This document shows, piece by piece, positions 1-64,000 of a stretch of 64,000 bases of DNA. Where the stretch lies: the NCBI RefSeq assembly GCF_000003855.2, contig NW_003101638.1, positions 3,458 through 67,457 of the forward strand, written 5' to 3'. The position numbers were made by a program, and so were the translations under genes. Every line of letters begins with the position of its first letter. Positions within the stretch are counted from its first letter, which is position 1. The notes under the pieces are model-generated. The model did not search any database and was not told the DNA's origin. It worked only from the letters and a program-made list of their open reading frames with translations. The stretch is from Blastomyces gilchristii SLH14081 (lineage: Eukaryota; Ascomycota; Eurotiomycetes; Onygenales; Ajellomycetaceae).

Positions 1-203
1 AAGATGTTAAAACACTGCAATTTATAAACAGTTTTTATATTCTAAGCTGAAATTTTCTGATTTTATATATCTGAAATTGATGAATGTATAATAGTTAACT
101 TTACAGATATAGAAAAAACTCTGAGAACTAAAAGTTCTCAGGTAGATGTTATAGTCTCTGACTGTATACATCTATAATTGAAGAATAATAACAATAATAA
201 TAA
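1..203 (+). repeat. LINE-type 3' tail fragment with TAA-rich end
   Basis: This stretch matches 42974-43174, the end of the long SINE described below, almost base for base, and its first ~60 bases match the LINE 3' end at 52343-52401. It ends in a TAA/CAA-rich simple tail, after which the sequence continues in the middle of an LTR at about 204. It is therefore the 3' end of a LINE or LINE-tailed SINE inserted into that LTR; its 5' part lies outside the window. Confidence 0.8.
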
Positions 204-622
204 TTATAAGAATATCACAGATATAATACTTAGTATACTAAGAAAATTGTATAAAGAACACAGTAACTCTTATATATATTTCAGTCTCTGAAAATGAATT
301 ACTGACTTCTTTAATAAGAAGTCAGCATCTAGCTATTCTATATAGATAATGAGTGAATATTCTTCTCTCATTTCATGAGTGAGAATAGCTGAAGTGATAT
401 CTCAGTGACATCTCACTATTATAGAAGAGTAATCTGCTGACCTTGTATAGAAGCAGAGTTCTCATATTTATCAATCAGATCTTCCTATAATATATCTGAA
501 TGATATCATAGAGTGGTTGGAAACCGGTTTGAATGGCCTGCGGGATGGATGGAATCATCCGCAGGGAAGCGATGGGCCGTGTGGAACCGCAACAGGGCCT
601 TGGCGCGGCCGGGAGCGTGACA
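204..622 (-). mobile_element. LTR fragment of the R1 gypsy family
   Basis: It aligns with the last ~420 bases of the R1 LTRs at 6156-6689 and 13310-13843 and ends in the same GTGACA terminus. The rest of the LTR lies left of the tail fragment at 1-203 and outside the window. No R1 coding sequence follows, so it may be a solo LTR. Its right half keeps CpG sites (for example ggcgcggccggg near 603-614) while the left half is AT-rich. The strand follows the coding strand of R1. An apparent short frame across its right end is not a gene. Confidence 0.85.
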
Positions 623-1024
623 CATTTCATCTACTGAGAATGCAGTGAATGAGCTTATTAAACTACTTGAAATGTTGAAATATACATGTTGAAAGGAGAA
701 TATTAAGATGAAGAGATAGAGAGATAAAAAAATAATAAATCTCAAAACTGGTTTTTTCATTACTGCATGTTTTTCAGTCATTTTTTGTACCTGTACTTGA
801 TTTGAAGGCGAGTTTTGTATGTAGCATCGTGTATAGTTACTCTGGTGAGTAGAGGTGTTAGGTCACATGTCCTGACTTATTAATCCTTCCATCATATCAC
901 TTCCCACTAGCTAGCAACCTTTTCAATCAAGCAAGCTTTACACCTTCCACAATATATAGGCCTGAATACACTAGAATTAGGCCTCAGTTAATACCTGGCA
1001 TTACAATGAAGATGTTCTATCCAA

Positions 1025-1258
1025 TTATGCACAAAGAGACTCGTCAATCAGTTGACTTGGTTACAGCACTTTGATTTGGTCTTGTAGAATCTTTCACGAT
1101 GGGAATTGCAAGCTTGTGGCAGGTGTGGAGGAAGAGCGGCAATGTTGTAGGGTCTGATTTTGCTTCTGCTTCTTCATGACATCTCCTTCCGCAATGTCTC
1201 GTAGTCGTCTCTCTTCTTCGAGTTTAGCCAGTAACTCTTGTACTTGTCGGCTTTCCAT
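1025..1258 (-). pseudogene. Fragment of a fungal coiled-coil family protein
   Basis: Read leftward from an ATG at 1258, the frame gives a charged coiled-coil stretch (QELLAKLEEERRLRD). After a one-base frame change near 1150 it gives TLPLFLHTCHKLAIPIV. This resembles the linker 'E/R-rich coil followed by T-L-P-x-F-L-x-x-C-H' found in an expanded family of Pezizomycotina proteins often fused to kinase-like domains. That family match is from memory and tentative. A frameshift and several stops make it a relic. No neighbouring gene is recognisable. Confidence 0.35.
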
Positions 1259-2914
1259 TCTGCGCGTAGAAACTCAGTCTCTACAAGGCGGGCGAGGTGC
1301 TGTAGCCAATTCTACCAGAATCTGCCACAACTACTCTGAGCTAGAGAAGATAATTTATAAAAACTCTTGGAACAAGGAATTGCTGGTATCTTGCTGGAAT
1401 GGTTGGCTAGGGAGCTGTAAACGTATGAGATGTTCTCAATCCCATCCGTCGCATGATTGAAGGCTGCGTGCTTGCTGCCTGCTGTCGCCAATGACAATCT
1501 AAAGTAGAGAAATAATGATACTGCCACAGTCAGGACATTTGCGCGTGCACGGTACATGAGATATCTATGGAAGTCTGCCTTGCCGTCTTTTAACAGCAGT
1601 CAACCCCCATTCCCAGTACCAGGTCGCTGGCTCTGAATGCATGTACCAGGTGGAAGAAAAGAGTTATGCAGCACGACGGTGAACCAGCACTGCTGTTCAG
1701 AAACACGCATTCAAAGCCATGAATGTGTTCTCCCCAGTGCTCGATCTGCCATGCACGGCTGACAGTTGTTCGGCAAAGATATCAAGTCCACTCCGCTACT
1801 CCATCTGAACGAGCACAAGTCCCACGATACCTTGATGAAGACTGGCGGTGGGGTTGCTGATCGTAGGTCGCTCCCTGCTTTTCTGATCTGGTCTGACAAC
1901 GGTGGGGAAAAGACAGAATTCCGTCATCAAGTGGTCCGAGGTGCCTGTCAGCAGAAGCGCTAAGAAAGATTTAAATTTTCTATAGCGAGGGGCCTGGAGC
2001 CGGCTCAGGTCAACAGGTCCGGGATTCGAATGACAAGGTTTCTCTTTGAACTCTGGGAACGCCATTGAGCGGCTGCCACGTCAGAAGCATTCACCTTTCA
2101 GTCAGGGGTCAGCTAGTTCAGGAGGCAGCTCATGGGGGAAGAGCCGCTCGCGATAGATAGGGGAATTGGCCTGCCAGCACTCCTCTCTCGATGCCACCTT
2201 GAGCCTGCGAGGTGTACGTCGCTGCCAAAGCTGTGTCGGAATTTCAAAATTAATATAATCTTGCAAGAGATTATGTGTCCAGAGACAACATCGCATCGGG
2301 GACTTGAAAGACGTCTGACGTTTGGCGGGGAGCCGCATACTGATTGGTGGAGAACCAATCTTGCTATCAGATGGCGCTAGCCTTAATTAGATCTAGTGCG
2401 ACCCAAGCCGAACAATGCTGACAAACCGATTGTCCCAACTGGAATCAAATCGGGAGGGGAAACGGTTTGGAAAGAAAAGTCTGGCTTGACAGCTCGCAGA
2501 GATGTGATATATCTGCCTGTCTCCCTATTGACGGAAGTACAGCATCTCTTCTACATCTCTCAACAGCGCCTGGGGCGGAGGTTCAACGCAATCAACTCTC
2601 AAACGAAGGCCTAGCACTAACAGTTTACCCACTAAACTCACGGGAATAGTTGGAGAACGGTTGGCCATCCAGAGTCCACAGCCCCATAACTCTCCCGCAA
2701 GAAGGGGTTGCGATATTCCATATGCATATTGTTTATGCGTAGAATCTCAGCTCTAGGCCAATCACCTGTCCATCCAGGGAAGCGAGATCGATATTTCAAC
2801 CATCGATCGGACATGCATTAACCTCCCGTGAGCCAACCGAGCACGCAGAAGGCAATCAACCCCCCGCTGCCAGCTGCCACCACGACAGGAGGTGGCGGGT
2901 GTAAATTAACCTGT

Positions 2915-2930
2915 CACACACACACACACC
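2915..2930. repeat. Short CA microsatellite
   Basis: About seven CA units in the low-mutation left block. Confidence 0.9.
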
Positions 2931-3448
2931 CCTCTTCCGCTCACCATGGTGCAGACAGACTTACACCGTCATTTCGTATCGACGCCTATCCACCCAGGCA
3001 GAAGCGTCATGTGTCAGACAAAGATCCTAATCCAAGCAGGCGCATATCCGTGCGGCTGGATATTGATATTTGCGAGAAAATGGGGAGTGTCGCTGAGTGT
3101 TTGAATTATTAGTAGAGCCAATCACTGTGCTCCATATCTTCCCACGTAGGTAGCTATTGTGTTTCTTCCTGAGCCTGCTGGACTACAGAAAATATATATT
3201 CAGAGAGAGACAGGCGGCCCTTGAAAACAGTTTAAAATTATATTAATTCAAATCGTTTGGAGAACCGGGCCCAGAACCCTTTTTTTCGAGAAGGAAAAGG
3301 TAAAAAATGCTGAATAGTTTCTTCTTTAGTACTTGAAGCCAGTTGTGAGTCCATTTTCTTTTGTTCTGCGCTCGAAGGTGGGCCCAGCCTGCGAAACTAT
3401 ACTTTGTACTTGTTATTCCATCTCGAGCAAAACAAATGGACTTCATGA

Positions 3449-3496
3449 TTTTTTTTAATTTTTTTTTTTTTTTTAATTTTAAATTTTAATTTTTTC
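3449..3496. repeat. T-rich tract
   Basis: Runs of T broken by AA; a low-complexity tract in the left block with no other visible role. Confidence 0.9.
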
Positions 3497-6155
3497 CTGC
3501 TCACGCACGCTGTTGTGCGTTGGACCTTGAATGGCCACCTAATTCAAACTATTTAGCTGAATAGTACTCTGTAGCTCCTGTACGGATAATAGATATCAAG
3601 AACATACAAAACCGAAGTAGCAAGCAAGCAACGAGCAAGGATCTGCCCCGAATCTACAGTGTAGCATTTATTAACTATAAATAATATAATTTACACAGTC
3701 GTTTCCAAGGCGAAACACGGGCGAGGTGAGAAAATGGTAACATACCATCCTCCACCGTTTTTCAAAAGGAGTGACAATAGTTAAAAGTTTGCAGAACTTC
3801 ATATATGTCAGCGGAGTTGTCACATCAAACGCAGTGAAAGATTTTGTTGACATTGCTATTCTTTTCCCACCCACGGAATGACGGAACTAGGCAGGGAATG
3901 GTGATGATGATGAAATTACAATTACTTGATCTTTTCTGATCGTCCGGCGCAGCGGGTTTCTGAGTTTCCTTGGTTGTTTTCTGATGTACGGAGAACGGAG
4001 GACAGAAATGGAACAGAGATTCGCCGGGAATCATACATAGATATGAAATATCCATGGTTCCTCTACTCTCCGTATTTTAACACCCGATGTACGCATCAAG
4101 TTAATCCACGAAACACACGACACTAGTGCTAGGTTTAGTTTTGGTTCATGACGAGAATAAAATGGAGGATAGAAAGAAGGCATGATCACAAGGGCATGAA
4201 GAATAAAGTATATATATATGTATGTATGCCCTCTTAATTGTGATATGATGTTCAAGAACAGCTTTAAATGAAGGTTAACTGAACCATGGTAAATTACCCA
4301 GGCACAGGAACAGAACCAGAGACGAAAGATACGGGAATTATGTGGATTTTCAGAACGGTATTGATATCGTAACGCTGTCTTGGTACAGTCGTAAAGCATG
4401 AACCAGCAAACCTTAACAGGCCTAGTTTGCAGACCGTCGTTCTAGATAACAATAATTGATGATATCATTATTAAAAATCATGAAAATAAATAGTTGACCG
4501 TTGTGGAGAATAGACACGACGCGAAGTATTGCGTGGCCATTCAATCAGTACCAAGAGCCAATCCAGCCTGACCAATTAACTTGAAACTCTTTCTCTAATT
4601 CCCCTGTTCACTGTGGAGAATGAACACGGCATTTTTATCCTTTTTTAATACATAAATAGGCCTGCAAAAATCACAATTGAAAGGACAATTAGCAGAGCAA
4701 AAGAAGGGAAACACAAGTCCAAACACACGACATCATTGGATGCTGTTAGGGCCCTTCTGCTCATCTAAACTACATAAGCGCGATTCTCTCAAAATTTCCC
4801 GCGCGCAATGGCCAATCAGCGCGTCCCCAACCTACGGAGCTTTGCGGTATTCCACGGTCAAGTTTCAAACATTAGATGCCAGCCCTGCTTTTACTGGCTT
4901 GTGGTACGGTAGGTATAGCACCATCATACTCAGTTTTACTCCTTTCACTTTCCACTCCGACCTGCCTGAACGACAGCTCAGGCGCGGGATTGACAGGGCC
5001 TTCATATTTTCTGTTGTGGCTCAGCAGCAGGGGCGTATCGTATTGCATTGATCGTTCTTTGCTTCCGAGGATTTTAAGAGAATGAATTTACGTTAAGAAT
5101 ACGTTGAAAGAGATGGGAAAGGAGGAATGCAAATCCAGCTTGCTGTTCAAACGGACGTCTCCGTTATCTTAATTTACTTCGTAATGGCCTTTTCCTTCCC
5201 TACGCAGAGACCTGAATACCCAGGAGATTATTTACCCGACTCACTGATGATGATGATTATGATCAGGCCGAATGGTTTTCCGTCTGCCCTCGCATTTTGT
5301 TCTCTGTTACGGACAGTCCGTTTTATGTCTTGTTAATGTATTAAAACACGTATATTTACACGGTATCCTCATAACACATACGTACTGTCCTAGGATAGAA
5401 ACATCGAAACATTTAAAAAAATTAACAAGCCAAGATCCGCGCAATAGGGAAAGAAAGAAAGAAAACATATTAAAATTAAAGCTGTCTTAGAGGTGAACAT
5501 GTTCGTCACAAAACGTATGCAGGGGAAGAAGTGGTGAGTTTCAAATGTGTAAACACGCAGAAGCAAGGCTTCATTAGAGGTCCGTCCCTCAGCAAGCTAA
5601 GCCAACATGCCTCAGAGAAGGGAGGTCAAAAACCTCAGCTTCGACAAGGTAGGCTTCAAGGGGCCAGACATTTTAGCTGCATCTCTTCTCTCAATCAGCT
5701 TGTCTGGGTGTTGTTGTCTAGAGAAGGGTACATACCTAGGCGTAGGTGAAGCGCTTAAATAGCATCAACCACTCTTAAAATAGAATCTCTGATAATTTAG
5801 GTGTTTTTTGTTTGATAGAGGGATTTAAGTATTCTGTAAGAGTATTCTAAGAGCTTTAGTTCTTCATCATTGATATTCCCTACTAGACTGACCGTGTGAC
5901 CGTGTCTGAGATCAGGATCAGAATATTTGATGATCTCATTATCAATTCAACTGATCTCATTACACAGTTTTAACATTAGATAGTAGTCTTATACTGTCTT
6001 AGTAAGACTTACTGTCTACTCTTATCACATTTTTCAAATGAGATCATGATTTCTACTTCTCAATTTAAATTATTTTTATTATTTTAATTGACTTTAAATC
6101 TCATTTAAGTGTTATCAAAAAGTGTTACTTTTTAAAAAATTAAAAATAGTCTAAA

Positions 6156-6689
6156 TGTAATGTAGCGGAACTGAAGCGGTAGCTAGTCAGCGGCATTACA
6201 TAGAGATAGTTATTTAAGAAGCTGTATAAGTGAGCTTGACTATCTTGCTTGAATAGTGAGCTTATAGGCTACAGAGTTATTATAAGAATATCACAGATAT
6301 AATACTTAGTATACTAAGAAGATTATATAAGATATGCAGTAACTCTTGTATATATTTCAGTAGAAGAAAAAATAAATTACTGACTTCTTTAATAAGAAGT
6401 TAGTATCTAGCTATTCTATATAAATAATAAGTGAATACTCTTCTTTCATTTCATAAGTGAGAATAGTCTGAGTGATATCTCAGTAGTGTCTTACTATCAA
6501 GAAAAAGTAATCTGCTGATCTTGTATAAAAGTGAGATTCTTATATTTATCAATTGAATCTTTCTATAATATATCTGAATAATATCATAGAGTGATTGAAA
6601 ACTGGTTTAAATAGAATAAAATCATCTGTATAAAAGTGATGAGCTGTGTGAAACTGCAGCAGAGTCTTGATACAGTCAGAGATATAATA
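6156..6689 (-). repeat. R1 3' LTR (left copy)
   Basis: 534 bp, begins TGTAATGTAGCGG. By alignment with the right copy it ends at GATATAATA, where the right copy has GGTGTGACA, so its terminal CA has itself been mutated. It is much more AT-rich than the right LTR. Confidence 0.93.
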
Positions 6690-7100
6690 ATACTCTTCTC
6701 TTTAAAAGTATAGTTCTGATATTCTTAAGATTATCAGATTAGAAATTATCTTTGTTGTATAATAACAGTTATCAACTGATTGATAGTATATATACTATAT
6801 AAAGAAATAAATGAGTTTTTCTGCTGACTGTGTAAATCTTTCTTTTCTCATCTTTGTTCAAATTAAACACATGATAAGTAGGTTTCTTATATATCAATTT
6901 AAAATGTGAAAAATATAGTTAATAAGTGACTTACAGATCTTTTATCATATTTCATTCTATATATAAAATTCTCTGCAAAAGTGATGTGTTTTAGAGACAA
7001 AGTTAATAGTAGTGATAGAATTTTTCAAAAAGATTCTCTCTCTCTCTGTGATATATTTTTCTCTTCTCTCTTCATCTGTAATAGTGAGTGTATGAGAGTA

Positions 7101-7870
7101 TCATTCTTGAGAGATAATAAGAGACTTATTCTGACATTTTCTAGTAAGTAATAAATGTCTTTGTGATGCAGCTGCAGCCTTCATAACTGTTAAGAAAGTC
7201 AGATTAAAGATGAAGACAGTGATGTCACTGAGCTGCAGAAGTGCTGCTCTTATTGTTATATCTTCTTCTTCTTCTTCTACTTCTCTTGTGGCTGTGGTGA
7301 TAGTTACTATGTCTTGTAGTGAGATGTCATTTCTTTTGTCAGTCAGTTTGTTCATATTCAGTTCTTTCTCTGCCTCTCTCACTGCTGTTGCAATGCTGCT
7401 TCCTCTCTCAGTTAACATAGTAGTATATAATCTCATGTGATCATTTGAAGAGAAATCTGAGAAGAGCTTGATTTCAGAGACAGTGATTTTGAGAAGTTTA
7501 ATTCATAGTTTCTCTTTCACAGCATGTCTGAGCTCTGCTCAGAATACTGCTAGATTGAGTCTGCAGAGTTCTGCAGTTTCTTTATCTTCTCTCTGTAGAG
7601 AGGCTCTGATACAGTCTCTGACTAGCACTGCTACTTATCTACACTGTGTTAAACAGCTGAAGAAGAGAGAGATTTTATATATTTATTTCTTCTCTTACTT
7701 CTGTTATTTCTGTTATACTTATAACAATGACTTCTGTCTCTCTGTAAGTATTATCTCACAGAAAGATGTTATATTAGCTCTGATAAGAAGCTTAGATACT
7801 CAAGCAGTACAGAGTGAGAGTCTCAGAGCTTCAAGTGTTAATAAATTCTGTCAAGACTGAGAAGATTTCT
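7101..7870 (-). pseudogene. Extra coding stretch downstream of R1 pol
   Basis: On the R1 sense strand a reading frame runs through most of this interval with few stops (about two TGA/TAG), ending at 7101. The last 111 codons are uninterrupted. It is charged and coiled-coil-like (RLYTTMLTERG, TAVREAEKELNMNK, an acidic EVEEEEEDITIR patch). It lies between integrase and the 3' LTR, where most gypsy elements have only a short untranslated stretch. I recognise no domain. A plus-strand frame at 7468-7860 is its shadow. The piece between 7871 and 8880 is more decayed and may be its beginning. It could be an env-position accessory gene or a captured host sequence. Confidence 0.5.
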
Positions 7871-8879
7871 CTTACTCATCTGTAAAAGAAGATGAAAGTG
7901 TGACTCTTCAAGATAAAAAAACATCTCAGAATGACTGATCTTAAGAAGAGATCAGTCAGTATCACTGTTAAAAGCACTGTAAAGATCAATTACTAATTAA
8001 AGAGAATCTCACTTTAATTAAAGCAGATAACTGAGATACTTTATAAATTAATAAGTTAATATTTTAAGTATCTCTTATACTCTTCTACAGCATGCTTCTC
8101 TACAGTATCACAGTGCTAACTTCTCAGCAGACAAAGATATCAGTGTCAGAGACTTTAACAGTGAAGAATGAGTTTGATGAAAATATAGTTATTAATAAGT
8201 AGACTCTGATCTCTCTTTTTACTTTTTCAGTGAGTTGCAGCTCTATTAGAATAGCAGCAGTCTGTAGATTAATAATATTAATCTTTATTAATTTCAAATA
8301 TCTCTTTCTTTTCTTAACTGCTTCAGGAATTTTACACTTGTATAGTCTTATTAAACTTCTAAAAAACTCTTTAAGAGAAAATAGAAGAAGAGTGCTACAG
8401 AGCTTATAAGATATCAGCTTATCACTGTGAGATTATCTCTAAAAACTCTTTAAGAAAAAATAAGAAGTCTTAAGTAGTATTTCTTACTCAACATCTCTGA
8501 TATATAATGAGATAATCTCTACTAGCTGTTTTATAGCTTGCAATCTCTTTCTCAGCATTTTTCAAATACTTAAGCAGTTTTCATAAATTCTCTGATAATA
8601 AATAATCTTTTTATTTAATAAGATATTGAAGCTTACTGTAATATATTCACTCATTTAATATTTTCTTTATAAGATATTCAGTATCACTCTTAATCTCAAT
8701 ATTATTCAGCTAAGATAGCTCTGCTCTGAAGTATTATTTATAAAGCTTTAAATAGAAAATATAAAAAATAGAATGAATTGATTTCAATTCTGAGAATAAT
8801 TTTAACTTATATATCTGTTTACTTATCACTTTTATTACTGAAAAAGATTCTAGTCACTACTCACTGAGCTTCTTACACA

Positions 8880-11800
8880 GTCTCATTATCTTGATATTCT
8901 TTGCTAAAAGTAGTACTTAATTCTCTATTAAGAACTTTATTAAAAGATGTTTTTAATTATAGTATTCTATCTACTACTTCTGAATATAATGAATACTTTT
9001 CACTATCTTCTTATGAATTTTATTTAAAAGTTTCAATCTCACTTTTACTTCTAGTACTGAGAAATACTCTGTTCTCTGTATCTATTTAATATTCTAACTG
9101 TCTATTTCTCTCTTTGAAATGTCATTTACAATGTCACTGAGTAATGAAGAATTATATTTATAATAAGTATAGAAAGAAGATATCTTTAAGATTACATTCT
9201 TTATATTGTTATATATGAATTCAGTGATTAGAAGATATTTAAGTTAATTATTCTAATAATATGAATGAAATACTCAAAGATACTATTCTAGTATCTGATT
9301 CTAGCATTCAGTCTGATCATCTGTCTGCAGATGAAATACAGTACTGAGGAGATATCTTATCATAAGATGATAGTAAAAAGCTGATTAGTATTTACTGATG
9401 AAGAGAGATTCTTGATCTGTTATCAATAATTTCAGAGTATTATGATTATGAATAATAATATCTAAAAATAGATCAGTCAATTCAGAGACTTTAATCTTTT
9501 TATAAGTAGAAATATATCTAGTTATCTTTGTAAAGTAGTTAATAATAACTAAAATTAAGTTATATTCTTGAACTCTTATTAACTTTGACAGATTAACTAT
9601 GAAATTCATTGATAAATTCTATTATAAACTCTTTGAAATAGACAGTAATACTAACTTACTATATTACTTATACTGTGAGATCTTTATTCTTTAACAGATA
9701 TTATAAGTCTTAACATACTCTTTAACATCTGTCTAGAGCTTGTCTCAAATATATTTATATTTTAGAAGCTTCTCAGTCTTCTCTAATCTGAAGTGTTCTG
9801 TATGAGAATTATTATGATGAATTCTTAATAACTTCTGATACACTGCTCTACTACAAGAAATGAAGACTGAACTATTTAGTAGTAGAAGTTTATATTCTTC
9901 TAGTTATCAGTGACTTGATTTCTTAGCAGTATCACTCTGCTCAGAGTCTGTCTCTTTCAAGTTTAAACTGAATTCTTTCTTCTTTAACTTCTGAATTTAA
10001 GCTGTAGTAGAGATGTTTCTCTTCTATAACTTATCAATGAATTTTAAAAGTAGTCAGATTGAAAGATTATAGACTGTTTCATTCTTTATTAATTCAATAA
10101 TTGTAAGATATAATATAAGAAGCTCATGATCTTCAGTGTCAGTTCTCTGCAGAGATTCAGAATTTCTTTCATCTTCTATACTGAGTCACACAGCTGTCTT
10201 ATCAGTGCTGTTTCTAAGCTTCAGAGAACCTCAACTCTCTGCAGTCAGCTTCTTCTACAGTGATAGCAGAGATTCTTTTATAGAATTCTTCTCTGTATTA
10301 ACAATATTATAATCAGACTGTCTAGACAGTGTATTAGTGAGATTAAGTCAATCTGAATAATATCAGATATAGAAATCATACTCTGAAAGCAGCTCTGCTC
10401 ATCTGGCTTGATATTCTGTTAAGCTCTTTATTGTCAAGAAGTAACACAGATTTGCATAATCAGTGAGAACTTGCACTGAGTACTTACTACTCTGAAGATA
10501 ATGTCATCAGATCTTAAAGAATTTAACAATTACTAATATCTTCTAATCATGAGTATTATATCTTCTCTGTGTGAGTGATAACTTCTTGAAGAAGAAGATC
10601 ACTGATCTTCATTCACAGTATCTTATAAACTCTGTAAAAAAGTCTTCTCTCACAGATAATTCATTATCTATATTCTCAGAAGTGATTATTTTCTGATTCT
10701 TTTAATATTGAAAGATCTTCAGTGTTAACTGTAAAAAGATTTCACAGATTTCATTTTCAGATACATCAGTCTCACACTGACTAGATAAGTTAAGATTAAA
10801 GTGATTCAGTATTGTGATATCTGTAAAAGCTTATTTTAATTCTACAAATGCCTGTACAGTGTCTTGAATGAGAGTAAATAATTCTATTTTTCTATCTTTC
10901 ACACTTTTCTTTAACAGATCTGTAAGAGAGACAGTAATTCATGAATATATATAGATGAATTGTCTGTAGAAATTTGCAAATTCTAGAAACACCTGTATCT
11001 CACAGTATATCTGCAGTGCTGGCCAGTTCTCAATGATAAAGACCTGGCTTCTGTTCATTGAAATGCTGTTCATCTTAATAATATAATCTAAGAAATCAAT
11101 CTTCTGCATGTAGAATAAGCATTTTTCAGTGTTTGTATAGAGTTAATACTGTCTCAAGTGACTCAATACTTCTTGAACATGAGTATCATGTTCTTTCTCT
11201 GATTTTGAGAAGATTAGAATATTATTCAGGTATACTATACAGCAGATGTTGACAAGGCTCTGCAGTGTCTCATTTATATAAGTCTGAAAGATGGCTGAAG
11301 TGTTACAAAGATCAAAAGATAAAACAAGATATTTAAAATTACTGTACTTGATACAAAAAGCTGTTTTTCAAATGTTGTCTTCATTAACTCTGATTCTATA
11401 ATAGACATTCTGTATATCAATCTTTGAGAACACTTTTACTTCAGATAATCAATTGATCATCTCATTAATTAATAGTAATGAATAGCAATTCTTAATCATC
11501 ATCTTATTAAGACCTCTGTAGTCTACACATAGATATAGTCTATTATTCTTCTTAGGTATAAAGAGTATAGATATCTCTGTCAGACTCTTTGATAAGTGTA
11601 TTCAGTTCTTTGATTATGCTTCTTCAAGATATTTACACAGAATATTCAATTTCTTTACAGATAAGTTGTAAAGAAGTCTGTACAGCACTGTTACATCATC
11701 TTCAAGATAAATCTTATATTATATCTTGATATTAGAAAACTTCACTACTTTTCTTTTCAAAAAGACATTCTTATAATCTGTAAAGAGATATTGTGTATAT

Positions 11801-12350
11801 CTGTCTTCAATGACAGATACTGCTGCTAATCTTGCAGTGAGAGTGATGACTTCTTTATTTATTCTCAAGTCTCAATCACCTGTTATACAGTATATCAACT
11901 CTATCTTTTTCTCAAGATTCTTTCAATGAAACTCTTCAGATTTCTCTATCACTGTCTCTTCATTAGTGAGACAGTACTGTCACATCTGAGTGACTCAGTC
12001 AATGAGAGAATTGTTTTCTCTTAATTATAGAAGATCTAGAATGATGTTCTCATCTATAATATTAACTGTATAAAGGAGCAGACTGCTCTTCTTGAAGATT
12101 TCTTCTAAGTCTGTGATCACACACTTCACTTGAATTATGTTAAAATGATGACATTTCATTTCATCAGTAAATTTCACATAATCTGACAGATCTATCTTCT
12201 TTCAATTCTTCATCAAAGAAAAGAAATAGAATATGAAGTTAATATTTACTCTAGAGTTAAGTAGACATCTCACTGATATCTCTTTATTCAGAGTATACAT
12301 TGTGATTATAATATAAACTCAGAGATATGAGAATTATTAATTCTTCATTT
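8880..12350 (-). pseudogene. R1 pol: protease, RT, RNase H, integrase relic
   Basis: The minus strand shows a Ty3/gypsy pol. RT motifs LYLCVDYRGLNK and FSKIDIQNVYYRI lie at about 11570-11390, and the catalytic box VYLNNILIF (from YLDDIL) at about 11240-11215. The integrase core IVNLSKLIR...LVIINYFTKI...LLITDQESLF is at 9609-9385, with the first two catalytic aspartates decayed or retained as D/N. Frames are cut by TAG, TAA and TGA throughout, and Asn replaces Asp in the RT box, so no active enzyme is possible. Protease and RNase H are inferred from spacing only. Confidence 0.88.
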
Positions 12351-13290
12351 CTTTCTCTTCTTTATCTTCTATGAATATATTTGTCAGAAGAGAAGTTAAC
12401 TTTAAGAAGATATTTTCTCAGTTTCTTTTCTTCTTCAGCTTCTTATAATCATTGATATAGTGATCATCAGCTCTGCAGTTGAAATAAAACTCTTTATCAA
12501 ATCTTTTTTAATATTTCTTTGCAGTGAGTGAAGAATCAGAATACTTAGAATTCTTCTTCACTTTCTCTGCACTGAAGCTATCATAGTACTGTTTAGATTC
12601 TGTCATTGATTACTTAGAAGAAGTCTTATTAATCTTTTTCTTGAAGAATTAATTATTCAAATAGATTTAGAAAGCCAGATTGACAAGCTCAGTGTGATTA
12701 ATTGATAGACTCTAATATTATAATATTATTATTCACACCTTGTAAGTCAGCTTTGTAAGATAAAGCTGTGTTTTTACTTAATTTAAATCATCAGTTAATT
12801 CCTCTCAATATTCTTCAAATCTTGTATTGAAATTGAAAGGATTCTCATCATCTTATTAATATAATGAGTTGAACTGCTGTGCTGCTGTGAAGCTGTGATT
12901 GCAGTGATCTTTGATTTGATTCAGTAGAAAGTTCTTGAATTCTTCCCAAGTCATGACAGCATTGATACACTCAAGCTCCCTCTTCTTGATGATTCAAGTA
13001 GTCACAGAGATGTCTTCAAGGAGGTTGACAGTGTATATTACTTGTACCTTGTGAGTATTATACTGGCTTGGATTAAGGCAGAATTTCCATTCAAGGGTAC
13101 AGATAAAGCTGTGAAATTCAGACAAAATGTTTCCCTTGTACCTCGGAGGATCTCCGACCTTAATCTCTCTATCTCCATGATAGATGTAGGTGTGTAGTGT
13201 TTCCCCCAGAGGGTGGGGTCGGGTCGGTCCCAGCGCAGGTGCGTGGGGCCATATCGGTCTGTTAGAGCTCGACTGATTCAAACTTGTAAT
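12350..13290 (-). pseudogene. R1 gag relic
   Basis: The minus strand gives VGDPPRYKGNILSEFHSF and WEFCLNPSQYNT-like sequence at about 13170-13060, then a TWEEFKNFLLNQI motif at about 12960-12920. Both are characteristic of gypsy chromovirus capsid proteins. A CCHC zinc knuckle with two of its cysteines changed to tyrosine (FYFNCRADDHYINDYKK) lies at about 12500-12440. The first ~300 bases are the least mutated coding sequence in R1, and a frame of 107 codons stays open at 12994-13317, although its start falls inside the LTR. Confidence 0.85.
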
Positions 13291-13309
13291 CAGGTTGAGT
13301 GATTTGAAT

Positions 13310-13843
13310 TGTAACATGGTGGAACTGAAGTGGTGACTAGTCAGCAGTGTTATATAGAGATAGTTGTTTGAGAAGCTGTATAAGTGAGCTTGACTATCTT
13401 GCTTGAATAGTGAGCTTGTAGACTACAGAGTTATTGCAAGAATATCACAGATATGATACTTAGTATACTAAGAAGATTGTATAAGACATGCAGTAACTCT
13501 CATATATATTTCAGTAGAAGAAAAAATAAATCACTGACTTCTTTGATGAGGAGCCAGCATCTAGCTATTCTATATAGATAATGAGTGAATACTCTTCTCT
13601 CATTTCATAAGTGAGAATAGTCAGAGTGATACCTCAGCAGCATCTCACTGTCAAGGAAAAGTAATCTGCTGACCTTATATAGAAGTGAGGTTCTTATATT
13701 CATTAATTGAATCTTTCTATGATATATCTGAATGATGTCATAGAGTGGTTGGAAACCAGTTCAGATGAGATGAAATCATCCGTATGAAAGCAATGAGCCG
13801 TGTGGAACCGCAGCGGGGCCTTGGCGCGGCCAGGGGTGTGACA
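13310..13843 (-). repeat. R1 5' LTR (right copy), partly unmutated
   Basis: 534 bp, TGTAACATGG to GGTGTGACA. The outer 60 bases keep ggggcc, ggcgcggcc and other G/C runs that are AT-converted in the left LTR. The adjoining leader (13200-13260) is also rich in CpG and GGG. Confidence 0.95.
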
Positions 13844-14219
13844 CTAAAAAAAATCTTAAAATGTTTAAAAATAGTAACTTTATACTAAGAATGAGACTAA
13901 ATGAGATTAAATGAAATCACTTTCTTATTTTTTCTAAGTTATAATCTTATTTTAAGATCTGATATATAGTCACTTTGCATGTTTTTTTAATAACTAGTCT
14001 CAGCAGAATTTATATCAAGAAATGTATGAGATCAGATTAAATGAGATTAAATGTGAAATTTATAATCTCAGCAGTCAGTCTATTCTCTACATGAATAAGT
14101 CAAAATGAGTTCTGTTCTTAACAGTTTATTTTCTTACATAGAAGAAGTTTACTTAACAAACTGCTATTTTTTTTATAACTCTCTGCAACTCTTCAACTTT
14201 AATCATCTATTATGTCACT

Positions 14220-14491
14220 TAACAAAGTAATTATAGAGCAATCACTCAATTGAATTAACAATTGATTTCTAAATATACTGAGATTGTAAAGAAATTCAGA
14301 GTCAATCATATTATCTTGATACAGTAGTTCAAAGATTAACAGATTTCTAGAATAGAAATAATATCAATTTACTATCAGAATCTTATAAATACTGAAAAAC
14401 AACATCTTTTATTTTATATTAATCAGTTATTCAATTGCAGCTTCTCTGTGATATCTCAAATATTACATAATTTTATATTTAAGATTATCAA
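14220..14491 (+). pseudogene. P transposase, N-terminal part
   Basis: The frame through 14220-14491 carries INTEKQHLLFYINQL and SQILHNFIFKIIKI. This fits the second half of the pogo DNA-binding region (helix-turn-helix/CENP-B-type: 'L-x-x-x-E-x-x-L-x-x-W-I' then 'R-x-x-A-x-x-I'). Stops are mostly TAA/TAG at former glutamines. H1 is inserted directly after it and the frame resumes at 60332. Confidence 0.7.
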
Positions 14492-15331
14492 GATATAAGT
14501 AGACTGACTATGTAATCATGTCTGAGATCAGAATCAAGCTTTATAGTTATTATATTATCTAAAAGTATTACTTCTAATCACGATTTGTATTACATTAATT
14601 TCAAATCACTTTATTTCAAATATTAAAGAGCTCAGATTCACTTTTCAAATAAAAATTTAGTTTTAAATAAAGAATATATATAAATTCTTAGTCATATTTT
14701 CATTCTGATCTTGTTATTGAGAATGATATTAAATAAGATTATAAAATTATTTCTCACTTATATAATATTCTACACATAGTACTTATTTATTGAAAATTCA
14801 ATAGAAAGTATTATTAAATATTATTACTTTTCTGAACACAGATTATAATTCATATAATTTTAATTCTAAAAAAATAAAAAATAAAAAAAGTAAAAAATAA
14901 ACAATAAAATAAAAACAAGAAAAAATCACAATAAAAAAAAAGAAAAAGAAAAAAAGAAAAGAAAAAAGGAAAAAAATCAGAATTACAGAGTCACAGTACT
15001 TTTAAAATACTCACTTCTCAAAGTCTTTATAATATTTATTATTAACTGTGTATTTCCTATAGTGAGAGTAATATAACTGTGATAAGTTATTATCTTAATA
15101 TTATTTAATAAATAATCAGTATATATCTGTATAAATGTGAATAATTAGAAAATATACACTTAAAAAGTATGATTAGAGTGCACTCTGCTGGCACTTGAAT
15201 TATATTAAGAATAGAATCCTGAAATCAATAATTTCTCTTATCAATTTCATAAACAAGATATATAAAGATAATTTTGAGAAATATAAAATTTCTCAACTTC
15301 TGATAAGAACAGATCTCACAGAGAGACTCTA

Positions 15332-15431
15332 NNNNNNNNNNNNNNNNNNNNNNNNNNNNNNNNNNNNNNNNNNNNNNNNNNNNNNNNNNNNNNNNNNNNN
15401 NNNNNNNNNNNNNNNNNNNNNNNNNNNNNNN
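15332..15431. other. Assembly gap, exactly 100 N
   Basis: A round number of N usually marks a gap of unknown size. By comparison with H2 (17047-17160), roughly 110 bases of H1 are missing here. A frame crossing it is meaningless. Confidence 0.99.
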
Positions 15432-16016
15432 CACCTTTTTCACACTGTACAGCTCTTCTTGAGATGCTGCTGAGGATAGACTGATTATCAGAATCATGAA
15501 TTTCACATTTGATTTCATTTGATCTGATTTCATACATTTCTTAACATGAATTCTGCTGAGATTAATTATTAAAAAAATATGCAAAGTGACTATTTATCAG
15601 ATCTCAAAATGAGACTATAACTTAGAAAAAATAAGAAAGTGATTTCATTTGATCTTATTTAGTTCTATTCTTAGCATAAAGTGACTATTTTTAAATGTTT
15701 TAAGGTTTTTTTTAGACTATTTTTAATTTTTTAAAAAGTAACAGTTTTTGATAACACTTAAATAAGATTTAAAGTCATTTAAAGCAATAAAAAGAATTTA
15801 AATTAAGAAGTGAAAATTATGATTAGACTGACTGTGTGACTGTATCTGAGATCAGAATCAAACTTTATAGTTATTATATTGCCTAAAAGCATTACTTCTG
15901 ATTATGATTTGTGTTCATTATATTGATTTCAAATCATGTTATTTTAAATATTAAAGATCTCAGATTCACTTTTCAAATAAAAATCTAGTCTCAGATAAAG
16001 AATATGTTTAAATTCT

Positions 16017-16387
16017 GCCTCAGTAGCTGAATGATTAATGCGGCCACCTGATAGTGCTTTGATGTGAGAAATCAAGACATGTGAGTTTGAAACCCGCAGA
16101 GAATACATTAAATCTGGAACTCAAGCACCTCAGGTTTCTAATAAATACAGAGGTGTACAAATCGCTTCAACAAATCACTCTATGTTCCTGAGATGAGAAG
16201 TTATTATTGCATGTATTTAATTGTCACTTCTTTGTATTTTCTATGTTCTTATTATCTTGATGTGATCTCAACACCTGTATTTCCTCCTGTATAATCAACA
16301 CTTAGCCTGTATTTAACATCATACAAGGACTCATTACAAGCTCCGCTTGTATATAAGTATAATGAAAGAATAATAATAATAATAATA
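16017..16387 (+). mobile_element. tRNA-headed SINE, family A, copy 1
   Basis: 371 bp with the 13-bp perfect TSD atgtttaaattct (16004-16016 and 16388-16400). The head has an A-box-like TAGCTGAATGA and a B-box-like GAGTTTGAAACCC, the internal RNA polymerase III promoter of tRNA genes. The tail is (TAA)n preceded by a conserved run near 16345-16375. The homologous position in H1 (about 14690) is the empty site. The cloverleaf is too degenerate for a working tRNA. Confidence 0.92.
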
Positions 16388-17796
16388 ATGTTTAAATTCT
16401 TAGTTATATTTTCATTCTGATCTTATTATTGAGAATAATATTAAATAAGATAATGAAATCACATCTCACTTACATAATATCATAACATAGTACTTATTTA
16501 TTGAAAATTCAATAGAGAGTATTATTAAATATCATTACTTTTCTAAATACAGATTATAATTTATATAATTTTAATTATAAAAAAAATATAAAATACAAAA
16601 AAAAAATAAAAAATAAAATAAAAACAAGAAAAAATCACAATGAAAAAAAAAGAGAAAGAAAAAGAAAAAAATAAAAAATAAAAATAAAAAAAATCAAGAT
16701 CACAGAACTACAGTACTCTTAAAATACTCACTTTTCAGAGTCTTTACAATATTCATTACTAATTATGTATTTCTTATAGTAAGAATAATATGACTGTAAT
16801 ACATCATTATCTTAATATTATCTAATAAATAATCAGTATATATCTGTATAAATGTGAATATTTAGAAAATATACACTTAAAAAGTGTGGTCAGAGTGAAC
16901 TCTGCTGTCACTTGAATAATATCAGGAACAGAATACTGAAATCAATGATTTCTCTTATCAATTTCATGAATAAGATATATGAAGATGATCTTGAGAAATA
17001 TAAGATTCTCTGACTTCTGATAAAAATGAATCTCACAGAGAGACTCTATTTTTATGATATCAGAGACTGAGTATTATTAAAAAGTATTACTTTCATGTAA
17101 TATATATACACTTATTGTAATGATTCACTCTCTGTGCATGTAACTGAGAATTGCTGCTTTTTCACACTGTATGACTCTCTCTGAGATACTGCTGCTAGTT
17201 TGCAACTCATACAGTCTCTCAGTTCAGCATGCACTGTATATATACAGCTCTGTGTATTAAGACTGTGTTAATCATTATAATTTGATGTGATACTCACTTT
17301 TCATGAATTATATTTGATTTGAGAGAAGAAAGAGAAAGAAATGACTGTTATTTTATTAAAAGAGAATGAATAATTAGTAATATTAAATATAATTTAATTC
17401 TTCTGCATTTAAAATTTGATTAGTCTATACTCTTTAATTTAAGAGTTTCTAAGAGTGTTTTAATAGTTTTCATATCAGCTTAAACTTAGTGATGAGTTGA
17501 AGAAGAAGAGAAAAGAGAGAAGAAAGAAATGAGAATAACTTATCTTTATAATATGAAAACAGAGAATTACTGCAATCATTCTCTCTAGTAATAAAAATCT
17601 GTTTTCTGCATGTATCTCTGATATAGATTATATAATAACTGCATACAAAGAATATCAACAGTGCATGTATTAAATGAAGATAATATTACTATATAACACT
17701 GTAACTGTTTCTATACATCTCTGAAAGCTGTTAATATTTTCTTTAAGTCTCTTTATATTTGATGAGTCAGTGATATATTTCAATGTACTTTCTCTT

Positions 17797-17920
17797 TTAT
17801 TATTATTATTATTATCATTATCATCATTATTATTATCATTATTATCACTATCACTATTATCATTATCATTATTATTATCATTATCATTATCATCATCATT
17901 ATTATTACTATTATTATATT
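17797..17920. repeat. TTA/TCA trinucleotide tract in H2
   Basis: About 40 units of TTA with scattered TCA/CTA. The same tract is at 38795-38915 in H1, so it was part of the ancestral hAT element. A Tyr/His-rich frame across it is an artefact. Confidence 0.95.
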
Positions 17921-18429
17921 ATTTCTGATTATCTCTTCTGCCTTTATCTCTCTTTAACACTTACTGAAATCAATTATATCATCTCTCTTCAAATATTCTG
18001 CAGTTCTGTGAATCATCAAGATGCATGAGCACTGTCACAGATTGAAGAGAGAGAAGAAGAAGATGTTTAAGTAGAAGAAGACAGATTATAAGACATGTTA
18101 TAATATCTTGAAGAGACTCTGTAAGAAAGTGGAATAATAATGATTTTAAGTAATACTTCTAATAGATTTAGACTGAACTAAGTATAGAAATAATACAGAT
18201 AATGCTGTCTATGAGAGATTGAAAACGAAGACAGTAGAGAGTCTTATATAGTAGCAGTGAGACTAGAAGAAGTTCTGAGAATGATTTGAGATTAAGATAA
18301 AGAGAGAAAGAGAGAAGAAGAGTATTACTATAAATAAGTAATAATAGAAGAAGATTGAGATAGTGTTGAAGTAGAAGATAAAGAAGTTAAAACTGATAAG
18401 TGTTTTATTTATTAAGAGATAATGATTTT

Positions 18430-18800
18430 TAATAATACTTCTATTCTCTAATTGATTAGTAGAAGCTGATAGAGAAGAAGAGAATTAAGATCTTATTCAA
18501 ATCTCAAATACACTTCATGATTCAGAATATTGAGAAGACAGCTCTACTCTCTGAGCATATCAATCTGCTTATCACTGAGATAGAACCTGAGACAGCAGAT
18601 CAGAAAATGTGAGATTTTGAGATACAGATTGATCTGACTGAGAGAGAGCAGTGAGAACTCTTCTCTGAGAAGATAGCAGAGAGAGAGTTTAAGATAATTA
18701 TCACTTTAAATGAGAAGAAGAAGAAGAAGAATAAAAATGAGAAGTGAATTATAAAGAATGATAAGAAGAATGAGAAAGAGAAGAAAGATAATAAGTAGAA
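18430..18800 (+). pseudogene. Accessory lysine-rich frame of hAT H2
   Basis: One frame stays readable for about 110 codons, interrupted only by TGA at likely tryptophans and TAG at likely glutamines. It has ALLSEHINLLITEIEPETAD in the middle and a Lys/Glu/Asn-rich C-terminal tail ending at about 18798. The same frame is conserved in H1 at 39420-39785. It lies upstream of and separate from the transposase. I recognise no domain; the basic tail could suggest nuclear targeting or nucleic-acid binding, but that is inference. Confidence 0.5.
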
Positions 18801-19682
18801 AAAGTTTTTTTCTTTTTATATTAATTAGTTATAAGTTTATAATTATTAATAATTGAAATTGATTTTGAGTTTTTAAAAATTATTGTACAAGTTGTAATCA
18901 ATATCAGAAATAATATGTATATATATATTTAATAATCATGATTCACAAATCACTATAATATATAAGTATCAAGATTTTTTCAATATTGATATTTATAATA
19001 TTAATATATTTTTAATAATATCATCTAATAATGCAATTTAATAACACTCTCTTTCACAATATTAATATATTTCAAGAAATATGACAGAGATTAATCAAGA
19101 TTGTTTATTTAGTTTTATATATTGATAATATTCAATCTGAGTTAGTACTAAAATTATAACTAAGCTACAAAAGAAGATTATTTTCTCTTATAATAATTCT
19201 TCTTATATATATCAGTGATCAGTTATTATCTTTATTAAAAATAAATTATCATCTTTTTCAAATCTTTATTATATCTTCTGAATTCAGTTCTTTCACTTCT
19301 TTAACTTCTATTGAAGATTCATAAACTCTTCAAGAAATCACTGTAAATTATAAAGTCTATATTATATATAATTTAATACAGAATACTCTCTTTTAATTAT
19401 GATGAATGATTACTTCATTCTTCATATCTGATTTCAGGTCACAAAATTTATGAAAAACTTAATACAAATATTAAGATGAACTATGAAATAATTCTCAACA
19501 GATTATATTCTAGATTACTGAAGAGTCATCTCTCTGCTGTAATTACTGTAACTTTATTCAGAAATATTCATTATAAACTGATTATAACTCTGATGAAACT
19601 TTCTGACATTTGAAGTCATCAGAATATAGATAATAAAAGAAAAATAATTAGAAAATTACTACTAAGCTGATAAGTTACTCTA

Positions 19683-19939
19683 TGTAAGAAATTCCGCTTC
19701 TTGCGGATTCTTTACCTCTATTCCTATCTCTCGCGTAATCAATAAAGTTAGCAGCCCTTAGCTACACACAACTATATAGACTGAAGTTCGCGAATACTAT
19801 TCATCACTCAGCTTAAATGCTATTATACATTTAATTTCTATATTTATCTTTCTATGATGAATACTTCTAGTAGTTAACAGTATATATCATATCAAGCTAC
19901 AAACATCTGAATAATCATCTATGAGCACTTATTCTTACA
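19683..19939 (+). repeat. G1 5' LTR
   Basis: 257 bp. The first 60 bases still hold CpG sites (attccgc, tgcgga, tctcgcg) that are converted in the 3' copy. Confidence 0.95.
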
Positions 19940-19959
19940 TTTCAAGCTCTGTCAGTCAG

Positions 19960-21140
19960 CAATCACTTATTATAACTAAAAGAACTAGAAACTCATATAC
20001 TTCAATCTCTATGAACTCTACTGTAGACACTCAGAAGCAGTCATCTGAATCATGAATAACTTCTGTGAAAGAAGTCTCAGAGAACTTATCAACTACTTAG
20101 AGAATATCATTCTCTATATCAGTGACAGAGAAACTCTCTGAATTCATGAATAAATCAATCTCAGTGAAGAACATTCTTAAGTATCTCTTACAGAATTAAG
20201 CTATTTTTCTATAAGAAATGCTTACTATCTATAAACACTCTTGAACTGAGTCTCTAGACATGATCTTCAGAGATACTTATAAATTAAAAAGAAACTTTCT
20301 TAATCTGTGATCACTTAAGATCACTTATCAAATCACAATCTATAAAAGCTTTTATAAGTTTGTATTTGAAATTGACTTATAAGCTCAGCTATGTAACATG
20401 AAAGATGAAGAAGCTATTATCTATATAATAACAGATCTCTACTACACTAAAGTCAAGAACTGACTGAATCATCTAGAGAATAATCATGAGAGATTTCACT
20501 GATCTGTTCTTAAGACCTATCTAGAGAATAAGTTAAGAAACTCTGTAAACTAGACAGAGAACACCTGAGCTATAATCTTTAATATTAGAAAAAGAGATCA
20601 GAAATCTGATGAAGACTACTCACAGTACTTCATAGAATTATGATATGAATTAAAGTCTGTGAAAACAGAGCTCTGAAACAAGATCTGAATAATGATATTT
20701 ATAAAGAGACTGAATAAAGATATATAGAACAAGTATATTAAGTAAGACTCTAAGCTCTTGACTCTGAAGAAACTGATAACTCTTACTTATCACTTATAAA
20801 TCACTGTAAGAGTCACAGATCTATAGAGAGTGAATCACTGATCAGCTCTGTAAGAGTCAGAATAACAGAGAATAGATTTATTAGAGAAAGATGATAAGAT
20901 ATAGAGAGATTTGTATCTGACTACTGAGTAGAAAGAGAGAGCTTTATAAGCTTCTATAAACAGAGTGTATAACAGAGAGATTAAGAAAAAGAGACTCTAC
21001 TTTATCTGTTCTAAATCAGAATATCTCTGCATAAACTGTCTGAATAAATTAAAATAGAAATTTAAGAAGTCATAGATAGAGTCAGCAACAGTCTTCTTAA
21101 GAGTCTTAAAGCTAATATCTGAATCTGTTACTTCTCTGAT
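19960..21140 (+). pseudogene. G1 gag relic
   Basis: A capsid-like frame follows the 5' LTR, with many TGA and TAG stops. It includes a patch FYKFVFEIDLQAQLCNMKDE-like at about 20350-20415 and ends in a degenerate zinc knuckle (FICSKSEYLCINC) at about 21000-21045. Its position between LTR and pol fits gag; sequence support is modest. Confidence 0.65.
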
Positions 21141-21189
21141 GAAAATACTTACTCATGAAAAGAGACTGCACTGTAGTACTACTGCTTTA

Positions 21190-24100
21190 TAAGTATGAAA
21201 AGTATTGATGAACTCAGAATCTCAGGTCACTGTAGTGTTTCTAAAGCTCACAGAGTGAATGAGCTGAATGATGAAAACTAAGAATCTGCTCTTATAATAA
21301 ACAGAATATGAGAACTCAGATCTGAGAGCTGAGAGACTTATAAGAGTTATATTTGAATTGCAAGATCTCTTCAGAATCTGAAGAAGATTTATAGAAACTG
21401 TAATTATTATGAATATCACAGATGACATGTACTTGAGACTTATATAACTTCAAAGACATAATTCACACATAGCTGTCTGTAAGTCAGGTTTATACTTCTA
21501 ATCAGTGTTAACAGACTTACTTACAGAGATAGAATCAGTTAATGCTGCAGAGTTAATTAGAGAAGTCAAGCTCATCTATATAATAACTTTATAAATATCT
21601 AAGAACTTCACAGTCATGAAAACTGAGCTTCAGATATCAGAGAAATACTGAGATCTTACAGAGATATTCAGCTCAGTAAAGACAGCTGAGCTTTCTTCTC
21701 ACTATAAGAAGAATCTGATAATAGATTTAATAGAAGAGTAGAAACTCTTCTAAGAATCAATCTATAAGTTCTTTCATTATAAGACAGAGATCTTACAGAT
21801 TGATGTGAAGAAGAATCTGAAGAATGACTTTATTCAATCTTCACAGATCTCTATGAAAGTCTCTGTGATATTTGTGAAGAAGAAGAATAAAGATCTCAGA
21901 TTATGTGTAGACTATTATAATCTGAACTTCAAGATAATAAAGAGTTGCTATTTCCTGTCTCTGATTAAGAATATAATCAATTATCTCACAGAAGCTGTCA
22001 TATTCATATAACTGAATGTGATTAATATATATACACAGCTATAAATACAGTCTGAGAATGAATAAAAGACTGTCTTTAGAACTGCACTGAAATTATTTGA
22101 ATATCTAGTGATGTCTTTTAATTTAACTAATATTCTCACAGCATTTCAGTCTTGTATTAATAAAATACTTCATATATATCTGAATATCTTTATAATAATA
22201 TATCTAAATAATGTGATGATGTACTCTGTAAAGAAGAAAGAACACACTGAGTATATACAATGTATATTAAAGATCTTAGATGAGACAGAACTATATATTA
22301 AGCTTATAAAGTACAACTTCAGTATCTGTCAGATTAATTTTCTAGAATATATAATTACTGTAGATAGTATTCAGATGAAATCTTCATAGATTGAGACTAT
22401 TCTATTATAACTGAAGTTAACTAGTATTTATGAGATTCAGATCTTTCTAGACTTTATGAATTTCTATAGATAATTTATCTTTGTATTCATAAGAATCTTC
22501 TTAACTCTTATAGACATACTAAAGAGTGAAAATAAGAAGAAGTTATCTTATAAATAGAGAATGAAAAGATTGTTAAGAAGAGAGAGCTGTAAGAACTTTC
22601 TTATCTCAGAAGCTCACAGAGTCTTTATAAGATTAAAACAGATATTTATAGACATAGTGATACTGTTTCACTTTAATCTCTTACTCTTAATCAGATTGAA
22701 GATAGATGTCTTCTTCTTTATAATTTCAGAAATAGTCTTGTAACTACAGCTAAATGAGAACTGAGTTTCAGTGATTTTTTTCTCATAGAAGATACAACTC
22801 ACAGAGATCAACTATGACATTTATAATCAGAAGCTTCTCACAATAGTGAAATTCTTTCATCACTGATATCACTACTTTGAGAGTCTTATGACAGTGATTA
22901 CTATTAAAACTGATTATAACAGCTTATAACAGTTCACTTTAATTAAGAAACTGTTACAGTGACAGATTCACTGAGCTCAGAGACTGAGTGAGTTCTGATT
23001 TAAGATAGAATATATCAAGAAAACTAAGAACTCAGTAAACAGACTCTCTCACAGATCAGACTATGTTAAGAAGACTAGAATAACAGACACAGAGAGACTA
23101 GAGAAGGTAGAAAAGCTTTACAGAATACTCAGACTGAGTATTATAAAGAGATTGACTGAAGAGTCTCTCAATTCTCTATAAGAGAAGAGAGAAGAGAAAG
23201 AGAAGAAGTCTGTATAACTACTCTCTATAACACTGAGAGTTAACACTCTGAGAATCTCTGTAAGAATTCTTGAAGAGAATATCTATAATCTGAAGAGTTT
23301 GCAGACTTTGAGAAGTACTGTAAAAGATCTGATATAAGAGAAAACAGAGTATAAGTCTTTATAAGATCTTCTATTCAGATTGTCTGAACTATAACTGAAG
23401 AATGAATATACTCAGTATATTTAAAAACTACTCACAGCAGAGATCAACTCTGCAGAAATAAAGAATTGAAGAAACTTAAATAATCTCTTATAAAGAGAGA
23501 ACTGAATTTATATATCTGTGAATAAGTTTCTATATATAGAACTTATTAAAAGATATTATGACTCTTCTCTAGCAGGTCATTTTATATATACTAGAACTTA
23601 TGAGTTGCTTATAAGAAAATACTTCTGACTGAAGATACAAGAACTTATGAAGAAAATAGTGAATTCTTATACTATTTATCAGAGTTTGTGAATAGTGCAG
23701 TTCAGATTATATAAAGACCTTACTTCTCTATTTAGTCTGCAGAAATCTTGAGAACAGCTAGAAACAAATACTCTTATAAGTCTCTCTGAAAGTAAGAATA
23801 TATATAATATCTGCTTTGACAGTGTGCTGATAATAGTGAATTACTTTATCAAGATAATATACTTTATACTCACTTATAAGAACTTGAAGTCAAAGAATTT
23901 GACTTATATCTTTATCTGTGATATGATTCAGTTGTATGAATTATCTGTAAACATTATCTCAGATAAAGAATTAATCTTCATAGAGAAGTTCTAATCTGAT
24001 CTGATAACTATACTGAAGATCTTGTGAGATCTAAGTATGACTTTTCATCAACAGACAGATAATCAGATAGAATATCTGATGAGTATATTAGAATAGTATC

Positions 24101-24840
24101 TGTGATGCTTTGTTAATTACAATCAGAATGACTGAGTACATTAATTACTACTTACAGAGTTTATATACAACAACTTAAAGCATATCAGCACAGATAAAAC
24201 CCTCTTTGAGATGCTTACTAAGACTCATCTGCAGATAATCTTGATAGACTCATGAGAGTATACTATAGAGTGTGATAATATCTGTGAATAGACTGAGAGA
24301 ATTCAGAATATTCAGAAGAAAGCCTGTAAATTCTTGAGCAAGACTCAAGAGTATCAGAAGAGATACTATGACTTCAAGCATATTATAAAGAGTTTTAAGA
24401 AAGATAATAGAGTCTGACTAAGTTTAGAAAATATTATCATGCAGAGATCTAGTAAGAAGCTGAATCTCTTATAAACAGAGTCTTATAAGATTGTGAAGAA
24501 AGTTAGTTTATAGTTCTACAGATTGAAACTATTATCTGAGTTATAGATATATAATATTTTTCATGTCTCTTTACTCTGTAAATAGAAGGAATTCTTAGAA
24601 GAGAACTCTGTGACTTATCACTCTATTCACAAAGCACTAGAGAGTGAAAGAGAATATCAGATTAAAGAGATTATTAACTCAGAGAAGCAAGATCACAAGC
24701 TCTGATTCAAGATTCAGTGATAAGACTATTCTGATAAGATAAATAAGTTCACTTAAGAATTATCTGAGTAGATAAGATATCTGCAGAAGCTGAGACCTGA
24801 CTTTTATACTGCAAATTCTGATAAGTCAGAATAATACAGT
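21190..24840 (+). pseudogene. G1 pol with C-terminal chromodomain
   Basis: RT begins with VSVIFVKKKNKDLRLCVDYYNLN (21850-21930), giving the LRLCVDY motif; the catalytic region is at 22190-22215 (IIYLNNVMMYS). RNase H is at about 22690-22960. Integrase follows: zinc-binding HDSSLAGHFIYTRTYELL at about 23550-23610, then the core with a second aspartate in FDSVLIIV and ISDKELIFIEKF at about 23955-23990. An IYNIFHVSLL motif near 24550-24575 precedes a chromodomain (EREYQIKEIINSE, then a W-decayed FKIQ-DYSD stretch) to 24830. The chromodomain places G1 in the chromoviruses. Confidence 0.9.
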
Positions 24841-25072
24841 CTTCACTAAGAATCTGATTGTGATAAAGATATTAACACTGTTATTTATGAATTCTAGTCT
24901 ATAAGATAATGGATTTCTACTGAAATGAACAGTTCACAGTATATGTAAAGAGAAGAAGAAATCATGTTCTTATTAAAGTTAAAAAATAAGAAAACAGAAA
25001 CAGAGCTGTGAATATAATTTAGAGATTAATAAAGAAAAAACAAAGAAAACTCACACTTACATTTTCAATATC
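24841..25072 (+). other. G1 sequence between pol and the G2 insertion
   Basis: AT-rich with no recognisable frame; continues at 33318 beyond G2. Confidence 0.7.
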
Positions 25073-25239
25073 TGTGGTTCGGAAGAACGTACGACCGTCG
25101 GATAATAACGCGGCCGCTTCTGAACTTGCTTATGAATGTAAAGGGGCCATAGCGGCCACTAATTAATTTAGTGTATGATATATAAGAAGCCGGCGTACGC
25201 CTGTAATCGTACACTGACTCAAGCAACCTTTGAATCACA
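25073..25239 (+). repeat. G2 5' LTR, nearly unmutated
   Basis: 167 bp with about 13 CpG sites (gaacgtacgaccgtcgg, acgcggccgc). Compared with the 3' LTR it carries only one derived change, near 25217. Confidence 0.96.
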
Positions 25240-25580
25240 TCTGATAGCATGTCTAAAAACCGGTGAGAAGCACAGGCTTCTCCAGGGCATGATAATTCCA
25301 TCTATGAAGTGATTTGTAGTTATCATGCCAGTGTGATCCTAGAATGTCTCAAAAGATAGTGTATGAAGAGTGATGAGCAGAAGAGCATCTGATTGATGCT
25401 GCTTCACTTGTTGAGGAAAAACTCCACACTCAGGCGAATGCCATGTATGCAAATGAATGAGATGTGAAAAAGGAAATGAGAGTGATGAACCAGATTCAAA
25501 GAAGTCTGCTCTCTACTCAAAGGAAGAATAAAAAGAAGAGGTGATCATCACTGAAGTTGTATGATGATAACAGAAATCAT

Positions 25581-25640
25581 ATAACAATATAGTGATATAA
25601 TGATATAGTGATATAACAATATAGCAATATAATAATAGAC
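25581..25640. repeat. AT-rich short tandem repeat in G2 leader
   Basis: Repeats of a degenerate ~8-9-base unit (tgatata / caatata / gcaatata) between the LTR and gag. Confidence 0.8.
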
Positions 25641-25689
25641 ATCATATAATCAATGAGAAATCACTGAAATGAATATCTTCTCTAGTTAA

Positions 25690-27060
25690 TATGAACAACA
25701 CTCTTCTCTGCTATCTGAATCAGAAGATATGCAGAACCTCTTAGAGAGTTTACTTGAAGTAGTAAGAAAAGCAGCTGAAACTGCTGAACTGAAATTGAAG
25801 CTCTGTATATATATAAGGATTCTAAATGAGATCAAGGTCTTGTGTATGCAGTGACAGGCTGAGATGAAAGTCAAACAATAATTAACATTCACAGTGAATC
25901 AAGCATTCACTATGAAGAGCTTTGCTGATACAATCATCATCATTAATAAGAATAGAGAAAACCAGATCTTAGACCTGTAGTGAGAGATCAAACATTTACA
26001 CAGACAGATAACTATATCAAATCTGAAGATCTCATCATAATCATTCATAATCTCTTCAGAAGTATATACACTATCAGAGACTACTGTGCAGAATGAGAAT
26101 CTGAGCATGAAATATATCAAGTCAGAAGATCTGTCAGAATCATTATGCTTCAATAATGACTGAAAAAATAATGCTGTAATCAGCTGACTAAGTCAGATGT
26201 AATCATATTATCAGATTGAATATGAACTCATAGACAGATAGTTAACAGAATTTCAATAAGTCTTAAGATCTGCTGTGTTTCTACATAGAAAAGTGAAGTT
26301 ATTATGAATAACTGATGAAAAGATAAATCTTACAGACTCAGAGCAATATTCATTCTCATAAATATGAAATGAGTTTTTCAAATGAATATTACACAACTTT
26401 GAGAAAGTGAATATATAAGATAAGTGTTATAAATGCTTCACTGAGTGTAGATAAATGAGTAATCTTACATCATACTTTACATACTTCAGCTTACATTATC
26501 TCATATTGAATGAATAGCTTTCAATATCTTTCTGTTTACAGATCTTCATTCATAATCTTATATCTGAGTTGAGAGTGAAATAAAAATGCTTAATCTCACA
26601 ATCAGACACAGTGAAAGAAGTGTATAATATTCTCATTATATAGAAATAAGTGAGTCAATTGTAACAGAAAATACTGCAATCAAGTATATCTCAGTAGAGA
26701 ATAGATAATCAGACTTCTATAACACAAGTCACACACTCAGATGTAATGAATCTAGATCTGAATATCATTGCTAAAGCACTGAATGTTCTGAAAAAGAGAT
26801 TCTCTGAGTGAAAATCTTGATATTATAAGCATTGAGCTTGCTTCAACTATGAATATCAAAATTATGATACAAAAGATTGCACTCAGTGTGTGTAGTCAAA
26901 AGAAGCAAGAGAGTTAAAAAACTAGCAGAATCAGTGAGCTCAGAAACACTTGCTGATATTCTATGAAAAGTCTTCAAAGTGAAAGATATGTCTGTGTTAG
27001 ATGATTCTCTGAATTCTGCAAATATCAAGAGAAAGCAGGCTTCTGAATGAGATGTGAACA
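25690..27060 (+). pseudogene. G2 gag relic
   Basis: The plus strand opens with a coiled-coil-like frame (SSLLSESEDMQNLLESLLEV at about 25700-25760). It ends with a zinc knuckle of form C-F-N-Y-x-Y-x-N-Y-x-x-x-x-C at about 26840-26880, where a Cys and a His have become Tyr. Minus-strand frames here are shadows. Confidence 0.7.
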
Positions 27061-27089
27061 AGAATGATGAAATGAATATTCACCTCAAT

Positions 27090-30000
27090 GTCTTAAGACC
27101 TGAAATGTTAATGTATAAGAGACACTTGAATAAGAATTGAGAGATGACTGTAAAAGTGTTAACAGATATAGAAGCTTCTATACAATATATTAATAATTAT
27201 ATGATCTGAAGACTGAAAGAGATCTGCTGAGTGAAGAATCTCTGATGTATAAGATTATTTAATAACTGATATTTGATATCATCTGCAAGAGTAAGAGTTC
27301 TCTTGCACTTTGAAGAATAATCTTGCTATATTTGAGTATGAGAGCTATAGAATATGAAATATGATCTTATTCTCAGACTCAATTGATTTCAAAGGTTCAA
27401 TCTGCAGATTCAATGATGTACATGTTATATATAGTTAACTAGTAGAAAGAAAATAATTCATACAATTCTATCAACTGATATGAGAAGAACATTTCATGTC
27501 TCTGATATAGAAGAGTTAAATCTGCTTATACATTAATAAGCAAAGAGATTGATTTGCAAGACCTCATCTGAAAGCATTCTGTATGTTATACAGAACTCAG
27601 AAGTGAAGAAAATTAAGATAAAGAATATGTAAGAGAACAAGTGTATGAAGAAGCTTCTGAAGAAGTATGAAAAGATCTTCTAAACAGATCTTTCACTGAA
27701 ATTATCACTGAAATGAGAATTTGTACATGAGATTGACATGAGAGATGCAAAACTAGTTAATTAGAATGCATACTCTCTGTCATAAACATATCTTGAAGAA
27801 CAGAAGTATCAGATCACAGACCTTCTAGAATATGATCTTATACAACTCTTATCAAGTGCATGAGACTTTTCAGTTCTATTTGTGAAAAAGACAGATGAGA
27901 AGTGATAAATGTATATCAATTATTAAGCACTTAACAAGCTTATAATCAAGAATGAATATTCATTGTCATGAATTTGACAATAGTTGAATACAGTTGAAAA
28001 TACCTGATATCTATTGAAAATTGATCTTCTCTCAGAATATTGACAGATTCATATAGATAAACTGTCAGTCTCATGAACTGTGTTTAATATATAATAAGAA
28101 AAGTTCAAATTTCTGATAATATCATTCAGTCTGATAAATGCATTCATTATCTTTCAAATAATGATGAATATAATTCTTTATAAACAGAATGAAATCTTAT
28201 ATCTCATATATTCTGATAATATTCTAGTCTTTTCAAACTTATATAATAAATATCTGAAATATCTTGATGAAGTGCTTACAACTCTGACAGAGTATAAGCT
28301 CTATATCAAATTAACAAAGTATGTGTTTGAAATGAAAGAGTTGAAGTTCATAGAATATGTAGTAAGTGATGACTGTATATATCTCATTCTGAAGAAATTG
28401 AATGTTATAGTGAATTGATCACAGCTGAGAAATGTATATTATATATAACAGTTTCTTGAGTTAATCTCATATTACTGCAGATTTATCAAGAATTTCATAT
28501 GAATATCTGCACCACTCTCAGATCTCTTAAGAGAAATGAATACAAATCTGTGAAAGAAGAAGTTTCATTTAATTATCTGAAATACTGTGTGTGAAGAGGC
28601 TTTTCTCACACTGAGAGAGTATATAATAATATTCTCAGTGCTTATTTAACTAGATTGTGATAAACCTTTCTACATCAAGATAGATACATCTGAATGAGCT
28701 ATCAGAGACACTCTTCTACAGATGAGTAAGAACAGCAAGCTGCACTTAGTGACATACAATGATAGAAAACTATCAGACAGTGAGCTCAATTACTCAGTGT
28801 ATGAAAAGAAATTACTAGTGATTAAGCACACACTGGTGTTGTGAAATAGATATATTAATAACAGATATATAATAATGATAATTATAGATTATGAAAGCCT
28901 TATCTATCTATAATCAATAATAAAACCTTTCAAACACTTAGCATGTTGAATCTTGAAGTTTCAAGTGTACAATCTTCATATCAAATACTGAAAGAGATTG
29001 AACACTGTGATATCTGATATAATCAGTTGCAGACCTGATTTCATAGATGAGAGTTCTGTAAATCAGATATAAGAGAAGTTCATATTAAACACACTGAGAG
29101 AGTGTAAGGAATCAGAATGAGTGAATACAATGATCTCTCACTTGAAGAATAACAAGATATTAAATGATAAGTGTCTCATGAAAGTAGTAGAAGAAATACT
29201 TCTGAACTTCAAGCTGAGAAAATTGAAAAATGATGTTATGCTTTACTGTAATCTAGAATATATGAAAGCTCTCTATCTAGAATATTTATTTAGACATGAC
29301 TTGATAACTTACATGCACAAGGAATTCAGTCACTTAGAAAGCTCTGAACTCATGAGTGTACTTGAATCAAGAGTATACTGACCAAGCATGACTGAGAACA
29401 TTCAGATATACACTTACAAGTGCCTGAATTACCAGGTTATGAAAGAATCTAAGAAAGGATTAGAATATGAGAAAGTACAATATCAGATAAAGTGTATAAT
29501 ACAATCATTTAAATGATGAAAGATGAATCTCATAGACATATTACTGTGAATGTCAAATGAAAATTGATGAATAATCACTGCTATTGATTATGCTACTGAC
29601 TGATCAGTTGTGAAAGTGATTTCAGAGATGACAGAGAAGATGATAGCAAAGTTTCTACATAATAAGATCTATATTAACTATGAAATACTGCATGAGATTC
29701 TGACTGATAACAGTGTGAACCTTGTAGAAGAAGCAGTGAGGCATTTTATGAGTCAGTTACAGACAAGATATTATAGAACAATGTCATATCATCTGCGAAC
29801 AAACAGGAAGATAAAACACTTGAATGAAATCTTGAATAATATACTGATAAAATATCTAGTGAGCAAGCCTACAAGACTATGAAATGAATATCTCAGGCAG
29901 ATGCTATTGATTACACAGATTCAACAGCATGCAGTCTCCAAGCATTCATCATTCTACCTGTTGTATGAATTGCATCCGCGCATTCCAGAGAATGCTTTGA

Positions 30001-30470
30001 AAAAGGTGAGAAAGGAAACAGCAGTTGCAGATGCAGCAGGAACAGCAGTTACAGACACAACAGTCACAGACACAGAACCAAGATTAAAAGAGATTAGTCA
30101 TACACATGCAAAAGCTAATGAGTTACTTCTGAACTGTGCAATTCAATCAAAAAGAATACAAGACTCACTAGTTAAGAAATCAAGTCTTAAGATGAGAATA
30201 TAAGTTCTTGTATACAATGAGAGCCCTGAGAAGTTTCAACCTAGATGATTTAAGTCATATAAAATACTCAAATCACATTCTCTGAAAACATATATATTAA
30301 AAGAACCAGAGGAACAGATCTTATACAACTTAATAAATAATTCATAACTTATAAAAGTAAAGATACAAGATCTGAGCAGATTATAATTATCTACAGCACT
30401 ATTATCAGTATTGAAAAAGAAGAGACTTAGAATTGAAAAGTCTCACAAAGTAAGAGAAATCATAGACACT
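27090..30470 (+). pseudogene. G2 pol: RT, RNase H, integrase relic
   Basis: RT shows FSVLFVKKTDEK, INY-ALNKLIIKNEYSL and LKIDLLSEY-QIHID (27870-28060), then the catalytic box LIYSDNILVFS at 28200-28232, one Asp changed to Asn. RNase H has ELNYSVYEKKLLVIKH near 28785-28830. Integrase follows: HKEFSHLESS (29316-29345), TYKCLNYQV, core AIDYATDWSVVKVIS (29580-29625) and EILTDNSVNLVEEAV (29695-29740). A 100-codon frame stays open at 29901-30203. No chromodomain is seen; the C-terminus resembles KIQDLSRL, ending at about 30470. Confidence 0.9.
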
Positions 30471-31138
30471 TACAAATCAGATAATCTCACTTATTTCAAT
30501 CTTTTCACAATTATAAGAAAAGAATGAGAAGAAATGAAGAAATAAGGTAAATGTCACACTTCAATAAGTAATAAGCCTGTAGCCAGTTGTATAATAATGC
30601 ATCACAGACAGCAGATATAACATGATAAAAAGCAGTCTCAAAGCAGCAGGCTTGTATATGAGTCAGGTCACAGAAGAAAAAGAAATTCAGAGTTAAATTC
30701 AACTGTTTACATCAGTTCAATCATGAAGATCACAGAGAATGAACTATCTGAAACATCTGTGAATATGTGAGACCAAGTCATCTCAATTCCTGAGAATGCT
30801 CAGAGATCAGATGAGATTAGTTTTAATAAGCTATTCACTGTAGTGATCTGAGCAGATGAAGAGAGACAGTATAATGTGTGAGACAGAATCACAAAAGATG
30901 AAAGCTGCTGAATCTAGTCACTGAATACTATACTATATAGAGATCATATAAGAGTAGTGACTAGCACATAAAGAAAAAGTGTAAGAAAAGAAAAGAGATA
31001 ATGAATTAATCATCAACTGTAAGAGTTAACTGTAAAAGATAAATATTATTATATATACTTCATTCATTTTTATATATCACATGTTTAATCTATTTTAAAC
31101 ATCATATCATCTGAAAAATATCAAAAACAAAGAAAATC
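30471..31138. other. G2 3' spacer
   Basis: Decayed sequence after pol with no recognisable frame beyond short chance ones; the minus-strand frame at 30511-30702 gives nothing recognisable. Confidence 0.6.
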
Positions 31139-32564
31139 TCAAAACTCAAGATCTGTAAGAAATTTGAGAGCTGTAAGCTGCTCTTGTAACAATACTGTGT
31201 ATATCTCTGATTTCTCTATCACTCTGTATATGATATTAATGTCATTTATCACAAGATTGGCTGAAATGCTAATATAGAAATGTGTATACATACATGTAGA
31301 AAAATTGAAGAAGAGCATGAGATCTGCAGAATCAGAAGCCAGAACAGAAGAGACAGAGACAGAAGAAACAGAAGAAGAAGAAGACACAGAACTGAATAAA
31401 TAATAGCAGAAGTCACTCAGAGCTGAACACTTATAATCTGATATACACACAATCTTCTCTGCAGAGAAGAGAGAGAAAGTAATGAGAGAAGCTTAAGAAT
31501 AGAAGAAGATAGTCTTAGTGATGTTATTATCTTTGATTAGAATGATCTCTGATGCTGAAGTAACTAAGAATCATTATTAGCATATAAAAATCATAAAATC
31601 AGAGATGAGAACAGTTACTGAATGAACACCTGCTGGCCTTAGAATTGTACATATAATTACAACACATACAAGGCTTCTCAGAAAGAGAGAGAGAGATACA
31701 GAAAAATGCAGAAAGCAGAATACAGTGTGTGAACAGCTCATTCTTATAACAACATCTCAGACAAGATGTACAAGTCTCACATCTATGAGTGTAAAAGAGT
31801 ATAACATCTGCATTCTCATTTCTGAAAATATGAATTTCTTTTGTCTGCATCATGAAGTCAGATAACAGATATCAGAGAATAGACTAATACAGATCTATCA
31901 TTCTGAAGAAATTTATCAGAGTGAATATCTCTGTGATGTTAAACTTTACAGTTGTAAAAAGTTTCTTGATATCTGTGAATACTATGACTTTATATATAAT
32001 AAAATCCATAATGATTTCTCCTAAGAATAGAAAAATCAGTATCAGAAAGAAAAGATAAAAAGAAAAAGACTTATAATCTTGATACTGTTGAAGAGAGAGG
32101 TGATTCTCTGATATAAATGAATGATTATCTCATCACAAATATTTAAAATGAATGTAATAATCAGTGTCTGTGACTGAGCTTCAGATAGTTGTGTCATATG
32201 TTATCTTTGTGTAATAAATCATTCTAGAGGTTGATAAGAAGGGCGGGAGTGTACACACTGAGAAATGTGGTTTATCAAGCCTACCCAACATCTTCTTGAA
32301 ATGAGGAGAGCTAGTAACAAAGGCAGTGATGGGAGCAGAAGTAGCGGGAGTAGAGGTCATGGGAATAGGGGTAGCAGAAGCGGGAGAACCAGACACAGAG
32401 GCAGGTGTAGAAGATTGAGAGGAAGTGACAGAGAAAGAAACAGAGAGAGCAGGAGAAGATATAAGAGACTCAGTCATACATGATACAGACAATTTCTTCA
32501 TTATCATGTTCTTCAAGTTCTTGATCAATGATTCAACATTGAGATCATGATCATCAGCAGACAC
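31139..32564 (-). pseudogene. Antisense frames in the G2 3' region
   Basis: Three minus-strand frames follow one another. 32564-32181 (127 codons) begins MSADDHDLNVESLIKNL and has a Ser/Thr/Pro/Ala-rich middle. 31853-31599 has about twelve cysteines (CETCTSCLRCC, then KPCMCC, ending SRCSFSNC), a C-x2-C pattern that could bind zinc. 31450-31139 is Ser-rich. Bases 32240-32460 keep GGG and CC runs unlike their neighbours, so this strand has suffered less. I cannot name the protein. A plus-strand Arg/Ser-rich frame (32265-32483) is its shadow. Whether the three pieces form one gene is not shown. Confidence 0.45.
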
Positions 32565-33146
32565 AGATCTGTCAATGTATGAAGATTCTATGTGAATTAA
32601 AACATCAGCATCTGTAACTATACAACATGATCAGGAAAACATAATCAGATACCACTGAAGAAAAGAGAATCAGAGATGTATAAGAAGGTGGAGAAGATGT
32701 GTCATTCATAGTAGTATATTCTGATAATTATTAGAAGATAAACAAGTTCTGATCACATTTCATAATGTGTTACACTTACTGCTAATGAACTGCTCAGTAT
32801 GAGCACTATGAGAACACTTGTTATGAGAACAGAGAGTCATCATCAGGAATGCATACAATGTGATAGATGAACAGATAAAAAGAGTTGAACAGAAGAAGAG
32901 ATAGAAATCTTGAATGAGATAGTAACATTCAATGATGATGATGATGAAGAAGATGATTGAAGAATGAAAAAAGTTAGTGAATAAGTGATATAATATAGTG
33001 AAAGTTTGTTTATAAAGATGTACATGAGATGCTAGTCAAATCAGAGATAGATCACATAATTATAAACACTAGTGGCACACTAATCTGCATGAAGCTAGGG
33101 CGGATATCATGATTACATGAGTGTGACTGAATCTGATGAGGGAGAA

Positions 33147-33313
33147 TGTGATTCAGAAGAATATATGACTGTCAGATAATAACACAGCTGCTTCTGAACT
33201 TGCTTATAAATGTAAAGAAGTCATAGCAGCCACTAATTAATTTAGTGTATAATATATAAGAAGCCGGCGTACATCTGTAATCGTACACTGGCTCAAGCAA
33301 CCTTTGAATCACA
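33147..33313 (+). repeat. G2 3' LTR, mutated copy
   Basis: 167 bp, no indels against the 5' LTR. 18 of the 19 differences are derived here, all C-to-T or G-to-A. Confidence 0.96.
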
Positions 33314-33317
33314 TATC

Positions 33318-34906
33318 TGTGACACTCAATTCTCTTATAACTATCAATTTTCTTCTTCAAAGAAGCAGAGAGTATTATATCTGTGATACAGACAATTGTT
33401 ACATTTGATATGAAGACTGTCAGAAATACACAGACTTCAGAGAAGCTGAATATCAGAGTATATACAGTTGTAGCAGAGTCTTGAAAGCTGGCTATCTATG
33501 CATGTGATCAGATATTTCTCACAAAACTGTGTTCACTTTCTCAGTTATACTGAAGTATTCAGCTCAGAAATAATTGAGACACAGAGAGAGAGCTCATCTG
33601 TTCAGATCAACTCTCATCACAAATTCATTTCATTCACATTGCCTTAATTATCTGGATTTTGCAGGTATCTGAGAACTCATCTCTCATTGACAATGAGATT
33701 GTGGAAATGCACTGCGGCGCGAGAATCATTGATAGAGAATCTAGACATATTTGCATATATCTGGTCAGAGATTGTGCAGGCAGAGAGAAGATGATCATAG
33801 ATCTGCAGAACTTCAGAAGACACTGACAATGTCAGAAGCTTTACAAGAACTGTCAGTTAGAATCTGTAAGAAATTACTTATAAGAAGACTTATAGTAAAG
33901 AGTGAGACTGTGCTGCTTGAAATCAGAGACTGATCTGAGAGAGGCATGAGATTAATCACTGATCAGAAGATCAGATGTGGTGACAGAGCTGAGAGAGATA
34001 AAGACACTGTCATGAACAGTGATGTCCCTACTTCACCAGCCAGTAAAAAGTGATTAGAGAAGTTACAGAGATGTTTATAAGAAGCTCAGCAGTGATCAGA
34101 CATTATTTATAAAGATATTGAAATTGAAAAAATTTTTATTCTTGAAAAGTTCTTGAATCAATATACAGACATTGTCAGAAATACTCTCTCTCTATTATCT
34201 AAGTGAAAACACTTCACAGATGAATGAGAATACTCATAGTTTATAAGAATAAAAGCTGTTACAGAAAAAGAGAAAAGAAGATGAGATTTCATGAATAGAT
34301 CTGAGATATTTATACTACTCTAGAGAGGTTTACTTACACTGTGAATAATCTCACAGAACAGTCAGATCACTCTAATAAATAAAGAGTGATTATGAATTAC
34401 AGATCTGAATCTTTCTATAGAACTATAAAGAGTGATTACAGACTGTGAATATCTTAATTCTACAATTCTACAGAGTTGATGAAAGAATGAAAAATTTCTT
34501 CATAATTCTACAGTATCAAAGAACAATGATTCATGAGAATAAGTGAAAGATTAACTCATAAATACTTCTCTTTGATGAGAGTGATCTCATAGAGAGTGAT
34601 TCATCTATGAGATGAATCTGTGTAATGATCACATAAGAATCTTATAAAAATAATTGAGAGTCAACTGCAACTCTTCTATATAAAAGATGTAAGATGAATC
34701 TGTATGATAGTTAGAGAAGAATCTGTAGATTATAAAGAATCTTATAAAATAAGAAACTGAGTGACAGACTCTTTTCTCTTTATAGTAATAAGGGATTTTT
34801 CCTCACTGAGGTTTTTTATAGATATGAAGGGTTTTTAGTAAGTATCACTGCAGTGCTGAGCTGATTCTATAAAGTCACTCAGTGAAAGACTTCATGAACA
34901 AAGTCT
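33318..34906 (+). pseudogene. Extra coding stretch in the G1 3' region
   Basis: After the pol chromodomain (and the G2 insertion) G1 still has about 1.6 kb before its 3' LTR. Around 33385-33510 a frame gives a cysteine-containing stretch (CDTDNCYI, EDCQKYTDFREAEYQ). From 33751 a second frame reads MHISGQRLCRQREDDHRS, open for 60 codons, then continues through about ten TGA or TAG stops to about 34260 as a charged, helical sequence (DIEIEKIFILEKFLNQYTD). Product unknown. A CpG-rich patch (ctgcggcgcgag) remains at 33712-33723. Confidence 0.45.
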
Positions 34907-34922
34907 TAGAGAGAGAGAGATA

Positions 34923-35179
34923 TGTAAGAAATTCTGCTTCTCATGAATTCTTTATCTCTATTTCTATCTCTGATGTAATTAATAGAGTTAGCGGCCCTTG
35001 ACTACACATAACTATATAGACTGAAGTTCATGAATACTATTCATAACTCAGCTTGAATACTATTATATATTTGACCTCTATATTTATCTTTCTATCACAA
35101 ATACTTCTAGAAGTTAACAGTACATATCATGACAAGCTGCAAACACCTGAATAATCACCTGTGAGTACTTATTCTTACA
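34923..35179 (+). repeat. G1 3' LTR
   Basis: 257 bp, same length as the 5' LTR, with many C/T and G/A differences in both directions. Confidence 0.95.
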
Positions 35180-37687
35180 CTCTATCAGATAACAATTTTT
35201 GATAACACTAACTTTCTAATTCAAAGAAAATCATGTGAAAATAATCATATATTAGTACTCTGATTTCATAACTCTCATCTGATAACTTTTATGAATAATT
35301 ACTTTATATATATATATCTCTGAATCTTTCTCTTCAATCAATTAAAAACTCTTAATTTCAAACACTTCTTCAAATACTTAATTCAAATCTTCATATTTCA
35401 CATTGATCATGTCTTCAGTTCAATCTTGAGACACACTACAAAGTTAATATACAACATCTAGAATCAGAGTTAAAGAATTATTAAAGAGTGTCTCTCACAG
35501 TGAATGCATAAACTAGTACAAACAATCTTGTATTTATGAAAGTTATATGTTATTATATTGATGAGAACTGAACTTATTAAGAGACATTAATTGAATTTAA
35601 ATCATTGATCAGTAGTCATACTGAGAATTATATAATAGAGATATTAATAACAGTAATTAAAAACAACTATTGAGATATTAGTCTCAGTGTTCTTACAATT
35701 ATAACTGATAATACTGCAAATAACTACACTATAATGAAGAGCTTGAAGCAAAAATTAGCTTTGCATTTCTGAAAGAATAAACAAGGTCATATTCTCTGTA
35801 TTACTTATATAATTCAACTTATGATATAAACACTGATAAAGAATCTTAACATTGAGATAATAAATAATGAGATGACTGATTCTTGAGATGAGAATGAGAT
35901 GAAAGTGATTACTTAAGTAACTTTTATATTCACTTTATAAAAGATAATGTTTTTTAATAACACTTTTTAATATTACTTTTTGATAATGCTTTTTGATAAC
36001 ACTACTGTTAATTTTGAATAGATTGATTAATAATTTAAATATCACAGATTCAAAATATTACTAATATAATTTGTATCTTCTCTAAATAATAACAATAATT
36101 CTATGATATTTAATAAATAAACAAATCAGTCGCATCACTGAATATGATACAGAATATTAGAATATAGTGAAGTTCAATATATGAGATAACTATTCAGACT
36201 CTTCAATTATATTAAATAATTGATTATTAAGTGCAATACTCTGATCAGAAAAAGATTCATACATTGAAACTTTCTAATATAAAGTAAACTCAGTTGAAAT
36301 ATGTGATTGATTTACTGTTTCAGTTTTATAAGATAATAAAGACAGTCTCAATCACTTGTACATCAATACTGCAGTCAGTCTGATAGTGTATAACATTTTA
36401 TTTACCTCATCTGAGAAGCAGTTAATCACTGAAAAAGAAATTCAGTCTGAGATGATGCTATAGCACAGACTATTATTACTGTAAGAGATAAACTGACATA
36501 TTATTACAGCAAACTGAACAATCTTTTACAGAGTACTATGCTGTAGCAGCTCTACTAGATCTCTCTTATTAAGTTAATATCTACACTTCTCAAGATTGAA
36601 CAGAGGAGAAATAAGACTTATATATTAAATTAACTCAAGACTACTACAATGTCAACTATCAGAGATTTGAATAAGCAGATGTTAGAGATGTGAAGACAGT
36701 GAAATACAATTTTCTAGTAAGTAATAATCCTTGATAACACTTCATATTATATAGAACTATAATACTAACTTTGAAACAGAACTTACATACATTGATTACA
36801 ACTGAAAATCAGACAAAACTATATACTTATAAAACTGAATTTAGTCATTATCTTCAAGATAATCTGATAAATTTATACATCAAATCAATTCTAAAGTTAT
36901 AAAAAATTGTTGAGAGTACATATTCAACTGTTACACTGATAGTGTGTGATATTCTAATAATTTCATTGACAGAGATGAGAATGAAGTAAAAGTTCAACTC
37001 AAGCTGAGATATTTATTACTATTACTGAGAACAATTACAAGAAGAAATAATCAAGAAACTCATGATTATAAAACATGAAAATATCAGACAGTTTAATACC
37101 TCTGATCACAGTATATCAGAGAAGTGTAGTTTTTATGAAAAAGTGAAGAATAAACTTATACAAGAATATATTTAGTTCTTTCATAAGCATTATCAATAAT
37201 CATTGTCAAATTCTGATTATATAAGCAATCACTGAATGAACTGAATAAGACTGAATTTAATCTTCAATCTCAGTCTCATTCTGATTTTGAAAGAATGATC
37301 ATCTTTCACAGTCTATTGTGAGAAATTACTCTCATTTCACTGTTCTTGCATTAAATCTGGTCATTTTTCACATCATTTCTCTCAGAAATGATTCATTTTC
37401 AGATTTTTTTGATGCTTGGTCCTGGTGGGACTCACATCAAGAAATGTATGAGACCAGTTCAAATGAAACTAAATGTGAAATTCATGATTCCGTCAGCCAG
37501 TCTAATTATGATCTTATTTGAAAAATGTAATACGAGTAGACAGTAAGTCTCACTGAGATAGTATGAGACTACTATCTAATCTTAAAAATGTGTAATAAGA
37601 TAAGTTAAATTGATAATGAGATTATTAAATATTCTGATTCTGGTCTCAGACACGGTCACACAGTCAGTCTAGCTACTGATATATAAC

Positions 37688-38192
37688 TAGACTGACCGTG
37701 TGACCGTGTCTGGAACCAGGACCAGATTTTTTGATAGTCTCATTATCAATTCAACTGATTCCATTACACAGTTTTAACATTAGATAGTAGTTTTATACAG
37801 TCTCAGTGAGACTTACTGTCTACTCTTATTACATTTTTCAAATAAGATCATGATTTTCACTTCTTAATTTAAATTATTTTTATTTCTTTAAATGACTTTA
37901 AATCTCATTTGAGTGTTATCAAAAAGTGTTACTTTTTAAAAAATTAAAAATAGTTTAAAAAAACCTTAAAATGTCTAAAAATAGTAACTTTATGCTAAGA
38001 ATGAAACTAAATGAGATTAAATAAGATCACTTTCTCATTTTTTTCAAGTCATGATTTCATTTTAAGATCTGATATATAGTCACTTTGCATGTTTTTTTAA
38101 TGACTAGTCGCAGCGGGATTCACGGCAAGAAATGTATGAGACCAGATTCAATTGAATCAAATGTGAAATTCATGGTCCCGGCGGCCAGTCTA
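37688..38192. mobile_element. MITE-b, 505-bp hAT-type MITE
   Basis: Intact from TAGACTGACCGTGTGACC to GGCGGCCAGTCTA, with the perfect 8-bp TSD tatataac (37680-37687 and 38193-38200). It is inserted in H1 and in opposite orientation to MITE-a. Both ends keep G/C-rich bases while its middle is AT-rich. No coding frame. Confidence 0.95.
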
Positions 38193-38794
38193 TATATAAC
38201 TCACACAGCTTCTTAATTCAGTACACACTGTGTGTATACAGCTCTGTGTGCTAAAACTGTGTTAATTATTATAATCTAGTATAATACTCACTTTTTACAG
38301 ACTATATTTCATTTGAGAAAGACAAAGAGAGTTACAACTGCTGTTTTATTAAGAGAGAAGTAAGTAATTAATATTATGAAAGATAATTTGATTTCTTCTA
38401 TATTTATTAAAAATTTAATTAATCTATAGTCTTTAATTTAAGAGTTTCTGAGAGTGTTTTAATAGTTTTCATACCAGCTTAAAATTAGTGATGATTTGAA
38501 GAAGAGAAAAGAGAGAAGAAAGAAATGAGAATAACTTATCTTTATAATATAAAAACAGAGAATTGCTGTAATTATTCTCTTTAATAATAAAGATCTGTTT
38601 TCTGCATGTATTTCTAATACAGATTATATAATAACTGCATATAAAGAATATCAATAGTGTATATATTGAATAAAGATGATATTGCTATATAATACTGTAC
38701 CTGTTTCTATACATATCTGAAAGCGGTTAATATTTTCTTTAAGTCTCTTTATATTTAATATGTTAATAATATATTTCAATATACTCTCTCTTTC

Positions 38795-38915
38795 ATCATT
38801 ATTGCTATTATTATTATTATTACTATTATTATCATTATTACTATTATTATTATCACTATTATTATTATTATCATCATTATTATTATTATTAACATTATTA
38901 TTATCATATTATTAC
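38795..38915. repeat. TTA/TCA trinucleotide tract in H1
   Basis: Counterpart of the H2 tract at 17797-17920, with different unit order. Confidence 0.93.
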
Positions 38916-39419
38916 TAACTATCTCTTCTGTGTTCATCTCTCTTTAATACTTACTGAAATCAATTATATTATCTCTCTTCAAATATTCTGTGATTCTGCA
39001 GACTATCAAGACATGTGAGTACTATTATAGATTGGAGAAAGAGAAGAAAAAGACATTTAAGTGAGAGAAGACAGATTATAAGACATATTATAATATGTTA
39101 AAGAGACTTTATAAGAGAGTAAAATGATAATAATTTTAAGTAATACTTCTGATAAATTTAGACTGAACTAAGTATAGAAATAATACAGATAACACTGTAT
39201 ATAAGAGATTGAAAAAGAAGACAGTGAAGAGTCTTATATAGTAGTAGTAAAATCAGAAGAAGTTCAGAGAATAATTTAAGACTAAGATAAAGAGAGAGAG
39301 AGAGAAAAAGAGTATTACTGTAAATATGTAATAATAGAAGAAAATTAAGAGAGTATTAAAGTGAGAGATAAAGAAGTCAAAACTAATAAGTTTTTTTATT
39401 AAGAGATAACAAATTTTAA

Positions 39420-39785
39420 TAACACTTCTATTCTCTAATTGATTAGCAGAAGCTGATACAGAAGAAGAGAATTAAGATATTATTTAAATGTTAAATACAC
39501 TTCATGATTTAGAATATTAAGAAGACAGCTCTACTCTCTAAGCATGCTAATCTGCTTATCACTGAAGTGAAACCTGAGACAGCAGATCAGAAAATGCAGG
39601 ATTTTGAGATATAGATTAATCTGACTGAAGAGAAGCAGTAGAAAGTCTTCTCTGAGAAGACAGTAAAGAGAGATTTTAAGATGATTATCATCTCAGATGA
39701 GAAGAAGAAGAAGAAGAATGAGAATAAGAAGTGAATTATAAAGAATAATAAGAAGAATAAGAAAGAGAAGAAAGATAATAAGTAT
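39420..39785 (+). pseudogene. Accessory lysine-rich frame of hAT H1
   Basis: Homologue of the frame at 18430-18800. It shares TALLSKHANLLITEVKPETAD and the Lys/Asn/Glu-rich tail, but has more stops (at least five). Reading-frame length is kept between the two copies. Confidence 0.5.
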
Positions 39786-42104
39786 AAAAAGTTTTTTTCT
39801 TTTTTATATTAGTTAGTTATAAGTTTATAACTATTAATAATTGAAATTAATTTTAAGTTTTCAAAAATTATTGTGCAAGTTGTAATCAATGTCAGAAATA
39901 ATATATATATGTATATTTAACTATTATAATTCGCAAATCACTATAATGTATAAGTATCAACATTTTTTCAATATTGATATTTATAATATTAATATATTTT
40001 TAATGATATTATCTGATAATATAATTTAATAACACTTTCTTTCAGAATATTAATATATTTCAAGAAATATAACAGAGATTAATCAAGATTATTTATTTAC
40101 TTTTATATATTAATAATATTCAATCTGAGTTAGTACTAAAATTATAACTAAGCTAAGAAAGAAGATTATTTTCTCTTATAATAATTTTTCCTATATACAT
40201 CAGTGATCAGTTATTGAAAATAAATTATTATCTTTCTTAAATCTTTATTATATCTTCTGAATTCACTTCTTTCACTTTTATTAAAGATTCACAAACTCTT
40301 CAAGAAATCACTATAAATTATAAAGTTTATATTATTTATAATTCAACACAGAATACTCTCTTTCAATTATAATAGATAATTACTTCATTTTTCATATCTG
40401 ATTTCAGATTATAAAATTTATGAAAAACTCAACATAAATACTGAGATAAACTATGAAATAATTATTAACAGATTATATTATAGATTACTGAAGAGTTATC
40501 TCTCTACTATAATCACTGTAACTTCATTCAGAAATATTTATTACAAACTAATTATAACTCTGAAGAAATTTCTCAACATCTGAAGTTATCAGAATGCAGA
40601 TAATAAAAGAAAAATAATCAGAAATTTACTACTGAGTTGATAAGTTACTCTACTAGATAATGATTTTTAATAATACTAACTTTCTAATTTGAAGAAAATT
40701 ATGTGAAAATGATTATATATCAATACTCTGATTTTAAAACTCTCATCTGATAACTTCTGTGAATAATTACCTTATATATATATATCTCTGAATCATTCTC
40801 TTTAATTAATTGAAAAATCTAAATTCTGAACACTTCTTCAAATGCTTAATTCAAATTCTCATATTTCATATTAATTCTGTCTTCAGTTCAATCTTGAGAT
40901 ATATCACAAAGCAAATATATAATATCTACAATCAGAGTTAAAGAATCATGGAAGAGTGTCTCTCACAGTGAATGTATAAACTAGTACAAACAATCTTACA
41001 TTTATAAGAGTTATATATTATTACATTGATAAGAACTGAACTTATTAAGAGATATTAATTAAATTTAAATCAGTGATTAGTAGTTATACAGAGAATTATA
41101 TAACAGAGATATTAATAACTATGATTAAAAATAACTATTAAGATATTAGTCTCAGTCTTCTTACAATTACAACTGACAATGTGAGAGAAAAGAATCAAGA
41201 TATAAATTAAATCTGAGATTTGATATCATATCTGACTCCGATAGTGTAGTAAGTGATATTATAGATAAAGAGAATGAGTTTGATACTATTCAACTCATAA
41301 ATATCTATAATGAAAAGTCATTGAAAGAAAACAACAATACCTGGACAATTGACAGAGGATTTTTGAATATAACCTTCTTAAAAAGCTCTATAATTGTAGA
41401 AGACTTCAATACACATCATTTCTGATGAAATTCAGAATGCAGAACATCAGTAAGAGCAGATAAACTGATTAAATGAACTTTTAAGCATTCAATAGATTTA
41501 GTTAATAAGTCTGATTAACAAACATTCTTTAGAAAAGACATGAAACAGAAATCTATTATAGATCTAACTTTCATATCACAAAATCTAATTAAAAAAAAAC
41601 TTATAAACTAGTTTATTGAGTTGAATGAGCTCTCAGAATCAGATCATGAGACTATTCAATTTAGTATTGAAATGAGTGAAAAATAAATGAGTGAAAGTTC
41701 TCTTCTCTCTAATCAGTATAACTTTGAAAAAGCTGATTGAAAAGCAGTTGAAGAAAGTGTAAAACAGCTGAAATCTGAAAAGCAGAGTGAGCTCTATTAA
41801 AATTAGAGTTAAGATATCTTAAATAAAATACTTGAGAATAGAGTAAAGCTGATTACATCTATTCTTCTAACAAGTATTAGAGAAAATATTTCAAAGAAAA
41901 AGTTATCTAAGTATTTCAAACCTTGATGAAATGAGAATATCATCTCTAAAAGAAAACAATTAATCACTGTTAAGAGAGATTAAAAGAATAACTTAATATC
42001 TGATAAAGAGTTCAAAGATATCTGAAATGAATATTTTTAAGATATTAAAAGAGCTAAAACAGACTGCTGAAACAAATTTCTTAAAGAAGTATAAGAAAAA
42101 GAAG

Positions 42105-43174
42105 GCCCGGTGGCGTAGTGGTTAACTACGCTATCATGAAGCCCTAATTAGCGGCCTTCCCCCCGGGGAATGAATGTCAAGAGAGGGCAGATTCAAACCC
42201 TGCAAGAGTCATCTTAATCACAGCTTTCACTGTTAAGTCATAAAACAGTACTGAGAGTCCCTGAGTGCACTATAGTAAATTATTATCAAGCTTAAGATAT
42301 TCATTCTGAGGGTTTCTGAGCACTAATTCTCACTGATCTTAGAATTAACAGTTCTTCAGGCACTTCAAGTTAGATCAGTACTAGAGTGATTAAGGTCTAG
42401 AGTGTCTGCAGAATAGTGAATCATTATTAAGCTTAACTGATCAGGTCTCATTCTTCTCACTCTAGACACTCACTTCTGAGAAATGAGATTTAAAAACTAT
42501 TTAATTAGAACATTCTGAGCCTAGTAAGAACCTAGATGAGATGAGACCTAGGCATTCTTAATAGATGATTAGTGTAAGCAAGACTATGACAGTCAATTGA
42601 TAGGCTGAAATACTGAGATTGACAGCTGGAAGATTAGAGACTTAACTAGAATTGAGTAACTCTGATATTATTCTTAGTAAGAATCTCACTTATGAGTAAG
42701 CTAGTTACAGGAGCTAGCTGGGTGATGACTCTTTAGAAGAAATAATATTCTCTGAAGCAGGTCTGAGAGGACAGAGACAGCAATCAGTTATATAGAGTGT
42801 TAAAATATGTATATAGCTTAAGATATAAACTGCAGAGATCTTGTTCTGTAGCTCTCTTTACTTTATCTTTTTCTTTCAATTTCTTTCTATCTATCTATTT
42901 AATGTGTCTATCTTTAAGACTGTGTTCTCTTTTTCATTGTCATGATATTATTAAATGATTTCAAAGTATCAGAAGATGTTAAAACACTGTAATTTATAAA
43001 CAGTTTTTGTATTCTAAGCTGGAATTTTCTGATTTTGCATATCTGAAATTGATGAATGTATAATAGTTAACTTTACAGATATAGAAAAAACTCTGAGAAC
43101 TAAAAGTTCTCAGATAGATATTATAGTCTCTGACTGTATACATCTATAATTGAAGAATAATAATAATAATAATA
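42105..43174 (+). mobile_element. Long tRNA-headed, LINE-tailed SINE (family B)
   Basis: 1070 bp with the perfect 14-bp TSD ataagaaaaagaag (42091-42104 and 43175-43188). The head has an A box TGGCGTAGTGG (42111-42121) and a B box GATTCAAACCC (42190-42200), with ccccccgggg between them still unmutated. A ~650-bp body without coding frame follows. The last ~320 bases, from about 42855, match the LINE 3' end at 52220-52401 and finish in (TAA)n. It has inserted into the LINE whose tail it shares. The box spacing is wide for a tRNA, so it is not a functional tRNA gene. Confidence 0.9.
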
Positions 43175-45298
43175 ATAAGAAAAAGAAGTTTTTAAAGCTT
43201 TCAACTATATTAAAATAAGAAGAGTAGCAAAGCTTCTAACCTTAGAATATGAATTTCAGAATGAATCATATACAGCAAACTCTTTTGAGAAAAAATGTCA
43301 AGCTTTTATAAGAATTCTCTTTCAAAACTCATTACATTTAGAAGAGGAGAATATGTCATTTCATGAATATATTAATAAAAATAACTGAGAATGATCTGAG
43401 CTTACACATGATGAACTAGAGTCAGCTATATTCTCAAGTTCAATTAAAACTGCTGCAGAGTCTAATTCAATCAATCACTCAATTATTCAAAACACATATT
43501 TCTACTTGAAGAATGAATATTTTGAGCTCTTTTTCAATCTCTTAAAAAATGATTATCATTCTGAATGCTGAAGAGAAGCTACTGAAGTAATCTCTGCAAA
43601 ATCTAATAGAAAAAATTCAATTTCTAAGGTATATAGAGTAATATCTGTGTTGAACTATTTAAGAAAAATTCTAGAAAAGAAAATAACTCCTAGATTATCT
43701 TTTATAAGCTCTATTAGTGATTCTCTTCTATTTAATGAATAAATGAAAGATAGAAAACAATGTTCTGCAATTAACACTGTTCTTTCAGTTGTTCATAACA
43801 TTTAAATAGCAAAGCATGAAGAACTGGTCTCAACTACAGTTTTTATTGATATAAAAAATGTATTTAATTATGTTTCAAAGTCTAAGATGATTCAAACTTT
43901 GAAGATGTTAAAACTGTCACTTTCTCTAATAAAATGAGTTAACTGTTTTATATCTAAAAGAATTATACAACTATTCTTTGATGAAATGAAATAAGATAAA
44001 ACTGAGATAAAAATAGAAGTACTGTAAGAATCTTCAATCTCATCTCTTTTATTTACAACATACACTGCATATCTATTCAAGAATAGAGAGCTGAAAATAG
44101 TGAGATCTTCAACTTATATAGATGATATTAATCTAGTCTACAGTTTAAAGACAATCAAAGAGAATTTAGAAGTGATTGAAAAAGCAGTAAAGAAAATCTT
44201 CATTACAGTACATATCAATCTATTTAATTTAGTAGGAATAAAACTGAGTTAATTTACTTTTTTCCCAGGTTTAATGACAAAAAGCTAAGTCTAACTCTTT
44301 TGAATAAAGAGATTAAACCCAGCTTGAATGTCAAATGACTTGAAGTATGGTTAAACTCTAAGTTGAATTTTAAATGTCATATTCAACAGAGAATCATCAA
44401 GACAGAGAGACTACTGAATAGTATAATCAGATTATTAAATACTGAGAAAGATCTATTCTTTCGGAATATGAGACAATTATTCATAGTCTGTATCATCTCA
44501 GTAGCTGATTATGAAGTTTAAGTTTGATGAAATAATCAAGATAATTTCACTGAACTCTTTCAAAGTCTGTAAAACAGAGCTTTGAGAAGAATTCTAAGAG
44601 CATTCAAATCAACTTCTATTAAAGCAATGAAAATTGAAGCTTGAATTTCATCTCCTGCTATTCAATTTGAAAATGCCTGCATGAACTATGCTCTGAGAGT
44701 CATGAAGATAAGATCAAATCATATAATCAGAGAAAGAGTCTCTTCTTTATTTTCATCAATTAACTCAGGAAATGAACTGAATTGGAATAGATTTCTTGAT
44801 TGAAATGAGAATAGTGCTTCAAAGAAAATGCTCTCTCAACTGTATAGACTATATTCACTGATTAAAAATCAATTTTCTTTATTAAATGTTGAGAAAATTG
44901 ATCATGAGAAGATATCTCTCTGAAGAGAAAAGCTGAAATCTCTCATAGACTTATTAATAAGTGAACTATTTAAAGAGAGAGAATATGAACAGTATTTGAA
45001 GAAGATCTCTACAATCAATATAAAAGACTCTATTCTGATTTACTCAGATGACTCAAAAAATAAGAGTTTGAACAGATTAGATACAGATATTGCTTATACA
45101 GAAGAAAATATCAATTTCATCTCAGATTTCTGAAATTTAAGCTGTGAATCTGAAGTCTTTGATGCTGAACTATTTACAATAGTAAAAGCTTTCAAACATG
45201 TTAAGATAAAATCTTATAAAAGAGGAAATAACTTGAAAGAGGTATGAATATTCTCTGATAGTCAAGCTGCTTTCAAAAGACTTAAAAATAGTCAGATT

Positions 45299-45804
45299 TA
45301 GACTGGCCGCTGAGATCATGAATTTCGTATTTGATTCTATTTAATCTGATCTCATACATTTCTTAGTGTGAATCCTGCTGGGACTAATTATTAAAGAAAT
45401 ATGCAAAGTGACTATATATCAGATCTTAAAATAGAATCATAACTTAGAAAAAATAAGAAAGTGATCTTATTTGATCTCATTTAGTTTTATTCTTAGCATA
45501 AAGTTACTATTTTTAGACATTTTAAGGTTTTCTTTAGACTATTTTTAATTTTTTAAAAAGTAATGCTTTTTGATAATGCTCAAATGAGATTTAAAGTCAT
45601 TTAAAGCAATAAAAATAATTTAAATTGAGAAGTGGAAATCATGGTCTCATTTGAAAAACGTGACAAGAGTAGACAGTAAGTTTCACTGAGACAGTATGAG
45701 ACTACTATCTAATGTTAAAACTGTGTAATGAGATCAGTCAAATTGATAATTAGATCATCAAATATTCTGGTCCTGATCTCAGACACAGTCACACGGTCAG
45801 TCTA
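45299..45804. mobile_element. MITE-c, intact 506-bp hAT-type MITE
   Basis: TAGACTGGCCGCTG at the start and CGGTCAGTCTA at the end, with a perfect 8-bp TSD gtcagatt (45291-45298 and 45805-45812). It is inserted in the RNase H region of the LINE and gives the reference length for the family. Confidence 0.96.
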
Positions 45805-46203
45805 GTCAGATTTATAATGATCAAATGAATCTTGAACTGATTTTAAATTCTGTTATAAAGATTCAAAAGAGAAGAATATTAAAACTGGTAATTCATCTGC
45901 ACTGAGTTCCTGCTCATATGAATATTCATAGCAATGAGTTGACTGATTCAGTGTCAAAAAAGAGTTCAGAATTAAGCAGATCTATTCAAAAAGCAGTGTT
46001 CTGATCTTTTATAAAGAGAAAGATAAAAGAATCTTGTTTAACCAAGTGAAAAGAAAGCTGGCAGAAACAAAAGAAGAGTATACATTATTCAAGATTTAAG
46101 ACAAAACCGAAGTGAAAATCTTGTTTAATTAAATGTAAAAAGAAAATATCCTCATCTATAATTCAGCTGAAACTAGAATATGATTATTTTAAATCTTATA
46201 TAC

Positions 46204-46484
46204 TGTAAGAGGCGTACGCCGAATAGATCAGTATGATATTTATAGGTCTTATATAACAAAGTGGAAAACATTAGAGAAGAAAAGAAAGAGAAAGTGTGAG
46301 AATTGATGATCAGAGTGAATATTTATACGCATATGTAGTGATATACACGGTGGAACTTCGAGGCGGAAGAATAGAGGTTTTTGTACATAGTGAAGGTTCA
46401 GAGTGAAAGAATAGAAATTTCATAGATTTTCAGCTGAGAATTGATGAAATAGTCTATATAATTGATCAGGCACAGCTCATCACA
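46204..46484 (-). repeat. G3 3' LTR
   Basis: 281 bp, TGTAAGAGGCGTACGCC to CTCATCACA in plus reading. The palindrome ggcgtacgcc at about 46211-46220 is intact. Confidence 0.93.
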
Positions 46485-46499
46485 TTAGTCTCTTCTCTC

Positions 46500-49400
46500 T
46501 TTCTTAATTGTATATAGCTCTCATCGGTCAAGAGCTGTGATCTCAGATAATATGAAACTCAGAGTGCAGGTCAGATGATTGTAGCTGACTCATTTCATAA
46601 GATATTATCAGTTATAACTGTGAGATCTCTTATCAAGAATATCTTCAATCTCTCATTCAAGTGTGTTATCTTCTTCTATGATCTCTGATAGCTGTCAGTC
46701 ATAAGTCAGTTGAGAAGAGAACAGATCAGTGATAGCACAGCAGAGTAAGCTTATATAAAAGATATTATGAATCTCTGATGATGTGTCAAGATAGTAGTTA
46801 TGACTGTCTAGAACTTCTATCACTTTATATTTTATATGATGATAATTCAGTGTGTGAGATGAGTGTGTGATCTGTATATTCTTAAGATTCAATCATATCA
46901 GATCTTCTATCTTATATTGCTCAGTGAGGTCTTAGTGCATATTGATTTAATCTTCTTAATTCTGTTTAGTGCTTGCTATAAAGGCTTCTGCTCAATCACA
47001 GACATCTCAGAGTTTTATTACTATATTGTCAGTGATCTGAATCAGACTGTAGAGATTTGATATGAAATATATAATCTCTAAAAGATTCAGTACTTTCATA
47101 TAATATCTGTATGTGAGAAAGAACAGGCTTTTATCTATTGAAACAGTATCTCAGTCATTAATAGTGACTTCAGTGTATAGAAGAAGATCATATCAATTAT
47201 CTCATAAGTGATTATAGAACTTATAAAGATAATTCTTTACAGTCTGAATTATTCATTCTGATGCATCATCAGTCTCAGAGTGATAGACAGTTGATAAATA
47301 GTGTATAATCTTGAGAACTTGACAGATTCTTGTTCAGAGAGTGCTTATGAATTGACAGCTCTGATCTGATACTATAGATCTCAGCAATTCATGCATCTAA
47401 TAGAATGAGCTTTTTAGAAAAGCTTTAGTAACTTGTTCAGTATTCATTCTATCACAGAGTTTTAATATTACACTCTTACTCAATCAGTTCACAATGATCA
47501 GAACATTTCTATAATTCTTACTCTCAGAGAGATTAACAGTGCAGTCAATTATTACATCTTATCAGATTCTATCAGAGATATTGAGCAGTTTCAGCAGGTC
47601 TTTTCTACAGTTCTTTCATAAGATGATGAAGAAACAATAGTTACAGTTTCAGATGAAATGTCTGATACTGTTTGATATCTCAGGTCAGTAGAACTCTTGA
47701 GATATCATTTAATACAGTTATTTATAACCTGAATAACTAGTTATACAAGAGTCATGCATCTCTTGCATTATCCAGATGCATAAGAGTTTGAAGTGAGAAA
47801 CTCAGTGTCATTCACAGAATCATAGAGTGTTATTATCATTGATTGAACATTCTGAGATGTCAATTCTTATATATAGTTCTGGAGAAAATCAAGGTGCTAC
47901 TTATTATACTGCTTCAATGAGTGCTTGAAGAAGTTCATCAGTTCAAGCTGCTGTATATCATAGTTTATCTAATATAGCTTCAGAAGGAGTTCAGATATCA
48001 GTGACAGTTCTAATTGAAGAAGTATATATAGTGTTATAAGCTGTTTCATATTGATCAACTAGTATCTTCAGATTCAAGAGTCAGTGCTCTTAATTCATTC
48101 AGTGAGTATCTGTTACATTGAATGATATATCTTACTCTCATTATGAGAGAGCATCTGTCATTGAGTTCTAGCTGCCAGAATAATAGTGTATTATAAAATG
48201 AAAACAGCTTAAGAACTCAGATTATTATATCTGTCATTCAGTGAGTTTACAGATAGTTGTTCAGTGCTTGAGATTCTTATAATCTGTGATTATCTCAAAA
48301 TCAGAGACACTTCAGAGTTCAGAGTCTTATTCTTCTAGACAATGTATAATTATAAGAAGTTTCTTATTATAAATCTCATAGTTGCATTCAGTGAGACTCA
48401 GTTTCTTAGACATGAAGACACATGATTATAAGACATCTTTATTATCATATTACAATATAGCTTCTTCTGTGACATAGTCAGAGAAATCAGCTTCAACAAC
48501 TATCTTGTAATCAGAATTGAATATTATCAGTAGAGAGATATTAATGAATATCTTCTTTATTCATATAAATGAAGCTTCAGTATCTGCTGATCATTGAAAT
48601 ACTGAGTCTTTCTTAGTAAGTTCTGTGAGTAATCTTGTGATATCTGAGAAGTTTTGTATAAATTATCAATAGAAGTTAGTGAATTCAATGAAGCTTCATA
48701 CATCTTTCACAGTATATGAAGTCTTTCACTTGAGAATAGCAGAGACTTTCTCAGAATTCATTCAAATTCTCTTATCAGCTTCTATGATAAAGTCTAGGTA
48801 TTTTATACTCTTGACTTCAAAATCACACTTATCAATATCTATTGATAGTTCTATCTCTTGTAATTATTATAATATCTTTTACACATATTCTTAATATTCT
48901 TTTCTGAATCTGTCAGTGAAAATGAGAATGTCATTTAGATATGCAGATGCAAACTTATTAAGGAAATCTCAAAGTGTTCAGTTGATATACTTCTGAAATG
49001 TACTGAGAGCATTAGCTAGTTTAAAGAGTGTAACTTCTCATTCAAAGAGACTGTAATATGTTCAGAATGCTGTAAGCTAGTTATCTTCTTCAGTGATATA
49101 AATCTTATGAAATAAAGTGATAACATCTAGCTTTGTAAATCATTGAGCTCATCTGATATATACTAGAATTTCATTAATAAGAGATAAGAAATAACAATCT
49201 TTCTTTATCAATCTGTTCAGATCTTAATAGTTCACACAGAACTGAAGTTCTTTATCTGACTTCTTTGTAAAGAGAATAGAAGCTGCAGTGAAAGAGTTAC
49301 TAACATGTATAAATCTCTTATTCAACAGATCATTGAGTGTCTTCTGAAAAAGAAGAAGTTCATCTCAAGATATATTATAAAGAGAGCTTCACAGAGATTC

Positions 49401-51600
49401 AGAGTTCTTATCATTCTTCTTTTCTAACTTGATACTGTGATTCACTTCTAAGTCTTGTAAAGAAGATATATTCATAATATTATCTTATTAAAAGATATCT
49501 AGATATTTATGATATTATTAAGAGAGTTTTGTGTGAGAATCTGTTATTATAGTATAGAATAACTTTGCTAGAGCTTTCTTAATATCAGTCAGACTGATGA
49601 AATAGATTCATACATAATTCTGCTATCAGTGACTTTGTCAGTGACTCTGTCAGTAGTTTTGATAATGACTTCTTTTTCAGAGCATTTTATAAGTGTTGAC
49701 AGAGATCTGTGTAAGATTCATAGTCTTGTGAATATTATCTTCATGAATTCTATTATTGTTAAAGAATATTAAGCTTCTGTTTTAAGCATTTAATACAATG
49801 CCTTATTCAGATAGTCAGACAAGTTCTAGCATGAGATCATAGTTAAGATTATTAACTTCATATGCATAGAGATCTTCATATTGATATTCTCTGACATCTA
49901 TGTTTAGTTTCATTATATAACAAGTATGAATGTCTTTTGAACTATTAAATTCTGCAAGAAGTCAAGATCTTGATAAGAGAATACACTAGAGGTTATAACA
50001 TCTTACAATTGAAGATTTAATCATTATATAATAATATAGACTGCTGTCTATCATAGCTTTTATATTATACATATTATTCATCACAGTAGATATAAGAATC
50101 ACATTCATTGTCATTTTCTCTTCAAATTATCATTATCTGACCTCTTTAAGCCTCTGCTTGTAAATTTGAACAGGAGTGAATCTTTTCCCTGTTTTCATCA
50201 GAACATTCTCATAGTTATCTTTCAAATTCTTCTCTAATATAAAATGATTGATGCAGACAGGCACTGATTCATTCTTTGAGCAAGAAGATATATAGACTGA
50301 TTAACAGTTGAAAGTAATATACTCTGATCAGTTACAGTTGATGTACACTTCTTATTAATATTAATCAGTGACTTCTTCAGAAGTAATTCTAGAGACTCAG
50401 AAGCCTGTTCAGACAGCAGAGACCCTTGCTTATGTATAGATATTTAAGTCTACTCAGTTCATAGTATCTGCATGATTGTTGTTATTTCTCAGCACAGGTA
50501 TATAAGTGACTGAGTTATTTCTCAGTATAAGTATGTGAGTATAATATCTTCTATCACTGTTCTGTATACTCTTGAGCTTGATAAGACAGTCATTCAATGT
50601 CTGAAGCTGTGTGCAGAAGCCTTCATAAGTCAGGTTGTTGTTTACACTTATAACAGTCTGTAAGAGTTCAAAAGTTAATATCTTATTGAGTATACTAATC
50701 TTCATTTAATTCTTTCAAGATTGATTATCTGCTTCTAGAATCTTGATGTCAAAGTCAGGAATGAATGTTGTAAGAGAAGTGTTTCTCTGTTAGACACTCT
50801 GTAATCAATTTAACACTTTCTGTTGCATGACAGTGTCTTGAAACAGAATTTCAAGATATTTGATCATATTGTCAGGTGTTTGCAACACTGATTCACATGC
50901 TTTCATTCCTGACTGAAACTTCTGTTTCACATGATTCTTTAATCATTCATTGATATATCAATCTTGATTGATCAGTGAATCAATGATATCTTCATTCACA
51001 CTCAGTTTCACAAGCATTTTCATCCTTCATAATGAGTAGAGAGTGAGATCAGAAGTATTGAAATATGCAGAAGTATCTAAGCATTCTTTCAGTGCCTTTG
51101 TATTCAATTCTGTAGATGTTGAAATTGCATGAGTTTCTTGTTGAATTAATTGTTGAATTTCCTTGTATTAGCATTGTTGAGTTACATGCATATCAGCTAT
51201 CTATTGCTGTTGTAATTTCAACATTGCTTAGAGTCACTGTGGCACTGCATCTATGCTCACATTCAAGAGTTCTCTCATATTATCAGTAGACATAGCTGTA
51301 TCATTTATTGAATGAGTGTAATTGTATGAATATCTCATATGTCTGTGTCAGAACTCTCAGGTCTTTCACTGATATTATCTTTGTAAGATCTTGTTCTCTT
51401 TGTAAGATCTTGTTCTCTTTGTAAGATCATGTTACAGGGTCAGAGTGACTGGTAAGCAAGCTTCTATCTGAGAACTCAGTGTCTGTTTAACTGTTTAATC
51501 ATTTTTCTATTTCTTACATATTGTTATGTGTTCAGATATCTTCTTGATAAATAATTGTTTCTAATGAGAATAAGCATTTCTAATAAGAAGATGATGAATG
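46500..51600 (-). pseudogene. G3 gag-pol relic
   Basis: On the minus strand: gag with MKISILNKILTFELLQTVIS and FCTQLQTLNDCLIKLKSIQ (50705-50570), homologous to the G4 gag; RT and RNase H at about 49500-48300; integrase at about 47900-46900; and the integrase C-terminal YKVIEVLDSHNYYLDTSS...ISLLCCA at 46830-46740. Stops everywhere. Frames on the plus strand (46863-47060, 48679-48894) are shadows. Confidence 0.88.
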
Positions 51601-51609
51601 TTTTTCAAG

Positions 51610-51889
51610 TGTAAGAGGCCTACACTAAATAGATCAGTATAATAATTATAGGTCTTATATAACAAAGTGAAAAACATTAGAGAAGGAAAGAAAGAGAAAG
51701 TGTGGGAATCAACAATCAGAGTGAATATTTATACATGTACACAGTGATGTATGCGGTGGAGCTTCGGGGTGGAAGAATAGGAATTCCATAGGTTTTCAGC
51801 TGAGGATCGGCGACCGAGAATCGGAGCGGTAGGAATCTGTGGAGTGTAACAGAATAGTCTATATGATTGATCAGGCGCAGCCCGCCACA
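51610..51889 (-). repeat. G3 5' LTR
   Basis: 280 bp; the part at 51750-51889 keeps CpG (gatcggcgaccgag, gcgcagcccgcc), in contrast to the 3' copy. Confidence 0.93.
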
Positions 51890-52401
51890 TATACAAAGAT
51901 TTAATGATAGATTTAATTGAACAGAATGCTCAGTCTGCAATGTAAATAAAAATCCTGAGTATATTGTAAGGCATTGTGCACTATACAATAATCTCAGAGC
52001 CAGATTGAAGAAGAAGTATGATTTAAATCAATTAAATATGAGATTCTTATTCTTAACTGAGACAGAAATTAAATACTTAATAGACTTTCTATCAGAAACT
52101 CAAGTAGCTATAAGAAAATGACTAAATTCAGAAATATCTGAATATGAAGAGGTGGAAATTGATTAGATATAGTCTGTTAAAACAGCTATATACTATCTTT
52201 TAATAATTTTGTTTTATTATAGTCTCTCTTTACTTTACTTTTTCTTTTCTGTTCTTTTCTATCTATCTATTTAATGTGTCTATCTTTAAGACTATGTTCT
52301 CTTTTCTTTTATCATGATATTATCAAATAATTTCAAAGTATCAGAAGGTGTTAAAATACTGTAATTTCTCAACAGTTTTTATATTCTGAGCTGAAATTTT
52401 C

Positions 52402-52522
52402 NNNNNNNNNNNNNNNNNNNNNNNNNNNNNNNNNNNNNNNNNNNNNNNNNNNNNNNNNNNNNNNNNNNNNNNNNNNNNNNNNNNNNNNNNNNNNNNNNNN
52501 NNNNNNNNNNNNNNNNNNNNNN
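52402..52522. other. Assembly gap, 121 N
   Basis: It falls in the last part of the LINE tail. The SINE copy at 43034-43160 suggests about 120 missing bases, matching the N count. Just right of it, about 18 bases (ccgattattctgggggtg) fit neither LINE nor H1. Confidence 0.99.
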
Positions 52523-52626
52523 TAATAATAATACTACCGATTATTCTGGGGGTGAATAAATACTACTATAATAAAGAGCTTGAAGTAAAAATTCTTTTTT
52601 TTTTTGAAAAATAAAACAAGATTATA

Positions 52627-52884
52627 TGTGGCGGGCTGCGCCCGATCAATCATATAGACTATTCTGTTACACTTCATAGATTCTTCCATTTCACTCTCGA
52701 ACACGTACACTCCGATTCTCGGCCATTCTCAATCGCTGATTCTCAGCCATTATATACATGTATAAATATTCACTCTGATCACTGATTTCTACACTTTCTC
52801 TTTCTTTCCTTCTCTAATGTTTTTCTCTTTGTTATATAAGACCTATCAATATAATACTGATCTATTCAGTGTAGGCCTCTTACA
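52627..52884 (+). repeat. G4 5' LTR
   Basis: 258 bp, TGTGGCGGGCTGCGCCC to GGCCTCTTACA. It keeps more G/C at its start than the 3' copy. Confidence 0.94.
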
Positions 52885-53199
52885 CTAGAAAAATGTTCAT
52901 TGTCTTCTTATTAGGAAATGATTATTCATGCATTGTCTTCTCATTAGAAATGATTATTCATTGAGAGATATCTGAATGTGTAATGATGTGTAAGAAAGAG
53001 AAACACAGTTAAGCAGACACTGAGTTCTCAGATAGAAGCTTGCTCATCAGTCACTCTAGCTCTGTAATAAGATCTTATGAAGAGAGTAAGATCTTATAAG
53101 AGAATGTCAGTGAAAGACCTGAGAGTTCTGACACTCAGATGTATGAGAATACAATTACACTTCTTCAGATATCATACATCTGATAAAATGATATAATCA

Positions 53200-54300
53200 T
53201 GTCTAACAATAATATGAGAGAACTCTCGAGCGTGAGCATAGAGATAATATCACAGTGACTTCAAGCAATGTTGAAATTACAACAGCAACAGATAGCAGAC
53301 ATACACACAACTCAATAACTTTAATATGAAGAGATTTAATAATTAACTCATGCAATTTCAACATCTACAGAATTGAATACAAAAGCACTGAAAGAATGCT
53401 TAGATGCTTCTGCATATTTTAATGCTTCTGATCTCACTCTTTACTCATTATGAAGAATGGAAGTGCTTGCAAAACTAAGTGTAGATGAAGATGTCATCAG
53501 TTCATTAATTAATCAAGATTGATATATCAATGAATAATTAAAGAATCATGTGAAACAGAAGTTTTATTCATGAATAAAAGTATGTAAACCAGTGTTATGA
53601 ACACCTGACAACATCATCAAATATCTTAATATTCTGTTTCAAGACACTGCCATGTAACAAAAAGTATTAGATGGATTACAGAGTATCTGACAGAGAAACA
53701 CTTCTCTTACAACATTCATTCCTGACTTCAACATCAAGATTCTAGAAGCAGATGAACAATCTTGAAAGGATTAAATGAAGATTAGCATGCTTAAGAAGAT
53801 ATTGACTTTTGAACTCTTACAGGCTCTTGTAAGTGTAGATAAAGACCAGACTTATGAAGATTTCTGCACACAGCTCCGGACATTGAACAACTGTCTTATC
53901 AAGCTCAAGAGTATACAGCACAGTGGCAGAAGATATTACACTTCAGTCACTCATACACCTGCACTGAAGAATAACAATAATGCAGATATCATGAACTGAA
54001 TAGATTCAAATGTCTATGCACAAGCAAGAGTTTCCACTGTTTGAACAGGCTTCTGAATTCCTGGGATCACTTCTGAAGAAGTTGCTGATTGATATCAACA
54101 TGAAGTATACATCAACTGTAACTGATTAGAACACATCACTTTCAACTGTCAATCAATCTATGTGTCTCCACACTCAAGAGAAAGACTGGCATCTTCTCAA
54201 TTGAGAGAAAGATCAGTGTCTTCTCGTTCAAAGAATGAATCAGCACCTGTTCACGCCAATCACATTACAGTGAAGAAAGATTTGAAAGATAATTACAAGA
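53200..54300 (+). pseudogene. G4 gag relic
   Basis: An N-terminal coiled-coil region (about 53230-53400) is followed by capsid sequence ending in the 74-codon open frame at 53775-53999 (MKISMLKKILTFELLQALVS, TYEDFCTQLRTLNN). A degenerate zinc knuckle follows near 54085-54150. Confidence 0.82.
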
Positions 54301-54399
54301 ATACTCTAATGAAACAGAGAAAAGATTAGCTTCTGTGCAAATTTATAAACAGAAGATTGAAGAGATTGAATGATAACAATTTGAAGAGAAAATGATAAT

Positions 54400-57300
54400 G
54401 AATACAATTCTTGTATCTACTGTGATTGATAATATATATAATATAAAAGCCATGATAGACAGCAGTCTATGCTACTATGCAATGATAAAATCTTCAGTGT
54501 ATTCTCTTATCAAAACCTCAACTCCTCACAGAATTTGATGATTCGAAAGACATTTGTACCTGTTATATGATAAAGCTGATCATAGATGTGAGAGGAGATC
54601 AATGTGAAGATGTCTATGCATATGAAGTTAATAATCTTGATTACAATCTTATATTAGAACTTATCTGACTATCTGAACAAGGCATCTTATTGAATGCTTG
54701 AAACAGAAGCTTGATATTCTCTAATAATAATAGAATCCATGAAGATGATATTCACAAGACCATGGATCTAACACAGATCTCTGCTAATGTGTATAAAATG
54801 CTCTGAAAAAGAAGTCACTGACAGCAGAATCATGTGATAATCTATTTCATCAGTCTGGTCAATATCAAAAAGACTCTAGAAAAGTTATCTCATGTTATAA
54901 TAACAAATTCTTGTACAAAACTTTCTCAATAATATTATGATTATCTAGATGTCTTTCAATAAGACAACATTATGAATATACCTTCTTTATGAGACTCAGA
55001 AGTGAATCACAGTATTAAGTTAGAAAAGAAGAATGATAAGAACTCTGAGTTATTATGAGGCTCTCTTTATAATATGTCTTGAGATGAACTTCTTCTTCTT
55101 CAGAAGACACTCAATGATCTGTTAGATAAGAAATTTATACATGTTAATAACTCTTCTACTGCAGCTTCTATTCTCTTTGCAAAGAAGTCAGATAAAGAAC
55201 TCTGATTCTGTATGAACTACTGAGATCTGAACAGATTGACAAAGAGAGATTGATATTTCTTATCTCTCATTAATGAAACCCCAGCATGAATCAGATAAGC
55301 TTAATAATTTACAAAGCTAGATGTTATTACTGCATTTCATAAGATTCATATCACTGCAGAAGATGAATAACCTACAGCATTCTGAACATATTATGATCTC
55401 TTTGAATGAATAGTCACACTCTTTGAACTGACTAATATTCTCAGTACATTTCAGAAGTATATTAACTGAACACTCTGAGATTTCCTTGATGAGTTTGTAT
55501 CTGCTTATCTAGATAACATTCTCATCTTCACTGATGAATTCAGAAAAGAATATCAAGAGTATGTATAAAGAGTATTACAATAACTGCAAGAAGCAGAACT
55601 ATCAATTGATATTGATAAATGTGATTTCAAAGTTAAGAGTATTAAATACTTAGATTTCATCATAGAAGCTGACAAGAGAATTTAAATGAATTCTGAGAAG
55701 ATCTCTGTCATTCTTGAATGAGAAGCTTCACATACTGTGAAAGATGTATGAAGCTTCATTGAATTCACTAACTTCTATTAGTAATTTATATAAAACTTCT
55801 CAGATATTGTGAGATCACTTACAGATCTCACTAAGAAAGACTCAGTATTTCAATGATCAGTGAATGCTGAAGCTGCATTTATACAGATGAAGAAGATATT
55901 TATTAATATCTCTCTGCTAATAATATTCAATTCTGATTATGAGACAGTTATTGAGACTGATTTCTCTGACTATGTGTCAGAATAAGTGATATTATAATAT
56001 GATGATGAAGATGTTCTATGATTATATATCTTCATGTCTAAGAAACTGAGTCTCACTGAATGTAATTATGAGATCTATGATAAGAAACTTCTTGTGATTA
56101 TACACTGTTTAGAAGAATGATACTCTGAACTTCAAAGTATCTCTGAATTTGAGATAATCACAGATTATAAGAATCTCAAATACTTTATAACTACTTATAA
56201 ACTCACTGAATAACAGATGTAATAATCTGAGTTCTTAAGCTGCTTTCATTTTATAATACACTACTATTCTGACAGTCAGAACTCAATGACAGATGTCTTC
56301 TTATAATGAGAGTAAGATATACTATCTGATGTAACAGATACTTGCTGAATGAACTGAGAGCACTGGCTCTTGAATCTGAAGATACTAGTTAATCAAGATG
56401 AAACAGCTCATGACACTATATATACTTCTCTGATTAGAACTATTACTGATATCTTAACATCTTCTGAATCTACATTAGATGAGCTATGACATACAGCAGC
56501 TTAAACTAATGAACTTCTTCAAACACTCACTGAAGCAGTATGATAAGAAGCATTCTGATTTCTTTCAGAATTATATGTAAGAACTGATATCACAGAATGT
56601 TCAATCAATGATAATAATGCTCTATAATTCTGTAAATGACACTGAGTCTCTCACTCTGAATTCTTACACATCTGGATAATGTAAGAGATGCATGATTTAT
56701 ATATAACTGACTATTCAGACTGTGACTAACTGTATAGAATGATCTTCTGAGAGTTCTATTAACCTGAGATATTAAAGAGTATCAGATACTTTATCTGAAA
56801 CTGTAACTACTATTCTTCTATTATCTTATAAAAGAACTGTAGAAAAGATCTACTGATATCACATAATATTTCTAATAGAATCTGATAAGATGTAGTAATT
56901 GACTTCACTATTAATCTATCTGAGAGCAAGAGTTATAGAAACATTCTGATCATTATGAATTCATTGAGTAAAGATGTAATATTGAAATCTTGTAATAAGA
57001 TGAATACTGAACAAGTCACTGAAGCTTTTCTACAGAGTCTATTCTATTAAATACATGAATTGCTGAGATTTATAGTATTAAATCAGAGCTGTCAATTCAT
57101 GAGCACTCTCTGAATAAGAATCTGTCAAGTTCTCAAGATTATATACTGTCTGTTAACTGTCTATCACTCTAAGACTGATGATGCATCAGAATGAATAATT
57201 CAGACTGTAAAGAATTATCTTTATAAGTTCTGCAATCATTTATAAGATAATTGACATGATCTTCTTCTACACACAGAGGTCACTATCAATGATTGAGATA

Positions 57301-57950
57301 TTATTTCAACAGATATAAGTCTATTCTTTCTTACATATGAATATCATATAAAAGTGTTAAATCTTCTAGAGATCACACAGTTCATACTGAATCTCTGTAG
57401 TCTGATTCAAATTGCTGATAATATAGTAATGAAGCTTCAAGATGTCTGTGATTAAACAGAGGTCTTCATGACAACTGTGAAACAAGATTAAGAGAATTAA
57501 ATCAATGTTCACTGAGATCTCACTGAACAATATAAGATAGAAGATCTGATATGATTGAATCTTAAGAATATATGAATCATATGTTTATCTTATACACTAG
57601 ATTATCATCATATCAGGTATAAAGTAATAGAAGTTCTAGATAGTCATAACTATTATCTGGACACATTATCAGAGATTTATAATGTATTTCATACAAGCTT
57701 GCTCTGCTGCACTATCACTGATTTATTTTCCTCTCAGCTGACTTCTGACTGACAGTCACCAGGCGTCATAGAAGATGATAATAAGCTTGAGTGAGAGATT
57801 GAGAATATTCTTGATAAGAGATTCTGTGACTGCAGCCAGTAATATCTTGTGAAATGAGTTAGCTATGATCAACTGATCTGAACTCTGAGTTTCACATTAT
57901 CTGAAACAGTGACTCTTGACCAATGAGAACTGCTTCTGAAAGAGAGGGAT
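54400..57950 (+). pseudogene. G4 pol with chromodomain
   Basis: Protease is near 54410-54800. RT is easily read: SILFAKKSDKEL-FCMNY-DLNRLTKRD (55165-55245), FTKLDVITAFHKIHI (55310-55352) and the catalytic SAYLDNILIFTDEF (55501-55545), with Asn for one Asp. RNase H is at about 55940-56320, integrase at about 56640-57560. A C-terminal chromodomain (EWEIENILDKRF, then YLVKWVSYDQLIW with TGA at one Trp) is at 57788-57900. The frame is almost continuous if TGA is read as Trp, so decay is mostly point change without indels. Confidence 0.9.
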
Positions 57951-57953
57951 TAA

Positions 57954-58211
57954 TGTGACCAGCTGTGCCTGATCAATTATATAGACTATTCTGTTACACT
58001 TCATAGATTCTTCTGTTCTACTCTTGAACACATACACTTCAATTCTCGGCCATTCTCGATCACTGATCCTCAGCTATCACATATGTGTATAAATATTCAC
58101 TCTAATCACTGATTTCTACAGTTTCTCTTTCTTTCCTTCTCTAACGTGTTTCTCTTTGTTATATAAGACCTATCAATATAATACTAATCTATTCGGCGTA
58201 GGCCTCTTACA
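57954..58211 (+). repeat. G4 3' LTR
   Basis: 258 bp, TGTGACCAGCTGTGCC to GGCCTCTTACA, more mutated than the 5' copy at its start. Confidence 0.94.
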
Positions 58212-59447
58212 TCATATCTTCTATATTACTTATGTGATTTAGCTTGTGATACAAACACTGATAAAGAATCTTAATATCAAGATAAACAATAATGAGATAA
58301 CTGATTCTTAAGATGAGAATGAGATAAAAGTGATTACTTAAGTAACTTGTATATTTACTCTGTAAAAGATAATGTTTTTTTAATAACACTTTTCAATATT
58401 GTTTTTGAATAATGCTTTTTAGTAACACTACTGTTAATTTTAAATAGATTGACTAATAATTTAAATATCATAGATTTAAAACATTGCTAATATAATTTGT
58501 ATCTCTTCTAAATAATAATAATAATTTCATAATATTTAATAAATAAGCAAATCAGTCACATTACTGAATACAATACAGAATATTAAAACAGAGTGAAATT
58601 CAATATATAAAATAACTATTCAGACTCTTTAATTATATCAGATAATTAATTATTAAGTCTAATACTCTGATTAGAAAAAGATTCAGATATTGAAACTTTC
58701 TGATATAAAGTAAACTCAGTTCAAATATATGATTGATTTACTATTTCAGTTTTATAAGATAACTAAGATAGTTTCAATCACTTATATATTAATACTGCAG
58801 TCAGTCTGATGAGTGTATTACAGTTTATTTACTTATCTTGAGAAACAGTTAAATCACTTAAAAAGAAATTCAGTCTGAGAAAATACTATAGTACAGACTA
58901 TTATTTCTATAAGAAATAAACTAGTATATTACTATAGTAAAACTGAACAATCTTTTACAGAGTACTATACTAGAGCAGGTCTACTAGATCTCTTCTATTA
59001 AGTTAATATCTACACTTCTCAAGATTGAACAGAGAAGAAATAAGACTTATATATTAAATTAATCTGAGACTACTACAATATCAACTATTAGAGATTTGAA
59101 TAAGCAGATGTTAAAGATATGAAGACAGTAAAATACAATTCTCTAGTAAGTAACAATCTTTAGTAACACTTTATATTACATAGAACAATAATACTAACTT
59201 TGAAACAGAACTTATATATATTAATTGCAACTGAAAATCAGACAAAACTACATACTTATAAAACTAAATTTAACTACTATGTTCAAGATAATCTGATAAA
59301 TTTATACATTAAATTAATTCTAGAGTTATAAAAAATTATTAAGAGTATGTATTCAACTGTTGTACTAATGACATGTGATATTTTGATAATTTTATTAACA
59401 GAGATAAGAATGAAGTGAAAGTTCAGCTCACACTGAGATATTTATCA

Positions 59448-59825
59448 GCCCCGGTAGCTGAATAGTTAATACAGCCACTCAGTAGCACCTCAGCGTGGGA
59501 AACCAAGGCATGTGAGTTTGAAACCCGCAGGGAATACATTAAATCCAGAACTCAAGCACCTCAGGTTTCTAATAAATACAGAGGTGTACAAATTACTTTA
59601 ATAAATTGCTCTATGTTTCTGAACTGAGAAGTTATTATTATATGAATTTAATTGTCACTTCTTTGTATTTTTCTATGTTCTTGTTATCTTAGCATGATCT
59701 CAATACCTGTATTTCCTTCTGTATAATTAACACTTAATCTGTATCTAACATTACACAAGGACTCATCATAAGCTCTGCTTGCATATGAGTATAATGAGAG
59801 AAGAAGAATAATAATAATAATAATA
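59448..59825 (+). mobile_element. tRNA-headed SINE, family A, copy 2
   Basis: 378 bp, same family as 16017-16387 over its whole length. It has TAGCTGAATAG (A box), GAGTTTGAAACCC (B box) and a TAA tail. The 12-bp TSD agatatttatca / agatatgtatca (59436-59447 and 59826-59837) has one mismatch. H2 at about 37007-37030 shows the empty site. Confidence 0.93.
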
Positions 59826-60331
59826 AGATATGTATCACTATCACTGAAGACAATTACAAGGATAAACAATTAAGAAACTCATAATTATAAAACATGAAAT
59901 TATCAGATAGTTTAATATCTCTAATCACAGTATATCAGAGATGTGTAGTTTTCATAAGAAAGTGAAGAATAAACTTACATAAGAATGTATTTAGGTATTT
60001 CATAAGTATTATCAATAACTGTTATCAAATTCTGATTATATAAGTAATTACTGAATGAACTGAATAAGACTGAATTTAATCTTCAGTCTCAGTCTCATTT
60101 TAATTTTGAAAAAATGATTATCTTTCACTATTTATTCTGAGAAATTACTCTCATTTCACTGTTTTTAAATTAAATCTAGTTATTTTTCACATCATTTCTG
60201 AAAGAAATGATTCATTTTCACATTTTTTTGATGCTTGATTCTGATGAGACTCACATCAAGAAATATATAAGATCAGATTAAATGAGATTAAATGTGAAAT
60301 TCATAGTTCTGCCGGTCAGTCTAGATATAAG

Positions 60332-61870
60332 TAAGAATTAACTGAGTGTTTTACTTTTATAAGTAGTATAAAATAAAGATTAAGAGTATTTATTTTTAAA
60401 CCCTGAATTAAAAGAGAAAACAGAGAGATAATAATTACTATTTTAAATCATTCTTTATTTTTATAATTGCAGTTTTTTTGCTTTTTTTCATATATAATTT
60501 CATGAGCTTTTTACTGACTTTTATTGAATAGTTGCAGAAGAAGATCAAGCAGTATAATATTCTATATCAGAATATTTACAATTTTAATAAAAAAGACTTT
60601 CTTCTTGATTTTCTTTTATACTCTCAAGTGAATCATTTCTATAGAAGCTCTCAAATGAAAGTATATAATTAAAATAGTGTAGAATAATAGTAAAGAATTT
60701 ATTTTTCTCCTTATTAATATTTATACAAATGAAAATACAATTTCATTTACACTCATTTATTATGAGAAATCAAGAGATATACAAGATATATAGCTTGAAA
60801 ATTTTGATTTTAAAAACAATCAGATATACTTTACTACTTCAGAAAATAAATAAAATAATAATAAATATAAATTAATCTGATTAAAATAGATGTTTAATTC
60901 TCGTATAAAATAAACAGTAAGAAATGATTATTATCTGTTTATAATAAATGATTATTTATCTTATATAAATATAGTATTCATTGATTATACAGATTGAAAT
61001 TAAATTTTATTTATTATTCTTTTTTCTTATTTTATGCACTGTTTATAGTCATTAAATATTGAAATATTTAACTCATTTATAAAAATATATTCAGATCAAC
61101 TAAATTTCTATACACATTCTAGCTATAACTTGATTCAGATTACAAAGCAAGATTTTTAACAATTATTTCATACTGTATAAGAAATTTCTACAACTGTGGA
61201 AAATATTAAATCTGCTTTTATAATTACTGATATACATTTTACAGATTTTATCTGCATTTTTAAAAAGATTTAATTATATTTATTTGCCCTTTCAGAACTG
61301 CTTCAGCAGTGAATATTTATATTTATACAAGTTTTACAAGATTTGATAAAGCAGATAAATTAATATTATTATCAACTTTCAGTTGATATTAAAAAAATTC
61401 TTTACACTGAGCAGAATATTACTTTGAACAGACAGATTCTTTTAATAAAAAATAGAAACTTTCAGATTACTTTAAATAATAAGAGAAAATAATATAAATA
61501 GAGTAAATGTATGAAATTATTTAATTCATCAAATTTCTCACTTATTAAATTCTTTTCTCTCATTAAAATACATACTGTGAGAGAGTAAACAGATGTTAAT
61601 AAAGCTGCAAAAATGAATAATCAGATATATAAGAAGAATATAAAACTTTAAGAAATAATTCTTGATAAGTAAAGACAGACAGAGCTTATGAAGTAAAAGA
61701 AACAATATGAGAAAAAATATTTAAAAGCTGTTTAATACTATAAAAAAGTCAAAACTGTAGCTGTAGTTAAATATTTTATAAAGAAATAATAGCAAGATGA
61801 ATAGAAGCTTCAACTGTAAAAAGAAATAAAAGAATATACTGTTAAATATTAAAAAATACAGTTGATAAAA
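60332..61870 (+). pseudogene. P transposase, remaining DNA-binding part and DDE domain
   Basis: The frame continues from 14491 with INWVFYFYK (the pogo 'N-W-x-x-x-F-x-x-R' motif). Then come the first catalytic Asp region NILYQNIYNFNKKDFLLDFL (60565-60625, D decayed to N), NHFYRSSQMKVYN and ITKQDFLTIISYCIRNFYN (about 61135-61195). A C-terminal Gln/Lys-rich coil lies at 61590-61870. Most stops are TAA/TAG at Gln. Family: DDE_1 (Tc1/mariner superfamily), Fot1/pogo type. Confidence 0.78.
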
Positions 61871-62090
61871 TAAATATTCACAGATATTTTAAAAAGATCT
61901 ATAAGCAAATCAACAGTAAGCTTAAAACACTGTAAAAGCTTTATATAACTTTCTGAAAGCAGTAATAAATGTTACATATAAATCTTTTTAATACAATTAA
62001 ATAATATTCTTTCTCTGAATTAATTATATACATTTATACAGTGTATTCCTTATATAGATTTAATATTTAATAAATAATATTTCAGCACTC
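61871..62090. other. AT-rich 3' flank of P
   Basis: No frame; presumably the 3' untranslated part and end of P. No inverted repeat found. Confidence 0.5.
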
Positions 62091-62114
62091 ACGCGCCTTT
62101 TCAACCGATCCACC

Positions 62115-62246
62115 ATGAACTCGCTCGATTTTTCGAATAAGAACCTGCCGATAGATCCATCGAAAAGCCCTCGATCATACGAGCATTTTGACCCCATCGC
62201 CGACCGCATACCCCGTGTGGTGGTGGAGTTATCCAGCCAAACGTGA
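62115..62246 (+). CDS. Short CpG-rich ORF of unknown function
   Basis: ATG in a good context (ccaccATGaac) opens 43 codons (MNSLDFSNKNLPIDPSKSPR...) and stops at 62244-62246. It sits at the start of a ~250-bp block with many CpG and CC/GG runs, unlike the 30 kb to its left. It could be the start of a gene truncated by, or adjoining, transposon insertion, a first exon, or chance. I do not recognise it and see no clear splice donor in frame. Confidence 0.3.
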   Translation: MNSLDFSNKNLPIDPSKSPRSYEHFDPIADRIPRVVVELSSQT

Positions 62247-62418
62247 ATCAGACATTGTTCGAAACTCCTGTGTGGGAGTATCCCTCATTCTCCCCTACCA
62301 CACCACAACCCCGGGCCAGATTGCCATACAAATTGTAAGGTGAAGAGACCTAGCCATATGTGTCAATCTTCTCAATTTTGGAAGATCCCTGATCTGGAAT
62401 TGTGGAGATATCTGAGGA

Positions 62419-62724
62419 GCAATCTCTGTGAAAACCCTGTCTCTCTTTGATGTTCCAAAACATCAATGCCAAGTCCAACCCTTGTACCGCCCTTCTCAAT
62501 CTGGCCCATCCCTGACAGAAAAATACAAAAAGATACCTGAGCAATAATATCAAGTATATAATCAATAACCACTTCTGAAGTGCAATCTCTGCGGTCTGTC
62601 TTCAGTGTATCTAGACATCAATACCAAGTCTCACTCTTGTATCACCCCTCTCAATCTGACCCATCCCTGGCAGAAAAGTACAAAAAGATACCTCAGCAAC
62701 TGTATTTAATACATAATGAGCAGA
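62419..62724. repeat. Tandem duplication of a ~163-bp unit
   Basis: Copy 1 starts at 62419 (gcaatctctgtg) and copy 2 at 62582 (gcaatctctgcg). Shared landmarks include acatcaatrccaagtc, tctcaatctgrcccatccctg and tacaaaaagatacct. Copy 2 stops resembling copy 1 near 62724. The difference pattern is mostly C/T and G/A. Confidence 0.88.
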
Positions 62725-63370
62725 CATAACAACTATAAAATCAGTATATGTCAAGGTCTGACTGAGCCTTTGATCCCTGTACAGTGAGATATATTAAATC
62801 TAGTTTTAATATCTCAATATTCAATAGATTCTGTAAGAGATTGAGAACAGTAATATAAGATTTCTATTGAATTTAAGAATTAACTCTATATTAATATAAT
62901 CATTGACAAAGTCTTCTATTTTAAGATATAAATAATCAGTTTCTCTACATCCTGCTGACAATATTTATATTATTATATAGAAACAGACTTATATTCTCTA
63001 TAATATCAAGACTCTGAAGAGGAAAAGTCTTGATAGAAGATATACAGTAGTATATATCTTAGCAGTTTCTATCTCATTCTTCTGCAGCAGTTAATGCAAA
63101 AAAAAAAGATCTTAGAAATAGTTTTTTACTTCTCTTGAAAAAGTAAGATATTTTTCTCTGAGTTTTATACAATATTCTTACAAAGAATTAAAAACAGAGC
63201 TGTTTTCTATCATAATTTCATATTCTTTTAAGTAAGAATTACTTTTTCAGTGACTAAAGAGCTTTCATTAATACTTAATTCTTTTTTACACTCTTTATTA
63301 ACTGATTTGAGTTGCACACTTATTGTGTGAGAAGAATTGAATGATTTAGAATAAAATTAAATAGTTTTAA
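62725..63370. other. AT-rich stretch without recognisable features
   Basis: No frame longer than about 60 codons and no terminal repeats seen. It may be the LTR or leader of the element whose coding frame starts near 63754. Confidence 0.4.
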
Positions 63371-63558
63371 TCAATTTCTCTGCAAAAAATTGATTTATTT
63401 TTTGTCAGTTTTTCTCTCAAAAACTGTCATATTATCTGATTTATTATCAATTGATATCATACTTTTCCTCACTGTATTCTAAGAAAGAGATTGTAAAGAT
63501 TTTATTGATTTATCTTAAAAATCAATTTTAGTTTATTAGATTCTCTTCAAAAATCTAA
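63371..63558. repeat. Cluster of four short perfect hairpins
   Basis: Stems: TCAATTT/AAATTGA (63371-63393), CAGTTTTT/AAAAACTG (63406-63426), ATTGATTT/AAATCAAT (63504-63526) and TTAGATT/AATCTAA (63536-63558). Stems are 7-8 bp and loops 5-9 bases, most with a TCT-containing centre. Confidence 0.75.
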
Positions 63559-63625
63559 TCTAGTTACTGAACTAGTGTGAAAAAAATCAGGTGTTTTATA
63601 TATAAAAGTCTTTTATTCTTTTTTT

Positions 63626-63749
63626 GAAACAGTCTAATCAACTTTTCAATTGAAAACAGACTTAGAAATCTCTTAATTAAAACAGTCTGATCAACTTTTC
63701 AAAAGATTTCAATATATATCTTAATTGAAACAGTCTGATCAACTTTTCA
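63626..63749. repeat. Three-copy ~50-bp tandem repeat
   Basis: The core aaacagtctratcaactttt occurs at 63626, 63679 and 63727, the second and third each preceded by tcttaatt. Spacing is 53 and 48 bases. Confidence 0.88.
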
Positions 63750-63753
63750 TTGA

Positions 63754-64000
63754 GTGAGAATAATAAGTTCAAAAATACACTTAGTTAATGTGAAAAAAGA
63801 TGCTTTCTCAAATACTATTCCTGAGATTGAAATTCTGAAGAGAAGAAAGAAAGAAGAAATAGAGAAATAACAAGTTCTTGAAATACAGAAACTTGAAAAA
63901 GTAAGCAAGATTCTTGAAAAGCAGTGTCTGAGTGAGATAAATGAAGAAGTTCTATTAATTCTTCATACTCAGGCTAGACAACTACAGAAGATGATCAAGT
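63754..64000 (+). pseudogene. Start of a coiled-coil reading frame leaving the window
   Basis: A frame with one TAA (about 63868) runs to the window end. PEIEILKRRKKEEIEK is followed by QVLEIQKLEKVSKILEKQ and LHTQARQLQKMIK. It is heptad-like and highly charged. Position after a hairpin- and repeat-rich leader, and the coil, fit the N-terminus of a retrotransposon gag, but no diagnostic motif falls inside the window. Confidence 0.4.

Follow-up and report, generated by a model that had tools for sequence, protein, structure and literature searches.

Classical RIP prefers CpA, and the fading of mutation towards the ends of homologous tracts is one of its hallmarks; the extent of homology required has otherwise been studied with engineered Neurospora constructs. 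Sharpton reportedly described a loss of CpG from Coccidioides repeats in 2009. CpG-biased RIP-like mutation has been described for MATE in Aspergillus nidulans and for Tuber melanosporum, in both cases at CpG and CpA, and Microbotryum repeats are mutated at CpG and TpCpG (PMC2621366, PMC4352252). A survey published in 2025 and covering 1,239 fungi states in general terms that a preference for CpA is common to RIP-like defences (PMC12543289).

The window analyzed here is a stretch of 64,000 nucleotides from Blastomyces gilchristii SLH14081. Here C-to-T mutation has damaged many hundreds of transposon copies but spared the outermost stretch of each, which points to a homology-sensing defence. 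Across positions 6001-61000 of the window, observed/expected (O/E) ratios were 0.11 for CpG, 0.28 for CC, 1.18 for CA and 1.48 for CT, with CpG at 0.00 and CC at 0.05 between 20 and 24 kb; the wide scarcity of CC and CG with persistence of CA reported by the sequence-only reading is thus borne out. A GC-normal stretch (1001..5800, no strand) served as an internal control without depletion (CpG 0.81, CC 1.00, CA 1.12, CT 1.04). Among 19 of 20 loci sampled from the genome (L054 is all N), the loss was confined to AT-rich loci, to which many repeats could be aligned: CpG and CC O/E were 0.10 and 0.29 in 8 AT-rich loci and 0.85 and 1.05 in 11 GC-normal loci, a split made after composition had been seen.

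The element G2 provides the clearest single case. Its 5' LTR (25073..25239, + strand), at the outer edge, holds 13 CpG, and its 3' LTR (33147..33313, +) retains three, all within the outer third. The internal part (25240..33146, +; about 7.9 kb) has nine CpG and no open frame longer than 150 aa; sense orientation is set by an open fragment of reverse transcriptase (28098..28415, +; RVT_1, E 2.8e-9). A polypurine tract, read from the sequence output, precedes the 3' LTR (33135..33146, +), and a 4-bp target-site duplication, TATC, flanks the element (25069..25072 and 33314..33317, both +). Realignment of the two 167-bp LTRs reproduced the 19 transitions, without indels or transversions, that had been counted from the sequence, as well as their contexts: with available C sites counted over both strands, 11 of 26 CpG, 6 of 17 CpC, 2 of 18 CpA and 0 of 16 CpT were mutated. 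C before C or G was hit more often than C before A or T (17/43 vs 2/34, Fisher p = 0.001), as was CpG compared with CpA (p = 0.04); CpC against CpA taken alone was not significant within one pair (p = 0.12). Eighteen of the 19 transitions fell in the 3' LTR and one in the 5' LTR (binomial p = 8e-5).

The same order was found in other copies. In 25 of 30 LTR loci, used for the interior, gradient, flank and strand counts (L011, L012, L015, L030 and L034 were left out as solo, nested or rearranged), transitions made up 97% of 46915 pairwise mismatches, and only 3 CpG were left in 29 kb of interior. In interior columns with C still present, the mutated fraction of cells was 0.77 for CpC, 0.35 for CpA and 0.10 for CpT; the CpA fraction fell to 0.23 when the C state was demanded in at least 13 of the 25 copies, and the order CpC > CpA > CpT held at all four C-state thresholds tried. 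CpA is thus not the main context in these interiors. When the five available 3' LTRs were compared with 5' LTRs from 29 of the 30 loci (L011 out; one of the five 3' LTRs is partial, 157 bp), fractions were 0.49 for CpG, 0.21 for CpC, 0.15 for CpA and 0.03 for CpT, over pairs that are not independent; the baseline of 5' LTRs compared among themselves was 0.09, 0.06, 0.12 and 0.03, respectively. CpG was highest and CpT lowest in all five 3' LTRs, so the G2 pair is not the outlier it might have been; CpC exceeded CpA in four, and CpA was slightly above CpC in the fifth. L025/L055, the LTR pair of a single element, gave 5' C to 3' T changes at 8 of 22 CpG, 2 of 15 CpC, 0 of 19 CpA and 0 of 18 CpT.

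One count ran contrary to this order: at LTR positions 1-140, the loosest column rule gave 0.38 for CpA and 0.22 for CpT but 0.10 for CpC. That rule probably includes columns that were T from the start, for which stricter thresholds were tested; with the C state in at least 8 copies the contrary order was gone (CpG 0.10, CpC 0.03, CpA 0.03, CpT 0.01). The target order in these repeats is therefore CpG > CpC > CpA > CpT, with CpA mutated too, but less. The initial description of C-to-T decay in CpG and CpC, not CpA, was right about the two leading contexts but too strong in leaving out CpA, given the interiors.

That about a third of the cells in interior CpA columns are mutated could be read as the residue of an old classical CpA-directed RIP, with ordinary methyl-CpG deamination added later. 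We regard this reading as largely refuted, with a probability close to nil. AT-rich loci show no depletion of CpA/TpG (O/E 1.19 vs 1.08 in GC-normal loci) and almost no rise in TpA (0.82 vs 0.78); CpC is mutated more than CpA; and the inner zone with the lightest mutation also had the lowest CpA fraction (0.05 between 141 and 300 bp from the edge vs 0.32-0.40 beyond 800 bp), which indicates that CpA loss follows, not precedes, CpG loss. Of the two alternatives originally offered, the evidence thus favors a RIP-like process aimed at a different target over RIP combined with methyl-CpG deamination.

Mutation fades toward the ends of homologous tracts, and the sparing of edges is reciprocal between 5' and 3' LTRs. 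In genome-wide pattern counts for one family, covering about two thousand LTR ends, inner CpG were intact in 0 of 274 3' LTRs vs outer CpG in 310 of 720 remaining ends (Fisher p ~1e-54), and in 7 of 535 5' LTRs vs 179 of 487 remaining ends (p ~1e-56), the remaining ends also taking in solos and unrecognised LTRs of the opposite kind. These counts span the whole genome; place-by-place classing of LTRs covers C1:1-5.96 Mb. Because the 30 LTR loci were picked for resembling an intact 5' LTR, the per-site profile drawn from them is biased; only the pattern counts escape this bias. Within that profile, CpG retention in the 29 5' LTRs was not monotonic (1/29 at site 85, 0/29 at site 104, 16 to 22/29 at sites 119-126), and one apparent solo LTR, L011, the single case bearing on a minimum repeat length, had CG at 18 of 18 tabulated sites. 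The asymmetry of the G2 pair fits such a distance-to-edge effect, with CpG surviving mainly near the outer edge of the repeat; the L025/L055 pair, in which both LTRs were mutated about equally (10 against 8), counts against it. Most of the sparing lay within about 50 bp of the outer ends, and some reached to about 160 bp. At the spared edge CpG density was 9.2 per 100 bp inside and 0.6 in the flank outside; since the edge adjoins flank that is already depleted, the sparing is not accounted for by chromatin acting on the region. A euchromatic position of the copies at L043 and L041, considered at first, was abandoned, much of their flanks being depleted.

Two further kinds of repeat show a similar geometry. 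G4, a second LTR family, is represented by copy A (46204..51890, no strand), with CpG toward the outer side in both LTRs (positions 10-161 in the left, 145-274 of 281 in the right), and by copy B (52620..58211, no strand), of opposite orientation and with a similar pattern (14-164 in the left, 150-252 of 265 in the right); agreement with edge sparing was less clear for other G4-type LTRs among the examined loci. A 507-bp terminal-inverted-repeat element (37687..38192, +; second full-length copy at 45299..45805, -) belongs to a family whose CpG lie mostly near the ends and are lost at the centre. In 10 copies matching at least 470 bp, with a divergent right end in one, CpG were retained at 26 of 38 sites within 25 bp of an end vs 1 of 30 at 225-249 bp. 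Retention was again not monotonic (1/20 at 25-49 bp, 11/30 at 50-74 bp), and CC at the centre, retained at 10 of 18 sites, counts against the pattern.

Because 29 of the 30 cut-out LTR loci were 5' LTRs, protection of the 5' LTR as an active promoter had suggested itself; it was set aside in view of the outer-side CpG kept in the LTRs at either end of G4 copies A and B, of 3' LTRs that retain outer CpGs lost in 5' LTRs, and of the spared ends of the 507-bp element. Targeting guided by nascent transcripts, from which the untranscribed 5' U3 and 3' U5 would escape, also predicts the reciprocal LTR pattern. It is nevertheless very unlikely, given that the 507-bp element, too short for a transposase, has spared ends as well and that the intensity gradient runs more than 1 kb into the presumably transcribed part. 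APOBEC-like editing of cDNA, for which one strand would be expected, was rejected, as both strands are mutated in the 25 copies (TG 716, CA 586) and the 507-bp inverted-repeat DNA element is mutated too. Deamination of methyl-CpG alone, which would be CpG-only and blind to edges, does not fit with CpC as second target and with edge sparing.

The RID/DIM-2/Masc1 homologues that the sequence-only reading had named as worth seeking are in part at hand: the genome encodes RID and DIM-2-type genes, plus DNMT5-like genes, with RID exon 1 identical to that of B. dermatitidis at 482 of 485 positions; an NCBIfam search gave nothing beyond Pfam. The presence of methyltransferase genes is also compatible with a slower route, in which repeat-targeted methylation of CpG and CpC (MIP-like, by a RID/Masc1-type or DIM-2-type enzyme) is followed by spontaneous deamination with no active mutator, and PMC4352252 explains CpG signatures by methylation followed by deamination. 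None of the examined copies displays one round of hits alone and the copies look saturated, so burst and drip are inseparable by age here. This route would, however, require a methylase that chooses CpG and CpC with the same edge-sparing geometry, that is, homology sensing anyway, and strand bias between copies hints at strand-wise bursts; we consider it rather unlikely. That bias exceeded shuffles (2/2000), with shared ancestry still in the data; strand clustering along single copies was weak (0.514 vs 0.489, sd 0.012). CpG-derived sites became TG or CA nearly independently from copy to copy (median sharing 0.57).

The context order, this independence of copies, and edge sparing favor a RIP-like mutator with an altered target over ordinary methyl-CpG decay. 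Blastomyces repeats have probably undergone homology-dependent, RIP-like C-to-T mutation on both strands, in the order CpG >> CpC > CpA > CpT, with edges spared. RID and/or DIM-2 would be the mutator, acting in the sexual cycle; since it would act on paired homologous tracts and fade at their ends, a cytosine would be reached only where homologous DNA extends on both its sides. First hits would remove CpG and CpC, and later, repeated rounds would reach CpA in repeat centres. Our more specific proposal is tentative and may well prove wrong: in Blastomyces, and perhaps its relatives, RID or DIM-2 has been retargeted to CpG and CpC, and repeat edges are the footprint left by the recognition of homology, such that mutation of a cytosine requires roughly 50-160 bp of matching DNA on both sides. 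That footprint could serve as a natural, genome-wide assay of the homology extent the mutator needs.

Mutation of this kind affects dating by LTR divergence, an approach that has yielded medians of 38 and 45 million years for the age of LTR insertions (PMC11540331). By the same method the G2 pair would be about 59 million years old (our own arithmetic), yet it has no transversions. Across the 25 copies, pairwise transversions amounted to 0.43% vs 13.5% for transitions; if transversions are assumed to be a third to half of neutral change, this corresponds, at the same rate, to about 4-6 million years of divergence between copies. Neither context order nor edge sparing was found for Blastomyces in the openly accessible literature searched or in the main text of PMC4595289 and PMC11540331; in the part of PMC3203195 (Paracoccidioides) covered, the terms RIP, repeat-induced and CpG are all absent.

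Among known systems, MIP of Ascobolus is a premeiotic methylation of repeats, which alone does not yield mutations such as those seen in Blastomyces. Methyl-CpG deamination likewise turns CpG into TpG/CpA but predicts neither CpC as second target nor edge sparing. A. nidulans, Tuber and Microbotryum share CpG as first target in repeats; in A. nidulans and T. melanosporum CpG comes with CpA, and in the Basidiomycota tested it stands alone, without RID, whereas in Blastomyces CpC is second and RID and DIM-2-type genes are present. A CpG-first order runs against the shared CpA preference claimed in the survey (PMC12543289). Large RIP-affected regions in tabulated genomes have a product index of 1.6 and a substrate index of 0.2-0.3 (PMC7882544); with CpA/TpG still abundant and TpA hardly enriched, Blastomyces gives 0.85 and 1.43, which suggests that CpA/TpA-based indices would score heavily mutated DNA as untouched. 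Closest in kind is RIP of Neurospora crassa, with its RID and DIM-2 pathways: shared are C-to-T mutation on both strands of repeats, by transitions (97% here), RID and DIM-2-type genes, and an apparent dependence on the extent of homology. It differs in preference, for in both the LTR pair and the 25 copies of Blastomyces CpG and CpC precede CpA, and CpT comes last.

The two LTRs of the G2 element (25073-25239 and 33147-33313) were re-aligned, which reproduced the change counts of the sequence-only reading: 19 transitions, no indels and no transversions, with the changed cytosine in CpG 11 times, CpC 6, CpA 2 and CpT 0. Over both strands, the C sites available in these contexts numbered 26, 17, 18 and 16, respectively, and 18 of the 19 changes lay in the 3' LTR. 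Cytosines before C or G were changed in 17/43 cases vs 2/34 for those before A or T (p = 0.001); CpC and CpA were not separable in this pair alone (p = 0.12). Antisense to the element, an open frame of 149 residues, rich in Ser, Thr and Pro and with no Pfam match, occupies 32181-32630 (-), in a patch with more CC/GG than most of the G2 interior.

The order of targets was clearer across copies. Thirty LTR loci were picked from the genome as most similar to the intact 5' LTR, and 29 of them are 5' LTRs. When five 3' LTRs were compared with these 29, the mutated fractions over non-independent pairs were 0.49 for CpG, 0.21 for CpC, 0.15 for CpA and 0.03 for CpT. Against the background of 5' LTRs compared with each other, also non-independent pairs (0.09, 0.06, 0.12 and 0.03), CpG and CpC show a large excess and CpA a small one. 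CpG ranked top and CpT bottom in all five 3' LTRs; in one (L030b), CpA (0.33) slightly exceeded CpC (0.30). Both LTRs of a second true pair (L025/L055) were hit, as changes fell on either side: CpG 8/22, CpC 2/15, CpA 0/19 and CpT 0/18 on one, and 6/18, 1/10, 1/22 and 0/22 on the other.

Across 25 copies, 70 CpG-derived dimer columns of the interior (element positions 501-1667) held CG 0, TG 716, CA 586 and TA 434 times, and only 3 CpGs were left there in 29167 bases. Under the loosest column rule (C state still present in at least one copy), mutated cells were 0.77 for CpC, 0.35 for CpA and 0.10 for CpT; where at least 13 copies kept the C state, they were 0.35, 0.23 and 0.04. At positions 141-500, the loosest rule gave CpC 0.63, CpA 0.15 and CpT 0.16, and stricter rules CpC > CpA > CpT. 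Within LTR positions 1-140 the loosest rule reversed the order (CpA 0.38, CpT 0.22, CpC 0.10); with C in at least 8 copies, the fractions were CpG 0.10, CpC 0.03, CpA 0.03 and CpT 0.01. Transitions made up 97% of 46915 pairwise mismatches. CpA is thus a real, if weaker, target: the preference for CpG and CpC proposed from the window pair held, but the proposed exemption of CpA did not.

Mutation also depended on position. CpGs at LTR positions 8-43 survived in 23-29 of 29 5' LTRs and in none of the 3' LTRs, save position 43 in 1/5. Conversely, CpGs at positions 136 and 140 were kept in 1/29 and 0/29 5' LTRs vs 3/5 and 4/5 3' LTRs. Because the loci had been chosen by similarity, the edge test was rerun as a genome-wide search with degenerate patterns. 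The left LTR end occurred 994 times in any state, with its three CpGs intact in 310; after a polypurine tract, which marks a 3' LTR, it occurred 274 times and was never intact. Of 1022 right ends, 186 retained both CpGs; where internal sequence followed, which marks a 5' LTR, 7 of 535 were intact. The remaining ends were intact in 310/720 (left) and 179/487 (right), and the reversed-pattern controls run for the eight whole-genome pattern searches all returned 0. Within C1:1-5.96 Mb, the stretch listed in full, left CpGs were kept in 0/24 3' LTRs and 17/37 5' LTRs. Whether a given sequence is mutated or spared therefore depends on which of its ends faces outward. CpA mutation increased inward, from 0.05 at 141-300 bp through 0.23, 0.26, 0.38 and 0.40 to 0.32 at 1401-1667. 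In 3/30 loci (L011, L022 and L033, around position 1500), the LTR's initial 20-29 bp stand as a direct repeat at its left boundary; L011 resembles a solo LTR, with a GTAT target duplication and CG at 18/18 tabulated sites.

Other repeats were also spared at their edges. In the two copies of the G4 LTR element (46204-51890 and 52620-58211), CpG occurred at positions 10-164 of left LTRs and from 145 on in right LTRs; within positions 1-140 the two copies had 7/12 CpGs on the left vs 0/17 on the right (p = 0.0005). The pattern was less clear-cut in other G4-type LTRs among sampled loci. A 507-bp inverted-repeat element with TAGACTG ends (37687-38192 and 45299-45805) was present 10 times at 470 bp or longer in sampled DNA, and several of these copies have target duplications of about 8 bp. 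Across these 10 copies, CpG cells were kept in 26/38 cases in the outermost 25 bp, 1/20 at 25-49 bp from an end, 11/30 at 50-74, 4/20 at 75-99, 1/10 at 125-149, 0/10 at 200-224 and 1/30 at 225-249. In AT-rich loci several CpG clusters, read case by case without statistics, started or stopped at repeat boundaries.

Spared edges (9.2 CpG per 100 bp) adjoin flanks already depleted (0.6), which argues against regional heterochromatin as a cause and for a process sensing the extent of homology. TG/CA states were nearly independent between copies (median sharing 0.57), a sign that the copies had dispersed before they were hit. Per-copy strand bias exceeded column shuffles (2/2000) and fits strand-wise bursts, although shared ancestry can mimic this signal; strand clustering along copies was weak. 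The main rival is methylation followed by slow deamination. Given edge sparing, copy independence and strand bias, we prefer a RIP-like mutator with the target order CpG >> CpC > CpA > CpT, which would sense the extent of homology.

The genome comprises 74.8 Mb in 75 contigs. Observed/expected ratios in eight AT-rich 10-kb loci were CpG 0.10, CC 0.29, CA 1.19, CT 1.47 and TA 0.82, and in eleven GC-normal loci 0.85, 1.05, 1.08, 1.01 and 0.78. Classical RIP indices of the AT-rich loci were 0.85 (product) and 1.43 (substrate); large RIP-affected regions are tabulated at 1.6 and 0.2-0.3 in the accessible part of PMC7882544. Scanners built on these indices would score the AT-rich loci here as unaffected. 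The 3457 bases just before the window (G000:C45:1-3457) contain no G or C and are apparently N. Repeats form 56.6-63.0% of Blastomyces assemblies, with GC-poor, isochore-like tracts that derive from Gypsy elements (PMC4595289); in the accessible text of that paper, RIP terms appear only among the references and as an option of the assembler.

A genome search with PF00145 gave four matches at three loci. Among the RID, DIM-2 and Masc1 homologues that the sequence-only reading had suggested seeking, a RID-type and a DIM-2-type gene were found. The RID/DmtA gene (L036) is identical at 482/485 positions of a first-exon stretch to a Blastomyces dermatitidis ATCC 18188 protein named C-5 cytosine methyltransferase DmtA, and on this match the genome is assigned to Blastomyces; a SET-domain gene adjoins the RID/DmtA gene (L036 5149-6372, -). 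A third, DNMT5-like gene (L037), so named from methylase fragments and a SNF2 domain as in DNMT5, has two stop codons within the PF00145 match, probably introns. The DIM-2-type gene is open (L035 1561-5262) and carries DNA_methylase, BAH and DUF7893 domains. Among solved structures it matched 9bap and 9baq (E 4e-156 and 3e-155), whose chains are listed as DNA (cytosine-5-)-methyltransferase, and DNMT1 at 6e-41 at best; we take 9bap/9baq to be Neurospora DIM-2. Dim2 is described as nearly absent from eurotiomycetes in the accessible part of PMC12543289, yet this gene is open.

In openly available main texts we found no report of a reciprocal edge footprint, nor of an ascomycete that carries RID and DIM-2-type genes and is mutated at CpG first and CpC second. 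CpG mutation in repeats is itself not new: as far as the accessible parts of PMC2621366 and PMC4352252 describe it, such targeting is already known from MATE elements of Aspergillus nidulans, from Tuber and from Microbotryum, and Blastomyces shares it with all three.
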